A DNA stretch of 64,000 nucleotides, taken from positions 1,003,501-1,067,500 of the forward strand of contig JAUISW010000001.1 of the NCBI GenBank assembly GCA_030434875.1. The letters are read 5' to 3'. Source of the DNA: Lachnospiraceae bacterium C1.1. Its GTDB lineage: Bacteria; Bacillota; Clostridia; Lachnospirales; Lachnospiraceae. The position numbers and the translations under genes are program-made. This document shows, piece after piece, positions 1 through 64,000 of the stretch. Each line of letters begins with the position of its first letter. The first letter of the stretch is position 1. The notes under the pieces were generated by a model that worked only from the letters and a program-made list of their open reading frames with translations, was not told the DNA's origin and searched no databases.

Positions 1-212
1 TGACACCTACCGATACAGGTAAACAGACAGTTATTGAAGCTGAGATTCCTGAGTCGACAATTTTCGGCTATAGTACAGATCTCAGATCTATGACAGGCGG
101 AATGGGTGATTTCTCATTTGAATTTAACCGTTATGAACAGGCACCGGGTGATGTTCAGGCGCAGGAAATTGAAGCACGAAAGGATAAATTAGTTGATTCA
201 GCCGAAGATTGA
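1..212 (+). CDS. elongation factor G-like protein, C-terminal fragment
   Basis: Only the last 69 or so codons are inside the window; the reading frame begins at base 3 and stops at 210-212. The fragment carries the typical EF-G domain V ending, with the strand-loop YSTDLRSMTGGMGDFSFEF followed by RYEQAP and a short charged tail. This domain belongs to the translational GTPase that moves tRNA and mRNA through the ribosome. Whether this is the housekeeping EF-G or a paralogue cannot be decided from the tail. The next gene starts inside its 3' end, which suggests cotranscription. Confidence 0.8.
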   Translation, partial: TPTDTGKQTVIEAEIPESTIFGYSTDLRSMTGGMGDFSFEFNRYEQAPGDVQAQEIEARKDKLVDSAED

Positions 213-1731
213 TGAAGGAGTTATTCAGTCAGAAATAACTGAGGAACTTTCTGCTGATGAAAAAATCAGCATCAATTTTATGGAACTGGTTGAATATGCA
301 GCCGTGATGTTAAGCGGCTGCATATTCATTTATTTTGCATCCAGCTGGACAAGCCCAAGATATCCGTATGCATACGGGTATGATTCTGCGTGGTATTCCA
401 TGATGGGAAGAGCTGTTGCGCAGGGGCTGGTTCCTTATAAGGATTACTTTGACCTGAAGGGTCCGACGCTCTTTTTCTACGAAGCAATAGGACAGATTTT
501 GATTAGGGGCAGAAATGGGATTTTCCTCATACAATGCATTTCTATTGCCGCTGCTGTATTTTTTATCTACAAAATCATGAGGCTTTACAATAACAGGATC
601 TGGAGCTTCATATCCTTAATGCTTTTTTACGGAGCATACACATCACTTCTCTGGGGTGGAAACACCGTAGAGGAGCTTTTTCTGCCTTTAAATATGGCAT
701 CTTTATATTTATCCCTTAAATTCTTAAAAAATAAAGATTATAATGAATTAAACAGCAGCTCCTTTATCATCGGGCTTAGTTTTTTTATAATCTTCTGGGG
801 TAAAATGACGGTAACTGCACCTATTATTGCGTCTGTTATTACGGTTTTTGTTGTTTTGGTAAAAAATTCGGAATGGGATAAAATAATACGATGCATAAAA
901 TTCTTTCTCTTTGGTGGTTTTTTTGTATCAGCTCCGATATTTGCGTATTTTGCCATGCGCGGTGCTGTTAATGACATGGTAAAGTGCGTATTTATGCTTG
1001 GTTTCAAGAGAGGAACCGATTATTACGAAGGCTTTTCCCTTGAATGGGAAAAGATGCTGATCATATGTCCTCTGTGTCTTATTTTTGGCATATTTTTATG
1101 GACGAAGAAGAAAACTGATTTTTATAAAAAACTATTGATGATAGTTATGCCGATAGTAACATATCTGCTTCTTCATCTTGGAACGCCCTTTGATTATTAT
1201 TTCATCATTGAGCTACCGCTTTTTATCTGCTTTATGACATTTTTGCCGGAAACAACGACGAAGCTCAGGAAAAAGAAGATTTATATTATCAGGGCACTTG
1301 TATCTGCAGCTGTATTTATCACAATTCTTATTTTTTATCTGCCGCCTGCAGCCGAGAAATACGAAGAGAACAGCTTTATATATGATAATCTTGATGGCAT
1401 CACAAAGGTTGAAGCAATCAATGCGATAAATGACCAGATTCCTGAAAATGAAAGAAATGATGTATTTAATTTAGAATCTGGTATGATATATTATGAAGTT
1501 TTAAAGAAATTTCCAATGAATAAATATGCGGTCAACTGTCCATATTTTCTGCATTTATATCCTGAAATAAAGACAGAGATCCTTGAAAGACTGAGAAAAG
1601 AAAAACCGCAATGGGTAATTTCAGAGGATATGAACGCTTTTGATGACGAAGATATTAGAGAATATGTTTTTAAGAATTATATGCTTGTTGACAAGAACGA
1701 AGCAGAGGAGCTTTACTGGAGAGTAAAATAA
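193..1731 (+). CDS. GT-C type membrane glycosyltransferase (family 39-like)
   Basis: 512-residue polytopic membrane protein. After a short polar N-terminus and a first membrane segment (about residues 34-52) comes a DSAWYSMMGRAVAQG stretch followed by VPYKDYFDLKGP. This is the first extracytoplasmic loop typical of bacterial GT39/ArnT-like enzymes, where acidic residues coordinate the polyprenyl-phosphate sugar donor. About nine more hydrophobic segments follow, then a soluble C-terminal part (about 400-512). It probably transfers a sugar from a lipid carrier to a surface polymer; the substrate is unknown. The TTG start at 193 is preceded by AAAGGA at a spacing of 8 and overlaps the upstream gene by 20 bases. 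The first ATG in frame is at 280 and has no good ribosome binding site, so the TTG is preferred. Confidence 0.7.
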   Translation: MIQPKIDEGVIQSEITEELSADEKISINFMELVEYAAVMLSGCIFIYFASSWTSPRYPYAYGYDSAWYSMMGRAVAQGLVPYKDYFDLKGPTLFFYEAIGQILIRGRNGIFLIQCISIAAAVFFIYKIMRLYNNRIWSFISLMLFYGAYTSLLWGGNTVEELFLPLNMASLYLSLKFLKNKDYNELNSSSFIIGLSFFIIFWGKMTVTAPIIASVITVFVVLVKNSEWDKIIRCIKFFLFGGFFVSAPIFAYFAMRGAVNDMVKCVFMLGFKRGTDYYEGFSLEWEKMLIICPLCLIFGIFLWTKKKTDFYKKLLMIVMPIVTYLLLHLGTPFDYYFIIELPLFICFMTFLPETTTKLRKKKIYIIRALVSAAVFITILIFYLPPAAEKYEENSFIYDNLDGITKVEAINAINDQIPENERNDVFNLESGMIYYEVLKKFPMNKYAVNCPYFLHLYPEIKTEILERLRKEKPQWVISEDMNAFDDEDIREYVFKNYMLVDKNEAEELYWRVK

Positions 1732-1748
1732 AAAGAGAGGAATTGATT

Positions 1749-2411
1749 ATGAAAAAACCCGAAATTACAAAAGAATGCGCAAAACATGTTTTTGAGTCGA
1801 AGTTTATGAATGTATTTGATCTTCAGTATGAAGAAGGAAAACATTATTTTGATGCAACAAGACGGGATTTTGACAGACTTGTTGCAGTAAAATCAGACGA
1901 GGATTTCAAGAAAATGATTCCCGATGCCGTGAGTTGTTTTGTTATCATAGAACGAGATGGAGAAGAGCCAAGACTTCTTCTAGCAAAAGAATTCAGATAT
2001 CCTACGGGACATTTCATTTTGGGTGTTCCGGCCGGGCTTATTGACAGAACTGATGAAGAAAATGACGCAGAAACAGCAATCTTAAATGCTGCTAAAAGAG
2101 AGATACAGGAAGAGACAGGAATCAAGATCGGAGAGAAAGATATTGTAAAAGTTGTAAATCCGCTCGTATTTAGTTCTCCGGGGATGACGGATGAAAGCAA
2201 TGCACTTGTACTTGTTGTGCTGCATCCTGATGGAAAACTTAATCTTACACAGGATGGTGCTGAAGGACAGGAATGCTTTAACGGCTTTTCAATTTTAGAT
2301 AAGGCAAAAGCGCTTGAGCTTATAAAGAAAGGCCGTGATGACCAGGGAGTATTTTATTCGGTATACACCTGGATGGCATTGGTTTATTTTGCAATGGATA
2401 TGTGGAAGTGA
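1749..2411 (+). CDS. Nudix hydrolase, ADP-ribose pyrophosphatase-like
   Basis: 220 residues. A Nudix box spans about residues 96-126, with the core REIQEETGI at 117-125 providing the metal-binding glutamates. The loop after its first glycine is a few residues longer than the canonical spacing. Before it, KEFRYPTG and GVPAGLID resemble the quadruplex and PAG segments of ADP-ribose pyrophosphatases. It probably hydrolyses an NDP-sugar or ADP-ribose to a phosphosugar and AMP in the cytoplasm. ATG 1749 is chosen over TTG 1743 because AGAGAGG lies 8 bases upstream of it. It lies 17 bases after the membrane glycosyltransferase and nearly touches tcdA, so the three are probably one transcript. Confidence 0.8.
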   Translation: MKKPEITKECAKHVFESKFMNVFDLQYEEGKHYFDATRRDFDRLVAVKSDEDFKKMIPDAVSCFVIIERDGEEPRLLLAKEFRYPTGHFILGVPAGLIDRTDEENDAETAILNAAKREIQEETGIKIGEKDIVKVVNPLVFSSPGMTDESNALVLVVLHPDGKLNLTQDGAEGQECFNGFSILDKAKALELIKKGRDDQGVFYSVYTWMALVYFAMDMWK

Positions 2412-2416
2412 GTAGT

Positions 2417-3133
2417 ATGTTAGAAGAATTTTCAAGAACTGCTTTACTTTTGGGCGATGATGCTCTAAATAAATTAGCAGAAAAAAGAGTTGCGGTATTT
2501 GGGATAGGCGGAGTTGGCGGATATGTCTGCGAAGCATTGGTGAGAAGTGGAATTGGAAGCTTTGATCTGATCGACAAAGATACTGTAAGTACGTCAAATA
2601 TAAACAGACAGATCATAGCACTGCATAGTACAGTTGGCAGATTTAAGGCAGAAGTAATGAAAGAAAGAATGCTTGATATTAATCCAAATGTCAGGGTTAT
2701 TATTCATAATTGCTTTTTCCTGCCTGAAAATGCAGATGATTTCAATTTTAATGATTATGATTATGTTGTAGATGCAGTAGATACTGTTACTGCAAAGTTG
2801 GAAATAATAACAAGGGCAAAAAAAGCCGGCGTGCCTGTTATAAGTGCCATGGGTGCCGGAAATAAACTAAATCCTGAAGGATTTAAGGTTGCAGATATTT
2901 ATGACACAAAGGTCTGTCCTTTGGCAAAAGTAATGCGAAGAGAGCTGAAAAAGAGAAATATAGACAGTCTTAAGGTCGTATATTCAGAGGAAGAGCCATT
3001 AAAGGTATTTGTTAATGACGATGATCCGGATGAAAATAAGCCACGTAAGGCTACACCCGGGAGTATTGCTTTTGTGCCGGCCGTTTCAGGTCTTGTTATG
3101 GCTTCAGCCATAATAAAGGATCTGGTAAAATAA
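2417..3133 (+). CDS. tcdA: tRNA threonylcarbamoyladenosine dehydratase (TcdA/YgdL)
   Basis: 238-residue E1-like (ThiF/MoeB superfamily) protein. It has a nucleotide-binding GIGGVGG at residues 29-35, an acidic IDKD after the second strand, and the SNINRQI segment typical of TcdA rather than MoeB or ThiF. TcdA uses ATP to convert N6-threonylcarbamoyladenosine at position 37 of ANN-decoding tRNAs into the cyclic hydantoin form. ATG 2417 is preferred to GTG 2402 because GGAAG lies 8 bases before it and the longer form would overlap the Nudix gene. It ends shortly before the aldo/keto reductase. Confidence 0.85.
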   Translation: MLEEFSRTALLLGDDALNKLAEKRVAVFGIGGVGGYVCEALVRSGIGSFDLIDKDTVSTSNINRQIIALHSTVGRFKAEVMKERMLDINPNVRVIIHNCFFLPENADDFNFNDYDYVVDAVDTVTAKLEIITRAKKAGVPVISAMGAGNKLNPEGFKVADIYDTKVCPLAKVMRRELKKRNIDSLKVVYSEEEPLKVFVNDDDPDENKPRKATPGSIAFVPAVSGLVMASAIIKDLVK

Positions 3134-3171
3134 GCAAGGGAAATGGTAGATTTAACTAAGGGAGGATACAG

Positions 3172-4179
3172 ATGTATTTGGCAGATGAAAAAAGGTATGA
3201 CAAAATGGAGTATAGAAGATGCGGAAAAAGCGGATTAAAGCTTCCTGCATTTTCACTTGGATTATGGCATAATTTCGGCGATACCGCAGATTATGAAAAT
3301 ATGGTCAGATTATGCAGATCTGCATTTGATAACGGAATCACACATTTTGACCTTGCTAACAATTATGGTCCCGAATATGGATCAGCTGAGAAAAATTTCA
3401 AAAGAATCTTTGCGGAAAATTTCAAACCTTATCGTGATGAACTTATAATAAGCACAAAGGCCGGCTATGATATGTGGCCGGGACCTTATGGCAACTGGGG
3501 AAGCCGTAAATATTTACTTGCGAGCCTTGACCAGAGCCTTGAGCGCATGGGACTTGACTATGTTGATATTTTCTATCACCACAGGATGGATCCGGAAACA
3601 CCGCTTGAAGAAACAATGGGTGCTTTAGAGCAGGCTGTAAGGAGCGGAAAGGCTTTATATGCCGGACTTTCAAATTATGATGGCGAGACTTTAAGAAAAG
3701 CAACAGCAATTCTGACAGAAATGAGGGTACCATTTATAATTAATCAGAATCGATTCTCGATCTTTGACAGAACAGTTGAAAAGAATGGTCTTTTAGAAAC
3801 TGCAAAAGAACTTGGAAAAGGCATAATATGCTTCAGTCCTTTGGCTCAGGGTCTGCTTACAAATAAATATCTGCATGGAATTCCTGAGGACAGCAGGATC
3901 AGCAAGGATGGAAGATATTTGAAAAAGTCTGCCTTATCCGAGGAAAGACTTGCTCAGATAAAAGAGCTTAACGATATGGCAGAGGCGCGTTCACAGTCTC
4001 TTGCCCAGATGGCACTGGCGTGGATACTAAATCATGAGGGTATTACCAGTGTTCTTATAGGAGCATCAAAGACAGAACAGATAATAGACAATCTTAATTC
4101 TGTAAATAATGCAAAATTCAGCGATGATGAGCTTAAAAAGATTGATGAGATTGCCGCCAGAGTTAAATATGGATGGTAA
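3172..4179 (+). CDS. aldo/keto reductase, YghZ-like (glyceraldehyde 3-phosphate reductase type)
   Basis: 335-residue NADPH-dependent (beta/alpha)8-barrel oxidoreductase. The catalytic tetrad is visible as D60 and Y65 in FDLANNYGPEYGSAE, K96 in ISTKAG and His136/137 in FYHHRMD. The pattern GPYGNWGSRKYL and the length match the YghZ subgroup, which reduces L-glyceraldehyde 3-phosphate and methylglyoxal. The NADPH-binding end is ASKTEQIIDNL near residue 300. GGGAGG lies 6 bases upstream of the ATG. It is likely the last gene of the run starting at 193; the substrate is inferred from family resemblance only. Confidence 0.85.
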   Translation: MYLADEKRYDKMEYRRCGKSGLKLPAFSLGLWHNFGDTADYENMVRLCRSAFDNGITHFDLANNYGPEYGSAEKNFKRIFAENFKPYRDELIISTKAGYDMWPGPYGNWGSRKYLLASLDQSLERMGLDYVDIFYHHRMDPETPLEETMGALEQAVRSGKALYAGLSNYDGETLRKATAILTEMRVPFIINQNRFSIFDRTVEKNGLLETAKELGKGIICFSPLAQGLLTNKYLHGIPEDSRISKDGRYLKKSALSEERLAQIKELNDMAEARSQSLAQMALAWILNHEGITSVLIGASKTEQIIDNLNSVNNAKFSDDELKKIDEIAARVKYGW

Positions 4180-4232
4180 AAAATCATATAAGCCAAAGTA
4201 AATTTTTGTTGATTATTTTTGATTATTTTTTA

Positions 4233-4261
4233 TTGAATTAATCAGTCATATAAGTTATTAT
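4233..4261 (+). promoter_or_regulatory. sigma-A type promoter of the antiporter riboswitch leader
   Basis: TTGAAT (4233-4238), a 17-base spacer and TATTAT (4256-4261). It lies just before the riboswitch aptamer, so the transcript would start at about 4268. Confidence 0.6.
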
Positions 4262-4267
4262 GATAGA

Positions 4268-4357
4268 GGTTTAGGGAGTAGCTAGCATACTTGAGTGTGT
4301 TACATATTTCGTCAGTACGGGAAAATTCCCCGGAATATGTTGTAAATAGCGAGACTT
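4268..4357 (+). promoter_or_regulatory. yybP-ykoY family (manganese) riboswitch aptamer
   Basis: The landmarks of the yybP-ykoY aptamer occur in order: GGGAGTAGC at 4274-4282, a variable stem, CGTCA at 4310-4314 closing a helix (ACATATT with AATATGT), a GGGAAAATTCCC hairpin, CCGG at 4330-4333, and AGCGAGAC at 4348-4355. The two loops, CGTCA and AGCGAGAC, are the Mn2+/Mg2+-binding elements in characterised members. The P1 closing helix is not obvious. A terminator starts in the 3' end of the aptamer, so ligand binding probably prevents termination and turns the antiporter gene on. Confidence 0.8.
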
Positions 4358-4396
4358 TACTGCAGTTATTTTCTGTGGTGAAGTCTCGTTTTTTTA
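4350..4396 (+). terminator. riboswitch-controlled intrinsic terminator
   Basis: CGAGACTT (4350-4357) pairs with AAGTCTCG (4381-4388) and is followed by seven Ts. The 5' arm overlaps the conserved AGCGAGAC of the aptamer, so aptamer and terminator exclude each other. Confidence 0.8.
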
Positions 4397-4410
4397 TTAA
4401 GGAGGACAGA

Positions 4411-5388
4411 ATGATCTTACTGTATTTTTTGTTGCTTGTCGTTGGCTTTTTTGCTCTGATTAAAGGCGCGGACTGGTTCGTGGATGGCAGTGCCGGAATT
4501 GCCAGGATTTTCAGGATTCCGGGCGTTATAATAGGACTTACGATAGTTGCTTTAGGAACCAGTGCTCCGGAGCTTGCCGTCAGTACTTCGGCTGCATTAA
4601 TGGGTTCAAATGAAATAGCTCTCAGTAATGTTGTTGGGTCGAATATTTTTAATCTCTTATCAGTATTGGGTGTGTGTGCGGTAATCCATCCCGTTCCTGT
4701 AGATAAAGCAATATTAAAAAGAGATTTCCCAATATCGATACTGGCAACGGTATTTATACTGATAGCATCCTGCTTCAGCACGATTTATACAGGTCTTTTT
4801 AAGACAGCAGGGATGAATGAAATAGTTGGAAATGTCAGCAGGGTTATCGGAATCACTCTTTTAATATTTTTTGTATTCTACATTGCATCTCTCGTTATAA
4901 ATGCAAGAAAAAATAAAACTGAAGATGAAGAAGAGACAAAGGTGTCAGTTGGAAAAAGCATACTCCTTATTCTGGTTGGAATCGCTCTGATAGTTGTCGG
5001 CGGACAGGCTGTAGTTACAAGTGCAAAGGCAATAGCAAGAATTTTTGGTATGTCTGAGACGCTTATCGGTCTCACTATAGTTGCAGTTGGAACATCCCTT
5101 CCGGAGCTTGTTACATCAATCGTAGCAGCAAGAAAAGGTGAAACAGGACTTGCCGTTGGTAATGCTGTAGGTTCTAATATTTTCAACCTTTTATTCATAC
5201 TCGGAGTTTCAACTTCGATCCATGCAGTTTCTGTCAATATGGCATCTATGTGTGATCTTATCATACTTATTATCATTAGTGTGATCACATATATTTTTGC
5301 ATTTACAAAGAAAGAGATAAGCCGCGTTGAAGGAATTACAATGCTGCTTATTTACGTAGCTGACGTGGTATTTGCAATTTACAGATAA
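4411..5388 (+). CDS. calcium/sodium antiporter family (CaCA) cation exchanger
   Basis: 325-residue membrane exchanger made of two inverted halves. The alpha repeats are ALGTSAPELAVS then NVVGSNIFNL in the first half and AVGTSLPELVTS then NAVGSNIFNL in the second; their acidic and polar residues form the cation site. About ten membrane segments are expected, with a polar cytoplasmic loop (KNKTEDEEETK) in the middle. The protein would export a divalent cation in exchange for Na+ or H+. ATG 4411 has AAGGAGG 6-7 bases upstream. The same frame is open back to 4291, but that part is the riboswitch. Control by an Mn2+ riboswitch suggests that manganese, not only calcium, is exported; this is an inference. 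Confidence 0.85.
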   Translation: MILLYFLLLVVGFFALIKGADWFVDGSAGIARIFRIPGVIIGLTIVALGTSAPELAVSTSAALMGSNEIALSNVVGSNIFNLLSVLGVCAVIHPVPVDKAILKRDFPISILATVFILIASCFSTIYTGLFKTAGMNEIVGNVSRVIGITLLIFFVFYIASLVINARKNKTEDEEETKVSVGKSILLILVGIALIVVGGQAVVTSAKAIARIFGMSETLIGLTIVAVGTSLPELVTSIVAARKGETGLAVGNAVGSNIFNLLFILGVSTSIHAVSVNMASMCDLIILIIISVITYIFAFTKKEISRVEGITMLLIYVADVVFAIYR

Positions 5389-5420
5389 GGAGAAATTATT
5401 TTATCTATAAAAAATAATAC

Positions 5421-5450
5421 TTGACAAAGCTCTGACTTATGGAATAAAAT
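5421..5450 (+). promoter_or_regulatory. promoter of the asnB-glnN transcript
   Basis: TTGACA (5421-5426), an 18-base spacer and TAAAAT (5445-5450). The predicted start is about 5457, upstream of the leader hairpins. Confidence 0.6.
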
Positions 5451-5459
5451 GACATAAAA

Positions 5460-5524
5460 ATTTACGACAGCAAAGGCGCTGTAAATGAACGTATATTTAC
5501 GTTTCGTTTACAGCGCCTTTTTTG
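5460..5524 (+). promoter_or_regulatory. leader attenuator: terminator with competing hexaloop hairpin
   Basis: A strong terminator (left arm from 5472, right arm to 5520, then Ts to 5523) stands between the promoter and asnB, pairing AAAGGCGCTGTAAA with TTTACAGCGCCTTT. An alternative hairpin, ACAGC-AAAGGC-GCTGT at 5467-5482, would use part of the left arm and block the terminator. Its six-base loop has A at position 1 and G at position 4, as in RNA targets of ANTAR antiterminators, and an ANTAR gene lies at the end of this cluster. A second such hairpin, expected for ANTAR targets, was not found. Confidence 0.55.
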
Positions 5525-5546
5525 CGTATTCAAGGAGGATTTTAAT

Positions 5547-7130
5547 ATGTGTTCCATTATGGCTGTACCACAATCAGGGATTTCTGAGAAAGAGCTCAGA
5601 GCTGCCCTGGATAAAACAATTTCCCGCGGACCTGACATGGAGAGGATTGTGAATGCCGGTAATTATAATTTATGCTTTCAGCGTCTCTCGATCATGGGTC
5701 TTAATGAAAATGGTATGCAGCCTTTTAATTTGAATGGAAATTATGTCATTTGCAACGGTGAGGTATATGGTTTCAGAAAAGAAAAAGAAGAACTGATAAA
5801 GGCAGGATACAGTTTCAAGAGTGAATCAGACTGTGAGATCCTGCTTCCGATGTATGAAAAGTATGGATTGGAAATGTTCGGAAAGCTTGATGCAGAGTAT
5901 GCACTTGTCATCTATGATGCAAAGAAAGGTTCCGTCATAGCTGCCAGAGATCCGATAGGGATCAGACCTCTTTTTTACGGATATTCTAAAGAAAATGAAA
6001 TTATCTTTGCTTCAGAGGCAAAGAACCTTGTTGGATTAACAGATGAAATAAAGGCATTTCCACCCGGACATTATTATATAGATGGTAAGTTCATCTGCTA
6101 CAGAGATCTGGCAGCAAGACAGGAATATTCAAAAGAAGATCTCGAAACAGTATGTGCAAAGATAAAAGAAAAGCTTATCGCAGGAGTTGAAAAAAGACTC
6201 GATGCTGATGCACCGCTTGGTTTCCTTCTTTCGGGAGGACTCGACAGCTCACTGGTATGTGCGATATCACAGAAGCTTTTAGGAAAGCCGATAAGAACTT
6301 TCGCAATAGGAATGAACGAAGATGCGATCGACCTTAAATATGCTAAAGAAGCTGCTGACTATATCGGATGCGATCATATGGAAGTGATCATTGATAAAGA
6401 TACTGTCATAGATTCACTTGAAGAGGTTATTGCAGAGCTGGGAACCTATGATATCACAACGATCAGAGCCAGCATGGGAATGTATCTTTGCTGCAAGGCG
6501 ATCAGAGAAAGAACCGATGTCAGAGTTTTGCTTACAGGTGAGATTTCAGACGAGATCTTCGGATATAAATATACAGATTTTGCTCCTGATGCAGAAAGCT
6601 TTCAGACTGAAGCTGAGAAAAGACTCAGAGAACTTTATATGTATGATGTATTAAGAGCAGACAGATGCATATCAACACATTCGATGGAAGCAAGGGTTCC
6701 TTTCGGAGATCTGGATTTTGTATCTTATGTAATGAGCATTGATCCAGAAATGAAGATGAATAAATACGGAAAAGGTAAATATCTTTTAAGACATGCCTTT
6801 GAAGGAGATGATTATCTTCCTCACGATCTTCTTTTCAGAGAGAAAGCTGCTTTCTCTGATGCGGTTGGCCATTCAATGGTTGACTATATTAAAGAATATG
6901 CTGAATCAAAATACAGTGACAGTGAATTTGAAGAAAAGAAAACTAAATACGATTATGCGAGACCTTTTACTAAGGAATCTCTTTTATACAGAGAAATATT
7001 CGAGAAATACTACTCCGGCCAGGCAGAAATGGTAGTTGATTTCTGGATGCCGAATAAGGCATGGGATGGCTGTGATGTTAACGATCCGTCAGCTAGAGTT
7101 TTATCAAATTATGGTGAAAGTGGAAAATAA
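5547..7130 (+). CDS. asnB: asparagine synthetase B, glutamine-hydrolysing
   Basis: 527 residues. The N-terminal class II amidotransferase domain starts MCSI, so Cys2 becomes the N-terminal nucleophile; RLSIMG and the NGEVYGF strand-loop belong to the same domain. The C-terminal synthetase domain has the PP-loop SGGLDSS at about 229-235, which binds ATP for activation of aspartate. It makes asparagine from aspartate with glutamine as ammonia donor. Length is close to E. coli AsnB (about 554). AAGGAGG lies 8 bases upstream of ATG 5547. glnN follows after 21 bases, so the two are an operon, with expression probably set by the leader attenuator. Confidence 0.92.
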   Translation: MCSIMAVPQSGISEKELRAALDKTISRGPDMERIVNAGNYNLCFQRLSIMGLNENGMQPFNLNGNYVICNGEVYGFRKEKEELIKAGYSFKSESDCEILLPMYEKYGLEMFGKLDAEYALVIYDAKKGSVIAARDPIGIRPLFYGYSKENEIIFASEAKNLVGLTDEIKAFPPGHYYIDGKFICYRDLAARQEYSKEDLETVCAKIKEKLIAGVEKRLDADAPLGFLLSGGLDSSLVCAISQKLLGKPIRTFAIGMNEDAIDLKYAKEAADYIGCDHMEVIIDKDTVIDSLEEVIAELGTYDITTIRASMGMYLCCKAIRERTDVRVLLTGEISDEIFGYKYTDFAPDAESFQTEAEKRLRELYMYDVLRADRCISTHSMEARVPFGDLDFVSYVMSIDPEMKMNKYGKGKYLLRHAFEGDDYLPHDLLFREKAAFSDAVGHSMVDYIKEYAESKYSDSEFEEKKTKYDYARPFTKESLLYREIFEKYYSGQAEMVVDFWMPNKAWDGCDVNDPSARVLSNYGESGK

Positions 7131-7151
7131 TTTTAAGGAGGAAATTACAAA

Positions 7152-9245
7152 ATGACTAGTGTTCCTGAAATCTTCGGCTCCAAAGTTTTTAACGATGAGG
7201 TTATGAAGAAAAAGCTCCCTAAGGATATTTATAAGGCGCTTATGAAAACTATAGAGGATGGACTTCACCTGCAGCTCGATCTTGCTAATGTGGTTGCAGA
7301 AGCAATGAAGGACTGGGCAACAGAGAATGGAGCTACTCACTTTACTCACTGGTTCCAGCCTATGACAGGAGTTACTGCTGAAAAGCATGACAGCTTCATC
7401 AGCCCAGAGGCAGGCGGCAGAGTGATCATGGAGTTTTCCGGTAAGGAACTCGTAAAGGGTGAGCCTGATGCATCTTCTTTTCCCTCAGGTGGCTTGAGAG
7501 CAACTTTTGAGGCAAGAGGATATACAGCATGGGATCCTACTTCATATGCATTCATCAAGGATGACTGCCTCTGCATTCCTACAGCATTCTGTTCATACAG
7601 CGGAGAGGCACTTGACAAGAAGACACCTCTTTTAAGATCAATGCAGGCTCTTGATAAGGCTGCAATGAGAGTCTTAAAGCTTTTCGGAAATGAAGATGCT
7701 TCAAGAGTTATCACAACAGTTGGTCCTGAGCAGGAATACTTCCTTATCGATATGGAGGTTTATAAAAAGAGACCTGATCTTATCTATACAGGACGTACAC
7801 TTTTCGGTTCACGTCCGCCTAAGGGACAGGAACTTGATGATCATTATTTCGGAAAGATCAAGCCCCGTGTAAAAGAGTTTATGGCTGATCTTGATGAAGA
7901 ACTCTGGAAGCTCGGTATTTATGCAAAGACAGAGCACAATGAAGTTGCACCGGCACAGCATGAGCTTGCACCTGTTTTCTCAACAACAAATATTGCTACA
8001 GATCATAACCAGCTTACAATGGAGCTTATGAAAACTGTAGCACAGAGACATGGTATGGCCTGCCTCCTTCATGAGAAGCCATTTGCAGGAGTTAACGGTT
8101 CAGGTAAGCATAACAACTGGTCAATCTCAACAGATACAGGAATGAACCTTCTTGAGCCCGGTGATACACCTTCCAGAAACGCTCAGTTCCTTCTTTTCTT
8201 AACAGCAGTTATCAAGGCTGTAGATGATTATCAGGGACTTCTCCGTATGTCTGTTGCAACTGCAGGAAATGATCACAGACTTGGAGCTAACGAGGCACCG
8301 CCGGCAATCATGTCAGTATTCCTTGGTGAAGAGCTTGAGGCAGTACTCAGATCCATCGAGGATGGAACAGATTATCACGATAAAAAGAAGAAGCTTATGT
8401 CTATCGGTGCTACAGTTCTTCCTCATATTCCGAAGGATACAACCGACAGAAACAGAACATCACCTTTTGCGTTCACAGGAAATAAGTTCGAGTTCAGAAG
8501 CCTTGGTTCAAATGATTCTATCGCCGGCTGCAATATCGTACTTAACACTATCGTTGCTGAGACACTTAATGAATTTGCTGATAAGCTTGAAGACAGAGAT
8601 AACTTTGATGAAGTTCTTTCAGAACTTATCAAATCCGAGATCGCTGCACACAAGAGAATCCTCTTCAATGGCAACGGATACAGCGATGAGTGGGTTCAGG
8701 AAGCTGAAAAGAGAGGTCTCTTAAATCTTCGTTCAACTCCTGAAGCATTAAAGCAGTTCACCCTTCCGAAGAACATGGAAGTATTCATCAAAAATGGTGT
8801 TTATACAGAAAGTGAGATCCTTGCCCGCAAGGAGATACTCTTTGAGAACTACTACAAGACAATTAATATTGAAGCTCAGACCTTATCAATGATGGCAAGA
8901 AGAAATATCCTTGGTGCTGCTCTTAAATACGAGAAGCAGCTCGCTGATACGATCAATTCCAAGAAAGCAGCCTGCGCAACCGTAAAGTGTGCAGCTGAAG
9001 AGAAACATCTTGGAAGAGTTGCTGATCTTGTAGAGAGCTTACAGGAGAGACTTGAAGTTCTTGAAAAGGATATGGCTAAGGAAGAAAACATGACTGATGT
9101 TGAAGAGCTTGCATTCTATCATCGTGAAACTATCGAGAGTTCAATGCATAGTCTGAGAGAAGTTATAGATGAACTTGAGAGAATCGTTCCTCTTGATTTC
9201 TGGCCTTATCCTACATATGGACAGATGCTTTATTCAGTAAGATAA
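7152..9245 (+). CDS. glnN: glutamine synthetase type III
   Basis: 697 residues, the length class of GSIII rather than GSI (about 450). It starts with the GSIII-specific segment [18 protein letters not shown] and has a glutamate-rich metal site ([10 protein letters not shown]), the [11 protein letters not shown] strand and the nucleotide loop [10 protein letters not shown]. The C-terminal helical region (about 560-697) contains the GSIII-specific extension. It ligates ammonia to glutamate using ATP, forming cytoplasmic dodecamers in known members. AAGGAGG is 10 bases upstream. With asnB before it and gltBD after it, it forms the ammonium-assimilation core. GSIII is common in Bacteroides and rumen Lachnospiraceae. 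Confidence 0.95.
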
Positions 9246-9283
9246 ATCTTAGAATTTATTTTTGTTATTTGCTAAACGTTACC

Positions 9284-9320
9284 GCATTGAATCCACAGTA
9301 AATGAGGATTCCTGCAATTA
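9284..9320. repeat. copy of a dispersed small hairpin repeat
   Basis: GAATCC-ACAGTAAATGA-GGATTC followed by CTGCAATTA. It matches, with changes, the intergenic copies at 36424, 36569 and 50571, whose core is CCGCAGTAAATGCGG. Confidence 0.6.
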
Positions 9321-9337
9321 TTAATTTAGAACCTATA

Positions 9338-9369
9338 GATTCCTGTTTTTCCTCAGAAAAACGGGAATC
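9338..9369. other. 13-bp stem hairpin between glnN and gltB
   Basis: GATTCCTGTTTTT (9338-9350) pairs fully, with one T-G wobble, with AAAAACGGGAATC (9357-9369) around a CCTCAG loop. No T-run follows. Its 3' arm overlaps the start of the 103-bp repeat. Confidence 0.6.
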
Positions 9370-9462
9370 GTATTGGACCAGGCTTCACCGGAAGGTGAAG
9401 GCGTGTCCGGCGAAGCCGGATTCTTGTGGGTCTTTTCCTTGATTGACCCACAAGAAGTCATA
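9360..9462. repeat. 103-bp three-hairpin structured repeat, copy 1
   Basis: Differs by a single base from 57939-58041. It contains three consecutive hairpins: CTTCACC-GGAA-GGTGAAG, TCCGGC-GAA-GCCGGA, and a 10-bp stem CTTGTGGGTC/GACCCACAAG that is perfect in this copy. Placed between glnN and gltB, it would be in the RNA of either read-through or leader transcripts. It has no obvious terminal inverted repeats or coding capacity and could be a mobile REP-like element or a structured RNA. Confidence 0.75.
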
Positions 9463-9465
9463 TAT

Positions 9466-9497
9466 TTTCAGGGGCAGAGTATGCTTTGCTCCTGAAA
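9466..9497. other. 14-bp hairpin in the gltB leader
   Basis: TTTCAGGGGCAGAG pairs with CTTTGCTCCTGAAA around TATG, including two G-T wobbles. It ends about 25 bases before the gltB ribosome binding site and has no T-run, so it is not a simple terminator. Confidence 0.55.
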
Positions 9498-9537
9498 TTT
9501 GTAGGTTTTAATAAGAACAACCAGAGGAGAAATATAG

Positions 9538-12500
9538 ATGTTGGAAGAAAGATTTGCGCAGCAAAAAGGACTCTATGACCCGCAATTTGAACATGATGCC
9601 TGTGGTATCGGTGCTGTTGTGAATGTCAGAGGAATTAAAAGCCATGAAACAGTGTCGAATGCGCTCTCAATCGTTGAGAACCTAGAGCACAGAGCAGGTA
9701 AGGATGCATCGGGAAAAACAGGTGACGGAGTCGGCATACTTCTCCAGATCTCACATAAATTCTTTAAGAAAGAGGCTGAAAAATCCGGAATAACACTTAA
9801 AGATGAAAGAGACTACGGTATTGGTATGTTCTTTTTTCCACAAAATGAAAGAGACCGAAACCGTGCCAAGAAAATGTTTGAGATCATTACGGCAAAGGAA
9901 GGTATGAAATTCCTTGGCTGGAGAGAAGTTCCTGTAAAGACAGAGATCTTAGGCGAAACTGCAGCAGCATGTATGCCCTGTATAATCCAGGGATTTGTTG
10001 AGAGACCTGAAAATCTCAAAAGAGGAATTGAATTTGACCGCCGTTTATATGTGCTCAGACGACTTTTTGAGCAGACAAGTGAGGAAAGCACTTATGTTGC
10101 TTCCCTTTCTTCACGTACCATTGTTTATAAGGGTATGCTTCTCGTAGGCCAGCTTCGTGCTTTCTTTGGAGATCTTTGCAGTAAGGACTATGAATCGGCA
10201 ATAGCGCTTGTACACAGCAGATTTTCGACCAACACAACTCCCAGCTGGGAAAGAGCACATCCGAACAGACTTATTGTTCATAACGGTGAGATCAATACTA
10301 TAAAAGGTAATGCTGATAAAATGCTTGCCCGCGAGGAGGTTTTGAGCTCACCTTATCTTGAAAGTGAAATGGCTAAGATTCTTCCTGTAGTTGCTGTAAA
10401 GGGATCTGACAGTGCAATGTTCGACAACAGTCTGGAATTCTTGATGATGAATGGAATGCCGCTGCCGCTCGCTCTTATGATCACGATTCCGGAGCCGTGG
10501 ACAAATAATAAGGATATTGATGAGAAGCGCAGGGACTTTTATCAGTACTATGCAACGATGATGGAACCCTGGGATGGCCCTGCATCTATCCTTTTCTCTG
10601 ACGGTGATGTTATGGGAGCAGTTCTTGACAGAAACGGTTTAAGACCTTCCAGATATTATGTTACAAGCGATAATAATCTGATACTTTCCTCAGAAGTCGG
10701 AGTACTTGATATCCCTGAAGAAAAAATCGTACATAAAGACAGACTTCGTCCGGGAAAAATGCTCCTTGTTGATACCGTTAAGGGCAAAATCCTTTCTGAT
10801 GATGAAGTAAAAGATACCTATATAAACAGAAAGCCTTTCGGACAGTGGCTTGATAAAAATCTTGTAGAGCTCAGAAAGCTTAAGATACCTAATAAGAAGA
10901 CTGAAGAATACGACAGAGAGACAAGATTAAAGGTTGAAAAAGCCTTTGGTTATTCTTATGAAGATATAAAAGAGACTATCCTTCCTATGGCTATAAATGG
11001 TGCTGAGGGTATCGGTGCCATGGGTACTGATGTGCCATTGTCCGTACTTTCCAAGGATAAGTATCATTCACTTTTTGATTATTTCAAGCAGAGGTTTGCA
11101 CAGGTTACAAATCCTCCTATCGATTCGATCAGAGAGGAAGTTGTTACGGCAACAACTGTTTTCTTGGGATCTGCGGGAAATATCCTTGAAGAAAAGGAAG
11201 AAAACTGCCATCTTTTAAGAATAAATAATCCTATCCTTACAAATACTGACCTTTTAAAGATCAGATCAATGAAGGTTGAAGGTTTTGAAGTCGAGACAAT
11301 TCCGATCACTTATTACAAGAATACCTCGCTTGAAAAGGCTATTGATCACTTATTTGTTGAGGTTGACAGAGCCTATAAGGACGGAGCAAATATAATCGTA
11401 CTTTCTGACCGCGGTGTTGATGAGAACCATCTGGCAATCCCGGCACTTATGGCTGTTTCTGCTCTTCAGCAGTACCTTGTAAGAACTAAGAAAAGAACCC
11501 AGCTTTCGATAATCCTTGAAAGCGGAGAGCCGAAGACAGTTCATCATTTTGCTGCACTTCTTGGATATGGTGCATCTGCTATCTGCCCTTATCTTGTGCA
11601 GGAGAATATCAAGCAGCTTATAGAGGATGGGCTTCTTGATAAGGATTATTATGCAGCCGTTGATGATTATAATAATGCCGTTATCACAGGTATCGTAAAA
11701 ATTGCATCAAAGATGGGTATTTCAACCATTCAGTCTTATCAGGGTGCAAAGATATTTGAAGCAGTAGGTCTCAGCAAGGATCTTGTTGAAAGATATTTTG
11801 AAGGTACTGTAAGCCGTATAGGCGGAATCGGTCTTAAGGATATTGAAGCTATTATTGAAAAGCTTCATGATAAGGCATTTGATCCGCTTGGTCTTGATTC
11901 TGATGAAAGTCTTGATTCGAGAGGAAATCACAAGATGCGTTCAAAAGGCGAAGAGCATCTTTACAACCCTGAGACGATCCATCTCCTTCAGTTTGCCGCA
12001 AGAACAGGTGATTATAACCTTTTCAAGGAATTTACTGAAAAGGTTACCAAAGAAGACAGACCCTATGCCCTCAGAGGACTCCTTGAATTTAAAAAGCCTG
12101 AAAAGGGAATTTCAATTGATGAAGTAGAGTCAGTAGATTCAATCGTTAAACGTTTTAAGACAGGTGCCATGTCCTATGGATCAATTTCCAAGGAAGCACA
12201 TGAGACACTTGCGATCGCCATGAACTCTATACATGGTAAGAGTAATACCGGTGAAGGCGGAGAAGACGAGGAAAGACTTGCTGATAAAGAAAGATGCTCT
12301 GCTATTAAGCAGGTTGCATCAGGTCGTTTCGGAGTAACTTCGAGATACCTTGTTTCAGCAAAGGAAATCCAGATTAAAATGGCTCAGGGTGCGAAACCCG
12401 GAGAAGGAGGACATCTTCCGGGCAAAAAGGTATATCCCTGGATAGCTAAGACAAGAATGTCAACTCCCGGAGTATCACTTATTTCACCGCCGCCTCATCA

Positions 12501-14064
12501 TGATATTTATTCTATCGAGGATCTTGCAGAGCTTATTTATGACCTTAAAAACGCAAATAAAGATGCAAGGATAAGCGTAAAGCTTGTTTCGGAATCCGGT
12601 GTCGGAACCATTGCTTCAGGTGTTGCAAAGGCGGGAGCCCAGGTAATACTTATCTCCGGATATGATGGAGGAACAGGTGCCGCACCCGTAACTTCCATAC
12701 ATAACGCAGGAATGCCCTGGGAGATCGGACTTGCAGAGACACACCAGACTTTGATCAGAAACGGTCTCAGAAATAAGGTTATCATTGAAACAGACGGAAA
12801 ACTTCTTACTGGTCGTGATGTTGCGATCGCTGCAATGCTTGGTGCCGAGGAATTCGGATTTGCTACAGGACCGCTCGTAACACTTGGTTGTGTAATGATG
12901 AGAGTCTGCAACAAGGATACCTGCCCTGTAGGTGTTGCAACCCAGAATCCGGAGCTCAGAAAGCGTTTTGCAGGTAAGCCGGAATATGTTGTTAATTTTA
13001 TGCGCTTTATTGCACAGGAATTAAGAGAGTATATGGCAGAGCTCGGTATTAGGACAGTTGATGAACTTGTCGGCAGATCTGACCTTCTCGAGATGAGAAA
13101 GGATGTAAATAATGAAGTTGTCGGCAATGTTGATCTGAGACCTGTACTTGAAGCAGATAAAACCGTAATAAATTATGATAAAAAGGATGTATTTGACTTT
13201 AAGCTTAATGATACCGCAGATACAAAAGTTCTTTATGCAAAACTCAGTGATGATCTGAAAAAGGGAAAGAAAGCATCACTTGATGTTAAGGTAAAGAATA
13301 CCGATCGTGCTTTCGGAACACTTTTCGGTGCTGAGATCACAAGAAGCGGTAAAACATTTGAAGATGATTCCTATGTGATCAACTGTGATGGTGCCGGCGG
13401 ACAGTCATTTGGCGCATTTATACCTGCAGGACTTACCTTAAAACTTACAGGTGACAGTAATGATTACCTTGGAAAGGGTCTTTCCGGCGGAAAGATCATT
13501 GTAAAGCCTTCAGCAAATGCTAAATATGCAGCAGAGGACAATATCATCATCGGTAATGTAGCTCTTTATGGAGCAACCTCAGGTAAGGCATTTATAAACG
13601 GACTTGCCGGCGAAAGATTTGCCGTTAGAAATTCCGGTGCTGTTGCAGTAGTCGAAGGATGCGGAGATCACGGCTGTGAATACATGACAGGCGGCCGTGT
13701 TGCTATACTTGGAAAAACAGGAAAGAATTTCGCTGCAGGAATGAGCGGCGGCGTTGCTTACGTACTTGATGAAAGCCAGACTCTTTACAAGAGGGTAAAT
13801 AAAGCCATGGTCTCACTTGAACAGCTTTCTGATAAATATGATGTTCAGGAACTTAAGAACCTCATTGAAATGCATGTGGAAGAGACCGGTTCAGAAAAAG
13901 GAAAGAGGATCCTTGATAATTTTGCAGTCATGCTCCCTTATTTCAAGAAGATAATTCCTCATGATTATAAGAAGATGATGCAGACCCTTGCCAGAATGGA
14001 AGAAAAAGGTCTTTCCTACGAACAGGCAGAATTAGAGGCCTTCAGTAAGGTTACAAAGGAGTAA
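9538..14064 (+). CDS. gltB: glutamate synthase large (alpha) subunit
   Basis: 1508 residues, the usual GltB size. The N-terminal class II amidotransferase domain begins after a short propeptide at Cys22 (HDACGIG). The central domain, the FMN-binding synthase domain (about 830-1200, with GAKPGEGG and SGYDGGTGAAP) and the C-terminal GXGXG beta-helix (about 1280-1430) follow in order. The 3Fe-4S ligands are the three cysteines of CVMMRVCNKDTCPVG near residue 1120. It transfers glutamine amide nitrogen to 2-oxoglutarate, making two glutamates. GAGGAG lies 8-9 bases upstream of ATG 9538. gltD follows after 4 bases, so they are translationally coupled. Confidence 0.95.
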   Translation: MLEERFAQQKGLYDPQFEHDACGIGAVVNVRGIKSHETVSNALSIVENLEHRAGKDASGKTGDGVGILLQISHKFFKKEAEKSGITLKDERDYGIGMFFFPQNERDRNRAKKMFEIITAKEGMKFLGWREVPVKTEILGETAAACMPCIIQGFVERPENLKRGIEFDRRLYVLRRLFEQTSEESTYVASLSSRTIVYKGMLLVGQLRAFFGDLCSKDYESAIALVHSRFSTNTTPSWERAHPNRLIVHNGEINTIKGNADKMLAREEVLSSPYLESEMAKILPVVAVKGSDSAMFDNSLEFLMMNGMPLPLALMITIPEPWTNNKDIDEKRRDFYQYYATMMEPWDGPASILFSDGDVMGAVLDRNGLRPSRYYVTSDNNLILSSEVGVLDIPEEKIVHKDRLRPGKMLLVDTVKGKILSDDEVKDTYINRKPFGQWLDKNLVELRKLKIPNKKTEEYDRETRLKVEKAFGYSYEDIKETILPMAINGAEGIGAMGTDVPLSVLSKDKYHSLFDYFKQRFAQVTNPPIDSIREEVVTATTVFLGSAGNILEEKEENCHLLRINNPILTNTDLLKIRSMKVEGFEVETIPITYYKNTSLEKAIDHLFVEVDRAYKDGANIIVLSDRGVDENHLAIPALMAVSALQQYLVRTKKRTQLSIILESGEPKTVHHFAALLGYGASAICPYLVQENIKQLIEDGLLDKDYYAAVDDYNNAVITGIVKIASKMGISTIQSYQGAKIFEAVGLSKDLVERYFEGTVSRIGGIGLKDIEAIIEKLHDKAFDPLGLDSDESLDSRGNHKMRSKGEEHLYNPETIHLLQFAARTGDYNLFKEFTEKVTKEDRPYALRGLLEFKKPEKGISIDEVESVDSIVKRFKTGAMSYGSISKEAHETLAIAMNSIHGKSNTGEGGEDEERLADKERCSAIKQVASGRFGVTSRYLVSAKEIQIKMAQGAKPGEGGHLPGKKVYPWIAKTRMSTPGVSLISPPPHHDIYSIEDLAELIYDLKNANKDARISVKLVSESGVGTIASGVAKAGAQVILISGYDGGTGAAPVTSIHNAGMPWEIGLAETHQTLIRNGLRNKVIIETDGKLLTGRDVAIAAMLGAEEFGFATGPLVTLGCVMMRVCNKDTCPVGVATQNPELRKRFAGKPEYVVNFMRFIAQELREYMAELGIRTVDELVGRSDLLEMRKDVNNEVVGNVDLRPVLEADKTVINYDKKDVFDFKLNDTADTKVLYAKLSDDLKKGKKASLDVKVKNTDRAFGTLFGAEITRSGKTFEDDSYVINCDGAGGQSFGAFIPAGLTLKLTGDSNDYLGKGLSGGKIIVKPSANAKYAAEDNIIIGNVALYGATSGKAFINGLAGERFAVRNSGAVAVVEGCGDHGCEYMTGGRVAILGKTGKNFAAGMSGGVAYVLDESQTLYKRVNKAMVSLEQLSDKYDVQELKNLIEMHVEETGSEKGKRILDNFAVMLPYFKKIIPHDYKKMMQTLARMEEKGLSYEQAELEAFSKVTKE

Positions 14065-14068
14065 AGAG

Positions 14069-15553
14069 ATGGGAAAAGCAACAGGATTTTTAGAATATAA
14101 AAGACAGGATTCAAAAGCAGTTGAACCCTTGGAAAGAATAAAAAATTTTAATGAGTTTCACGTTATGCTTCCGCTGCAGGAGCAGTCAGAACAGGCTGCA
14201 AGATGCATGGAGTGCGGTGTCCCTTTCTGTCAGTATGGCGAAAGTATAAAAGGAATGACTTCCGGATGTCCTCTTCATAACCTTATTCCTGAATGGAATG
14301 ATATGGTTTACAGAGGCAATTATGAGCAGGCTTATTACAGATTAAAAAAGACCAGTAATTTTCCTGAGTTTACCAGCAGAGTCTGCCCGGCTCTTTGTGA
14401 AAAGGCATGTACCTGCGGTCTCAATGGAGACAGTGTTTCTGTAAAGGAAAACGAAAGAGCCATCATTGAATATGCCTATAAAAACGGATTGGCAGGAGCC
14501 AATCCTCCTGCCAACAGGACTAAAAAGAAAGTTGCAGTAATCGGTTCCGGTCCTGCAGGGCTTGCAGCAGCAGATGACCTTAACAGGCGTGGACATTCAG
14601 TTACCGTATTTGAAAAAAATGACGCGATCGGTGGCCTTTTAAGATATGGTATCCCGAATATGAAGCTTGAAAAATGGGTTATTGACAGGAAGACTTCTGT
14701 AATGGAAGAAGAAGGCGTTGAGTTTAAGACTTGTATGGAAGCAGGAAAGAATCTGAATGTTAAAAAGCTTATGAGTGATTTTGATGCGGTCGTAGTTGCT
14801 ACAGGTGCTTCAGAAGCAAGAGATATCAATGCTCCGGGACGTGACGCTGAAGGTATTTATTTTGCGGTTGATTTCCTGACAGATGCAACAAAGCAGTTAT
14901 ATCCGGGATCGGCAGTTCCTGCAAACAATCTTACGGCAAAAGGACTTGATGTCATCGTTATAGGTGGTGGTGATACCGGAAATGACTGTGTCGGTACTTC
15001 AATCAGACAGGGCGCTAAAAGTGTAAGACAGCTTGAGATGATGAGCGCTCCGCCGAAGGAGAGACGCGAAAATAACCCATGGCCTCAGTGGCCGCTCATC
15101 CTTAAGACTGATTACGGTCAGGAAGAGGCGATCGCGGTATTTGGCTCAGATCCGAGAATCTATGAGACAACAGTTAAGGAATTCAAAAAAGACAAAAAAG
15201 GAAAGCTTAAGTCAGTAGTACTTGTTTCCCTTGAGTCAAAGGTTGATAAGAAGAGTGGCAGAAGAATGATGGTTCCAGTAGAAGGAAGCGAAAAAGAGGT
15301 TCCCTGCCAGATGGTTTTGATAGCTGCAGGATTCCTTGGAACAAAAAAATATCTTTTTGATGCTTTTGGTTTTGAGGCAGATGCCAGAACCAATATCAAG
15401 GGCGTTAATAACAGTCATCTGAGTACACAGAAAAAGGTATTTACAGCAGGAGATGCACATACAGGACAGTCTCTTGTGGTTAAAGCAATTGCTGACGGAA
15501 AGAAATGTGCAATGGAGGTTGACTCATATTTAATGGGATACAGCAATCTCTGA
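14069..15553 (+). CDS. gltD: glutamate synthase small (beta) subunit
   Basis: 494 residues. The N-terminal cysteines CMECGVPFC and the later SGCPLHNLIPEWN and CEKACTCG bind the two 4Fe-4S clusters. The FAD site GSGPAGLAAADDLNRRG is at about 153-169 and the NADPH site IGGGDTGNDCVGTS is near 300. It oxidises NADPH and passes electrons to GltB. It starts with AAGGAG 10 bases upstream and directly follows gltB. A string of three hairpins separates it from the glnA-like gene. Confidence 0.95.
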   Translation: MGKATGFLEYKRQDSKAVEPLERIKNFNEFHVMLPLQEQSEQAARCMECGVPFCQYGESIKGMTSGCPLHNLIPEWNDMVYRGNYEQAYYRLKKTSNFPEFTSRVCPALCEKACTCGLNGDSVSVKENERAIIEYAYKNGLAGANPPANRTKKKVAVIGSGPAGLAAADDLNRRGHSVTVFEKNDAIGGLLRYGIPNMKLEKWVIDRKTSVMEEEGVEFKTCMEAGKNLNVKKLMSDFDAVVVATGASEARDINAPGRDAEGIYFAVDFLTDATKQLYPGSAVPANNLTAKGLDVIVIGGGDTGNDCVGTSIRQGAKSVRQLEMMSAPPKERRENNPWPQWPLILKTDYGQEEAIAVFGSDPRIYETTVKEFKKDKKGKLKSVVLVSLESKVDKKSGRRMMVPVEGSEKEVPCQMVLIAAGFLGTKKYLFDAFGFEADARTNIKGVNNSHLSTQKKVFTAGDAHTGQSLVVKAIADGKKCAMEVDSYLMGYSNL

Positions 15554-15556
15554 TTA

Positions 15557-15695
15557 TGTTATACTCGTTAACGGAATTAAATTCCGTTAACGGTATAACA
15601 TTTATGCGTCCGGGCGCAAGAAGAAGTCAGCCGCAGAGCGGCATGCGCCCGGCGCGGACTCATTAACAAAATGGCTGTGCATTTTGTTAATGAGT
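15557..15695. repeat. three consecutive strong hairpins between gltD and the glnA-like gene
   Basis: Hairpin 1 (15557-15600): TGTTATAC and CGTTAACGGAAT pair with ATTCCGTTAACG and GTATAACA around TAA, with one bulged T. Hairpin 2 (15610-15652): CCGGGCGCA pairs with TGCGCCCGG and encloses GCCGC-AGA-GCGGC. Hairpin 3 (15658-15695): a perfect 16-bp stem ACTCATTAACAAAATG with a GCTGTG loop. None has a T-run. They may be repeat elements, an mRNA processing or stability block, or targets of the downstream ANTAR protein. Confidence 0.65.
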
Positions 15696-15733
15696 ATATT
15701 ATTATTACATTAAATATGGGAGGTACGATAAAT

Positions 15734-17005
15734 ATGCCTGAAATGTCTGTCAGTGAAGTGATGGATTTTATTGAAGAAAATGATGTCAAGTTTATAAAGC
15801 TTGCATTTTGTGATTATTTTGGAAATCAGAAAAATATTTCTGTAATGCCTGATGAACTTACAAGGGTCATTAAGAACGGAAAGAAATTTGATTCCTTTAG
15901 AATAGCGGGTTATGATGATCCGCTTTCAAGGGATCTTTTCCTTAAGCCGGATCTTTCCACAATGTGTATTTTACCATGGAGACCCCAGGAGGGCAGGGTT
16001 ATCCGCTTTTATTGCGACATAATCACTGCAAACGGCGATCCCTGTCCTTTAGATCCAAGAATACTCTTAAAAGAGACTATAAAAGAATGTCAGGAATACA
16101 ATTTAAGACCGAGGATCGGACTTAACAGCGAATTCTATCTTTTCAGAACAGATGAAGACGGCAATCCGACTAATATACCCTGGGATAAGGGAGGTTATTG
16201 CGATATTCCGCCTCTTGACAGATCAGAGAATATCCGTCGTGAAATCTGTCTTACAATGGAAGAGATGGGTATCAGACCTGAAACCTCGCACCATGAGAAT
16301 GGTCCCGGACAAAATGAGATTGACTTTGAAGAGGATACCGCACTTAACAGCGCAGATAATTTTATAACCTATAAAAATGTTGTAAATGCCATTTCTGCAC
16401 GTAACGGTATTTTTGCTTCATTTGCACCGAAGCCTCTTTTGGATGAATCCGGAAACGGACTTCACGTTAAGCTCTCTTTATTTAAGGATGGAGATAATCT
16501 CTGGGATAAAGATGCCGCTATGGCAGAAAGCTTTACTGCAGGAGTACTTTCAAGAATGAGAGATATTACGGTATTTCTTAATACACAGACCGAGTCCTAT
16601 GACCGTTTTGGACTTGGGGAAGCTCCTAAATATATCACATGGTCGGTTCAGAATGGATCGAAGCTTTTGAGGATTCCTGAGGTAAACGGAAAGAAAGTTG
16701 GAATGATCTTACGATCACCTGATTCAGGGATCAATCCTTATCTTGCCTTCTCAGTTATATTAAAGGCCGGAATGGAAGGCATAAGACAGGGAGAAAAACT
16801 TCCTGAGGCAGTTGATGTCAGTAGTCCTTATATTTCGGAAGAAGAAAAGGACAATTATCAGCAGCTCCCGCTTTCACTTTTTGAAGCAAAAGAATCGGCA
16901 AAAAACAGTAAATTTATTTTTAATGATGACAAACTTAAAGCAATCGCCGGGAAATTATTAGATATTTTACCGCATGAGAAGGGAGAGGGAATAAGGATTG
17001 GTTAA
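15734..17005 (+). CDS. divergent type I glutamine synthetase-like protein
   Basis: 423 residues with the GSI fold: beta-grasp N-terminus, then SEFYLF, SHHENGPGQNEIDF, GNGLHVKLSL, GEAPKYITWSVQNGSKLLRIP and SPDSGINPYLAFS. Against bacterial GlnA, the N-terminal GSSI loop is replaced (FDSFRIAGYD). The arginine of NRS...RIP is Gly (QNGS), and the glutamate of IEVR is Ile (ILRS); both contact ATP or metal in GSI. The glutamate flap residue (GEAP) and the later arginines remain. It may be a GS paralogue with a different substrate, or a regulatory pseudo-GS. ATG 15734 has GGGAGG 10 bases upstream; the frame is open to 15671, but that part is hairpin 3. It overlaps the ANTAR gene by 8 bases. Confidence 0.8.
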   Translation: MPEMSVSEVMDFIEENDVKFIKLAFCDYFGNQKNISVMPDELTRVIKNGKKFDSFRIAGYDDPLSRDLFLKPDLSTMCILPWRPQEGRVIRFYCDIITANGDPCPLDPRILLKETIKECQEYNLRPRIGLNSEFYLFRTDEDGNPTNIPWDKGGYCDIPPLDRSENIRREICLTMEEMGIRPETSHHENGPGQNEIDFEEDTALNSADNFITYKNVVNAISARNGIFASFAPKPLLDESGNGLHVKLSLFKDGDNLWDKDAAMAESFTAGVLSRMRDITVFLNTQTESYDRFGLGEAPKYITWSVQNGSKLLRIPEVNGKKVGMILRSPDSGINPYLAFSVILKAGMEGIRQGEKLPEAVDVSSPYISEEEKDNYQQLPLSLFEAKESAKNSKFIFNDDKLKAIAGKLLDILPHEKGEGIRIG

Positions 17006-17579
17006 TGCTCTGGTAAAAAGAGCAATTCTGATCTGCGATTCTCCCAAGATTTCTGAGACATACAGGGACATCCTCAGCAGACTAAAGGTAGAAAAAATTA
17101 GGCTTTGTTCAAGCGGAAGTGAAGCTAACAGCCGTATTATGGATGAGGAATTTGATATAGCAGTTATAAATGCACCCCTAAGGGCAGAATCAGCAGAGGA
17201 AATTGCTGTACATATAGCAGAAAAAAATCTGTGTCAGGTTTTGCTTATGGTAAAAGCTGAGTACCTTGAAGAAGTAAATTTACACACGAGGGACTATGGG
17301 ATTATATCTATAGGCAAGCCGATAAATATGAGGGACTTTGAAAAAGCGTTGGAATATGTATATATTTTTCAGCGCAGGATCAGCTTGATAAAAAATGAAA
17401 ACAAAAAGCTGCAGAAAAAAATAAACGAAATGAAAATTATAAATCAGGCAAAAATACTTCTTGTTGAAAAGGAGGGTCTGACAGAAGAAGAAGCGCATAA
17501 AAAGATTGAAAGAACGGCAATGAATGACCGTGTCAGCAGAATAATGGTAGCAAAGGAAATCATATATCGTTACGAATAA
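16998..17579 (+). CDS. ANTAR-domain RNA-binding response regulator (NitR-like)
   Basis: 193 residues. Residues 1-125 form a receiver-like domain without a clear phospho-acceptor set (IAVINAPL at the usual Asp position). A coiled coil (KNENKKLQKKINEMK) leads into the C-terminal ANTAR three-helix bundle, LLVEKEGLTEEEAHKKIER then AMNDRVSRIMVAKEII. ANTAR proteins bind paired hexaloop hairpins in leaders and prevent transcription termination. NitR, linked to glnA and glutamate synthase genes in clostridia, is the closest functional precedent by context. The TTG start is supported by GAGAGGGA about 7 bases upstream and by the 8-base overlap with the glnA-like gene. Likely targets are the leaders in this cluster. 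Confidence 0.8.
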   Translation: MVNALVKRAILICDSPKISETYRDILSRLKVEKIRLCSSGSEANSRIMDEEFDIAVINAPLRAESAEEIAVHIAEKNLCQVLLMVKAEYLEEVNLHTRDYGIISIGKPINMRDFEKALEYVYIFQRRISLIKNENKKLQKKINEMKIINQAKILLVEKEGLTEEEAHKKIERTAMNDRVSRIMVAKEIIYRYE

Positions 17580-17585
17580 CGAAAT

Positions 17586-17634
17586 AAAATGGCTGTCTAT
17601 TTTGAGCGTACTCGTTGAAAGACAGCCATTTTTG
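17586..17634 (+). terminator. intrinsic terminator of the nitrogen cluster
   Basis: AAAATGGCTGTCT (17586-17598) pairs with AGACAGCCATTTT (17620 on) and ends in Ts. Confidence 0.8.
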
Positions 17635-17696
17635 CTGTAACATTAACCTGGTCGGATTTTATGTTCGATAATATATGAGCAGGAAGTTATGTTGTT

Positions 17697-18563
17697 ATGA
17701 AAGAAATTAAGAATCGTCACATGCTGGCAATTTTGCTGGTCATAGGAGAAGCTTTGGGATTTGCACTGATGAGCTTTTTTGTAAGGATGTCGGGAGACCT
17801 TCCGACTATGCAGAAGGCTTTTTTCAGGAATGCTGTTGCAGCAGTTATTGCTTTTGTTACCCTTGCAAGATCAGAAGAGGGCTTTAAGTTAAGAACAAAA
17901 GCCTACAAGGAACTCTTTTTTAGAAGCCTTTTCGGAACCACAGGTTTGATCATGAACTTCTGGGCTATTGACCACCTTGTGATAGCAGATGCCAATATCT
18001 TAAATAAGATGTCACCATTTTTTGCGATCATTATGTCGATATTTATATTAAAAGAATTACCTAATCATTTTGAGACGATCATGGTAATAATTGCTTTTAT
18101 AGGAGTTCTTTTTATAGTACAGCCCACAGCCGGAATCGCAAGTCTGCCGGCACTTGTAGGGCTTACAAGTGGCTTTCTTGCGGGAACTGCTTATACATTT
18201 GTAAGAAAGCTTGGAATAATGGGTGAACGAGGGCCTGTTATAGTGTTCTGTTTTTCGGCATTTTCGGTTTTAGTCACATTACCTAACCTGATATTTAATT
18301 ATAAAGCAATGGAGCCAAAACAGTTATTGTTCCTTATCCTTGCAGGTACATCAGCTGCTGCGGCACAGTTTTGCATTACCAAGGCATATAGCCTTGCACC
18401 TGCAAAAGAAATATCGGTATTTGACTATACACAGGTTCTCTTTGCTGCATTGATCGGGATATGTTTTCTTGGTGAGATCCCCAATTTTTACAGTATCATC
18501 GGTTATATAATCATTATTGCTGCATCTGTTATAAAATGGAGATACAACTGCCGAGAAGATTGA
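17697..18563 (+). CDS. EamA/DMT-family transporter
   Basis: 288 residues with about ten membrane segments arranged as two EamA repeats (about 10-140 and 150-285). Typical features are GEALGFALMSFFVR in the first helix, ILNKMSPFFAIIMSIFILKE at the end of repeat one and FDYTQVLFAALIGICFLGE near the end of repeat two. Members move metabolites or amino acids across the membrane; the substrate is not predictable here. AGGAAG is 10 bases upstream of ATG 17697. A promoter for the next gene overlaps its stop codon. Confidence 0.8.
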   Translation: MKEIKNRHMLAILLVIGEALGFALMSFFVRMSGDLPTMQKAFFRNAVAAVIAFVTLARSEEGFKLRTKAYKELFFRSLFGTTGLIMNFWAIDHLVIADANILNKMSPFFAIIMSIFILKELPNHFETIMVIIAFIGVLFIVQPTAGIASLPALVGLTSGFLAGTAYTFVRKLGIMGERGPVIVFCFSAFSVLVTLPNLIFNYKAMEPKQLLFLILAGTSAAAAQFCITKAYSLAPAKEISVFDYTQVLFAALIGICFLGEIPNFYSIIGYIIIIAASVIKWRYNCRED

Positions 18564-18588
18564 CCGTTAAAGGATTCTGTGATAAAAT
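18560..18588 (+). promoter_or_regulatory. promoter overlapping the end of the DMT transporter gene
   Basis: TTGACC (18560-18565), a 17-base spacer and TAAAAT (18583-18588). The transcript would start just before the hairpin at 18600. Confidence 0.6.
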
Positions 18589-18599
18589 TGTTTTTAATT

Positions 18600-18638
18600 A
18601 AAGGCGTCTTCAAAGGTTTTTTGAAGGCGCCTTTTTTG
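18600..18638 (+). terminator. terminator hairpin in the kinase-like gene leader
   Basis: AAGGCG and CTTCAA pair with TTGAAG and CGCCTT around AGGTTT, then Ts to 18637. It can end the DMT transporter transcript. It also lies about 10 bases after the predicted start of the transcript from 18560, where it would act as an early attenuator. Confidence 0.75.
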
Positions 18639-18656
18639 AAAGTGAGGCTTTCTGTT

Positions 18657-19247
18657 ATGAAAAAAATTATAACGATAGGAAGAGAATATGGTGCCGGAGG
18701 AAGATCCGTCGGTAAAATTGTGGCTGAGAAAATGGGGATTTCTTATTATGACAGAGATCTGATCATGAAAACGGCGGAGGAACTTTCTTATCTTACGGCA
18801 GATGATGTCAGAAAATGGGAAGAATCAGTACCTATAAATGCAGGACTTATGCAGAGTCTTTTTGACCAGCAGAATAAGTCACTTGGTGAAATGATCTGGC
18901 ATGCCCAGCTTGAGGCAATACGAAAGATCGCTGACAAGGAAAGCTGCGTTATAGTAGGACGGAATGCCGGTTTTATTTTAAGAGAATTTGATCATCTGCT
19001 GAAGGTCTATATTTACGCTGAAAAAGACTGGCGTGTAAAGCATATGCAGGAAATCAGTCCGGAGATGGATCTTGAGTCCATTAAGGCTAAAATGAATGCA
19101 ATAGATAAAAAGCGTCATGCTTATATCAAAATGTATACGGGTGAAAATTCGGAAGAACTTACTCATTATGATCTTACATTGAACAGCAGAAGGCTTGGCT
19201 TTGAAAAGGCCGCTGAACTTATCATTTCTGCGGCAGAAAATATTTAA
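18657..19247 (+). CDS. cytidylate kinase-like family protein
   Basis: 196 residues. It starts KKIITIGREYGAGGRSVGK, a P-loop variant typical of the cytidylate-kinase-like family, followed by ISYYDRDLI. A mid-protein segment CVIVGRNAGFIL and the DLTLNSRRLGFEKA ending are also typical. The P-loop predicts nucleotide binding; the phosphate acceptor for this family is not firmly known. GTGAGG is 9 bases upstream of ATG 18657. The frame is open back to 18579, but that region is the terminator hairpin. Confidence 0.8.
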   Translation: MKKIITIGREYGAGGRSVGKIVAEKMGISYYDRDLIMKTAEELSYLTADDVRKWEESVPINAGLMQSLFDQQNKSLGEMIWHAQLEAIRKIADKESCVIVGRNAGFILREFDHLLKVYIYAEKDWRVKHMQEISPEMDLESIKAKMNAIDKKRHAYIKMYTGENSEELTHYDLTLNSRRLGFEKAAELIISAAENI

Positions 19248-19303
19248 AATTCAGGTAACCCATAGTTTAAGCTATTTTTTATAAAAAAGGAAGGTAGAAA
19301 GTT

Positions 19304-20140
19304 ATGAAAAAGTTAGTCGCAATTATGTTGGGAATTGCTGTGTGTGCATCTCTTACAGCGTGTGGAAGTTCTAACAGCAGTCAGCCTGCTCCTGATGCGA
19401 AGGCAACTGAAGCTGCTGCAACTGGGGCAGCAGAAGCCGATACAGCTTCAGCAGGAGGAGAAAAACACTTTACTATAGCAACAGATACAGCATTCAGACC
19501 TTTTGAATATACAAATGCAGAGGGAAAATTCGAGGGAATTGATGTGGATATCCTTGCAGCGATCGCCAAAGATCAGGGCTTTACCTATGATCTCAATTCA
19601 CTTGGATGGGACGCTTCAATTGCAGCATGTCAGGCTGGTCAGGCTGATGGAATGATCGCAGGAGCTTCCATTACAGATGAAAGAAAAGAAAGCGGCTGGA
19701 TTTTCTCTGACGGATATTATAATGCTACACAGTGCGTATCTGTAGCAGCTTCATCTGATGCGAAGGGCTTTGAGGATCTTTCCGGTACAACTGTAGCCGT
19801 AAAGACCGGTACACAGGGCGCAAGTTATGCTGAAAGTGTAAAAGACCAGTATGGATTCGAAATTTCTTATTTCGAGGATTCACCTACAATGTACCAGGCT
19901 GTTATCGGCGGACAGTGCTCAGGCTGCTTTGAAGATACTCCGATCATCAAGGCTTACATCCAGCAGGATGGTCTTGAATTAAAGACCCTTGACAGCACAG
20001 AAAACGAAGGCTCACCTTATGGTTTCGCTGTCTTCTCCGCAGACAAGCAGGAACTCGTAGATCTCTTCAACGCCGGTCTCGCCAACATTAAAGCCAACGG
20101 TGAATACGACAAGATCGTTAAAAAATATCTCGGTGAATGA
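19304..20140 (+). CDS. amino-acid ABC transporter substrate-binding lipoprotein
   Basis: 278 residues. A lipoprotein signal peptide (about 1-20) ends in the lipobox LTAC, so the cysteine is lipidated. An Ala/Thr/Gly-rich linker leads to the family 3 solute-binding domain (about 55-278). That domain shows ATDTAFRPFEYTNAEGKFEGIDVDI near its start and the ligand-contact stretches GMIAGASITDERK and GTQGASYAE. It captures a polar amino acid outside the membrane for the following permease and ATPase. The substrate is unproven; glutamine or glutamate would suit the nearby nitrogen cluster. Confidence 0.9.
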   Translation: MKKLVAIMLGIAVCASLTACGSSNSSQPAPDAKATEAAATGAAEADTASAGGEKHFTIATDTAFRPFEYTNAEGKFEGIDVDILAAIAKDQGFTYDLNSLGWDASIAACQAGQADGMIAGASITDERKESGWIFSDGYYNATQCVSVAASSDAKGFEDLSGTTVAVKTGTQGASYAESVKDQYGFEISYFEDSPTMYQAVIGGQCSGCFEDTPIIKAYIQQDGLELKTLDSTENEGSPYGFAVFSADKQELVDLFNAGLANIKANGEYDKIVKKYLGE

Positions 20141-20190
20141 TCATAGACATAAATTTATAGGTATAAGATAAACGATAGTGGAGCAGTAAA

Positions 20191-20865
20191 ATGATTGAGA
20201 TAATCACAGTTTACGGAAGACTAATGCTGACAGCGATGGGGCAGACATTGCTGCTGGCTTTGTGCGGGCTCTTTTTCGCGTGCATTTTAGGTCTTATTTT
20301 TGGAATAATGAGCGTAGTCAGGAATACTGCCTGTAACGTTATAGCAACGATATTCGTTGATGTGATAAGAGGCGTACCGATGATAGTGCTTGCTTATTTC
20401 ATATTTTTTGGAATCCCCTTCTTTTGGAATAATATACTAAAGATCGGTGGACTTACACTTACGGCGCTTACTGCCGGAACCATATGTCTGGCACTCAATT
20501 GCGGTGCATATATGGCGGAGATCATCAGAGCAGGAATACAGAGCGTGGATAAGGGACAGATGGAGGCTGCGAGATCACTTGGACTCTCATATGCAACATC
20601 AATGAGAAGAGTAGTTTTGCCGCAGGCGATCAGAACAATGATACCAAGTATCATAAATCAGTTCATTATTACTCTTAAGGATACATCAATCCTTTCGGTT
20701 ATTGGCTTCCCTGAGCTTGTTAATACCACGAAAAATGTTGTTGCTGTTACATTCAAATCCTTTCAGGCGTGGATCATTGCCGGCGCAATGTATCTGATAG
20801 TTATAACATTGCTTTCGAGGCTGGCAAAGAATTTTGAGAGGAGGCTGAATCGTGGCAGAGACTAA
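20191..20865 (+). CDS. amino-acid ABC transporter permease (HisM/GlnP type)
   Basis: 224 residues with five hydrophobic segments. The EAA loop that docks the ATPase is [21 protein letters not shown], near residues 130-150. The length and [17 protein letters not shown] are standard for His/Glu/Gln-permease subunits, which usually act as homodimers when only one permease gene is present, as here. The ATPase gene starts inside its 3' end (14-base overlap). Confidence 0.9.
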
Positions 20866-21604
20866 TAAAAGTAAAAGTCCGAGAATTCAGGTTTCCCATT
20901 TGAGTAAGAAATTTGGAGAACTTGAAGTCTTAAAAGATATAAGCATGGATATCGAGGAAGGCGAGGTTGTTGTTATTCTCGGACCTTCGGGATCAGGAAA
21001 ATCCACTTTTTTAAGATGCCTTAACAGGCTTGAAACAGCCAGCGGCGGAAGTATTCTTATAAATGGATATGATATTTGCGATAAAAAAATTGATATAAAT
21101 AAGGCTCGTGAAAATATCGGTATGGTATTCCAGCATTTTAATCTCTTTAATAACATGGATGTTATGGGAAATATGATGCTTGCACCTACGGAATTAAAGA
21201 AATTTTCCAAAACTGAAGCGGCAAAAAGAGCTGAAGATCTTTTGACGCGGGTAGGGATGCAGGATAAGATCCATGCTTTTCCTTCCCAGCTTTCCGGGGG
21301 ACAGAAACAACGTGTTGCTATTGCAAGAGCATTGGCGATGAATCCGAATGTAATGCTTTTTGACGAGCCTACATCTGCACTTGATCCTGAAATGGTAGGT
21401 GAAGTTTTAGCTGTAATGAAACAGCTTGCAGGTGAAGGAATGACGATGATCGTAGTCACACACGAGATCGGATTTGCAAGAGAAGTAGCCAATAGAGTTG
21501 TCTTTATGGAGGGTGGATATATTGTCGAAGAAGGCAGCCCTGATGAAGTTATCAATCACCCTAAAGAGGCCAGAACCATTGATTTCTTAAGCAAAGTTCT
21601 TTGA
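20852..21604 (+). CDS. amino-acid ABC transporter ATP-binding protein (GlnQ type)
   Basis: 250 residues. Walker A is GPSGSGKST, the Q-loop is [10 protein letters not shown], the signature is [15 protein letters not shown], Walker B is [13 protein letters not shown] and the H-loop is VVTHE. These are the hallmarks of the polar amino-acid importer ATPase. The GTG start at 20852 has GGAGG about 9 bases upstream inside the permease gene, so translation is coupled. It powers import with the preceding permease and lipoprotein. Confidence 0.92.
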
Positions 21605-21709
21605 TTTTTAACTTATTAGTACCCGATTAAATACAAAATCAGACCTTTATTTATGATAGAATTGTTTTATAAAATGTCAGTGGGGGTCTGACGGATTGGA
21701 GATATCGGT

Positions 21710-22003
21710 ATGAATGATTCGACTCGAAGTGATCTTATAGGCCAGCTTTCAGCTTCTGTTGGATTAGCTGGTAAACTTGACAATGCTGGAACAAAAGTAG
21801 ATGGATCTACAAGAACTATTTACAGTAACGGAAATGTGTTTTATACCTATCAGGAAATTGAAAATGCGCGAAAGGCTATGTTTATGGAACTAAAGAGCGT
21901 TGAGGAAAAATCAACATCCAAGATGTATAAAATCGCTCTTGCTGTAATGGATGACTATCTTAAAAGGGCATCTGAATCTGATAAGATAGTCGGAATGGAA
22001 TAA
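21710..22003 (+). CDS. small hypothetical protein
   Basis: 97 residues, not recognised. The N-terminal half is polar with GKLDNAGTKVDGSTRTIYSNGNVFYT, resembling a short beta-hairpin. The C-terminal half is helical and charged (ENARKAMFMELKSVEEKSTSKMYKIALAVMDDYLKRA). There is no signal peptide or membrane segment. TTGGAG lies 8-9 bases upstream of the ATG, and a clear terminator follows, so it is probably a real monocistronic gene. Function unknown. Confidence 0.6.
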   Translation: MNDSTRSDLIGQLSASVGLAGKLDNAGTKVDGSTRTIYSNGNVFYTYQEIENARKAMFMELKSVEEKSTSKMYKIALAVMDDYLKRASESDKIVGME

Positions 22004-22012
22004 GATGAAAAT

Positions 22013-22054
22013 AAAAACTTCGTCATTGCAGAATTGTCATGACGAAGTTTTTTT
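22013..22054. terminator. bidirectional terminator between the small gene and lacI
   Basis: AAAAACTTCGTCAT pairs with ATGACGAAGTTTTT around a 12-base loop, with Ts on the + strand and As before the stem that give Ts on the - strand. It serves both convergent genes. Confidence 0.85.
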
Positions 22055-22058
22055 CTTT

Positions 22059-23087
22059 TTATTTAGCTTTAGCGCAGCTTTCTCTGATAAACAGTTTTGG
22101 CTCAATTTTTTGCAGCAGAGGTATATTATCTTTAAGGGATGATTTAATAGCAGTGTTTACAAGGGCTTCACCAAATGCTGCATAATCATAACCCACACTG
22201 GTAAGCTGAGGCATGAAAAGAGAACATATATAAGTATTGTCATAACTAACAAGTGAAATATCCTTAGGGATCTTAAGTCCTGCTTCCCTCACAGCCCTGC
22301 TGACTCCGGCAGCAGAAATATCATTAATTGCGATTATCGCAGATGGCAGATTTTTAACTTTCATTAAATCCTTTGCACATCTATAACCCTCATCATAGCT
22401 GTATCCGCCCTGTATAACATAATCCGGATTAAATTCGATATTCTTTTCTTGAAGGATCTCTAAATATTTCTGATATTTTTCGTAAGTTGAGGTTACTTCC
22501 ATATGGCCGCCCACCAGGGCGATTTTTTTATGATCCAGAGAAATTAAGTAGTCAAGTATAAGAGAAACAGCTTTTCTCTCATCAATATTCACGCGTCTGC
22601 AGGAACTTCCGTCAAGTTTTCCTGTCACAACTACAGGAGTTGTCTGGCAGATTTTATTTACAAGCTTTACATAGTCACTATTAGAAACAAGTTCATCTGT
22701 GAAACCTCCAAGCTGGATTATCGCATCAACCTGCTGCTGCCTGAGCTTTTCTAATTGCTCCGTCTGCTGCGATTCGTCTCCGTCAGAATTACACATCATT
22801 ACTGTATAACCGGCTTTTTCCGCAGCTTTTGAACATGACGCCGTTAAAGTCGCATAAAAAGGGTTCTGGATGTCAGCAGCCATTATTCCTATTAATTTTC
22901 TGGACGTATCAGTGAGTCCTTTTGCAAGTGCATTAGGCTTAAAACTGTATTTTTCAATTATAGAATTGACACGATCTTTTTTATCAGCACTGACCTTTGC
23001 TTTTCCGGTCATTACTCTTGAAACAGTGGCGACAGAAACACCTGCTTCGTTCGCTATATCGTATATTGTGATGTTTTTCTCGCGCAT
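22059..23087 (-). CDS. LacI-family transcriptional regulator
   Basis: 342 residues. The N-terminal helix-turn-helix (ITIYDIANEAGVSVATVSRV, about 6-25) and hinge helix are followed by a periplasmic-binding-protein-like sensor domain (about 62-338). It likely represses the divergent glycoside hydrolase gene until a sugar ligand binds. Two copies of the same 14-base palindrome flank the divergent region: one over its own promoter and one just after the hydrolase promoter, so it probably also controls itself. The ligand is likely a galactose- or arabinose-containing product, inferred from the regulated enzyme. An AGGAGG-like site precedes the ATG. Confidence 0.9.
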   Translation of the reverse strand: MREKNITIYDIANEAGVSVATVSRVMTGKAKVSADKKDRVNSIIEKYSFKPNALAKGLTDTSRKLIGIMAADIQNPFYATLTASCSKAAEKAGYTVMMCNSDGDESQQTEQLEKLRQQQVDAIIQLGGFTDELVSNSDYVKLVNKICQTTPVVVTGKLDGSSCRRVNIDERKAVSLILDYLISLDHKKIALVGGHMEVTSTYEKYQKYLEILQEKNIEFNPDYVIQGGYSYDEGYRCAKDLMKVKNLPSAIIAINDISAAGVSRAVREAGLKIPKDISLVSYDNTYICSLFMPQLTSVGYDYAAFGEALVNTAIKSSLKDNIPLLQKIEPKLFIRESCAKAK

Positions 23088-23142
23088 TAATTACCTCCGG
23101 AAAATATTAGAATTATTCGTTTTTAGGAATTCTCATATTACG

Positions 23143-23188
23143 TTGTTCGGCTTATCTGTTTCCAACGAACGGCGCAACAGGCGAAATC
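23143..23188. repeat. short palindromic repeat, inverted partner of 30318-30352
   Basis: A hairpin (CGTTGTTCG with ACGAACGGCG arms) is joined to CGCAACAGGCGAAATC (23173-23188). The last 16 bases recur exactly, in inverse orientation, at 30318-30333 beside a similar hairpin. The pair encloses the large hydrolase gene. Confidence 0.55.
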
Positions 23189-23224
23189 TCAAGCCCAAAG
23201 ATAAATTGTATTGTGCGATTATAA

Positions 23225-23238
23225 TGAAACCGCTTTCA
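23225..23238. promoter_or_regulatory. LacI-type operator at the lacI promoter
   Basis: TGAAACCGCTTTCA, the reverse complement of the site at 23435. It matches the general LacI-family half-site pattern and lies just downstream of the lacI -10 box. Confidence 0.75.
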
Positions 23239-23242
23239 GCCT

Positions 23243-23272
23243 ATGATATAGCATATAAATGGGTTGTGTCAA
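23243..23272 (-). promoter_or_regulatory. lacI promoter
   Basis: On the - strand: TTGACA (23272-23267), an 18-base spacer and TATCAT (23248-23243). The operator overlaps its predicted transcription start. Confidence 0.6.
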
Positions 23273-23395
23273 GCATTCGAGAAGAATTTACGGTTATTTT
23301 AAAGAAAGCACAAAATCCAACTATAATATTTAAACAAAATATATAGAGCAAATTCATTCATTCCTAACAAAAATAAATAATCGAATTTATATTTA

Positions 23396-23424
23396 TTGAC
23401 CAGTTTTAGGTATAAATGTATAAT
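23396..23424 (+). promoter_or_regulatory. promoter of the GH30/GH43 gene
   Basis: TTGACC (23396-23401), a 17-base spacer and a consensus TATAAT (23419-23424). Confidence 0.75.
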
Positions 23425-23434
23425 GTTTTATACA

Positions 23435-23448
23435 TGAAAGCGGTTTCA
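23435..23448. promoter_or_regulatory. LacI-type operator at the GH30/GH43 promoter
   Basis: TGAAAGCGGTTTCA starts 10 bases after the -10 box, over the predicted transcription start. Repressor bound here would block initiation. Confidence 0.8.
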
Positions 23449-23518
23449 AGGATTCGCGTTTTTTAATGAGAAACGGAATCACAATGGAGGAATTGAAACT
23501 GCGAAAGGAGAGTGTTTA

Positions 23519-26500
23519 ATGAGAAGTTTTTGGAGAAAGAGCGTAACAGCGCTTCTTGCTGCTTCCATGACTGTTTCTACAGTTGTACCGAACGGTATCG
23601 TTACGGCTAATGCAGCAGAGACTGTTGACGCTACAGTCAAGTTGACTCCTGCTTCAGCGTCTGTATTTAATGACACTGATGGAGATGGACTTGGCGAATT
23701 CCAGGGATGGGGAACGTCCCTTTGCTGGTGGGCAAACAGAATCGGTTACAGCGATAAGCTGACCGAAAAGGCAGCCGACGCCTTTTATGGTGATGATGGT
23801 CTTAGAATGAATATCGGCCGTTACAACATTGGAGGCGGCGATAATGTTGGAGAGATCGAAGAGGTTTCAGAGAATGAAAATGCTGACATTTATGATCTTA
23901 GTTCTAATATTCTTCCGACTTTCAGCGGAAGCAGTATGAAAATCTCATCCAGCAGCAGCTATTCATCTGCAACGTATAGCCAGTCTGATGCTGATTTTGG
24001 CATTACAGCCGGAAATACCGTAGGTACGATACAGACGATCGGCTGGATCAATGCGCTAAATGCTGATGCAGGTTCCGGCGGAAATCTTCACTACACTATT
24101 CCTGTTGAAAAAAGTGGAAACTATACCATAAAAATGCTTTTCACCCTTGCAGGCAGCAACAGCAGAGGCGTAAGCATGCAGGTTACAAATGACGGTACGG
24201 ACTCTGAGAATAAAATGGAGACCACAAACACTTATACCGTTGAAGCTGATGATGTAAACAGCGATATTATAGTAAGTTCAGGAAATAATAATATCTATAG
24301 AGTTACTTTCACTGATGTTGAGCTTGCAGAAGGTGATAACAAGATTGATATCGGAGGTGCCGGTTCTGACTGGTGTCTTGACTATATCAAAATGGCAGTT
24401 ATAGAGTCCGGTAAAGAGGGAACTCTTCCGGAGACAAGCGATTTTTATCATGCAAGTCATATCACAAGATCTGATGCTGCAGTTCCGGGTTATGCAACAG
24501 ATGTAACAAAGATAGATCTTGATGAGCATGATGAAGCATATTATGAGGATAATTTTGAAAGAGCTGATTTTGAATGTGGATATGCATGGAATTATGACTG
24601 GGATGCCGACAGCAATCAGTTTAATGTTCTTCTGGCTGCAGCTGAAAAGAGCGGAGAAGATTTCATTGCGGAAGCATTTTCAAATTCACCGCCGTATTTT
24701 ATGACAGAAAGCGGATGCAGCTCGGGAAATATTGATGCAAATGAAGATAATTTAAGAGAGGATTCTTATACAGCATTTGCAACATATCTGGCTGATATTA
24801 TCGCACATTGGAAAAAAGAAGGCATCGTTGATTTTGAAAGCGTAGATGCCATGAATGAGCCCTATACGGATTACTGGGGAGCATATTCGAATAAACAGGA
24901 AGGCTGTCACTTTGATCAGGGAGAATCACAGTCTGACATCATCATTGAACTTAATAAGGCACTTTCAGAAAACGGGATCAACGATATAGTTATCAGTGCA
25001 TCTGATGAAACAAGCATTGATACAGCTATTACTTCCTATGAAGCTTTATCAGATGAAGCAAAGGATATCGTAAACAGAATCGATACTCATACCTACAGCG
25101 GTTCTAAACGTTCAGAACTTTGTGAACTTGCTCAGAACGAAGGCAAAAACCTCTGGATGAGTGAAGTTGACGGAGGCTCAACAGCAGGAACTGATGCAGG
25201 AGAAATGGGTGCAGCTCTTTGGCTTGCAGAGAGAATAAAGACTGATGTGAGTGGTCTTGAATCATCAGCGTGGATTCTCTGGAATGCGATCGATGCCCAT
25301 ATCGATGAGAGCGAAGCTGACTGGAGCAGCGTAGATTATACTGATGAAGATGCTCTTTATGACGATATTCCGCTTACAGAAGGTTATTGGGGAATAGCTC
25401 ATGCAAATCATGACACAGAAGAGCTTCTTCTTACAAAGAAATACTACGCTTATGGACAGTTCTCGAGATATATCCGTCCGGGAATGACAATTATCGCTTC
25501 ATCAGGAGACAGCCTTGCGGCTTACGATCCAGACAGTAAGGAAGTTGTTATTGTTGCGATGAATACGGATGATGAGGATCAGACCTGGAAATTCAATCTT
25601 TCGGATTTCAGCGCTATCGGAGAAGTTACAGAAGCCGTAAGAACCAGCGGAGACCTTGAAAGCGGCGAAAACTGGGCTGATGTAAAGGATTCTGATGATA
25701 TTGAGCTTGATAGCAGCAAGAAGACATTTACAGCTGATATAAAAGCTAACTCTATTACGACTTATGTTGTTGATGGAATTGACTATGACAGCTCTGAGGA
25801 AACTATTGTAAGCGTTGAGGACAGCAATATTTATGCCGTAGAGGGAACTACTGCAGTCCTTCCGGATACAGTGACTGTAATGACCAGCAAAAACAACGAA
25901 AAAGAGGTTGAAGTTGACTGGGATACAGAAGGGGTAGACCTTACAGAGGCCGGAGAGATCACAGGTGATGTTGATGGATATGAGATTACGGCAAATCTCG
26001 TATTTGTAGAGCCTAATATGCAGTATTTCATTGACTGCAACAATTCAGGATCAACTTCATATACCAAGATGGATGAATATGCCGATCTTTTCAATGAAGA
26101 GCCTGACAAGGCCTATGAAGAAGGCAGCTGGGGATATCTTGACAGTTATGGAGAATATAACAGCAGCGATGTTGATGATGCATGGGCTTCAGGCTGGTAT
26201 GCAAAAACAGGACAGGATATTGACTATACAATACCTCTTGAAAAGGGAGATTATAAAGTAAGCTTTGGTTTCAAGGAATGGTGGTGGAAATCCGGACGTT
26301 CTATGAAGGTTTATTCTGTTGATTCAGAAGGAACAGAAAATCTTCTTGGAACAACTTCTACTTACAACGGAAGCAATGGCTGGAATACACCTTCTTATGA
26401 TCTTGAGCTTGATGAAGCTGATGATATGACATTTTCAGTAAGGAAGGCTACAAGTTCTGATCCTGTACTTTCATTCATTAAGGTTCAGCATATACTTGAA

Positions 26501-29500
26501 CTTGATGAACTTAAGTCAGCAATGGTCAGCGCAAATGAGATAGATGCAGATTCTCTTGCAGCTTCAAAGGCTTCAAGATTAAAGAAACTGCTTGCTTCTG
26601 CTCAGTCAGCTATGCTTTCTTCTGCATCAAGTCAGGCTGATATTGATGAAATTAACTCTGAAATTGAGACATTTATCGCTTCTGACGGAGCTGCATACAG
26701 TGAATCTGAAATAGCTGCAAATGATTATCTTCTCTATCTTGTAGACTGTGCAAGTACTGATACAGCAACAGTTCCTGATGACTACAAAATGGGTCTTTAT
26801 CAGTCAGTTACAGACCAGAGATATTCAGAGGATTCAGAGACCGGACTTAAATGGGGTCTTGCAGAGGATGATGAGAATTCAATAGCTATAAAAGGTGGTT
26901 CTTCAGATGGAACTCTTACAGGAACCTATTATTACACAAGCCCTGATATAAGCTATGTTTCCGGTACAAGCGGATTTAACTATTCATTCGAACTTCCGGA
27001 CAGATCAAATGATGATTATCAGGTTACGGTAGGTATCAAGAATCCATGGAGCTCGAGATCGGTAGATATAGAACTTGAGGGCGAGACTGTTGCTGATGGC
27101 ATTACGCTTGGACAGTCAACACTTGTTGAAAATACTTACACGACAGAGGTTACTGACGGTGAACTTAATGTCTTCGTACATAATCCTGACAGAACAAGTC
27201 AGTATGCTGATCCGATAATCAGCTATATCCTTGTAAAGGCAGTTCCCGAGTATACTTTAGACAGCCTTAAGGCATTGCTTGATTCGCAGGCAGCTGATAT
27301 GGAAGGTCATGAATATTCTGAAGACAGTCAGGCAGTTTATGATAAAGCCGCTGCCGCTGCTGAAGCTCTTATTGATGCTTCATCAACAGATGCTTCTGCT
27401 ATTGAGGAAGCTTATGATGATCTTACAGATGCATTTAATGCATTAGTAGAAGTATTTAAGACAAATTACAGCTCGATAACCGGTGTCAGCGGTGACAGGA
27501 TCTACGATACAGACGGATTTAAGATCCAGGCTCACGGCGGACAGATCCAGCAGTTTACAATTAATGGAGAAACAAAGTATTACTGGTATGGTGAAGATAA
27601 GACTTACAGCACAGATCCTGTGACAGGTGTTCATCTTTATACTTCAGAAGACCTTTATAACTGGGATGATGAGGGCGTTGTATTAAAGACAATTCCGGTA
27701 GATGATGATGCTGAAGAATTAAGCGTTGATCTTTCTGTATTTGAGGACAATGAATATTTCAAGGATCTCTATTCTGATTATGAAGGTCTTGAGGCTGATG
27801 ATTCCACCTATGATTCTAAGCTTGAAGAGACCTACTGGAATATTGCAGAAGACCGCTGCATCATGGAGAGACCTAAGGTTCTTTATAACGAAGAGACAGG
27901 CAAGTACGTTATGTGGTGGCACTGCGATGGTAAGACACCTGTTTACACCAGTTCAAATTATGCAAAGGCAAGAGCAGGTGTGGCAATAAGTGATAACCCT
28001 GCAGGTCCGTTCAAATATCTTGGCGCATATAAGCTTGCATACAGTGAAGATGCTGATCATTCCTATGATTCAGATTCAGATGAGCTTGGTGCAGTCAGAG
28101 ATATGAACCTCTTTAAGGATGATGACGGAACAGCTTACATCAGTTATTCATCTGATGGAAACAGCAATACTTATATCGCAAAACTTAATGACAGCTATAC
28201 AGGACTTATTAAAGACAGAGATGAGATGGTTCAGGGCGAGGATTTTGAGATAGCATTTGAAGGATCCTCAAGAGAAGCATCTGCAATGTTTAAGTATAAT
28301 AATAAGTATTACATGATCACTTCAGGATGCACCGGATGGGCAGCAAATGCAGCTTCGTATGCTGTTGCCGATGATCCGCTCGGCCCCTGGACAACAATGG
28401 GTAACCCTTGCACAGATACAGGTTACAGCACTACTTATGATACTCAGAGTACTTGTGTATTCCCTGTTGATGCTGAAGCCGGTAAATTCATCTACATGGG
28501 TGACCGCTGGTTCAATCCGGATGCAGGAAAAGACCTCAGTGATTCAAGATATGTATGGCTTCCTGTAGAATTCTTAAGCGGATCAAAGATCGCTCTTAGA
28601 AGATACAGTGACTGGACCCTTGATGAGCTTGAGGATAAGGGATCATTTGAAGTTAAAACAGAACTTCCGGAAACAGTATCATCGGCAGATGCACTTAAAA
28701 GAAATCTTCCGGATAAAGTAGAAATTGAACTTACCGATGGAAGTAAAAAGACCTATGAAGTTGAATGGGATGGCTTTGATGAGATCGGTGCAATGGGAAC
28801 CTATGAGATAAGCGGAACTTTAAGCAACGGAAGAGAATTTTCACATTCCGTAAATGTCGTTCCCGAGAAGACAATTTATCTCTTTGATCTTGCAGCAGAA
28901 GAGCTTGATTACAATACGGATTATTTAACAGCTGCAAGAAAGTTCCTTAATGGCAGACTTAAGAACACAGTTTCAGATGATCAGAAATATTCGGAAGAAA
29001 ACGGTGCAGGTTATACAGGAGTATTAAAGAGCGAAAACAGTGATGATTATGACCTTGGAACAAAGGATTCCGGTGAGAGCATCTGGGCTCATGGTTTCTG
29101 GGCTGCTTCAAATAAATCTATAGATTATAAATTTGATCTTGAAGCAGGTGATTACACAGTTTACACAGGTTACCAGGAATGGTGGAACACTTCCAGACCT
29201 TCAGTTATTACTGTAACTGCGGAAAATGCAGGTAAGCTTACTTCTTATGAATTTACACTTTCATCCTCGGATGATGCCAGACTTGAGGCAGTATCATTCA
29301 GCCTTGAAAATGCTGACAGTGTAACTGTAAGTGTGGCAAAGACAGGCAGTGCTGACCCTGTAATGAGCTTTATCGGTCTGGTTAATGATTCTATGGTCAT
29401 TCCTGAGACACCTGAAAAAGAGCATGAAGAGGAAACAGTTCCGACTGATCCTGAGAAGGAAACAGATCCGGATAAAGATGATAAGCCGGGCAAAGATACT

Positions 29501-30220
29501 GTATCAGATGATGATTCCAAGAAGGATACTATTTCTGATGGAGATGCTGATAAAGAGCCTGTTTCAGATGATGAAAAAACAGATGATAGCGATAAAAATA
29601 CAACATCTGATAATAGCAGCAATGATCAGACAAAGGATGAAAATGCAGCTGCAATTTCTGCAAACAGTCCTTACGGTGAAAAGATCTATACTGATATTAT
29701 AAATGGTGTTGAAGTATCGATCGGATACTATGATCATGCAGCATATATCGGCAGAAAATATCAGAGCGCTGAGGATCTTGGACTTTCAGTATCGCTTAAC
29801 GGACATCAGGTTCCGACTTCTGCGATCAAAGTTAAGGTCAGTGGAAAGTATGTAGCAGGAAACAGTCTGAAGCTTTCAGTAACCGGGGTCAAGAATCCTG
29901 CATTTGCTCAGATGTGGAAGAAAGTTTCGAAGACTATTAAGTCAAAGAGCTTTGAAATCGAGCAGTATTCAATGACAGTAAACGGAACAGTAACTAAGAA
30001 GAAGGCTGCGGACAAGACAGGACAGGTTATCATAAAGCTTGGTAAAAATAATAAGCTTAAGTTCGCAAAGGCGGTAGTTGTTTATCATAATGCTTCCGGT
30101 AAAGAGAAAAAGGTTCTTGTAAAATTAAAGAAATCAGACATCGAGTCTGTAAAGAGTACGGATGCTGGAACGCTTGTAAGCTTCTGCGGAAACTTTAGTG
30201 GTTCGGTCATTGTCGACTGA
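23519..30220 (+). CDS. secreted GH30 + GH43 bifunctional arabinogalactan-degrading enzyme
   Basis: 2233 residues. A signal peptide (1 to about 33, ending ANAA) precedes a GH30 module resembling endo-beta-1,6-galactanases, starting FQGWGTSLCWWANRIGY. It is split by an inserted carbohydrate-binding-like domain (about 130-300). The catalytic acid/base is E447 (MNEPYTDYW) and the nucleophile E549 (WMSEVDGG). Next come an Ig-like domain (about 764-835), two carbohydrate-binding-like domains each followed by a FIVAR-like helical repeat (to about 1315), and a GH43 module (about 1330-1700). The GH43 pattern IQAHGG...YYWYGEDK fits subfamily 24 exo-beta-1,3-galactanases. Another Ig-like and another binding-like domain, an acidic Ser/Asp linker (about 1957-2045) and a C-terminal domain shared with two neighbours (2049-2233) complete it. 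It probably works at the cell surface on side chains and backbone of type II arabinogalactan. Expression is LacI-controlled. Confidence 0.85.
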   Translation: MRSFWRKSVTALLAASMTVSTVVPNGIVTANAAETVDATVKLTPASASVFNDTDGDGLGEFQGWGTSLCWWANRIGYSDKLTEKAADAFYGDDGLRMNIGRYNIGGGDNVGEIEEVSENENADIYDLSSNILPTFSGSSMKISSSSSYSSATYSQSDADFGITAGNTVGTIQTIGWINALNADAGSGGNLHYTIPVEKSGNYTIKMLFTLAGSNSRGVSMQVTNDGTDSENKMETTNTYTVEADDVNSDIIVSSGNNNIYRVTFTDVELAEGDNKIDIGGAGSDWCLDYIKMAVIESGKEGTLPETSDFYHASHITRSDAAVPGYATDVTKIDLDEHDEAYYEDNFERADFECGYAWNYDWDADSNQFNVLLAAAEKSGEDFIAEAFSNSPPYFMTESGCSSGNIDANEDNLREDSYTAFATYLADIIAHWKKEGIVDFESVDAMNEPYTDYWGAYSNKQEGCHFDQGESQSDIIIELNKALSENGINDIVISASDETSIDTAITSYEALSDEAKDIVNRIDTHTYSGSKRSELCELAQNEGKNLWMSEVDGGSTAGTDAGEMGAALWLAERIKTDVSGLESSAWILWNAIDAHIDESEADWSSVDYTDEDALYDDIPLTEGYWGIAHANHDTEELLLTKKYYAYGQFSRYIRPGMTIIASSGDSLAAYDPDSKEVVIVAMNTDDEDQTWKFNLSDFSAIGEVTEAVRTSGDLESGENWADVKDSDDIELDSSKKTFTADIKANSITTYVVDGIDYDSSEETIVSVEDSNIYAVEGTTAVLPDTVTVMTSKNNEKEVEVDWDTEGVDLTEAGEITGDVDGYEITANLVFVEPNMQYFIDCNNSGSTSYTKMDEYADLFNEEPDKAYEEGSWGYLDSYGEYNSSDVDDAWASGWYAKTGQDIDYTIPLEKGDYKVSFGFKEWWWKSGRSMKVYSVDSEGTENLLGTTSTYNGSNGWNTPSYDLELDEADDMTFSVRKATSSDPVLSFIKVQHILELDELKSAMVSANEIDADSLAASKASRLKKLLASAQSAMLSSASSQADIDEINSEIETFIASDGAAYSESEIAANDYLLYLVDCASTDTATVPDDYKMGLYQSVTDQRYSEDSETGLKWGLAEDDENSIAIKGGSSDGTLTGTYYYTSPDISYVSGTSGFNYSFELPDRSNDDYQVTVGIKNPWSSRSVDIELEGETVADGITLGQSTLVENTYTTEVTDGELNVFVHNPDRTSQYADPIISYILVKAVPEYTLDSLKALLDSQAADMEGHEYSEDSQAVYDKAAAAAEALIDASSTDASAIEEAYDDLTDAFNALVEVFKTNYSSITGVSGDRIYDTDGFKIQAHGGQIQQFTINGETKYYWYGEDKTYSTDPVTGVHLYTSEDLYNWDDEGVVLKTIPVDDDAEELSVDLSVFEDNEYFKDLYSDYEGLEADDSTYDSKLEETYWNIAEDRCIMERPKVLYNEETGKYVMWWHCDGKTPVYTSSNYAKARAGVAISDNPAGPFKYLGAYKLAYSEDADHSYDSDSDELGAVRDMNLFKDDDGTAYISYSSDGNSNTYIAKLNDSYTGLIKDRDEMVQGEDFEIAFEGSSREASAMFKYNNKYYMITSGCTGWAANAASYAVADDPLGPWTTMGNPCTDTGYSTTYDTQSTCVFPVDAEAGKFIYMGDRWFNPDAGKDLSDSRYVWLPVEFLSGSKIALRRYSDWTLDELEDKGSFEVKTELPETVSSADALKRNLPDKVEIELTDGSKKTYEVEWDGFDEIGAMGTYEISGTLSNGREFSHSVNVVPEKTIYLFDLAAEELDYNTDYLTAARKFLNGRLKNTVSDDQKYSEENGAGYTGVLKSENSDDYDLGTKDSGESIWAHGFWAASNKSIDYKFDLEAGDYTVYTGYQEWWNTSRPSVITVTAENAGKLTSYEFTLSSSDDARLEAVSFSLENADSVTVSVAKTGSADPVMSFIGLVNDSMVIPETPEKEHEEETVPTDPEKETDPDKDDKPGKDTVSDDDSKKDTISDGDADKEPVSDDEKTDDSDKNTTSDNSSNDQTKDENAAAISANSPYGEKIYTDIINGVEVSIGYYDHAAYIGRKYQSAEDLGLSVSLNGHQVPTSAIKVKVSGKYVAGNSLKLSVTGVKNPAFAQMWKKVSKTIKSKSFEIEQYSMTVNGTVTKKKAADKTGQVIIKLGKNNKLKFAKAVVVYHNASGKEKKVLVKLKKSDIESVKSTDAGTLVSFCGNFSGSVIVD

Positions 30221-30259
30221 TCTATAAACAAAATTCTATAATAGCGAACCATGACGAGA

Positions 30260-30303
30260 GGTCATCAAATGCCCTGTAATAGGGCATTTGGTGACCTTTT
30301 ACT
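30260..30303 (+). terminator. terminator after the GH30/GH43 gene
   Basis: GGTCATCAAATGCCCT (30260-30275) pairs with AGGGCATTTGGTGACC (30281-30296), then TTTT. The open frame of the next gene runs back into the right arm of this stem. Confidence 0.8.
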
Positions 30304-33300
30304 ATATTTTTATTTATGATTTCGCCTGTTGCGTTGTTCGGAGGCGAACGGCTGAGAAGAGCTTTGTGTTTACGGTTCTTGCAAAAAGCCAGGTTACAGA
30401 TTTGAATGCATATGAGCTCGAAAATGTGGTACTCAATGATGAATTTTTTGAGGCTGCAAGAGAGTCGGACGTAGAATTTTTAAAGAAATTTGATTCAGAC
30501 AGACTTTTATCAAGATTTCGCGAAACTGCCGGTCTTGATACAGACAATAAGGATCCATATAATGGCTGGGAGGACAGCTATATAGGCGGACATACAATGG
30601 GTCATTACCTCACTGCGATCGCACAGGAGGTTGCTGCGAGCGGTGATGATGAATTAAAAGAGAAACTTGAATATATTGTAGATGGATTAAAAGAATGTCA
30701 GGATGCCTTGGGAACAGGCTTTATATTTGGTTCTAAGATTGAAGATTCATCAAATGTTGAGAAACAGTTTGACATTATGGAGGGTAAATCCAGTGGAAGC
30801 AACTGGGTACCCTGGTATACGATGCATAAGATCCTCGCAGGTCTCATAGATGTCTATGAACTTACGGGAAATGAAACAGCACTTGAAGTTGCTGAGGGTC
30901 TCGGAGACTGGACATATGAAAGAACGTCTAAATGGAGCAGTTCAACCCAGGCTAAGGTTTTAAGTGTCGAATATGGCGGAATGAATGACTGCCTTTATGA
31001 ACTTTATAAGATAACTAATGATGAAAAACACCTTGAGGCTGCACATGCTTTTGATGAGACATCTCTTTTTAAGGCAGTTGAATCCGGTGCAAGCAATGTA
31101 CTTAACGGAAAGCATGCCAACTGCACTATTCCGAAATTCTTAGGAGCACTTAACAGATATGAAGCTGTAGGAGATGAAGAGTATCTTGAGTATGCTGAGA
31201 GCTTCTGGGATATGGTAGTAAACAGACATGCATTTATTACCGGCGGACTTAGTGATATGGAGCATTTTAAGACAGATAATTCACTTGATGCCATCCGTAC
31301 CCAGTGCGATTGCGAAAGTTGCTGTGCCTATAATATGTTAAAGCTTTCAAGAAGACTTTACATGATAACCGGTGAAAACAAGTACATGGATTATTATGAG
31401 AATACTTTGAGAAATGCTATTCTCGGTGCAATAAACAGCGAGGACGGAACAACAAGCTATTTTTCACCCATGGCTACAGGATACTATAAATTCTTTGGCG
31501 AGGCTTCACCTGCAAAGAATATGTTCTGGTGCTGTACAGGCTCCGGAATGGAAGATTTTACAAAGCTTACTGACAGCATCTATTTTAATGATGAAAATGA
31601 TATTTATATTGAGCAGTACATTGCATCGGAATTAAAGGATGAAAAGCTGAATACTAAGATAGACCTTGATGGGGATCCGAGAAAGAGCGAAAAATTTACA
31701 GTTAAGATAAATGCTATTGATCCTTCTAAGGCTATATCCATGGAAAGTCTTATCTTAAGGGTTCCGGACTGGGCTGCCGATGATATGACAGTTAAGCTCA
31801 ACGGTAAAAAATTAAGTCTTTCAGCTTCATCAAAATATCTTGTTATTGATAATGACTGGAATGATGGAGATGCTATTAGCTTTGAAATCCCAATGGAGGT
31901 AAGAGCAGTAGGTCTTCCGGATTCTGAAACCGCATTTGGATTCAAGTATGGTCCTACGGTTCTTGCTGCCAAGCTCGGAACAGAGCATATGAGCGAAACA
32001 ACCTGGGCAGGAGTAAATCTTTCAGCTCCGTTATATAAGGTTGTCGGCAATGAAAATGCAAAACTAAATATTACTTATGGTGCAACAACAAAACAGATAC
32101 TTGGTACAGAAACAATAAACATTGAAGATACAACTCTTGATGATTTTATTGAAAATATCAATGATTATCTGGAGAAAGATGAATCTGCGGATGGTCTCAG
32201 ATTCGTATTGAATGGTACAGATGCAGAGGATACTTTTGGAGGTTCACTGGAATTTGTTCCTTATAATGAAATAACCTCAAACAGATACGGTATTTACTGG
32301 TATTTCAGCAGCAGTGCAGAATCTGCAGGAAACAAGATCTTATCCGATAAAGAGGATGGAAGATTTGCGGCAAGTATTTTAGATTCAATCCAGCCCGGAT
32401 ATTCACAATACGAATCTGATGATGTTCATGAAATGGAAGAAAGCTCCAGTGCAGCAGGCAGTCTTGACGGAGTAGGAAGTACAAGATATGCAAAGAGCGG
32501 CGGATATTTTTCCTATGATATGGTAGTTGATAAGGATAAAGAATGCTCACTCCTTGTAAGATATGTGGCAGAAGATTCCGGAAAGACAATAAAGATCACA
32601 GTTGACGGAAAAGAGCTTGCAGCAGAAACTCTTAAATCCGATACAGAAGAAGCATATTTTGACAAATATTATGCTATTCCGGAAGAGATCATTGAGAATG
32701 CTTCAACTAAGACAGTCGCAGGAAAAGAATATTCAGTTGTAAGAGTCAGATTTGAGTCTGGTAATGATGAAGCCAGTGCAAGGCTCGGCGGTGGTCTCTA
32801 CATGACCCGCGCATATGAAACAGATGCTGAAATTACCGGAATCGATGCCGAGGATGCTAAGGTTAAGATCGATGGTAAAAATATTTCGGTAACAGTACCT
32901 GAAAATACTACAAAACTTAAGGCTTCATTTGATATATCAAATGCAAATGGACTTCTCTATCTTGATGACAGACTTGTAAATGACTCCAAAGTTCAAAAGA
33001 TCGCTCTCAATGGAGAAAAGACAGTTACATCTATTAGAGTTTATGCAGAAGACCATAAAACATATGCGGATTATACTATGACAACAGTTTATGGCGATAT
33101 AAATTCTGAAGACCCGGCCGAACCGGAGAAAACTGTCTCTGATGATAAAGAGACAGTTTCTGATGATGAAAAACCTAAGACAGATGATAAAGAATCTGTT
33201 TCTGACGGAGACAGCAAGAAAGATCCTGCAGATGACAAAGAGTCTGTATCTGACAATAAAGATGCAGTTTCAGATGATAAGGCTGTATCTGATAATGAAG

Positions 33301-33932
33301 CAGACCAGGATAATTCGACAGATAAGGGATCAGATGCCGATAAGGCTGTAAGTGCAGATGAAATTGCAAGACAGAAGAATATGCCTTTTGATAAAAAGAT
33401 CGTTGAAAAATCCATTGATGGAGTTTCGGTAAATCTGATCTATTACGGAAAGGTAGCATATATCGGAAAGAACTACCAAAGTGGTGAAGATCTGGACATA
33501 AGCCTTTCTGTAAATGGTGTTTCGATCCCATCCGAAGTCCTTAAATTTAAGATAAAAGGAAAGAAGGGCAGTGGAAATACACTTAAAGTAAATGTAACTG
33601 GTGTAAAAGATCCTGCTTACAAATCTTTGTTCAAAAAGGCAGAGAAGCTGCTTGATTCAGAGACTATGGTCATAGAACAGTATGCAATGACCTTAAACAG
33701 TGTTGTTAGTTCGAAAAAGGCTGCATCTTCAACCGGAGAACTGATCCTTAAAGTTAAAAACGGAAAGGTCAAGAAGGCAAAAGCAGTTGCTGTTTACCAT
33801 AACGCAAAGGGTAAAGAGAAAAAATCATTGATAAAGATCACAAAGAAAGATATTGAAAGCGTTAACAGCACGAACGGCGGTACAACTATTGTTTTCAAAG
33901 GAAATTTTGCTGGATCAGTAACAGTTAAATAA
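30288..33932 (+). CDS. GH127-type beta-L-arabinofuranosidase with surface C-terminal domain; 5' end uncertain
   Basis: Recognisable homology begins near residue 38 (QVTDLNAYELENVVLND), followed by FDSDRLLSRFRETAGL and GWEDSYIGGHTMGHYLTA. This is the (alpha/alpha)6-barrel of the DUF1680/GH127 family, to about residue 640. The active-site cysteine clusters are CDCESCCAYN and FWCCTGSGMED. An extra domain (about 700-850), an acidic VSDD/VSDG-type repeat linker (about 930-1025) and the shared C-terminal domain (1031-1214) follow. Members remove terminal beta-L-arabinofuranose. The longest frame starts at TTG 30288 inside a terminator, runs through a palindromic repeat and shows no signal peptide, although the C-terminal domain occurs otherwise on exported proteins. 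GTG 30366 is an alternative start. The 5' end may have been lost by rearrangement, so the gene could be inactive. Confidence 0.75.
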   Translation: MVTFYYIFIYDFACCVVRRRTAEKSFVFTVLAKSQVTDLNAYELENVVLNDEFFEAARESDVEFLKKFDSDRLLSRFRETAGLDTDNKDPYNGWEDSYIGGHTMGHYLTAIAQEVAASGDDELKEKLEYIVDGLKECQDALGTGFIFGSKIEDSSNVEKQFDIMEGKSSGSNWVPWYTMHKILAGLIDVYELTGNETALEVAEGLGDWTYERTSKWSSSTQAKVLSVEYGGMNDCLYELYKITNDEKHLEAAHAFDETSLFKAVESGASNVLNGKHANCTIPKFLGALNRYEAVGDEEYLEYAESFWDMVVNRHAFITGGLSDMEHFKTDNSLDAIRTQCDCESCCAYNMLKLSRRLYMITGENKYMDYYENTLRNAILGAINSEDGTTSYFSPMATGYYKFFGEASPAKNMFWCCTGSGMEDFTKLTDSIYFNDENDIYIEQYIASELKDEKLNTKIDLDGDPRKSEKFTVKINAIDPSKAISMESLILRVPDWAADDMTVKLNGKKLSLSASSKYLVIDNDWNDGDAISFEIPMEVRAVGLPDSETAFGFKYGPTVLAAKLGTEHMSETTWAGVNLSAPLYKVVGNENAKLNITYGATTKQILGTETINIEDTTLDDFIENINDYLEKDESADGLRFVLNGTDAEDTFGGSLEFVPYNEITSNRYGIYWYFSSSAESAGNKILSDKEDGRFAASILDSIQPGYSQYESDDVHEMEESSSAAGSLDGVGSTRYAKSGGYFSYDMVVDKDKECSLLVRYVAEDSGKTIKITVDGKELAAETLKSDTEEAYFDKYYAIPEEIIENASTKTVAGKEYSVVRVRFESGNDEASARLGGGLYMTRAYETDAEITGIDAEDAKVKIDGKNISVTVPENTTKLKASFDISNANGLLYLDDRLVNDSKVQKIALNGEKTVTSIRVYAEDHKTYADYTMTTVYGDINSEDPAEPEKTVSDDKETVSDDEKPKTDDKESVSDGDSKKDPADDKESVSDNKDAVSDDKAVSDNEADQDNSTDKGSDADKAVSADEIARQKNMPFDKKIVEKSIDGVSVNLIYYGKVAYIGKNYQSGEDLDISLSVNGVSIPSEVLKFKIKGKKGSGNTLKVNVTGVKDPAYKSLFKKAEKLLDSETMVIEQYAMTLNSVVSSKKAASSTGELILKVKNGKVKKAKAVAVYHNAKGKEKKSLIKITKKDIESVNSTNGGTTIVFKGNFAGSVTVK
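30318..30352. repeat. short palindromic repeat, inverted partner of 23143-23188
   Basis: GATTTCGCCTGTTGCG followed by the hairpin TTGTTCG-GAGG-CGAACGG. It lies between the terminator and the recognisable start of the GH127 protein, where a signal peptide would be expected. Confidence 0.55.
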
Positions 33933-33952
33933 AAAAGCAATAGCATAATAAT

Positions 33953-33997
33953 AAAAAACACAGTTAATCTTTTTAATTCAGATTAACTGTGTTTTTC
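33953..33997. terminator. bidirectional terminator between GH127 and subtilisin genes
   Basis: AAAAACACAGTTAATC pairs with GATTAACTGTGTTTTT around an 11-base loop. A-runs and T-runs on both sides allow termination of both convergent transcripts. Confidence 0.85.
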
Positions 33998-34003
33998 TTT
34001 GTC

Positions 34004-36196
34004 TTAGATTGAATTTGCGCTGCAGCTTCCGTTAAAATTGCCTGTCAGAGTAATTGTTTTACTGTCTGAGTCATATTGTATATTGCTCTTAGGTACTTTA
34101 ACAAGACCTTTTTTCTCCTTGCCAGAGGCTGTGTGGTATATAACTATTGCCTTTGCAGTTTTTACAGATGACTTATCTTTATTCATTTTTACAAAGAGCT
34201 GTCCCGTAGTCGTTCCGCTGCTCTTTGAGTTTACAGCTGTGCCGCTTACGGTCATTGGATACTGAGTTACTGAGAAAGTCTGGCTTTTTAATGTAGATTT
34301 AAGCTGCTTCCAAATAGATTTATAGCTTGATCCTGCTATTTTCTTTATCGAGACTGTAAGACTGCTGCCTGCCGCTTTTGTGCCCTTTACCTTTATCCTT
34401 AGTGCAGATGTCGGGATTTCAACTCCATCAACAGAAACACTGATTCCAAGATCCTTTGCACTTTTATAGAATTTGCCAAGATAAGGTGCATTCTCATAAT
34501 ATGCGATACAATAGGAAACCGAGCCTGCATTTCCGCTTACGGAATTTGCTCCATAGGGTGAATTTGATGATATTGCCTTTTTAACAGATTCCTCTGAATC
34601 GCTGTCTGAACCTGAATTGTTGTCAGCATCAGAACTATTATTGTTGTCGGATGAAGAGTCGTTGTCTGATTTTGAGTTATTATCAGATGTAGAATTATTA
34701 TTGGAGTCCGATGATGAATCATTATCAGATGTTGTATTTGATCCTGAATTATTATCAGATGTTGTATTTGATTCGGAATCATTATCCGATTCAGAATCTG
34801 AACTACTGTCTGAGTCAGTATATATTGCAGACGCAACGTCGACGCATCCGGTTATTGAACGGGACGAATAGCTATAAGTTACTCCGTCACTTGTATCAAG
34901 AATTCTATTTATTACAGTATCAGCCCTTGTTGAGCTGTTGTCATTCAATAGGCTTGTTTTTGAAGAAAGAACAAGTGCAGCAACACCGGCTACAACAGGG
35001 GAAGCCATAGAAGTTCCATTCATACTGCCATAAGCAGATGTTGAACTAGCATAAGTAGAGTAAATATTACTGCCGGGGGCGGCTATATCAACACTGTCCC
35101 CATAGTTTGAACTGGAGGACAGCTTGTTGCTGGATGTAATATTTGCAACTGATATTACATGGTCACATGCAGCCGGATAAAATTTGGTATTCTTTCCGCT
35201 GTTTCCGGCAGAACTAACCATAACAATACCTTTAGCATAGGCAGTATTAACAGCTGTTTGTACTGAAGAAATAAATGTATTGTCTGTAGTGTCTGTAGCA
35301 ACACTCATATTTATTACATCAGCACCATTGCTTATAGCATAATCAATTCCGGTAAATAATGAGCTGGAATAAATGTTTCCACTGGAATCCGCAAGCTTTA
35401 TGAGCATCAGATCTGCTTTCGGAGCAACACCGCATCCGCCTTTATTATTTAAGGATGCTGCGACAATCCCTGCAACGTGTGTTCCGTGGTTTTTTTCACT
35501 GCTGCTGTTTAACGGGGAAACATCTGTAGTTAGATCATAGGCATTATAGGTATCAACTATATTATTAGTCAGATCTTCATGTGTAGTGAGAAAACCATTA
35601 TCCAATATCGCAACTTTAACGCCTTCGCCGTAAATATTGTTATCCCAGGCTGTGGAACTTGATATTTTTTCATGATGCCATTGAGTAGAGGCATCGGAAT
35701 AGTCAGACTCAGTTTCAAGGTCTGTGTCGGTAAGTTCGAGGATAATATTTGCCTGAAGGGGAGCCTTAAAATTTCCTGACTGCGATGCTTCAGATATTAC
35801 TTTATCGATACTTTCATCAAAGTCAACGACGGCAATACCACGTTCGAAAGATTTGAGTTCTCCGCCATAGGATTCTGCAATCTCAGAGGCATCGGAATCA
35901 TTTTCTGCTGTAAAGTATGCCTGTTTTTCGGCATAATCTACTCCTTCTTTATGTTCATCAAGGTATTCCTTCTGATCTTCAAGTATTTCCTTTACCTCTT
36001 CATGGCTGTACTCCGTTTGGAAAATATTGCTTTTTTCGGATTCTGAGCTATATTCATGAACTTCAGATTCATCAATTGTGGATATATCGTTTGCTTCTGA
36101 TGCATAGGTCAGAACAGATACTGATAAGATTGAAAAAGCAGTTATCACAGAAATCTTTTTGCTTATGTCTATAAAAAATCGGCTTCTAAATTTCAT
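34004..36196 (-). CDS. secreted subtilisin-like serine protease (S8) with surface C-terminal domain
   Basis: 730 residues. It has a signal peptide (about 1-33, with basic start KFRSRFFIDISKK and a hydrophobic core), an acidic propeptide (to about 165) and the S8 catalytic domain (about 185-460). The triad is D199 (AILDNG), H237 (NHGTHVAG) and S396 (GTSMASP), with N332 as oxyanion-hole Asn (SSAGNSG). A long Ser/Asp/Asn repeat linker (about 463-538) leads to the C-terminal domain (545-730) shared with the GH30/GH43 and GH127 proteins. There is no LPXTG motif. It may mature or turn over the neighbouring surface enzymes, or digest plant glycoproteins. GGAGG precedes the ATG on the - strand. Confidence 0.92.
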   Translation of the reverse strand: MKFRSRFFIDISKKISVITAFSILSVSVLTYASEANDISTIDESEVHEYSSESEKSNIFQTEYSHEEVKEILEDQKEYLDEHKEGVDYAEKQAYFTAENDSDASEIAESYGGELKSFERGIAVVDFDESIDKVISEASQSGNFKAPLQANIILELTDTDLETESDYSDASTQWHHEKISSSTAWDNNIYGEGVKVAILDNGFLTTHEDLTNNIVDTYNAYDLTTDVSPLNSSSEKNHGTHVAGIVAASLNNKGGCGVAPKADLMLIKLADSSGNIYSSSLFTGIDYAISNGADVINMSVATDTTDNTFISSVQTAVNTAYAKGIVMVSSAGNSGKNTKFYPAACDHVISVANITSSNKLSSSSNYGDSVDIAAPGSNIYSTYASSTSAYGSMNGTSMASPVVAGVAALVLSSKTSLLNDNSSTRADTVINRILDTSDGVTYSYSSRSITGCVDVASAIYTDSDSSSDSESDNDSESNTTSDNNSGSNTTSDNDSSSDSNNNSTSDNNSKSDNDSSSDNNNSSDADNNSGSDSDSEESVKKAISSNSPYGANSVSGNAGSVSYCIAYYENAPYLGKFYKSAKDLGISVSVDGVEIPTSALRIKVKGTKAAGSSLTVSIKKIAGSSYKSIWKQLKSTLKSQTFSVTQYPMTVSGTAVNSKSSGTTTGQLFVKMNKDKSSVKTAKAIVIYHTASGKEKKGLVKVPKSNIQYDSDSKTITLTGNFNGSCSANSI

Positions 36197-36731
36197 ACTC
36201 TGCCTCCATGTGTTTATATCGCTTTTAGGATAATATATGACTTTTCGCCACTTCGTGCCTCAAAGTCATGCAAACAAGCTTGCTAAGCTCGAAAGAACCT
36301 CGCTAAGCAAACTTGTATGGTTCGTACTAAGCTCGAGAAAACCTCGCTAAGTACTCTACTCAAACAGGCCATTTAAATGCAGCTGCGCTGCGGGCCTGTT
36401 TGGCACTTGTTTTAACTTATCACACGGAACCCGCAGTAAATGCGGATTTCTGCAATTAAGTCACCAAAATATATAGATTTTTGCAGCAAAGCTCCAAAAA
36501 TCCCGCAAACAAGCCATTTAAATGCAGCTACGCTGCGGGCTTGTTTGCCACATGTTTTTTGTTTTCAGACGGAACCCGCAGCAAGTGCGGATTCCTGATT
36601 GCAGGTCACAATAAGTCATACGATATAGCTTAATCTGAATCAGGTGTATACAAATTTTTTTATTTATAGTTTAAAACTTAATATTTGCGAAAGCAAGCAA
36701 TTATTATAATGTTTGAAATTAAATAATAAAT
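36197..36731. repeat. repeat-rich intergenic region
   Basis: No gene was recognised. It holds a chain of hairpin elements. ATGACTTT/AAAGTCAT is at 36238-36269. Two copies of a TAAGC...GCTAA motif are at 36280-36310 (TTGCTAAGC/GCTAAGCAA) and 36324-36354 (GTACTAAGC/GCTAAGTAC). Two related hairpins at 36361-36402 and 36505-36548 share the loop start ATTTAAATGCAGCT, but their stems differ in a compensated way (AAACAGGCC/GGCCTGTTT and AAACAAGCC/GGGCTTGTTT). Two copies of the dispersed CCGCAGTAAATGCGG-type repeat are at 36424-36480 and 36569-36609. The promoter for the protease must lie at its left edge. Confidence 0.65.
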
Positions 36732-36749
36732 TTGTTGACAGTTCAACAA
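36732..36749. promoter_or_regulatory. MarR operator 1, over the -35 box
   Basis: TTGTTGA-CAGT-TCAACAA, an 18-base palindrome whose arms are identical to those of operator 2. It overlaps the -35 hexamer. Confidence 0.8.
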
Positions 36750-36763
36750 ATTGGTTATATACT
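36735..36763 (+). promoter_or_regulatory. marR promoter
   Basis: TTGACA (36735-36740), a 17-base spacer and TATACT (36758-36763), bracketed by the two operators. Confidence 0.75.
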
Positions 36764-36775
36764 GATGCAAGATAG

Positions 36776-36793
36776 TTGTTGATGAATCAACAA
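36776..36793. promoter_or_regulatory. MarR operator 2, just after the transcription start
   Basis: TTGTTGA-TGAA-TCAACAA, about 44 bases centre to centre from operator 1. An open frame for the regulator extends into it from TTG 36776, but this is the operator and not a start. Confidence 0.8.
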
Positions 36794-36814
36794 ATTTTCT
36801 GTGGGGTGTTTTTG

Positions 36815-37270
36815 GTGATTAACAAATACGAAGATTTTACAGAAATGGTTATGACAAGCTACAGAGCCATTCAAAAAATTAAGAGTTCCGGAATGAAAAA
36901 AATAGGATTGAGAGCAGGAGATGTTAATTGTATTTATTATCTCTCAAAGTATCCGGAAGGGCTTTCCAATGTGCAGCTTTCGGAATTATCCGGAAATGAT
37001 AAGGCGGCAATTTCGCGATCCTGTAATTTCCTTGTTTTGAAGGGATTTGTTGAAATGGCTGCAGAGGACGACCAGAAAAAATATGGCCGTAGATATGTTT
37101 TGACAGGAAAAGGAAGGGAGGCAGCCGAAAGGATCAATCAGAAGGTTGAGCTTGTTGTTAATGAAGTCGAAAAGGACGTAAACATTGATGAAGGAAGAAT
37201 TTTTTACGAAACTTTCAGAACTATTGCGAATAAGCTTGAAGAATTGAGTGAGAATTATGATCAGTTTTGA
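36815..37270 (+). CDS. MarR-family transcriptional regulator
   Basis: 151 residues. The winged helix is LRAGDVNCIYYLSKYPEGLS, then LSELSGNDKAAISRSCNFLVLKGFVE (recognition helix around KAAISRSCNFL), and a wing KKYGRRYVLTGKG. Helical dimerisation ends flank it. GTG 36815 is chosen because the longer frame begins inside an operator and a GGGG-containing sequence lies just upstream. Two perfect-arm palindromes at its promoter point to autorepression. The downstream adenylation-condensation gene starts 61 bases later with no separate promoter seen, so it is probably under the same control. Confidence 0.85.
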   Translation: MINKYEDFTEMVMTSYRAIQKIKSSGMKKIGLRAGDVNCIYYLSKYPEGLSNVQLSELSGNDKAAISRSCNFLVLKGFVEMAAEDDQKKYGRRYVLTGKGREAAERINQKVELVVNEVEKDVNIDEGRIFYETFRTIANKLEELSENYDQF

Positions 37271-37331
37271 AAATTATTTGGAAACTGATAACTAAAGGGT
37301 TTTATTTTTATAAAGGAGAAAAGAAAAAATC

Positions 37332-40300
37332 ATGAATCTTGAGAACACAAGGAATATGAGAGACCTGCTCAGAAATGCAGGAGAGGAATATGCTGACAGA
37401 GTATTTTTAAGATTTGAATATGACGATAATGTGTTTGATACAAAATATTCAGATTATATCGAAGGCTGTGAAGCAGTTGGTGCATGGGCAGAGAATGAAG
37501 CTAAAGAGAAGGGACATCAGCTTCATATTGCCGCATTCGGTTCACCCAGTCAGGCATTCCTTACAGCTGTTTTTGGCGCTATGATAAGCGGTAATGTCAT
37601 TGTTCCGCTTGATGTTCAGCTCGGTATCGATGCACTTGCAGACACTTTTGAGCGCGCTGATATTGATACTATCTTTTATGACACAGAACATACTGATCTT
37701 GTATTATCTGCAGCAAAAAAGGCCGGTGTTGAAAGCAGCTTTATGCTTCAGGCCGACAGAGGTCATTTTCCAAGCCTTGGTGATATTTATGCTGACTTTG
37801 GTGGAAAAAAATGTGAATCCGGGATTGATGACAACTCACTCGCAATGATCCTCTTTACATCCGGAACAACCGGTAAGAGTAAGGGAGTTATGCTTTCCCA
37901 TAGAAATCTTATAGATAATACTTTCTGTTCTGAGGGCAGTATAGGAAAAGGAATGGAAGCTAACGAACCAAACAATATTCTTTCAGTTCTTCCGCTTCAC
38001 CATGTTTTCTGCTTAAACAGTGATGTTTTTCTTTCGCTTAAACAGGGCTGGACTATCTGTCTTAACGGCGATCTAAAGCAGATAGTTAAACATCTGACCC
38101 TTTTTAATCCTGTACGTATGTGTACTGTACCTGCTATTTCAAAGGCTCTTATGAACCGCATCAAGCTTGCAGAGGAACAGAATCCGGATAAATCAACTGA
38201 TGATATTGTAAAAGAGGTTCTTGGTACTAAGCTTGTACGTATAACATCCGGCGGAGGATATTTGCCTCCTGAACTTGCAGAGGAATACAGAAAACGTGGC
38301 ATTGAGATCGGTCAGGGTTATGGAATGAGTGAATGTTCTCCTAAAATATCCACTCCTGATTATGACAGACCGGATAAGGCAGCTTCAATAGGTAAGCCTG
38401 TTGATCGCTGTGAAGTAAAAATTGTTGACGGAGAGATTGTTGTTAAGAGCCCTTCAGTTATGCTCGGTTATTACAAAGATCCTGAAGAAACAGCTAAAAC
38501 CATTGATGAAGATGGCTGGCTGCACACTGGTGACCTTGGATATATAGATGATGAAGGATTCCTTTACCTTACAGGACGTAAAAAGAACCTTATAATTCTC
38601 TCCAATGGTGAAAATGTTGCACCTGAGCTTATCGAGAATATGTTTGCAGGCGTTGATCTGGTTCAGGAAATTGTGGTTTATGGAAGCGGAGACATAATTG
38701 CTGCCGAAATCTATCCTAATTTCCCCTGGGCAAGAGAATTTGAAATTAAGGATATAAATAAAGCTCTTAATAAGGAAATTAAAAAAGTCAATGAGAAGCT
38801 TGCAAGTTACCAGCGTATCATGCAGGTTCGTGTACGCCAGAAGCCTTTTCCTAAAACTTCATCAAATAAGATAAGTCGTGTTAAGTATTTTGAGGAGAGA
38901 GAAAACGAGAAAGAAACTCTTGAAAATATGCATCTTCCGGAGTCTGATCTTCAGCAGACTATTTATGACTGTATTGTATCAGCCATCGGTCATAGAAAGT
39001 TCGGTATAGATATGAATATTTTCGAAAATGGTCTGGATTCCATGGGTTCGGTAATGCTTTTGTCTGACCTTTTTGAAAAGCTTAATTTCCAGCTCACACT
39101 TTCTGAGCTTATGGATAATCCTACTGTTCGTAAGCTGGAAGCACTTTACTGGGAAAAGGAAAATGTAGAGAGTATAGATTATTCAAAGAGACCTGTTTAT
39201 AATCTTACTTCACTCCAGATGTATTTCTGCTATATGATCAGAGGAAATTCAACCGGAAATATGGCATATCTTTTCAAAATCGGCAGCGGGGTCGATCTGA
39301 GAAGACTTAAATATGCCGCAGAACAGGTATTTGAGATCCATCCTGAGCTTAAATGTATCATACAGCCCGGTGAAAACGGTATTCTTCAGAATTTCCGTGA
39401 TGACGAGAGACATATAGAGATCCCGATCATTACTATTTCTGATAAGGGCTGGGAAATAGAGAAGAATAAGGTTCTCAGATACTTTAATTACGGCGAAGGA
39501 GAAGATCTTTTCCATTCAGCTATTTATCAGACTGACAGTGCAAATTATTTCCTTTTTGATCTGTCACATGCTATCGGCGATGGTACAGGAATGCATATGA
39601 TCTTTGACGATATCAATGCTGTATACTCCGGAAAAGAGCTTCCCAGAGAAGAGTATACATATTATGAATATCTTCTTGACTGGTTTGAAATGGTCAAAAA
39701 GGGCATAATCGCAAAGAATCAGGATTATTATAAGGAGCTTGCCGGAGGATACAGATATAAGAGAAATATTCTTACAAGACCTGATGAGTATGATCTTGAG
39801 CATTCTCATAATGCAGTTATCCGTCAGCCTTTCAGCTCTATTACAAGGGATAATGTACTTGGTTTCTGTAAAAAGACAGGTGCATCTGAGAATGTATTTT
39901 TCCTGACTGCATTCCAGTATTGCATAAAGATATTCTCAAACCAGACGGATGTAATGGCCACAAGTATTCACAGTGGACGTACAGACAGCCGTTGGAACAG
40001 GATCTGCGGACCTTTATTTAAGAATTATATCTACCGATATGATATGATCCCGCATGAGACTGTACCGGAACTCTTAAAGCGTATGAGCAGTCAGATACTT
40101 GACTCAATGAAATCGCTCGCTGATTGTCTGCATTATGGAGAATTCTTCATTCAGTATCAGGGTGACTTGCTTCAGGTTGATAGAATAGGTGATGCCCCGG
40201 CTGAAATAGTTCATGTACAGCTTGATTCACTTCCTTTCCACTTGATGGTTCACCAGAAGGGTCAGGGATACTTCTATGAACTTAGATACTGGGAGAATCG

Positions 40301-40946
40301 ATTCGACAGAAAACAGCTGGAAATCTTTATGGCAGCAATGGAATCTGTTATGCTTGCTATGTTTGAGGAACCTTCTGTACGCAGACTTGCAAAGCATCTT
40401 CCTGCTCATCTTTATCCGAAGCACAGCTATATCAGTGGTAAAAAGCTTAATGAGCTTGCAGGATTTGAGCTTGTGGACAAGCAGTTTGAAGATAAGGATA
40501 TTAAATATTATGTTCTGGATGCCCGATATCTTAAGAAACCTTACGGTGCCTGGGGTGAGCTTTTGATCATGGATACACCTGTTAAGAGCGCCAAGGACAG
40601 TGTTACTTATCCTTATGGTGATGGAATATTATATGATACCGGCATCACTGCAAGAATCCTTCCTGATGGACAGCTTGATTTCCTTGAAAATTCAGGAAGA
40701 ACTATTCTCTGGGAGTCTGCAAAGGGTACACTTTTCCCGGATCTTGGAGCAATCGAGAGAGTTCTTAAGAAGCAGGACGGTGTAAAAGATGCAGAGGCAT
40801 GGCTCAGCTATTGTGAACAGAACACGATGAAGATAAGCGTCGAGATCAGTAAAGATAAGGATCTTAATGAGGACGTTCTGAAAGAAGCTGTAAAGGAAGA
40901 AGTTGGAGAAAACTTCGTACCTGAGATCATTCTTTATAAAGAATAA
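37332..40946 (+). CDS. NRPS-like adenylation-carrier-condensation protein
   Basis: 1204 residues. The adenylation domain (about 10-520) has LFTSGTTGKSKG near 173-185, GYGMSECSP, HTGDLGYIDDEGFLYLTGRKKNLI and the late lysine segment KTSSNKISR. GRKKNLIILSNGENV is closer to acyl-CoA/fatty-acyl ligases than to amino-acid NRPS domains. A carrier domain (about 540-610) carries the phosphopantetheine serine S570 (GLDSMGS). A condensation-type domain (about 620-1040) has SHAIGDG at 745-751 in place of HHxxxDG, keeping H746 and D750. The last 150 residues (PYGAWGELL, then DTGITARILPDGQLDFL, ending in a LGAIERVLKKQDGV helix) look like a degenerate adenylation C-terminal subdomain. It probably activates an acid, holds it as a thioester and condenses it with an unknown acceptor. 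No phosphopantetheinyl transferase is nearby. Confidence 0.8.
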   Translation: MNLENTRNMRDLLRNAGEEYADRVFLRFEYDDNVFDTKYSDYIEGCEAVGAWAENEAKEKGHQLHIAAFGSPSQAFLTAVFGAMISGNVIVPLDVQLGIDALADTFERADIDTIFYDTEHTDLVLSAAKKAGVESSFMLQADRGHFPSLGDIYADFGGKKCESGIDDNSLAMILFTSGTTGKSKGVMLSHRNLIDNTFCSEGSIGKGMEANEPNNILSVLPLHHVFCLNSDVFLSLKQGWTICLNGDLKQIVKHLTLFNPVRMCTVPAISKALMNRIKLAEEQNPDKSTDDIVKEVLGTKLVRITSGGGYLPPELAEEYRKRGIEIGQGYGMSECSPKISTPDYDRPDKAASIGKPVDRCEVKIVDGEIVVKSPSVMLGYYKDPEETAKTIDEDGWLHTGDLGYIDDEGFLYLTGRKKNLIILSNGENVAPELIENMFAGVDLVQEIVVYGSGDIIAAEIYPNFPWAREFEIKDINKALNKEIKKVNEKLASYQRIMQVRVRQKPFPKTSSNKISRVKYFEERENEKETLENMHLPESDLQQTIYDCIVSAIGHRKFGIDMNIFENGLDSMGSVMLLSDLFEKLNFQLTLSELMDNPTVRKLEALYWEKENVESIDYSKRPVYNLTSLQMYFCYMIRGNSTGNMAYLFKIGSGVDLRRLKYAAEQVFEIHPELKCIIQPGENGILQNFRDDERHIEIPIITISDKGWEIEKNKVLRYFNYGEGEDLFHSAIYQTDSANYFLFDLSHAIGDGTGMHMIFDDINAVYSGKELPREEYTYYEYLLDWFEMVKKGIIAKNQDYYKELAGGYRYKRNILTRPDEYDLEHSHNAVIRQPFSSITRDNVLGFCKKTGASENVFFLTAFQYCIKIFSNQTDVMATSIHSGRTDSRWNRICGPLFKNYIYRYDMIPHETVPELLKRMSSQILDSMKSLADCLHYGEFFIQYQGDLLQVDRIGDAPAEIVHVQLDSLPFHLMVHQKGQGYFYELRYWENRFDRKQLEIFMAAMESVMLAMFEEPSVRRLAKHLPAHLYPKHSYISGKKLNELAGFELVDKQFEDKDIKYYVLDARYLKKPYGAWGELLIMDTPVKSAKDSVTYPYGDGILYDTGITARILPDGQLDFLENSGRTILWESAKGTLFPDLGAIERVLKKQDGVKDAEAWLSYCEQNTMKISVEISKDKDLNEDVLKEAVKEEVGENFVPEIILYKE

Positions 40947-40961
40947 AGATAAGTTATTCAT

Positions 40962-41000
40962 AAAAGCCCTTAAGCATATCATATTTGCTTAAGAGCTTTT
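40962..41000. terminator. bidirectional terminator after the NRPS-like gene
   Basis: AAAAGCCCTTAAGCA pairs with TGCTTAAGAGCTTTT, with one mismatch. It lies between the convergent NRPS-like and flavoprotein genes. Confidence 0.8.
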
Positions 41001-41003
41001 ATT

Positions 41004-42368
41004 TTATTTGGCTAAATCACTATGGAGTTTTGAAGCAAGAAGTTCTGTGAGACCATCGGTCTGGGTAGGAAATGCCCAAATGATTCCCATGACTTTCTCC
41101 ATTGTCATTTTTTCATTAATGATCACTGCAAGGATATTTATCATTTCTGCTGCAAGATCACCATATAGCTCAGCACCAACAAGATAATTATCTTTATCTA
41201 AAACTACAGTGGCTTCTGCATCTGTTTCATTTCTGTATTCGAATGCAAGCATTTTGCCGTATTCAATTTTTTCGGTGTGATAAGCAGCAGGATCCTTCAA
41301 AGCCTGATTTACAGATACACCGACGGACGCAATCCTTGGAAGAGTAAATACAACGTTAGGTACAGAGGGATATTTGATAGGTGCAGGATTTCCGAGTATA
41401 GCAAAAGCAATATAGTTGGATTCGAAAGTTGCGGTTGGAGTCAGTTTGGGAATCATTTTGTCCACTACATCGCCGCTTGCATATATATTGGCAATATTAG
41501 TTCTCATATGATCATCTACTTTGATCCCCCTTGGGCTGAATTCAACACCTGCTTTATCAAGTGCCAGTTCATCAACATTTGCGCGTCTTCCGGTTGCCGC
41601 AAGAACATAATCTGTTTCTACTGAGAAGCCGTCCTTGGTCTTAACGATATATTTATCACCATTTTTAGAAATTTCTGAAACTGATTCGCCAAAATGAAAA
41701 TCAACACCAAAATTTTCCAGTTTTTTAACAACTCTGGCTGCATATTCTTCGCTGTATTGGAGGAGTGATCTTTCTGCAAATTCAATGACAGTGGCTTTCA
41801 CGCCAAACTGTGTAAGTAATGAAGCGAACTCCATGGAAATGATTCCTGCTCCGATAAAAGTAATATGTTCAGGAAGTGAGGGAAGATCAAGTATTTCCCT
41901 GCTCGTATGCATAAATTCTTTACCGGGAATATCAAGCTTGAAATCATACTGACCGGTACAGATGACGATATTTTCTGCGGTTACGGTTTTATCGGAAATT
42001 TTAACTGTATGAGGATCAACGAATTCAGCCGTACCGCGAATTATCGGGAATCCGGCCTGTCCAAGCATTCCATCCATAACAGATGCGAGTGGATCAATGG
42101 ACTGATGCTTATATTGCATAAATTTGGGCCAGTCCATTTTTACATCGGCAGTAACTCCGATATCTTTGTATCTTTCAAGTGCGGATACAAGTTCTGCTGG
42201 TCCGTCAAGCAATGCCTTGGCATCGCAGCCGTAATTTGTACAGGTTCCTCCTGTCAGATCCTTCTCAGCAAAGGCAACTTTTTTTCCTGCGCGTGCCAGA
42301 ATGAGAGCACCATGCCATGCTGCATGTCCGGTTCCGATGTAGAGTACATCATAATCAAAATTTGCCAT
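41004..42368 (-). CDS. pyridine nucleotide-disulfide oxidoreductase (lipoamide dehydrogenase-like)
   Basis: 454 residues. The FAD motif is YIGTGHAAWHGALILARAGKK (about 10-30). The redox disulfide is GGTCTNYGCDAK (C-x4-C). The NAD(P) site is TFIGAGIISMEFASLL near 170, and the second FAD contact is IYASGDVVD. The C-terminal interface domain is present. The usual HPTxxE that supplies the catalytic His-Glu pair from the partner subunit is replaced by AFPTQTDGL, so it should not act as a normal lipoamide dehydrogenase or glutathione reductase. No 2-oxoacid dehydrogenase genes are adjacent. AAGGAAG precedes the ATG on the - strand. The physiological substrate is unknown. Confidence 0.8.
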   Translation of the reverse strand: MANFDYDVLYIGTGHAAWHGALILARAGKKVAFAEKDLTGGTCTNYGCDAKALLDGPAELVSALERYKDIGVTADVKMDWPKFMQYKHQSIDPLASVMDGMLGQAGFPIIRGTAEFVDPHTVKISDKTVTAENIVICTGQYDFKLDIPGKEFMHTSREILDLPSLPEHITFIGAGIISMEFASLLTQFGVKATVIEFAERSLLQYSEEYAARVVKKLENFGVDFHFGESVSEISKNGDKYIVKTKDGFSVETDYVLAATGRRANVDELALDKAGVEFSPRGIKVDDHMRTNIANIYASGDVVDKMIPKLTPTATFESNYIAFAILGNPAPIKYPSVPNVVFTLPRIASVGVSVNQALKDPAAYHTEKIEYGKMLAFEYRNETDAEATVVLDKDNYLVGAELYGDLAAEMINILAVIINEKMTMEKVMGIIWAFPTQTDGLTELLASKLHSDLAK

Positions 42369-42917
42369 ACGATATTTCTTCCTTTCTTTAGCAGACTAAA
42401 AAAACATCAGATTGCATAATGTCAACATAGCATATATACAGTATTATTCAACATATAAAGAATTAAAAAAATATAAAACTTTTAAATTAAAAATTATAAT
42501 AACTTTGGGAAATTTAGAAATAGATCTGAATTCTCGTTTAAAAGGAGAAGAGCTTGCGAGGGGTGACTCGCAAGCTCATACTTATGAGGGGGAGATAGTG
42601 AACTAATCAACTATCTTGATACATATTATAAAGTGAAAATGTGTCTAAAATGTGTACTAATTCTTAACAATGTACGTTTAAAAATACATTTTTTGTCGCA
42701 AACCCAGTAATAATGCGGCTTTGATGTCCTAAAAAAAAAACAAAATTTTTTGGAAAATTTATTTTTTTTTTATAAGACATTATTGTATTCATATATGTTA
42801 CAATTAATAGATATAGGTATTATAGGTGTTTTTCGAAAATCCGCATATATTGTGTAATCCTATATAATAATGTTAAAGATTATGTTTTAGTATTATTAAA
42901 ACTGATAGGAGGTAATA
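42369..42917. other. AT-rich intergenic region between divergent genes
   Basis: No convincing gene. It contains two hairpins, GAGCTTGCGA/TCGCAAGCTC (42550-42577) and AGATAGT/ACTATCT (42593-42616), with AAAGGAG just before the first. The sequence between about 42720 and 42790 is almost only A and T. A 64-codon TTG-started frame over 42412-42606 has no fitting ribosome binding site. Promoters for both flanking genes must lie here. Confidence 0.5.
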
Positions 42918-44987
42918 TTGCTTAGATACAGTATTCTTCATAAATCCGGTGAAAGTATCAGGACTCGTATATATTTGCCGGACGGAAAAGCGGAGACTTT
43001 ATATGCAGCAAAAAACGGACTGCGAAGATCAAAAAATGTTAAAAAAGTCAAAGTTCATGAAAGAAGCTCTGTTTTGATCATATACTTCGAGAGAGGCTAT
43101 GAATACGATGTAATTGAACGTCTTAATAATATTGATCCATCTTTATATACAGAAGCCGATAACTCATTAAGAGAGATAGACCGTAAATTTGAAGATAAGA
43201 TTTTCTTTAAGGTTTTAAACCGATTTGTTATAAGACGATTTATTCCTATTCCCATCAGACGGTTAAGAGTTTTATTTAAAACAGTGAAATATGTCAAGCG
43301 TGCAGTAAAGGCACTCTCTGAAAGAAAATTAAACGGAGATGTATTGAATGCGGTAACTATTATAGTTTCACTTGCAACGGGAAATTTTGAAGCTGCAAAT
43401 TCGACTATGTTTTTAATGGATCTTTGCAGCCTTCTCAGTAAATGGAGTTATAATCGTTCGATCAGAACTATCGCTGCCGATATGATAAGGATTCCGGATA
43501 AGGTATGGATAAGGAATGGCGGAGCTGATGTTGAAGTAAATTCCGCTGATGTCAAGATCGGTGATTTTGTAATAGTCAGAACCGGTATGATGATCCCGTT
43601 TGATGGTGTAATTGAGTCAGGAACAGTAGAACTTCTTGATTGTTCTTCTACTGATCACTGTGAAATGTTCACTCGTTCAGTGAATGATTATGTTTATGCC
43701 GGAATGACCGTGCGAAACGGTGAATGCGAGATATGCGTACGGGAAACAAGCGGCAAGGGTCATTATGAACGAATATTCAAAATGCTTAAGGAAAGCCGTA
43801 GAATCCAGAACAGCAACAAAAATGACAGATTATTGATTGATAAATCAGCTGCATTTACTTTTGGTGCGGTTGCATTTACACAGCTTATTACCGGTAATGT
43901 CAACAGAGCACAATCAGTTCTTTCTGTAGATTTTGGAGACGTAAAGGAACTTACTGTTCCAATATCAACTCTTTCAGCCATTAAGGAGTGCTCGGAAAGC
44001 TCGGTAAAGGTAAAGAGCGGTAAGCTTTTTGAAGAGATTTCGAAGGCAGATACTGTAATATTCAATAAAGCCGGAACACTGACTTATGCTAAACCGAAAC
44101 TTAAAAAGATAATCACATTTGCAGGCAGGGACGAAAATGAGATGCTTAGACTTGCAGCATGTCTGGAAGAACATTATCCGCATTATATTGCCGGGGCGGT
44201 AGTTCGTGAAGCTGAAAAGCGAGGACTTGAGCACTCAGAAATGCATGCACATGTAGAATATCTTGTTTCTCACGGACTTATAAGTTCTGTTGATGGAGAA
44301 CGTGTCGTCATAGGCAGCCATCATTTCATATTTACGGATGAGAAATGTCATCTTGACGAAGCTGAAAAAGTAAAATACAGAGAACTTCCTGATGAGAATT
44401 CTTACCTTTTTATGGCTGTAAACGGAGAAGTTACTGCAGCATTCTGTATAGAGGATAAGCTTCGCGAAGAATCCAAGGCAGTTATAGACGAACTTAAGAG
44501 ACTTGGGATCAAAAAATTTGTAATGATGACAGGAGACAGCGAAAGAACTGCCAGAGCTGTAGCCGGAATTCTTGGCTTTGATGAATTTTATGCAAATGTT
44601 TTGCCGGAGGATAAGACAGAGTTTGTAAGAAAAGAAAAAGAAGCCGGACATGTTGTTATAATGACAGGAGACGGAATAAGTGATACGGCAGCTTTGGCTG
44701 AGGCAAATGTAGGTATTTCAGTCGAAAGCGGTGCTGAACTTGCTAAAGAAAGTGCAGATATAATCATTCCGGATGATAATCTTGAGAAGCTTCTATACTT
44801 AAGAAAGATATCTATACTTCTTGATGGCAGAGTAAAAAATAATCTGCAGTATAATAAATATGTAAATGCTTCGCTTATGGCAATGGGATTCTTAGGAATC
44901 CTTCCTCAGACAATGGGTGGAATACTTCATAATTCACTTACACTTGCTCTTTCCGCAAGATCAATGACAGATTTAATGGAATATTGA
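42918..44987 (+). CDS. degenerate heavy-metal P-type ATPase (pseudoenzyme)
   Basis: 689 residues with the P1B-ATPase layout: metal-binding-like N-terminus (about 1-75), membrane helices, actuator (about 190-290), then P and N domains (about 380-640) and two C-terminal helices. Key motifs are changed. The phosphorylated DKTGT is NKAGT with N383 in place of the Asp. The actuator TGE is TDH (residues 245-247, DCSSTDHCE). The membrane metal site expected in the helix before the P domain is VDFGDVKELTVP, with no cysteine. The hinge TGDGxxD (MTGDGISDTAALA, about 581) and TGDSERTA are kept. It cannot form the usual aspartyl-phosphate. The long, intact frame suggests selection for another role, such as sensing or a structural partner. 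The TTG start follows AGGAGG at a spacing of 5. Confidence 0.85.
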   Translation: MLRYSILHKSGESIRTRIYLPDGKAETLYAAKNGLRRSKNVKKVKVHERSSVLIIYFERGYEYDVIERLNNIDPSLYTEADNSLREIDRKFEDKIFFKVLNRFVIRRFIPIPIRRLRVLFKTVKYVKRAVKALSERKLNGDVLNAVTIIVSLATGNFEAANSTMFLMDLCSLLSKWSYNRSIRTIAADMIRIPDKVWIRNGGADVEVNSADVKIGDFVIVRTGMMIPFDGVIESGTVELLDCSSTDHCEMFTRSVNDYVYAGMTVRNGECEICVRETSGKGHYERIFKMLKESRRIQNSNKNDRLLIDKSAAFTFGAVAFTQLITGNVNRAQSVLSVDFGDVKELTVPISTLSAIKECSESSVKVKSGKLFEEISKADTVIFNKAGTLTYAKPKLKKIITFAGRDENEMLRLAACLEEHYPHYIAGAVVREAEKRGLEHSEMHAHVEYLVSHGLISSVDGERVVIGSHHFIFTDEKCHLDEAEKVKYRELPDENSYLFMAVNGEVTAAFCIEDKLREESKAVIDELKRLGIKKFVMMTGDSERTARAVAGILGFDEFYANVLPEDKTEFVRKEKEAGHVVIMTGDGISDTAALAEANVGISVESGAELAKESADIIIPDDNLEKLLYLRKISILLDGRVKNNLQYNKYVNASLMAMGFLGILPQTMGGILHNSLTLALSARSMTDLMEY

Positions 44988-44997
44988 AAATGATATT

Positions 44998-45034
44998 ATA
45001 CCGGTTGGGGATAAAACCCCTGCCGGTATTTTAT
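44998..45034 (+). terminator. terminator after the pseudo-P-type ATPase
   Basis: TACCGG and GGGG pair with CCCC and CCGGTA, then TTTTATT. The MITE and its duplication follow directly. Confidence 0.75.
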
Positions 45035-45040
45035 TATTTG

Positions 45041-45187
45041 GTTACTGTTCACACGCTTTCAGCGTGCTCCAGTAACGGGTTTTGCCATTTAAAATTGCCT
45101 ACGGCAATGGGCAAAACCCAGTGTTCAGTCAAAGTTTTTGTGGCATAACTGCGCAGCGGAGTGCGCAGTTTGCCTGTGAACAGTAAC
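45041..45187. mobile_element. intact MITE, copy 1 (147 bp)
   Basis: A non-coding element with perfect 13-base terminal inverted repeats, GTTACTGTTCACA and TGTGAACAGTAAC. It is flanked by an 8-base direct repeat ATTATTTG (45033-45040 and 45188-45195), the mark of transposition. Inside are three hairpins: CACGCT-TTC-AGCGTG, GGGTTTTGCC/GGCAAAACCC enclosing ATTGCC-TAC-GGCAAT, and AACTGCGCA/TGCGCAGTT. Copy 3 is the same length with two base differences. The mobilising transposase is not in the window: the IS present has other ends and a 10-base duplication. Confidence 0.85.
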
Positions 45188-45225
45188 ATTATTTGATCAT
45201 ATTTGTCTGTAATTTTAAAAGTTTA

Positions 45226-45254
45226 TTTGCTATAAGTTATTTAGATGGTATAAT
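45226..45254 (+). promoter_or_regulatory. candidate promoter of the OPT transporter gene
   Basis: TTTGCT (45226-45231), a 17-base spacer and a consensus TATAAT (45249-45254), located 38 bases after the MITE. The -35 match is weak. Confidence 0.45.
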
Positions 45255-45292
45255 AAAAAAGATTATGAGTAAAATTAAGGAGATTATTTTAA

Positions 45293-47191
45293 ATGAAAAA
45301 AGAAGAATTTAAGCCTTTTATTCCGGCAGAAAAAATACTGCCTGAAATCACGCCGGTTTCAATCATACTCGGTGTGCTTTTAGCAATTGTTTTTGGCGGA
45401 GCAAATGCTTATCTCGGACTCAGAGTAGGAACTACGGTTTCAGCATCTATACCCGCTGCCGTAATTTCTATGGCAATCATGAGGATCGTATTAAAGAGAG
45501 ATTCAATTCTTGAAAATAATATGGTTCAGACAATCGGTTCAGCCGGAGAATCCATTGCCAGCGGTGCGATATTTACCCTGCCGGCGCTTTTTTTATGGGC
45601 AAGTGAGGGAACCATCGAGTCACCAAGTCTTATAACTATTATGATCATCGCTTTATGCGGAGGATTTCTTGGAGTAATATTTATGATACCTCTCAGAAAT
45701 TCACTGATCGTTCAGGAACATGGTACTCTTCCTTATCCGGAGGGTACGGCATGTGCAGAGGTACTTCTTGCCGGAGAAGATGACAGTTCAAGTTCAACAT
45801 CGATTTTCAAAGGTCTTGGAATTTCTGCATTGATCAAATTTGTTGTTGATGGTCTGAAGATCACGGGCAGCAGCATTACTATACCTGTTAAGCAGCTTTT
45901 TACAGAATTTACAGTTCAGGTTTATCCTGCACTTATCGGTGTTGGATATATCATCGGACCTAAAATAGCCAGCTACAATTTTGCAGGTGCTCTTATAGGC
46001 TGGTTCGTTTTGATCCCGGCTATTGTTACATTTGGAGGAGATACTGTTCTTTATCCCGGTACAGAGACTATCGCTAAAATGTATGCTGAGGGCGGTCCTT
46101 CCGCAATCTGGTCAAACTATCTTCGATATATCGGAGCCGGAGCCGTTACCTGCGGTGGAATAATAAGTCTTATTAAATCATTACCGACTATAATTTCCAC
46201 TTTTGCAGAATCAATGAAAAACCTAAAGAACGGTTCGGGTGAAAAGATTGAAGCTAACAGAACAAATCAGAACCTTAACGGAAAATTCCTTATAGTTCTT
46301 TTAATTGCGATTGTTCTTGTTCTCTGGCTCATACCGGCAGTTCCGGTTAACCTTGTTGGAGCAATTCTTATTGTTGTATTCGGTTTCTTTTTTGCAACAG
46401 TATCAGCAAGAATGGTTGGTCTTGTAGGAAGCACAAATAACCCGATTTCCGGAATGACTATTGCTACATTGCTTTTTACAACATTTTTGCTTAAATCCAT
46501 TGGTATTACCGGTGCTGAGGGAATGGTCGGAGCAATGTGCATTGCTTCAGTTACCTGTATTGTTTCTGCACTGGCAGGTGACACCTCACAGGATCTTAAA
46601 ACAGGTTATCTTCTTGGAGCAAGCCCTGTAAAACAGCAGATCGGTGAGCTTATAGGAACATTTGCTTCTGCGCTTACGATCGGTGGAGTTCTTGTTCTTC
46701 TTGACAAGGCATGGGGATATGGCGGAACCGAGATTCCTGCGCCTCAGGCTATGCTTATGAAAATGATCACTGAAAGTGTTATGAGCGAAAAGCTTCCATG
46801 GGCTCTTATATTCATGGGAGTATGTTTCTCGCTTGTAATACATATCCTTGGAATTCCGGTACTTCCGGTTGCTCTTGGTCTTTACCTTCCTCTTGAGCTT
46901 TCTGCTACCATAATGATAGGTGGAATCTTAAAGGGAGTTATTGATCGTTTTTCAAAGGCAAAGGATAAGGATTCAGAAGCTAACACAGGAATTCTTTTCT
47001 GCTCAGGACTGATCGCGGGAGAGGGACTTATAGGAATACTCCTTGCTTTCTTCGCGGTTATCGGCTGGGATAAGAAGATGGATCTTTCAGCTTCATTTTC
47101 AAGCGGAATAATTGGCGCTATAGTGGTAATTGCCATTATTGTTGCATTTATAATTAAGTTTGGAATGGAAAAATCTGCAAATGAAAAGTAA
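45293..47191 (+). CDS. OPT-family oligopeptide transporter
   Basis: 632 residues with about 14-16 membrane segments. Landmarks are AIVFGGANAYLGLRVGTTVSAS near the start, PYPEGTACAEVL near residue 148, and repeated SxNPISGMTIATL and GDTSQDLKTGYLLGASP in the second half. These are typical of the bacterial OPT/YSL group, which takes up small peptides or metal chelates with protons. AAGGAG is about 10 bases upstream of the ATG. A PqqD-like gene overlaps its 3' end, which hints that the substrate may be a modified peptide; this is an inference. Confidence 0.9.
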   Translation: MKKEEFKPFIPAEKILPEITPVSIILGVLLAIVFGGANAYLGLRVGTTVSASIPAAVISMAIMRIVLKRDSILENNMVQTIGSAGESIASGAIFTLPALFLWASEGTIESPSLITIMIIALCGGFLGVIFMIPLRNSLIVQEHGTLPYPEGTACAEVLLAGEDDSSSSTSIFKGLGISALIKFVVDGLKITGSSITIPVKQLFTEFTVQVYPALIGVGYIIGPKIASYNFAGALIGWFVLIPAIVTFGGDTVLYPGTETIAKMYAEGGPSAIWSNYLRYIGAGAVTCGGIISLIKSLPTIISTFAESMKNLKNGSGEKIEANRTNQNLNGKFLIVLLIAIVLVLWLIPAVPVNLVGAILIVVFGFFFATVSARMVGLVGSTNNPISGMTIATLLFTTFLLKSIGITGAEGMVGAMCIASVTCIVSALAGDTSQDLKTGYLLGASPVKQQIGELIGTFASALTIGGVLVLLDKAWGYGGTEIPAPQAMLMKMITESVMSEKLPWALIFMGVCFSLVIHILGIPVLPVALGLYLPLELSATIMIGGILKGVIDRFSKAKDKDSEANTGILFCSGLIAGEGLIGILLAFFAVIGWDKKMDLSASFSSGIIGAIVVIAIIVAFIIKFGMEKSANEK

Positions 47192-47522
47192 AAAGAATTT
47201 TCTTGATTATGTGCCGGTATTAAATGATGGAATAACTTTTACAAAAAAAGAAGATGGAAATCTTCACATGACCGTAGAAAACAGCGGATTTTACAATTCC
47301 ATTGCACAGAAATTTTTTAAGAAAAGCAGATTTTCCGAAATAGAGATCGATGAGATAGGCAGCTTTGTGCTCCCGCTCATTGACGGTAAAAGAACTGTGT
47401 ATGAAATTGCAGGGCTTTTAAGAGAGCATTTCGGAGAAGCGGCAGAACCGCTATATCCAAGGATTACACAGTATATGAAGATCCTGCAGAGCTATAATTA
47501 TATAAAATTAAAAAATAATTAA
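47181..47522 (+). CDS. PqqD-like peptide-binding protein
   Basis: 113 residues. The core DEIGSFVLPLIDGKRTVYEIAGLLREHFGE with a following helix (about 55-105) is the winged-helix PqqD/RRE fold, which binds leader peptides of ribosomally made, post-translationally modified peptides. The N-terminal region (NDGITFTKKEDGNLHM) adds a beta-sheet. ATG 47181 is chosen; it overlaps the OPT gene by 11 bases, so translation is coupled. No radical SAM enzyme or precursor peptide is nearby, so it may work with a distant partner or have a transporter-linked role. Confidence 0.75.
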   Translation: MKSKKNFLDYVPVLNDGITFTKKEDGNLHMTVENSGFYNSIAQKFFKKSRFSEIEIDEIGSFVLPLIDGKRTVYEIAGLLREHFGEAAEPLYPRITQYMKILQSYNYIKLKNN

Positions 47523-47531
47523 TTGAATCTA

Positions 47532-47592
47532 AAACAGGAGGCAAAGGGGGCGGATCATTTATGCTGATCAAGAGTCTGTTTGCCTCCTGTTT
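47532..47592 (+). terminator. long-stem hairpin after the OPT/PqqD operon
   Basis: A perfect 14-bp stem AAACAGGAGGCAAA/TTTGCCTCCTGTTT encloses a smaller GATCA/TGATC hairpin. The T-run is short (TTT), so it may terminate weakly. It ends 34 bases before proC. Confidence 0.55.
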
Positions 47593-47626
47593 GAATAAAT
47601 AATAATTTATCAGGAGGAAAAATTAA

Positions 47627-48421
47627 ATGAAGATCGGTTTTATAGGTACCGGAAACATGGGAAACGCAATTATAGGTGGAATTCTTAAAAAGGGAATAGC
47701 AAAGCCCTCAGATATTATAGGATCTTCACCGGATGCAGATTTAAGAAAAAAAACAGAGGATTCTTTTGGAATAGAGACTACAGCCGATAATCTCGAAGTT
47801 ATAAAAAAAGCAGATATTGTATTTTTCTCTGTAAAACCGCAGATAATTCCTCTTGTTGCTGAAGAAATCAAAGACAGTATCAGAGATGATCAGCTTTTTA
47901 TTTCAATTGTTGCCGGAAAGACAATGGAATGGTTTGAAAATGCTTTCGGAAGAAAGTTCAAGCTTGTTCGTACAATGCCCAATACACCGGCTCTTGTAGG
48001 AGAAGGTATGACTGCTGCTGTTATCGGTGAGCTGGTTACAGAAGAGGAAAAAAACAAGGCTTTAGAGATCCTTGGAAGTTTTGGTCAGGTAGAAGTTGTT
48101 TCTGAGCATATAATGGATGCTGTAGTGGCTGTAAGCGGAAGTTCTCCTGCCTACGTGTTTATGCTTATCGAAGCTATGGCTGACGGAGCAGTGGCTGAAG
48201 GAATGCCCAGAGCCCAGGCCTATAAATTTGCTTCGCAGGCAGTTCTTGGTTCTGCTAAAATGGCTCTTGAACTTGGAAAACACCCGGGTGAGCTTAAAGA
48301 CATGGTCTGCAGCCCTGCAGGCACAACCATTGAGGCTGTCAGAGTCCTTGAAAATATGGGCTTCCGCTCTGCAGTTATAGAGGCTGAAAAAGCCTGCGCA
48401 GAGGTAAACAGAAATCTATAA
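47627..48421 (+). CDS. proC: pyrroline-5-carboxylate reductase
   Basis: 264 residues. The Rossmann motif GFIGTGNMGNAIIGG is at the N-terminus, and FFSVKPQ marks the dinucleotide-binding edge. The C-terminal dimerisation and substrate domain contains VSGSSPAYVFMLIEAMADGAV and CSPAGTTIEAVRVLE. The latter is the conserved loop that binds pyrroline carboxylate. It performs the last step of proline synthesis with NAD(P)H. CAGGAGG lies about 10 bases upstream of the ATG. It stands alone, followed by a convergent chemoreceptor gene. Confidence 0.95.
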   Translation: MKIGFIGTGNMGNAIIGGILKKGIAKPSDIIGSSPDADLRKKTEDSFGIETTADNLEVIKKADIVFFSVKPQIIPLVAEEIKDSIRDDQLFISIVAGKTMEWFENAFGRKFKLVRTMPNTPALVGEGMTAAVIGELVTEEEKNKALEILGSFGQVEVVSEHIMDAVVAVSGSSPAYVFMLIEAMADGAVAEGMPRAQAYKFASQAVLGSAKMALELGKHPGELKDMVCSPAGTTIEAVRVLENMGFRSAVIEAEKACAEVNRNL

Positions 48422-48434
48422 TGATCATATAAAT

Positions 48435-48470
48435 AGCGCTGTCCGGCGAAATTTATGCTGGACAGCGCTT
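48435..48470. terminator. hairpin between proC and the chemoreceptor gene
   Basis: AGCGCTGTCC pairs with GGACAGCGCT around a 15-base loop. Poor T-runs on both sides; it lies between convergent genes. Confidence 0.6.
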
Positions 48471-48474
48471 AAAT

Positions 48475-50505
48475 TTATGATTTAAAGAATTCCATATCTT
48501 TATTAAGTTTATCTGCAACAGAATTTAAGTTTTCTGCAGCCTGAGCCAGCGTTGTAACCGTGGCGGAAAGTTCCTCCATGGAAGCACCTGTCTGTTCTGA
48601 GGATGCAGCATTTTCTTCTGAGATAGCTGAAAGAGCTGACATTGAATCAGAAACTGTATTTTTGCTGTTTACACAGCTTTCTGCACCATCGGAGATTCTT
48701 TTAACACCTGTAACAGTTTCGGAGATATCTTCAAGCATTCCCCGTACAGAGACAAGTGTTTCTTCAAGAGCCTTCTGCTCATCGATATTGCCCTGACGGA
48801 CTTCTTCGGATGCCTGTACCGCTGCCTGTGACTGGCCTAAAAGTACATCCATTTCAACTCTGATATCATTTGCCATCTGACGTGAATCTTCAGCAAGTTT
48901 TCCGATTTCTTCAGCAACAACGGCAAATCCGCGTCCGGCTTCACCGGCTCTTGCAGCCTCGATAGACGCATTCAGTGAAAGAAGATTTGTCTGTGTTGCG
49001 ATTGATGCGATTCCGTCAACCTTCTCATTAATATTGGATACAGCTGCTTCAGTTGCAGAAATAGTTTTAGTGATGTCCATTATCTTATTAGTCATATTGC
49101 TGCTGGAATCCTTAAGAGCTGAAAGAGAAGCAGACGATGACTCTGAAGCATCTTTCATACGGTCAGCAAGCGATTCAAGCGATTTGGAGGAATCCTGAAC
49201 TTCACCAACAGCCATACCTATATTGGCTACATTTTCGGTTACCCGCTGGATTTCATCTGCCTGCTGTGTGGCACCTGTTGCGATCTCCTGAACGGCAGTC
49301 GAAGCATCATCTGTAGTCTGTGAGATCTGGTTTGCCATATTTGACAGTTCATTAGATGAACTTCCTACTGTCGATGCTGAGGATTTAATACTTGAAACTA
49401 TCTTTTCAAGAACGGCTATGACAGAATTAGTATGAATTATCATTTGTCCGAATTCGTCTTTTCTATTTGCTTTACCCTCGATCGTTGAAAAACGTCCATC
49501 AGCAAGATCAGAAAGTGAATGATTGATCAGTTTAATAGGTGAAGTCAGTGAATTAGCTATATAAATTGAGATTGCTCCGGCAATTATAAGTAAGATAATG
49601 CCTATAATAACAACAATAGTTGCTGAAGTTCTTGCAGAACTTAAAACTTCATCTTGGTCTTCCGATACAGCTATTGTATAACCGGATAAAGGTTCTTTAA
49701 CAAATGCACAAAATGTTTTCTTACCTGTATCTTTATTTAATGATTCATTAAAGCCGCTCTGCTCGTTGCTTGAGAAGAAAGGATCGCCGCTGACATCCTT
49801 TGGCTCATCATCTGCTTCTACAGTAAACATAGAATGAGCTGCGATTATTCCGGAGCTGTCTGCGAGGAAGGCATCGTCAGCCTGTGAGGCAAGAAATTCA
49901 TGGAAGTAAGAAAGATCAAAATCTCTCTGAAGGGTACCTATGACAGTTCCGTCTTCATCATATATTGGCGTAATGATAATAGAGATCATTGTTCCCTTTG
50001 ATATAGAGGCCAATGCATCTGACATATTCGGTTCTCCGCTAAGGGCTTTCTTATAGTATTCCCTTTCGCTCACATCCGAAGGAGTGCCTTCATCAGCACG
50101 AAGAAGCTGCATTCCGTCAGCACCTGCAATGATCGATCCATTTCCGTCATTAAATATTTCATCCAGCTTTTTTAATTCTGCCAGCATGCTTGCGCTGAGT
50201 TCTTTATCTTCCGGATTTTTTATATATTCTATAGTTGACGGAGTTGATGCCAGCGTGCGTATAGCAGTCATGTTTTTTTCAAGAATTCCCTTAAATTCGC
50301 TTTCAATATACCATGCCTGCCAGTTGAGTGAAGTTTTTGCATCTTTAGTTGCTTTGGCTGTGGAACTCATATAACTGATAATTAAAGAAATAAGGAGCGG
50401 AAGCGCGGCAGATAATATCATTACGAAAATTAATTTCGTTTTAATTGAATCTTTTAACGCAATATTATTATTTAGTGATTTCTTATCTTTTGTTGCAGAT
50501 GACAT
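48475..50505 (-). CDS. methyl-accepting chemotaxis protein with dCache-type sensor
   Basis: 676 residues. A cytoplasmic N-terminus is followed by a membrane helix (about 24-45), an extracellular sensor of about 250 residues and a second helix (near 300-325). The sensor contains [32 protein letters not shown], typical of Cache domains. A HAMP domain follows, then the signalling domain with hairpin tip [36 protein letters not shown]. It should pass a ligand signal to CheA/CheW. ATG 50505 (- strand) has AAGGAGG 7-8 bases upstream; the frame is open 32 codons further. The ligand is unknown. Its presence implies a motile cell. Confidence 0.92.
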
Positions 50506-50570
50506 GATTTCCTCCTTTATAACAATAAATTTTATCAGCAGAAAAGTATGTATTTTTGTCAGTTCATTAC

Positions 50571-50622
50571 AGGAACCCGCAGTAAATGCGGATTCTTGCA
50601 ATTAAGTGACCAAAATGTATAT
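50571..50622. repeat. copy of the dispersed CCGCAGTAAATGCGG repeat
   Basis: GGAACCCGCAGTAAATGCGG, then ATTCTTGCAATTAAGTGACC, then AAAATGTATATA. It is nearly the same as 36426-36476. The rest of 50506-50969 is AT-rich and holds only the candidate fucO promoter. Confidence 0.65.
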
Positions 50623-50887
50623 ACTACAAATATTATATGATATATTGTCTAAAAAATGTAATAAATATATGATTTATCCTGTACTTTTTAACGAACTATA
50701 TTTGAAATTGTATTTGCAATAGTTCTGCAAAATTTATTAACTTAAAATTATAGAACTTTAGTAAAAATATGTAGTCAACAGAAGAAAATTAGGATACAAC
50801 TTATTTAAAAATACGGATCAGATAAAAAAATAATAGATTATATCGTAAATAAAGATTAAAAATAAATGAAATATTATTAAATAATAG

Positions 50888-50916
50888 TGGATATTTACTA
50901 AACAATGTTTTATAAT
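50888..50916 (+). promoter_or_regulatory. candidate fucO promoter
   Basis: TGGATA (50888-50893), a 17-base spacer and a consensus TATAAT (50911-50916). Confidence 0.5.
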
Positions 50917-50969
50917 AATGTTTGAAAATAAATTCATGGTGGGAACCTAATAATCCGGAGGAATTATAA

Positions 50970-52115
50970 ATGGCAAATCGTTTCGTACTTAACACTGTTT
51001 CATATCATGGCTCTGGTGCTATCAACGAAATCCCCGCACTGGCAAAGGACAGAGGATTTAAACATGTATTTGTTACATCAGATCCTGATCTTGTTAAATT
51101 TGGCGTTACAGCAAAGGTTACAGACCTTCTTGATAAAGAGGGAATCAAATATACACTTTATTCAAATATAAAGCCCAATCCGACCATCGAGAATGTTCAG
51201 TCAGGTGTTAAGGCTTTCAAGGAATGCGGAGCTGATTCTATCATTGCTATCGGTGGTGGATCATCAATGGATACTTCTAAAGCAATCGGTATAATCATCA
51301 CAAACCCTGAGTTTGAGGATGTAAGATCACTCGAGGGCGTAGCTCCTACAAAGAATCATGCAGTTCCAACGATCGCAGTTCCGACAACTGCAGGTACTGC
51401 TGCAGAGGTTACTATCAACTATGTTATAACAGATGTTGAGAAGCAGCGTAAATTTGTTTGCGTTGATACAAATGATATTCCGGAAGTTGCAGTTGTTGAC
51501 CCAGATATGATGTCTTCGATGCCTAAGGGACTTACAGCAGCTACAGGTATGGATGCTCTTACACATGCTATCGAGGGTTATACAACCAAGGGAGCATGGG
51601 AGCTTTCCGATATGTTCCATCTTGAAGCTATAAAGCTTATCAGCAAGCATCTCCGCGATGCTGTAAACAATACACCTGAAGGACGAGAGGGAATGGCTCT
51701 TGGCCAGTATATCGCAGGTATGGGATTCTCAAACGTTGGTCTTGGAATCGATCATTCAATGGCTCATACACTCAGTGCACATTATGATACACCTCATGGT
51801 GTTGCATGTGCTATGTTCCTTCCTATCTCAATGGAGTTCAACAGAGATTTCTGCGGTGACCGTTACAGAGAGATCGCACGTGCAATGGGCGTAGAGAATG
51901 TTGACAGTCTCAGCAGCGAGGAAGCTAAGGATGCCGCTATTAATGCCGTTAAACAGCTTTCAAAGGATGTAGGAATACCGGAGAAGAACGAGAAGATCAG
52001 AGAAGAGGATCTTTCACAGCTTGCAGATGATGCACTTGCAGATGCATGCTATCCCGGAAATCCCCGCGAAGCTACAAAAGAACAGGTTATTGAAATGTTC
52101 AGAATGCTTATGTAA
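50970..52115 (+). CDS. fucO: iron-dependent lactaldehyde reductase / 1,2-propanediol oxidoreductase
   Basis: 381 residues, a group III iron alcohol dehydrogenase very like E. coli FucO along its length, including IGGGSSMDTSKAIGI (NAD site), TTAGTAAEVTINYVITD and GQYIAGMGFSNVGLG. Metal ligands by alignment are D195, H199, H262 and H276. In fucose or rhamnose breakdown it reduces L-lactaldehyde to 1,2-propanediol and reoxidises NADH; it may also serve general alcohol formation. A GGAGG site lies about 8 bases upstream. No other fucose or rhamnose genes are adjacent. Confidence 0.88.
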   Translation: MANRFVLNTVSYHGSGAINEIPALAKDRGFKHVFVTSDPDLVKFGVTAKVTDLLDKEGIKYTLYSNIKPNPTIENVQSGVKAFKECGADSIIAIGGGSSMDTSKAIGIIITNPEFEDVRSLEGVAPTKNHAVPTIAVPTTAGTAAEVTINYVITDVEKQRKFVCVDTNDIPEVAVVDPDMMSSMPKGLTAATGMDALTHAIEGYTTKGAWELSDMFHLEAIKLISKHLRDAVNNTPEGREGMALGQYIAGMGFSNVGLGIDHSMAHTLSAHYDTPHGVACAMFLPISMEFNRDFCGDRYREIARAMGVENVDSLSSEEAKDAAINAVKQLSKDVGIPEKNEKIREEDLSQLADDALADACYPGNPREATKEQVIEMFRMLM

Positions 52116-52184
52116 TTCAACGTAAGGCACGAAGTACCTGCGTTAATAAGTAAGCAGTATGTAAGGATTAATGAATTCAGGTCA

Positions 52185-52214
52185 GAACCCCGCAATTTTG
52201 CGGGGTTCTTTTTT
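52185..52214 (+). terminator. fucO terminator
   Basis: GAACCCCGCA pairs with TGCGGGGTTC, then TTTTTT. Confidence 0.9.
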
Positions 52215-52345
52215 GCATTATAGGAAATTCCGATGGAATTCCCCATAATGCAAAAAACGCACTGCGTGCGTATGATGCGTCAAGCGCGGATAGGAAGAGC
52301 CTGCGGCTCCCGCGCTTGCGCGGAGAATCCTGCGGAGCAGGATTC
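52215..52345. repeat. cluster of four hairpins downstream of fucO
   Basis: In order: GCATTAT/ATAATGC enclosing GGAAATTCC/GGAATTCC (52215-52251); ACGCAC/GTGCGT (52257-52271); CAAGCGCGG/CCGCGCTTG enclosing GAGCC/GGCTC (52281-52318); GAATCCTGC/GCAGGATTC (52325-52345). The segment is richer in GC than its surroundings and non-coding. Similar GC-rich hairpin trains occur at 15557 and 36238. Confidence 0.65.
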
Positions 52346-52461
52346 TTTATTGTTATGAAAGATTTGTATTTAACCCTTTTGTCTGATATATTTTTGAAGA
52401 AGATATTTTTAATAAAAACCGAAGTAAATATTCTTTATATAAAATAAATGGAGACGAAAGA

Positions 52462-53403
52462 ATGATAAAAATCGATTTGATAACAGGTTTTCTTGGTTCC
52501 GGTAAAACTACTTTTATAAAGCTATATGCTGAATATCTTATAAAATGCGGATTCAGGGTTGGAATTGTTGTAAATGATTTTGGGCCTGTAAATATTGACA
52601 GGATCCTTTTAAACGAGATCGAAGGGGATAACTGCACTGTGGAAATGGTCACTACTGGCTTAAATGATGATTCTGAAGCTCACAGCAGGAGATTTAGGAC
52701 GAAGCTCATATCACTTAAGATGCAGGGATTCAACAGAGTTTTAGTGGAACCTTCGGGAATATATGATATTCGTGAATTTTTCGATTGCCTGCAGGATGAT
52801 CCTTTGTATGACTGGTATGAGGCCGGAAATGTCATCAGTCTTGTGGATGCTGACCTTGAGAAGGATCTGTCAGAGGAGTCAGAGCATTATCTTAGTTCAC
52901 AGATATCGGCTGCAGGAACTATAGTTTTCAGTAAAGCTGATCTTGTTTCTAAAGAAAAGATTGAGGAGACAAGATCGAGACTGGTTTCTATGCTTGAAAA
53001 ATTCAGCTGTAAAAGAAGCATTGGCGGAAATATAATAGACAGGCCTTTTTCTGAATATGATGATGATCTTTTGAAAATAATCTCTGAATCCGGATACGAG
53101 GATCAGGGCAGAATAAGACCGCTGCCTGATGCAAAAAAGCACTTCTCAACCTTTTTTTATACAAATTTTGAATTTAGTTCGCAAGAAGAGATCAGGAATA
53201 CGATCCAGGATCTTATGTCAGATACAAAGAATGGAAGAATTCTTAGAATTAAGGGATTTATAAAAATATCTGATGATATTTATGAAGTAAATGCTTCTCA
53301 TGATGAGATAAAGATAGAAAGATCACCTGCTCCATTACAGCAGATCATTATAGTAATAGGAGAACTGCTTTCATACGATCAGATAGCTGCTTACTTAGAA
53401 TGA
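52462..53403 (+). CDS. CobW/G3E-family GTPase lacking the CxCC metal motif
   Basis: 313 residues. Walker A is GFLGSGKTT (about 9-17), with VNDFGPVNID, VEPSGIYD as the switch segment and FSKADL as the guanine-specificity motif. A C-terminal CobW-like domain (about 215-313) follows. G3E metal chaperones normally carry CxCC after the second strand; here the equivalent stretch reads TTGLNDDSEAHSRRF with no cysteine. It is therefore unlikely to bind Zn or Co in the usual way and may hand over another ligand. The client is unknown. It has its own terminator and stands alone. Confidence 0.8.
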   Translation: MIKIDLITGFLGSGKTTFIKLYAEYLIKCGFRVGIVVNDFGPVNIDRILLNEIEGDNCTVEMVTTGLNDDSEAHSRRFRTKLISLKMQGFNRVLVEPSGIYDIREFFDCLQDDPLYDWYEAGNVISLVDADLEKDLSEESEHYLSSQISAAGTIVFSKADLVSKEKIEETRSRLVSMLEKFSCKRSIGGNIIDRPFSEYDDDLLKIISESGYEDQGRIRPLPDAKKHFSTFFYTNFEFSSQEEIRNTIQDLMSDTKNGRILRIKGFIKISDDIYEVNASHDEIKIERSPAPLQQIIIVIGELLSYDQIAAYLE

Positions 53404-53410
53404 TAATTTT

Positions 53411-53443
53411 AAGCCTCACCTTTCTGAATAGAGGTGAGGCTTG
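53411..53443. terminator. hairpin between the CobW-like gene and the next convergent gene
   Basis: AAGCCTCACCT pairs with AGGTGAGGCTT; T-runs are poor. Confidence 0.5.
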
Positions 53444-53497
53444 ACTTATTTTATATTTGAATTGTAACCAGCCTATCGCCAGTCGGATTTAAAAAAC

Positions 53498-54094
53498 TTA
53501 TTTACTGAATTTTTTCGTTACTGTAAGTTCGGCATAATTTTTACGAACCGAAACGAGAAGGTCATCAGCAATACTTTTAAGGATAAATTTCTCAAGTTCA
53601 TCCTTTTCGGATTCATTTGCAGGTAAATTCTCAATATAGTTGTTGAGAGACCAGCTGTACATTGGAAGACCTGATGCGCTTACATCCATACCCATTATAT
53701 TGACATGTATCTGAGAATTGGGATCACTTAAGATCACGCTCTGTGCGTCGAGATAATCGCTCCAGACACTTTTAATGGTTTCGAATATATTTTTCTTTTT
53801 ATTTCCGGAGCTTTTTGCTGCGGACATTAGTTCATCTCTCTGGTCAATATTTACGAAAACATCAGACTGAAGATGAATCTTAAAAGTATTGGTTTCATCT
53901 TTCTCTATCCAGTAGTTTCCTGAAAATTTACCTACAGTTGATTTCATAAGACTTAAAATTTCTTCTGTCATGAGACGAAGTCTTAAACTGTCGTTTTTTG
54001 CAAGACCGCAGTATGTGCCGCAATGTTCAGCTTCATCCATAGCCTGATCCCAGCCAGTGCCATCATTAGTAACCTTAAATATATCTGTCTTCAT
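53498..54094 (-). CDS. conserved-looking hypothetical protein
   Basis: 198 residues, cytoplasmic, no membrane segment. The N-terminal part LAKNDSLRLRLMTEEILSLMKST resembles the first helix of GHKL/anti-sigma ATPase folds, and GMDVSASGLPMYSWSLNNYIE follows later. However, no clear glycine-rich nucleotide lid is seen. Such proteins occur in Lachnospiraceae without assigned function, so no function is given. AAGGAGA lies about 10-15 bases upstream of the ATG on the - strand. Confidence 0.6.
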   Translation of the reverse strand: MKTDIFKVTNDGTGWDQAMDEAEHCGTYCGLAKNDSLRLRLMTEEILSLMKSTVGKFSGNYWIEKDETNTFKIHLQSDVFVNIDQRDELMSAAKSSGNKKKNIFETIKSVWSDYLDAQSVILSDPNSQIHVNIMGMDVSASGLPMYSWSLNNYIENLPANESEKDELEKFILKSIADDLLVSVRKNYAELTVTKKFSK

Positions 54095-54373
54095 AATTCC
54101 ATTTTCTCCTTCCTAATTCTAATTGTAATTTTAACAGATAGTTGGAAATTTTGCGTAAAAATATATAAAATAAATGTTCTTTTTTTTGTAATTTGCGTTT
54201 ACGCAATGCTATCACTGGATTTTATATGCATAATTTGGTATGATTAAACTTCAAAGTCAGATGTTTTGATCAGATCATCCGGCTTACATGCATCAAAAAA
54301 ATGCTGTTAATCTATGGCTCAGATTAACGGTTTTATTTATCTAATTTTATATATTCAGAAAGGAGCAGGATTT

Positions 54374-55114
54374 ATGTTAGAGCTCAGGAATCTTTCATTT
54401 TCAGTTGATGACGAAAATGAAAATAATGGAGAAATTGAAATACTCAAAAATATCAATCTTGAGATTGATGAAAATAAATTTGTAGTTATTACAGGCCCGA
54501 ATGGAGGCGGTAAATCAACGCTCGCAAGCCTTATCGCAGGTATTAAGAAGCCTACATCCGGACAAATCCTTTTTAATGGTGAGGATATTACAAATGCATC
54601 TATTACCGAGAGAGCAAAAAAAGGTATAAGCTTTGCTTTTCAGCAGCCTGTACGTTTTAAGGGAATAAGGGTTATTGACCTTTTGAGAATTGCTTCCGGT
54701 AAAGATATTTCAGTTTCGGCTGCCTGTGAATATCTTTCAGAGGTTGGTCTTTGTGCAAGGGATTATGTAGAAAGAGAAGTTAATGCTTCGCTTTCAGGAG
54801 GAGAGCTTAAAAGGATCGAGATTGCTACAGTTATGGCAAGAAAGACAAAACTTTCTGTATTTGATGAGCCTGAAGCAGGTATCGATCTCTGGAGCTTCCA
54901 GAATCTTATCAGGATCTTTGAAAACATGAGAAATGAAATTTCGGGAAGTTCGATCATCATTATTTCTCATCAGGAGAGAATTTTGAATATTGCTGATGAA
55001 ATCGTAGTTGTAAAGAATGGAACTATTTTTAAGCACGGTGCTGCTGATGGAATACTTCCGGAACTTGTTGGAACAGAATCTGCCGTTGATGCATGCGACA
55101 GACTTAAGAATTAA
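54374..55114 (+). CDS. sufC: SufC-like ATPase of a minimal SUF system
   Basis: 246 residues. ABC ATPase fold with Walker A GPNGGGKST, Q-loop FAFQQPVRFKGI, signature LSGGELKRIEIATVMAR, Walker B LSVFDEPEAGID and H-loop IISHQ. The GELKR form of the signature and the EAGID after Walker B are typical of SufC. It would drive conformational change of the neighbouring SufB-like scaffold during Fe-S cluster assembly. ATG 54374 has AAAGGAG 8-9 bases upstream; the frame continues to 54314 without need. The SufB-like gene follows after 15 bases. Confidence 0.88.
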   Translation: MLELRNLSFSVDDENENNGEIEILKNINLEIDENKFVVITGPNGGGKSTLASLIAGIKKPTSGQILFNGEDITNASITERAKKGISFAFQQPVRFKGIRVIDLLRIASGKDISVSAACEYLSEVGLCARDYVEREVNASLSGGELKRIEIATVMARKTKLSVFDEPEAGIDLWSFQNLIRIFENMRNEISGSSIIIISHQERILNIADEIVVVKNGTIFKHGAADGILPELVGTESAVDACDRLKN

Positions 55115-55129
55115 TGGGAGGTCTTTAAA

Positions 55130-56056
55130 ATGCAGAAAATGGATGAAGTACAGAAAAGACTTCTTGCAGAAGTTGCAGACTTGCATGAGTTGCCGGTAGG
55201 TGCTTATAACCTGCGTGCAAACGGCAAATCTATCGGAAGGAACAGCACAGATGAAATTATTGTTGATTCCAGGGAAGACGGCAAGGGTCTGAAGATTACC
55301 ATTAAAGATGGGACAAAAAAGCAGAGTGTTCATATTCCGGTAGTTTTAAGTGAAAGCGGAATCAAAGAGACTGTTTATAATGATTTCTATGTAGGCGATA
55401 ACTGTGATGTTTTGATAGTTGCCGGCTGTGGTATTGATAACTGTGGAACACAGGATGCAGAACATGATGGTATCCATACATTTTATATTGGTAAGAATTC
55501 CAAGGTCAGATATGTAGAAAAGCATTATGGATCAGGAGACGGAAACGGTAAACGTATCCTTAATCCTGTTACTGATGTTCATATAGACGAGGGAAGCTCT
55601 GTTGAAATGGAAATGGTACAGATCAAGGGCGTTGATTCTACACAGCGTACCACAACTGCATCATTAAAGAAGGGCGCACATCTTGTTGTCAGAGAGAGAC
55701 TTATGACTCATGGTGAGCAGCAGGCTTTCAGTATTTATGATGTTAATCTTGATGGAGATGAGTCAAGCGCAGACATAGTTTCACGAGGTGTTGCAAGGGA
55801 TCATTCATATCAGAAGCTTGATCTGAAGATTGTTGGAAATGCAGTATGCAGCGGACATACTGAATGTGATTCTATTATTATGGATAAGGGACGTATCCTT
55901 GCTGTTCCTTCTCTTGAAGCTAACAGTACAGATGCTCAGCTTATCCATGAGGCAGCTATCGGAAAGATCGCAGGAGATCAGCTCAATAAGCTTATGACTT
56001 TAGGTCTTACCGAAGAAGAAGCTGAAGAGCAGATAATTAACGGTTTCTTGAGATAA
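55130..56056 (+). CDS. SufB/SufD-family scaffold (SmsB-like)
   Basis: 308 residues, shorter than SufB or SufD (about 420-490). After a basic N-terminus comes the beta-helix core with VAGCGIDNCGTQDAEHDGIHTFYIG, a cysteine-rich stretch not seen in SufD. The family C-terminal part has SRGVARDHSYQKLDLKIVG, CSGHTECDSI, and ALPSLEA-like AVPSLEANSTDAQLIHEAAIG, then TLGLTEEEAEEQIINGFL. With sufC directly upstream and no sufD, sufS or sufU, this matches the two-gene SUF-like minimal system (SMS) described for anaerobic bacteria and archaea. It would assemble Fe-S clusters, needed by GltB and GltD among others. Confidence 0.85.
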   Translation: MQKMDEVQKRLLAEVADLHELPVGAYNLRANGKSIGRNSTDEIIVDSREDGKGLKITIKDGTKKQSVHIPVVLSESGIKETVYNDFYVGDNCDVLIVAGCGIDNCGTQDAEHDGIHTFYIGKNSKVRYVEKHYGSGDGNGKRILNPVTDVHIDEGSSVEMEMVQIKGVDSTQRTTTASLKKGAHLVVRERLMTHGEQQAFSIYDVNLDGDESSADIVSRGVARDHSYQKLDLKIVGNAVCSGHTECDSIIMDKGRILAVPSLEANSTDAQLIHEAAIGKIAGDQLNKLMTLGLTEEEAEEQIINGFLR

Positions 56057-56070
56057 TATATATTATATAG

Positions 56071-56112
56071 AAAAAGCCATTACGCACTTTTTCGGTGCTA
56101 ATGGCTTTTTTG
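56071..56112. terminator. terminator after the SUF-like operon
   Basis: AAAAAGCCATTA pairs with TAATGGCTTTTT, with an inner GCAC/GTGC. T-runs on both strands serve both convergent genes. Confidence 0.85.
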
Positions 56113-56119
56113 CTGAAAA

Positions 56120-56707
56120 TCAATCTTTATCATCGTCATCATTTTCACTATCGGATTCTTCTATTTCATTATCATCGTCATCATTGTCTATATTAGTGTC
56201 TTCAGCGTTATCATAACCTCGACTTTTATTGTATTCATCATCATCGTCATCTTCATCATAGTCCCGGTCAGGATCCTTATCCTCATCATCTATGTGTTCA
56301 GCCATATATTTATTAAAATCTTCCCGCTCTTTGGCAAATTTTTCATCAATCTTTTTCTTTTTGATTCTCATTGGCTTTTTCAAAACAAGCATTCCTATGA
56401 GTATCAGAACAGAGAAGAATAATATGTGTATGAGCATTGATAAAGCCGAGTAGCTTTTTTCCATGGGATATTTCTTCAAGAGAAATGCCTGCAGAACCGA
56501 ACCGACAGTATTTGCTATGATCAGGTTTATATAAGCTGTCCTAAGCTCTTTCAAGCTGTAGGACAGAAAATAATCCAATGTCATTATAAGTATATTTAAG
56601 GGAATAAGTAAAAGAAGTATAAGAGAACCCTTATGGAAAAGCAGGATCCAGACAAAAATGGGAAGATAATTCAGAAAAAGTATGGTCAGTAATTTTTTTG
56701 TATACAT
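56120..56707 (-). CDS. small membrane protein with a long acidic tail
   Basis: 195 residues, function not recognised. Four hydrophobic segments occupy about residues 5-105 (starting LLTILFLNYLPIFVWILLF), followed by a basic stretch KKPMRIKKKKIDEKF that should sit in the cytoplasm. The last 60 residues are almost entirely Asp, Glu and Asn (DDDDDE and similar), a likely disordered polyanion that could bind cations or basic proteins. ATG 56707 (- strand) is chosen because AAGGGGG lies about 7 bases upstream; the frame is open further but without such a site. Confidence 0.65.
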   Translation of the reverse strand: MYTKKLLTILFLNYLPIFVWILLFHKGSLILLLLIPLNILIMTLDYFLSYSLKELRTAYINLIIANTVGSVLQAFLLKKYPMEKSYSALSMLIHILFFSVLILIGMLVLKKPMRIKKKKIDEKFAKEREDFNKYMAEHIDDEDKDPDRDYDEDDDDDEYNKSRGYDNAEDTNIDNDDDDNEIEESDSENDDDDKD

Positions 56708-56876
56708 ATAATCCCCCTTAAATATATGTCTTAAATTGAAAATCGCGATAATCCATAGTCTTTTTTTATCATTTTCTTTTATCCTAACTCTTTTAAGCTT
56801 TTCCTTCAATACCTTAATTTTTAGAGCTATAATGCCGATAAAAGATTTAGAAATATTTTTGCTTGAGGATTTTAAT

Positions 56877-57335
56877 ATGCGTACGAATTATGAAATTATC
56901 AAAAGCAGTGAGTTCAAAAAACTTGCTGCAGTTCCTAAACATTACACATCAAATGTCAGGGAACACAGTCTGAGAGTTGCTTATGTAATGTGGAAGCTTT
57001 CGTCCTTTTTTTGCACAGACAGATATAGCGCTGTAAGAGTAGGTCTACTTCACGATATGTGCTATACAATGCCTGAAGAACGGAGTTTAAGAAAAGGCTA
57101 TTATGTCTTTTATCATCCTATTGATGCCGTGACAAATGCTCAAAAATACTATGGAATCAGTAAAAGAGAAGAGAATGCGATACGTTTTCACATGTTTCCG
57201 GTATGTCCAGGAATACCGACTAATGCAATTGGATGGAATTTATTTATAGCTGATAAAATAGCTACAGCATGGGATTATTATGCAGGTTTTAAGAAAACAG
57301 GGAAACGACAAGAGATAAGTGTTATGAAAGATTAG
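56877..57335 (+). CDS. HD-domain phosphohydrolase-like protein
   Basis: 152 residues. The metal-binding HD pattern is visible as HSLRVAYVMWKLS, GLLHDMCY, FYHPIDAV and AIRFHMFPV, ending with LFIADKIATAWDYY. It probably hydrolyses a phosphate monoester of a nucleotide or signal molecule; the substrate is unknown. TGAGGA lies about 8 bases before ATG 56877. Its last codons overlap another frame that continues into a gene remnant (57293-58021). The C-terminal 10 residues or so may therefore stem from a deletion junction rather than from the original gene. Confidence 0.75.
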   Translation: MRTNYEIIKSSEFKKLAAVPKHYTSNVREHSLRVAYVMWKLSSFFCTDRYSAVRVGLLHDMCYTMPEERSLRKGYYVFYHPIDAVTNAQKYYGISKREENAIRFHMFPVCPGIPTNAIGWNLFIADKIATAWDYYAGFKKTGKRQEISVMKD

Positions 57336-58021
57336 GCTTTTATAATCTTAGGAATATACTTAAAAGTGATCAGTCTTTTGATGATGCCAAAGAGCGAATA
57401 AATCCCATGGAAGTTGATATAACTGCTCTTAATGCCATTGCAGACAGTTTTTCAGATGAGGAGAATGGGAATGCTGAGGGTTATGCAAAATTCCTTGTCA
57501 GATTAGAGCATAATAATGAGATCACGGATGAGGAAGCTAATTCTTATATTGGTATTTACCGCCTCTTTGATAAGATCGAAAAATCTGATGGCGCAATAAT
57601 CGGTAGTCTTTTAAGCTCAGGAAAGGATCTTACACTAAAGAATCTTTTAACAGAGAGCAGAAATCGCAAAAAATATGGGAAAATTGATGAATCTATAAAT
57701 GATGATCATATTATGACGGAGATGCAGGCAAATTCGGAGAATATGAAGATAGATGCCCAGATAGAAACTGCTTTTCAGGATGATTATATGCGGCATTCTG
57801 CAAGAGAAGCTTTGCGAAAAATGATGCCTGAGAGCTTAAAAAATGCAGATATAAATGAAAATTCTTCTTTTGAAGAGATTATATCTGCAATTGAAGAATA
57901 TTCAGAGGAATCTGCTAAAGCTGTCCAGGCTGAATACGAACGGGAATCGTATTGGACCAGGCTTCACCGGAAGGTGAAGGCGTGTCCGGCGAAGCCGGAT
58001 TCTTGTGGGTCTTTTCCTTGA
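57293..58021 (+). pseudogene. remnant of a larger Lachnospiraceae protein, truncated at both ends
   Basis: The frame is open from 57293 to the stop at 58019-58021. Protein-like sequence starts with CYERLGFYNLRNILKSD before the first ATG (57407), so the 5' part of the gene is missing and the frame runs into the HD-domain gene. The middle (NAIADSFSDEENGNAEGYAKFL, then ANSYIGIYRLFDKIEKSDGA and LTLKNLLTESRNRKKYGKID) resembles the conserved core of DUF6240-type proteins, which are much longer. From 57939 the sequence is the 103-bp structured repeat, which supplies the last 27 residues and the stop. A short chimaeric product from ATG 57407 is possible but probably not functional. Confidence 0.6.
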
Positions 58022-58041
58022 TTGACACACAAGAAGTCATA
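57939..58041. repeat. 103-bp three-hairpin structured repeat, copy 2
   Basis: Same as 9360-9462 except C to A at 58027, which breaks one pair of the third stem. It starts inside, and ends, the remnant gene's frame. The sharp borders suggest insertion or recombination at this sequence. Confidence 0.75.
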
Positions 58042-58080
58042 GGTTATTGATACAAAATCTCAAAATATATGATCAATAAA

Positions 58081-58117
58081 AAAGACCTGTCAAGCTAAAC
58101 TGCTGACAGGTCTTTTA
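58081..58117 (+). terminator. terminator after the gene remnant
   Basis: AAAGACCTGTCA pairs with TGACAGGTCTTT, then T and AGGG. It precedes MITE copy 2. Confidence 0.75.
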
Positions 58118-58148
58118 GGGATCTAAATTATTGTTACTGTTCACACCT

Positions 58149-59882
58149 CAATGTCAGTAAGTTAAGAGATATGGATTTAATGAAATAACTACAGCCAGCA
58201 TCATATGCTCGCTACAATAAGACAGAAATACTGCTCTCAGCAAAAGAAGCAGGAGCAGTGGTCAAGAAATAGGAATTCAGAGCATGACAAACAGACAGAT
58301 TTATATCTGCCTCAAAGAGATGTATTATATTAGTTGATGGCTAGTCTGTATCTATGCGGCACGATAAATAAAATATCGCGGTTTTCGGAAATGCGCAGTT
58401 TGCAGACGGCTGTATTTCCTGTCCTCCCGTATGGGTATCAGTTCTCTTGCGAGAAGCGCCATCACATCAATTGGGTTTTCCTCCGCGGAGAGGCGGAGGA
58501 AGACCCTGCATATGTGGGCAGCAACGCTGAAATTCACCTTGTAGGAATGTTTCCTCTTGGCTTTCCTGATGACAGTGCTGTTTATCATCGCCTCAGTCAG
58601 GTTATAAGCTATAAGACGGCTCCAGATTTCCTGCATAATAAGTTCTGGTTTGTATGAATGGAAATTGCTCAGCCCGATGGTGTATTTCAGCTTCCTGAAG
58701 GAGGATTCTATGCCCCATCTGGCATAATAAAGATTTTTTAGACGTTTGGGAGGAAACTCATCAGCAGGCAGGTTAGTGACAAGGCATTCATAACTATCAT
58801 CCGAGAGTTTGATTCTAACCACACGGAATGAGATCGGGTATGTGTCTTTTGAACCATACTCAAGGTAATCAAATGAAGTTGCGGCATCAATGAAGCGTCG
58901 ATAAGTATCACCGCAGTCGACTTTCGAGGACTGACTCCTCACAAGAGTGACATTTACGGTGATATCAAATGTCTCATCATCAGGAAAGTCAAACTTCCCC
59001 ACGAGGCCTTTTTGGTGGATGTCCTTTGCCCTGAACAGAAAATACTGCTCATTCTGGATGACATGGGCCATGTTGTTATAAGAGCAGTAGCCCCTGTCGC
59101 CGATATAGATATTTTTAGAGCCGGGTACAACGGGATGACGGTCAACGATGGTGCAGAAAGCACGGAACTCATCTTTATGGCGGATCGGCTGCAGGAGGGC
59201 ATCCGTATATAGATTGGAGTCCAGGTCCTGAAAAGCATTGATATGGATGCTGTATGCTCCCTTGATTGATTTGCCAGGAGAGATGAAATATTCATCCGGA
59301 GGAGAATACTTGTCGTGGCTGAAATAAGATGCGGTGGAACCGTCTGCAGCAATAATCCGGTATCCCGGGTAACTGCCATTGCACGATGGAATTGATCCAG
59401 TGAAACTGTCAAATATTTTCTTCATTGCTTCTGGTTTGAGTTTTTCACGTTGCTGGAAGAACGCGGAAGAAGACGGTGATTGCGTATCCATACCAAAGAA
59501 GTCAAGCAGCTCGTTTTTTGTAGCCGAAGAACCTTCGGCAATCAAGAAGCGCATCAGCTTCCCGGGCGGAAGTTTTCGATCACGTGAAAAATCCTTGGCA
59601 GGGTTCTTAGCGTAATCAGAGACAGAAGATGAGACAGAGTCGATTGCAGAATTTAAAAGATTTTTGATTTTGTCGTGGGTCATAAGAACCTCCTTGAAAT
59701 TGGAACAACGGTTATATTTCCAATTTCAAGGGCCGCTCTCGCTACCTCTTATAATTCAATCAGTAGCGAGAGCGGCCGCACAATTTCGGTTCTATGTCAA
59801 CCCCTTTAGGGGAATTTTTTCAAAAAAACTGGGTTAGACCCCCTATGGAATCTAACCCTTTGAACTTAACTTACTGACATTG
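58149..59882 (-). mobile_element. IS4-family insertion sequence, copy 1 (1734 bp)
   Basis: Ends are CAATGTCAGTAAGTTAAG and its inverse; the AATG...GTTAAG pattern resembles IS4 ends. It is flanked by a 10-base duplication GTTCACACCT (58139-58148 and 59883-59892). It carries one transposase gene, reading leftwards. It appears identical to copy 2, in inverse orientation. It lies at bases 7-16 of the MITE end. Confidence 0.92.
58352..59683 (-). CDS. IS4-family transposase
   Basis: 443 residues. The DDE catalytic residues are D114 (IAADGST), D196 (IGDRGY) and E326. The IS4 signature Y-x2-R-x3-E-x6-K is Y319, R322, E326 and K333 in YYARWGIESSFRKLK. It catalyses cut-and-paste transposition at the CAATGTCAG ends. 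The protein is identical to that at 62228-63559, and the frame is intact, so the element is probably active or arrived recently. Between the right IS end and the start codon lie a terminator-like hairpin, a second strong hairpin and a third whose 3' arm touches the ribosome binding site. These are described at copy 2. Confidence 0.95.
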   Translation of the reverse strand: MTHDKIKNLLNSAIDSVSSSVSDYAKNPAKDFSRDRKLPPGKLMRFLIAEGSSATKNELLDFFGMDTQSPSSSAFFQQREKLKPEAMKKIFDSFTGSIPSCNGSYPGYRIIAADGSTASYFSHDKYSPPDEYFISPGKSIKGAYSIHINAFQDLDSNLYTDALLQPIRHKDEFRAFCTIVDRHPVVPGSKNIYIGDRGYCSYNNMAHVIQNEQYFLFRAKDIHQKGLVGKFDFPDDETFDITVNVTLVRSQSSKVDCGDTYRRFIDAATSFDYLEYGSKDTYPISFRVVRIKLSDDSYECLVTNLPADEFPPKRLKNLYYARWGIESSFRKLKYTIGLSNFHSYKPELIMQEIWSRLIAYNLTEAMINSTVIRKAKRKHSYKVNFSVAAHICRVFLRLSAEENPIDVMALLARELIPIREDRKYSRLQTAHFRKPRYFIYRAA

Positions 59883-60079
59883 GTTCACACCTTACAGGTG
59901 CTCACAGTAACTGGATTTGCCCATTTTAAGATTGCCCCCTCTGTGTGGCATATACTAAGCTCAGCTTTGCTTCGCTAAGTATTATGCGCATTCGGCAATA
60001 GGGCAAATCCATATTTCCTGTTTTATGCTGTCTTACGCTCAGCGCAGCAGGTGCGCAGAGCTGTGTGAACAGTAACAAA

Positions 60080-61645
60080 TTATTGTACATCATCAAAGTT
60101 CGCTTCATGATGCTTCTTCTTGATTTCGTACATTTTCTTGTCGCCTTCCTGAATAAAGGCATCTATATCTAAATCCACGCCATCTGTTTCTGCAATACCT
60201 ATACTTGCTGAAACAAATATTCCTTCATGTCTGAATATGGAATGGATTTTTCGGTTGAGTAACTTACCTTTTTCTTCGAGTTTGCTACTGTCACATTGAC
60301 CGATATGCAAAACTGTAAATTCATCACCGCCGATCCTGGCAACAATATCATTATGAAAAATTTCTTTAAGATATTCGGCGGTCTTCTTTAATACATCGTC
60401 GCCTCTGGCATGACCAAAGGTATCATTTACTTCCTTAAAGCGATCCAGATCAATGTAGAGAATGGTCATTGGTGAATTTTTATGCTTTGTAATATATTCG
60501 TAGAAATAACGTCTGTTATAAACTCCGGTAAGTGCATCAACAGTAGCTGCTTCCAATAGAACAGCCTCGTATTTCCTACGAAGTGTTATATCCATGAACA
60601 GACAATAATAACCACTGATATCACCAAAGAAATTAATGATTTCCTGTTCGATCAGTATAAAACTGATCTCACTGTTTTTAGTTCTATATTTGAATTCCTG
60701 CTGTACAGAATGCACGCCCTCACGTTTTTCAGGTACAGAGATAGCGGTGAGCATAGTGTTTTTCCATTCGATATAATCTAAGTGGGCGAGCTGTTGTGGT
60801 TCAAGACCTGTAAGCTTTTTGAAGTTTTCATTCATTCTTATGATCTTGTAATTTGCATCGCACATAAGAACCGGAAGAGGAGTATTTTCAATAAAGATGG
60901 ACATTTCAAGACCCATATTATTAAAATCTGTCATATCTCTTCCTATACCGCAGGTTGCAATTATATTGCCAAAAGTGTCATGAATCGGAGATTTATATGT
61001 ATTAAGCTGTTTTATACAATCGCTAAGCTGTACTGTTTCCTCAAACATCATAAGCTTATCGTGACTGATAACCTCGTTCTCGGAGTCAATGCAGCTAACA
61101 CCGTCTACGACATCTTCTTTTTTTACATTCCAAATGTATTCATGCGTCTTCATATAACAGTCTTCCTTTGAACGTCCGACTGTTTTTGTAAATTTATCAT
61201 TTACCGCAAGATGTAAGCCATCTATTCGTTTTATCCATACCATATCAGGAGAAGCATCCATCATGGTTTCCAGACTTGACTTATAGAGCTGGTATTCGTA
61301 ATATTTGTGAAGATCTTCTATGAGACGCGGAAAACGTTTGAGGATAAGGGAATTATCATATCCGGACCATATACGGTCTGTAATCTCAACAAAATCTGAT
61401 GATCCATCTAAAGGACCGGTGTAAACGATATATATATAATTGTATTTGCTTGAAATTTTGGAAATAAATGCAGGGTCATCCGTTAAAATCAGGGAATATA
61501 AATTATCAGGAAGAATGAAATCCGATGTTTCGCTAATCATATTCCATTGGCATTTAACATCTTTTATTAACGAAAGATTCTGGAGCTGGTCTGCCAAAGT
61601 ATGATCATTTAATTTATAATAAATATTTAATTTCAGATCAAACAT
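60080..61645 (-). CDS. PAS-PAS-GGDEF diguanylate cyclase
   Basis: 521 residues. An N-terminal region of about 110 residues is not recognised. A first PAS domain follows (about 120-230: ASPDMVWIKRIDGLHLAVNDKF), then a second (about 238-355: IENTPLPVLMCDANYKIIRMNENF), and the GGDEF domain (about 360-512) with DALTGVYNRRYF, DLDRFKEVND and ARIGGDEF. The site is intact, so it should make cyclic di-GMP from two GTP. The inhibitory RxxD site five residues before GGDEF is FHND, so product inhibition is probably absent. No membrane segment is evident, so the signal is cytoplasmic. The gene sits between two inverted IS/MITE units; its stop codon is within a MITE target duplication. AGGGG precedes the ATG. 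Confidence 0.9.
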   Translation of the reverse strand: MFDLKLNIYYKLNDHTLADQLQNLSLIKDVKCQWNMISETSDFILPDNLYSLILTDDPAFISKISSKYNYIYIVYTGPLDGSSDFVEITDRIWSGYDNSLILKRFPRLIEDLHKYYEYQLYKSSLETMMDASPDMVWIKRIDGLHLAVNDKFTKTVGRSKEDCYMKTHEYIWNVKKEDVVDGVSCIDSENEVISHDKLMMFEETVQLSDCIKQLNTYKSPIHDTFGNIIATCGIGRDMTDFNNMGLEMSIFIENTPLPVLMCDANYKIIRMNENFKKLTGLEPQQLAHLDYIEWKNTMLTAISVPEKREGVHSVQQEFKYRTKNSEISFILIEQEIINFFGDISGYYCLFMDITLRRKYEAVLLEAATVDALTGVYNRRYFYEYITKHKNSPMTILYIDLDRFKEVNDTFGHARGDDVLKKTAEYLKEIFHNDIVARIGGDEFTVLHIGQCDSSKLEEKGKLLNRKIHSIFRHEGIFVSASIGIAETDGVDLDIDAFIQEGDKKMYEIKKKHHEANFDDVQ

Positions 61646-61887
61646 AATTAGACCCCTTTTAATTAGAAAAAATTATAGATCTTTGAAGAAAAATTCAAAA
61701 ATCCCGCAACTGCCAGTTAAAACTGACTATGCTGCGATCCTGTCTTACACTTTTTTTTATAAATGCAATTATTATTAGTGTAAAAAAACAGTATATACAT
61801 TTATGATAACACATAAAAAATGATAGTGAAACAAAGTATTGAATTTCAAACAATTTATTTTATTAAATTAAAACTAATAACAAATTG
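61646..61887. other. upstream region of the diguanylate cyclase gene
   Basis: AT-rich. It holds a decayed copy of the hairpin family at 36505-36548 (AAAAATCCCGCAACTGCC, then a diverged right arm near 61730) and ends in the target duplication of MITE copy 3. The cyclase promoter should be here but is not clear. Confidence 0.4.
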
Positions 61888-62052
61888 GTTACTGTTCACA
61901 TGCAAACTGCGCACTCCGCTGCGCAGTTATGCCACAATAACTTTGACTGAACACTGGGTTTTGCCCATTGCCGTAGGCAATTTTAAATGGCAAAACCCGT
62001 TACTGGAGCACGCTGAAAGCGTGTGAACCAATGTCAGTAAGTTAAGTTCAAA

Positions 62053-62089
62053 GGGTTAGATTCCATAGGGGGTCTAACCCAGTTTTTTT
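62053..62089 (+). terminator. terminator at the left end of the IS, shielding the transposase gene
   Basis: GGGTTAGA pairs with TCTAACCC, followed by AG and seven Ts. It should stop outside transcripts entering the transposase gene. The mirror copy lies in IS copy 1 at about 59822-59858. Confidence 0.75.
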
Positions 62090-62133
62090 GAAAAAATTCC
62101 CCTAAAGGGGTTGACATAGAACCGAAATTGTGC

Positions 62134-62222
62134 GGCCGCTCTCGCTACTGATTGAATTATAAGAGGTAGCGAGAGCGGCCCTTGAAATTGGAAATATAAC
62201 CGTTGTTCCAATTTCAAGGAGG
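62134..62222 (+). promoter_or_regulatory. two hairpins and ribosome binding site before the transposase
   Basis: GGCCGCTCTCGCTAC/GTAGCGAGAGCGGCC (62134-62180, 15 bp) is followed by CTTGAAATTGGAA/TTCCAATTTCAAG (62181-62218, 13 bp). The last bases of the second stem overlap AAGGAGG (62216-62222). In a long read-through RNA this would mask the ribosome binding site and limit transposase synthesis. Confidence 0.65.
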
Positions 62223-62227
62223 TTCTT

Positions 62228-63559
62228 ATGACCCACGACAAAATCAAAAATCTTTTAAATTCTGCAATCGACTCTGTCTCATCTTCTGTTTCTGATTACG
62301 CTAAGAACCCTGCCAAGGATTTTTCACGTGATCGAAAACTTCCGCCCGGGAAGCTGATGCGCTTCTTGATTGCCGAAGGTTCTTCGGCTACAAAAAACGA
62401 GCTGCTTGACTTCTTTGGTATGGATACGCAATCACCGTCTTCTTCCGCGTTCTTCCAGCAACGTGAAAAACTCAAACCAGAAGCAATGAAGAAAATATTT
62501 GACAGTTTCACTGGATCAATTCCATCGTGCAATGGCAGTTACCCGGGATACCGGATTATTGCTGCAGACGGTTCCACCGCATCTTATTTCAGCCACGACA
62601 AGTATTCTCCTCCGGATGAATATTTCATCTCTCCTGGCAAATCAATCAAGGGAGCATACAGCATCCATATCAATGCTTTTCAGGACCTGGACTCCAATCT
62701 ATATACGGATGCCCTCCTGCAGCCGATCCGCCATAAAGATGAGTTCCGTGCTTTCTGCACCATCGTTGACCGTCATCCCGTTGTACCCGGCTCTAAAAAT
62801 ATCTATATCGGCGACAGGGGCTACTGCTCTTATAACAACATGGCCCATGTCATCCAGAATGAGCAGTATTTTCTGTTCAGGGCAAAGGACATCCACCAAA
62901 AAGGCCTCGTGGGGAAGTTTGACTTTCCTGATGATGAGACATTTGATATCACCGTAAATGTCACTCTTGTGAGGAGTCAGTCCTCGAAAGTCGACTGCGG
63001 TGATACTTATCGACGCTTCATTGATGCCGCAACTTCATTTGATTACCTTGAGTATGGTTCAAAAGACACATACCCGATCTCATTCCGTGTGGTTAGAATC
63101 AAACTCTCGGATGATAGTTATGAATGCCTTGTCACTAACCTGCCTGCTGATGAGTTTCCTCCCAAACGTCTAAAAAATCTTTATTATGCCAGATGGGGCA
63201 TAGAATCCTCCTTCAGGAAGCTGAAATACACCATCGGGCTGAGCAATTTCCATTCATACAAACCAGAACTTATTATGCAGGAAATCTGGAGCCGTCTTAT
63301 AGCTTATAACCTGACTGAGGCGATGATAAACAGCACTGTCATCAGGAAAGCCAAGAGGAAACATTCCTACAAGGTGAATTTCAGCGTTGCTGCCCACATA
63401 TGCAGGGTCTTCCTCCGCCTCTCCGCGGAGGAAAACCCAATTGATGTGATGGCGCTTCTCGCAAGAGAACTGATACCCATACGGGAGGACAGGAAATACA
63501 GCCGTCTGCAAACTGCGCATTTCCGAAAACCGCGATATTTTATTTATCGTGCCGCATAG
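62228..63559 (+). CDS. IS4-family transposase
   Basis: 443 residues, identical to the product of 58352-59683. Catalytic D114, D196 and E326, with the YREK signature at 319-333. AAGGAGG lies 5 bases upstream of the ATG. Complete identity with copy 1 points to very recent transposition or to gene conversion. Confidence 0.95.
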   Translation: MTHDKIKNLLNSAIDSVSSSVSDYAKNPAKDFSRDRKLPPGKLMRFLIAEGSSATKNELLDFFGMDTQSPSSSAFFQQREKLKPEAMKKIFDSFTGSIPSCNGSYPGYRIIAADGSTASYFSHDKYSPPDEYFISPGKSIKGAYSIHINAFQDLDSNLYTDALLQPIRHKDEFRAFCTIVDRHPVVPGSKNIYIGDRGYCSYNNMAHVIQNEQYFLFRAKDIHQKGLVGKFDFPDDETFDITVNVTLVRSQSSKVDCGDTYRRFIDAATSFDYLEYGSKDTYPISFRVVRIKLSDDSYECLVTNLPADEFPPKRLKNLYYARWGIESSFRKLKYTIGLSNFHSYKPELIMQEIWSRLIAYNLTEAMINSTVIRKAKRKHSYKVNFSVAAHICRVFLRLSAEENPIDVMALLARELIPIREDRKYSRLQTAHFRKPRYFIYRAA

Positions 63560-63790
63560 ATACAGACTAGCCATCAACTAATATAATACATCTCTTTGAG
63601 GCAGATATAAATCTGTCTGTTTGTCATGCTCTGAATTCCTATTTCTTGACCACTGCTCCTGCTTCTTTTGCTGAGAGCAGTATTTCTGTCTTATTGTAGC
63701 GAGCATATGATGCTGGCTGTAGTTATTTCATTAAATCCATATCTCTTAACTTACTGACATTGGCGTGTGAACAGTAACACAAATTGAGAA

Positions 63791-63817
63791 AAGGGCAGGC
63801 GTTATAAGCCTACCCTC
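63791..63817 (-). terminator. terminator of the gene entering from the right edge
   Basis: On the - strand GGGTAGGC pairs with GCCTGCCC around TTATAAC, then TTTTCTC. Confidence 0.7.
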
Positions 63818-63828
63818 TTGAATATTTT

Positions 63829-64000
63829 TTATGAAAAACTTGTGCTTGTTCCGAAATAGCTGTCGAAATCAGATCTATCAATGTAGTCTGAGGAAATTTC
63901 ATTTGTCTCGCCAGTTGTTACAGTTGTAGAATAATCGCCTTCTACAGTAACGGTTATATCGCTGTCGCCTTCAACAACGGTTTTACCATTAGCGACTATT
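63829..64000 (-). CDS. C-terminus of a hypothetical, probably secreted protein
   Basis: Only the last 56 codons are in the window, with the stop at 63831-63829. The residues are polar, beta-prone and rich in Thr, Ser, Asp and Gly (GKTVVEGDSDITVTVEG, ending SYFGTSTSFS), as in extracellular beta-sandwich modules. No family can be named. MITE copy 3 lies just downstream of its terminator. Confidence 0.55.
   Translation of the reverse strand, partial: IVANGKTVVEGDSDITVTVEGDYSTTVTTGETNEISSDYIDRSDFDSYFGTSTSFS

Follow-up and report, generated by a model that had tools for sequence, protein, structure and literature searches.

In the rumen-type gut bacterium Lachnospiraceae bacterium C1.1, three neighboring genes encode enzymes that end in the same domain of about 185 residues, which is probably a non-covalent, cationic module for retention at the cell surface. 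The genes lie in a stretch of 64,000 nucleotides (the window, with positions counted from its first letter). The three copies of the domain can be aligned over their full length with pairwise identities of 53%, 44% and 39%, and with the domain of the GH127 protein as a single query, the other two copies were recovered from the host genome with E=5.8e-56 and E=5.4e-36. At the level of sequence, the similarity of the three copies is far beyond chance. The preliminary description, which had proposed this shared domain together with its frames, its boundaries and an acidic linker in front of each copy, is thus borne out on all these points.

The three carriers in the window

The first carrier is a galactanase of 2233 amino acids with a signal-like N-terminus (23519..30220, forward strand), recognized as an open frame and by matches to PDB sequences. 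These matches indicate two catalytic parts, one of the endo-beta-1,6-galactanase type (E=2.9e-44 with a solved endo-beta-1,6-galactanase) and one of the exo-beta-1,3-galactanase type (best E=2.3e-57 with a set of GH43-type exo-beta-1,3-galactanases), which presumably correspond to the families GH30 and GH43. An acidic linker (29396..29662, forward strand; start set by eye) with a net charge of -21 over 89 residues is followed by copy 1 of the domain, which comprises 185 amino acids (residues 2049-2233; 29663..30217, forward strand) and has a net charge of +15 and a pI of 9.7, compared to a pI of 4.1 for the remainder of the protein. The second carrier is a GH127 beta-L-arabinofuranosidase (PF07944, E=6.6e-95) of 1214 amino acids (30288..33932, forward strand), the 5' end of which is truncated in the assembly. 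Its linker of VSDD/VSDN repeats (33102..33377, forward strand; start set by eye) carries -18 over 92 residues, and copy 2 with its 184 amino acids (residues 1031-1214; 33378..33929, forward strand) has a net charge of +17 and a pI of 9.8, the remainder having a pI of 4.4. The third carrier, an S8 subtilase (PF00082, E=6.1e-50) of 730 amino acids with a signal-like N-terminus, is encoded on the reverse strand (34004..36196). A Ser/Asp/Asn-rich linker (34565..34816, reverse strand; -18 over 84 residues; start set by eye) leads to copy 3 with 186 amino acids (residues 545-730; 34007..34564, reverse strand), a net charge of +17 and a pI of 9.9, whereas the remainder has a pI of 4.2.

The enzyme names given in the preliminary description are supported by Pfam for the GH127 and S8 proteins. 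For the galactanase, the designation GH30/GH43 rests on the PDB sequence matches, since Pfam revealed Big_4, the GH30 beta-sandwich below the cut-off and no match to GH43. Similarly, the designation as secreted enzymes holds for the galactanase and the subtilase but not for the GH127 copy, which lacks the signal peptide in comparison with the near-identical locus L016. About 1.2 kb of L016 are absent from the window at around position 30340: the upstream match in blastn stops at window position 30343 (L016 position 374) and the downstream match begins at 30339 (L016 position 1604), which places the junction at 30339..30343 (no strand assigned). The missing part comprises the upstream region of the GH127 gene and the first approximately 325 residues, including the signal peptide. 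Related GH127 proteins have 1523 and 1530 amino acids, the longer one with a signal peptide. The loss is either a real deletion or an assembly error, and without a signal peptide the copy in the window may not be exported. The named relatives L015-L017 come from metagenome-assembled genomes of Lachnospiraceae, two of which have 'Rumen' in the isolate name.

Position, charge and distribution of the family

The motifs listed in the preliminary description are all found among the 53 columns that are invariant in the three copies of the window, but they characterize a subfamily and not the family as a whole. When 27 diverse copies are compared, G30, G175 and G179 (counted along the GH127 copy) are the only invariant residues, with K58 and K93 almost invariant, and the median pairwise identity among 63 aligned copies is 27%. 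What is conserved is the place of the domain within the protein. A stop follows within 18 residues of the domain end in 73 of the 76 copies with a visible stop; the remaining three are partial alignments with tails that by eye resemble the end of the domain, and no clearly internal copy was found among the 76. None of 66 proteins carries two copies. Both sets were picked by rank or by hand and not at random. Besides some fragments, they contain close orthologs from the same species (G023), and the loci L054 and L210 may represent a single gene that was counted twice.

An acidic linker precedes the domain in 48 of the 57 copies of the 66-copy subset with enough upstream sequence. The domain itself is uniformly basic, with a pI of 8.8-10.2 (median 9.9) and a net charge of +3 to +26 (median +16.5) in the 66 copies, compared to a median pI of 4.4 (range 4.1-9.2) for the remainder of 53 carriers. 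In a control, the last 170 residues of 15 signal-like frames had a median pI of 5.0 (range 4.1-9.8); four of them reached a pI of at least 8, and the two above 9 (L139 and L140) are themselves weak matches to the profile. In the alignment of 63 copies, 16 columns are at least 60% basic and three are acidic to this degree, and three columns are 92% basic, with lysine as the most common residue.

By a crude rule of our own, 40 of 50 carriers have a signal-like N-terminus. Among the ten that fail, L077 and L079 show a clear hydrophobic N-terminus by eye, one is the truncated GH127 protein and the rest are fragments or unclear. None of the 50 is clearly cytoplasmic, although some of these ten are ambiguous. 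The preliminary description had also noted the lack of an LPXTG motif, and indeed [LN]PxT[GAS] does not occur in the last 60 residues of any of the 66 copies. Since no hydrophobic 18-mer of the membrane type is present within the domain in these copies either, they do not show the features of sortase substrates, namely an LPXTG-like motif with a C-terminal hydrophobic stretch.

The host genome contains 18 matches at E≤1e-12. Within its genus, matches occur in 23 of 48 genomes and number 215 in total, counted as aligned pieces, so that split copies may have been counted separately. The profile (A4) was trained on 27 copies, of which 15 come from the host genome. In the genomes searched beyond the genus, all matches were weak and partial. 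The check suggested in the preliminary description, whether the domain always ends secreted proteins in Lachnospiraceae, comes out in its favor with regard to position and the mostly signal-like N-termini, but across the genomes searched the domain occurs in a single genus and is not general in Lachnospiraceae. Protein-database searches returned few relatives (two, one of them the window's own protein; three; and one), and tblastn with two copies of the domain gave no match in plasmids, among them NC_014824.1 of R. albus. In viral scans one phage contig with the domain was found among the matches listed, and the encoded protein has the same C-terminal arrangement.

As expected from the preliminary description, the domain did not fall into a named family: no convincing Pfam or NCBIfam match was obtained for the proteins of the window and for the 27 members (for Pfam, among the 25 of 58 families listed). 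The only curated match is the CS domain (PF04969), which the GH127 copy alone reaches with 21.3 bits over 53 residues, exactly at the cut-off; the full-length GH127 protein scores 18.8 bits, below the cut-off, and only two of the 27 members match at E≤1. Among the Pfam matches of the three window proteins at E≤1 there was neither an SLH family nor a choline-binding one (including PF01473 and PF19127). The SLAP domain (PF03217) was likewise absent from these proteins at E≤1 and, for the 27 members, from the 25 of 58 families listed. AlphaFold2 yielded a confident model for copy 3 (pLDDT 93.6, pTM 0.84), which is beta-rich and has two halves that differ in predicted secondary structure; Foldseek found no significant match for it. 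No published description of the domain was found in a literature search outside which most subscription papers lay. As far as the searches reach, the family is large, and no Pfam or NCBIfam model describes it convincingly.

Proposed surface retention and competing explanations

According to the proposed mechanism, the signal peptide would direct the carrier to export, the flexible, acidic and hydroxyl-rich linker would keep the catalytic part at a distance from the C-terminal module, and this module, folded and rich in lysine, would bind an anionic constituent of the envelope of the same cell, so that the protein is kept there. With the three carriers of the window, the cell would then display a galactanase, an arabinofuranosidase and a protease. 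Going by the enzyme families, this combination might suit hydroxyproline-rich glycoproteins of the plant wall. Surface location, non-covalent binding and an anionic ligand are what we infer; the support for retention comes from homology, strict C-terminal position, the basic character with conserved lysine positions, the predicted fold, the diversity of partners and a module swap on a GH3 enzyme. This secreted GH3 enzyme carries the C-terminal domain in the host (G000) and Choline_bind_3 repeats in G029, with 41% identity over the longest aligned block. A homolog from G026 gives a similar alignment and likewise matches Choline_bind_3 in its terminal part. The swap is known from this one enzyme family. 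The two modules are not simple alternatives, since both G026 and G029 use both of them, and we therefore rejected the idea that they exclude each other.

The domain is also optional on subtilases, which occur with and without it. Among 30 subtilase loci the full domain is present in three (twice in the host's own species and once in G039) and a weak partial match in one (G035); six loci end open with the C-terminus outside the sequence, and several other subtilases end in a different type of sequence that is not a known anchor. By coordinates, a domain match also follows further subtilases in G001, G005, G026, G029 and G039.

A polymer made by TagF is unlikely to be the universal ligand, since eight domain-bearing genomes have no PF04464 match. 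These are G041, which is 98% complete and has 19 domain matches, and G010, G011, G014, G018, G020, G036 and G047 with at least two domain matches each. In the host, one PF04464 match is above the cut-off, covering only 143-362 of 367 positions. Seven sortase-family matches in the host genome indicate that other anchoring routes exist.

Further points against retention are that the strict C-terminal position exceeds what binding alone needs and that a basic domain could bind anionic pectin instead. A rather unlikely explanation is that the domain recognizes anionic polymers of plants or of the host (pectin, uronic-acid polysaccharides, mucin) and would direct the enzymes to the food and not to the cell. 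Several carriers do act on pectin or the plant wall (pectinesterases, the galactanase, GH127), and for CBM37 of R. albus attachment to polysaccharides as well as to the cell surface has been described (PMC4081043). The range of carriers speaks against this. Next to glycosidases and plant-wall enzymes (GH30/43-type, GH127, GH3, GH32, pectinesterase), it comprises S8 proteases, papain plus lectin-like, transglutaminase-like and lysozyme-like proteins, LRR proteins, Cthe_2159 and one phage-encoded protein; the subtilases, the papain-type protease and the transglutaminase-like, lysozyme-like and LRR carriers have no common substrate. Moreover, carbohydrate-binding modules usually occur multiply or internally, unlike this domain with no protein with two copies among 66 and no clearly internal copy.

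A C-terminal sorting or export signal, cleaved or not, that is read by dedicated machinery in a role like that of the type IX secretion CTD would also account for the strict position, which was seen in 76 copies on diverse proteins. Across the genomes searched, the domain is limited to a single genus, as one would expect if a lineage-specific machinery is needed. We nevertheless regard this as quite unlikely, because neither the window proteins nor the 27 members (Pfam: 25 of 58 families listed) gave a Pfam or NCBIfam sorting match. In particular, the type IX sorting-domain model was absent at E≤1 from the three window proteins (Pfam, NCBIfam) and, for the 27 members, from all 16 families in one search and from the 25 of 58 families listed in the other. 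Furthermore, an N-terminal signal peptide should be enough for export in a single-membrane cell. A more specific version, a recognition tag of a genus-specific sorting system in single-membrane gut bacteria with the final strand read by a dedicated receptor or enzyme, seems very unlikely to us; if true, about 20 different exoenzymes and adhesins per cell would be delivered to the surface by a tag that plays the part of the type IX secretion CTD. By sequence, a sorting signal is indistinguishable from a binding module. A ligand-free Ig-like cap or folding aid is most improbable, given the conserved lysine columns, the uniformly high charge and the exchange with a known binding module; a spacer should also sit internally, and none was seen to do so. 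The earlier proposal of a surface-attachment or sorting module is partly supported, through the indirect evidence of C-terminal position, signal-like N-termini, unrelated passengers, the swap and the lack of a convincing named family, but not as a feature of Lachnospiraceae in general. What the preliminary description had named as counterevidence, a match to a known family with another function or wide occurrence in cytoplasmic proteins, did not turn up among the curated matches and the carriers, apart from the CS match at its cut-off and the ambiguous frames mentioned above.

Known systems and significance

Among the closest known systems are the Ig-like domains of surface proteins (chitinase Ig-like, Sap S-layer, Rib) and the Lactobacillus SlpA/SLAP domain (PF03217). 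The latter is described as a basic C-terminal module that binds anionic teichoic acid and thereby fixes S-layer proteins non-covalently to the wall, with two homologous SlpA motifs and YxY....KxxN phosphate sites (PMC11181022). Our domain shares with it the strongly basic character and the C-terminal location on secreted proteins but differs in the lack of a Pfam SLAP match in the window proteins, in the different predicted secondary structure of its halves and in its lineage. The best reading by analogy is that it might work like the teichoic-acid-binding domain, without belonging to that family, or like CBM37. CBM37 of Ruminococcus albus is reported as a lineage-restricted module with dozens of copies that attaches enzymes to the cell and occurs on many extracellular proteins, carbohydrate-active as well as non-catalytic, in tandem and between modules (GH11-CBM22-CBM37-CE1) (PMC4081043). 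Compared by description and not by sequence, both are lineage-restricted with many copies on varied extracellular proteins; unlike CBM37, our domain is single and last and is also found on proteases and LRR proteins. In B. proteoclasticus, nine large cell-associated proteins end in PF01473 repeats that are believed to be anchors, and an amylase of B. fibrisolvens 16/4 has a partly conserved LPXTG (PMC2914790). Like such choline-binding repeats (PF01473, PF19127), the domain is C-terminal on the same type of secreted GH3 enzyme in related species. In contrast to these short aromatic repeats it is globular, and the host has no Choline_bind_3 match at E≤0.001.

The surface retention of hydrolases, proteases and LRR adhesins in rumen and gut Lachnospiraceae is only partly known. 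The exchange with choline-binding repeats on the GH3 enzyme makes the idea of surface retention directly testable. The domain would allow the annotation of many secreted proteins now called hypothetical and would offer a natural tag for surface display. Moreover, a module at the end of about 18 proteins in one genome would label a substantial share of the surface proteins of these species.

The domain and its copies in the host genome

The double galactanase-type protein (23519-30220, + strand; GH30/GH43 in the preliminary description), the GH127 protein (30288-33932, +) and the S8 protease (34004-36196, -) are open frames that each carry the domain at the C-terminus. The preliminary description was right in claiming a single domain common to these three enzymes, and its boundaries stand. 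The aligned window copies have 53 invariant columns and pairwise identities of 53%, 44% and 39%. Using the GH127 copy as single query, we obtained nine matches in the 4.23-Mb host genome (the window being C1:1003501-1067500), query included, and six of them are nearly full length (E 1.9e-110 to 1.2e-24). Profiles were built from ten host-genome copies (A2) and from 27 copies of several species (A4). A4 gave 26 host matches at E≤1 and 18 at E≤1e-12, 15 of the latter being part of its training set.

The segment 23519-36196 encodes endo-1,6- and exo-1,3-galactanase parts next to a GH127 beta-L-arabinofuranosidase and a subtilase. This combination would suit degradation of hydroxyproline-rich plant wall glycoproteins and could be directed against arabinogalactan proteins and extensins. 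About 1.2 kb of the near-identical locus L016 is missing at 30339-30343, which removes the upstream region of GH127, its start and the first ~325 residues with the signal peptide; longer relatives exist. This gap may be either a real deletion or an assembly error. Elsewhere in the window, two DDE transposase genes (58352-59683, -; 62228-63559, +; Pfam) of equal length, equal Pfam score and opposite orientation stand on either side of a PAS-GGDEF gene (60080-61645).

Position, charge and carriers of the domain

The C-terminal position of the domain is unusually strict. Its end lies 0-18 residues ahead of the stop in 73 of the 76 copies with a visible stop (78 distinct copies in the loci examined); each of the remaining three is a partial alignment with a leftover tail that resembles the domain's end. 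An earlier subset of 66 copies contains no protein with two copies of the domain, no LPXTG and no membrane-type stretch; in the same subset, an acidic linker occurs within 60 residues before the domain in 48 of the 57 copies with enough upstream sequence. A crude signal-peptide rule is satisfied by 40 of the 50 carrier frames closed at both ends.

The domain is basic, with a pI of 8.8-10.2 (median 9.9) and a net charge of +3 to +26 (median +16.5), and in 53 carriers the remainder has a median pI of 4.4 (4.1-9.2). As a control, 15 signal-like host frames in which no domain was called were measured over their last 170 residues, which gave a median pI of 5.0 (4.1-9.8); both controls above pI 9 (L139 and L140) are themselves weak matches of the A4 search in the host. 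Among the columns of a 63-copy alignment, 16 are basic in at least 60% of copies and three are acidic to that extent. Lysine occurs 1745 times and arginine 184 times, and in three columns the basic share is 92%, lysine being the commonest residue. Since the basic columns are preserved at a median pairwise identity of 27%, the charge is maintained, as are some of the lysine positions, with most of the sequence drifting.

The enzymes carrying the domain in the host and its relatives include pectinesterases, GH3, GH32, GH127, the double galactanase and subtilases. Further carriers include a papain-type protease that also has a lectin-like domain, a transglutaminase-like protein, a hydrolase resembling phage lysozyme, a carbohydrate-binding protein of the Cthe_2159 type and several LRR proteins, and small secreted proteins (224 and 298 aa) consist of scarcely more than signal peptide and domain. 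A tail common to such unrelated functions resembles a location tag.

Probable surface retention, possible sorting

On one enzyme type, GH3, the C-terminal module is exchanged between related species. The secreted GH3 enzymes L067 of the host (1195 aa) and L194 of the congeneric genome G029 (1328 aa) share 41% identity over the longest aligned block, but L067 ends in the domain and L194 in Choline_bind_3 repeats. The homologue from G026, another genome of the genus (L196, 1326 aa), aligns like L194 and also has Choline_bind_3 matches at its C-terminus. Both modules are present in G026 and G029, and no Choline_bind_3 was found in the host genome at E≤0.001. L067 and L194 also have the same permuted order of GH3_C, Fn3-like and GH3_N. 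According to Kelly et al. (PMC2914790), nine large cell-associated proteins of B. proteoclasticus end in PF01473 repeats, which are believed to be anchors, and LPXTG is partly conserved in a B. fibrisolvens amylase. Among four close host subtilases, the domain is present on two; the other two lack a match to it close to their end. By eye, several other subtilases of the genus (loci L161-L187) have a different ending that recurs among them (..GSYTVTYTLADGSGKKFKVKIRVS.. and similar sequences) and may be a second C-terminal module.

A non-covalent surface-retention module is the best supported reading of the domain. Its lysine-rich surface would bind a putative anionic envelope polymer and thereby retain the carrier, similar to the non-covalent binding of such a polymer by a Lactobacillus teichoic-acid-binding domain (PMC11181022). 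Less probably, the domain is a C-terminal sorting signal, with which its strict position would agree. The surface-attachment or sorting role proposed in the preliminary description is likely, given the C-terminal position, basic charge, unrelated passengers and module exchange, though unproven.

As to the ligand, a TagF-like polymerase (PF04464, E≤1e-5) is absent from G041, a 98% complete genome of the genus with 19 domain matches, as well as from seven further genomes that have at least two. A TagF-made polymer is therefore ruled out as general ligand, unless the profile misses TagF.

Distribution and a phage-borne copy

Within the genus, profile search gave domain matches at E≤0.001 in 23 of 48 genomes (14 of the 22 of high quality), 215 in sum and at most 24 per genome. 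The named relatives are assemblies of Lachnospiraceae, and the isolate name of at least one points to rumen. Wider searches, in which first-look candidates were scored in part for some genomes and most genera were represented by one genome, so that diverged or unsampled copies could escape, matched 2 of 298 genomes of the family, 5 of 196 of the order (E≤0.01) and 2 of 398 of the phylum, each time including the host. Beyond the host, there was a single partial match in the family (E=1.5e-5), four of ~48 residues in the order, and in the phylum a partial one within a frame of 104 residues that has a stop.

Among the matches listed from viral-contig scans, only PV036455.1, a Lachnospiraceae phage from human feces, has the domain. 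It lies at the end (73.5 bits) of a 598-residue BspA-type LRR protein with a signal-like N-terminus (21389-23185, corresponding to 6663-8456 of locus L213), whose last 150 residues have a pI of 9.75 and whose acidic body has one of 4.5. This protein is a candidate lysogenic-conversion surface protein. Since the host of PV036455.1 is placed only to Lachnospiraceae, the restriction to the genus may not be strict. Overall, the domain is an uncatalogued, genus-level family, and the kind of module that it represents is already known.
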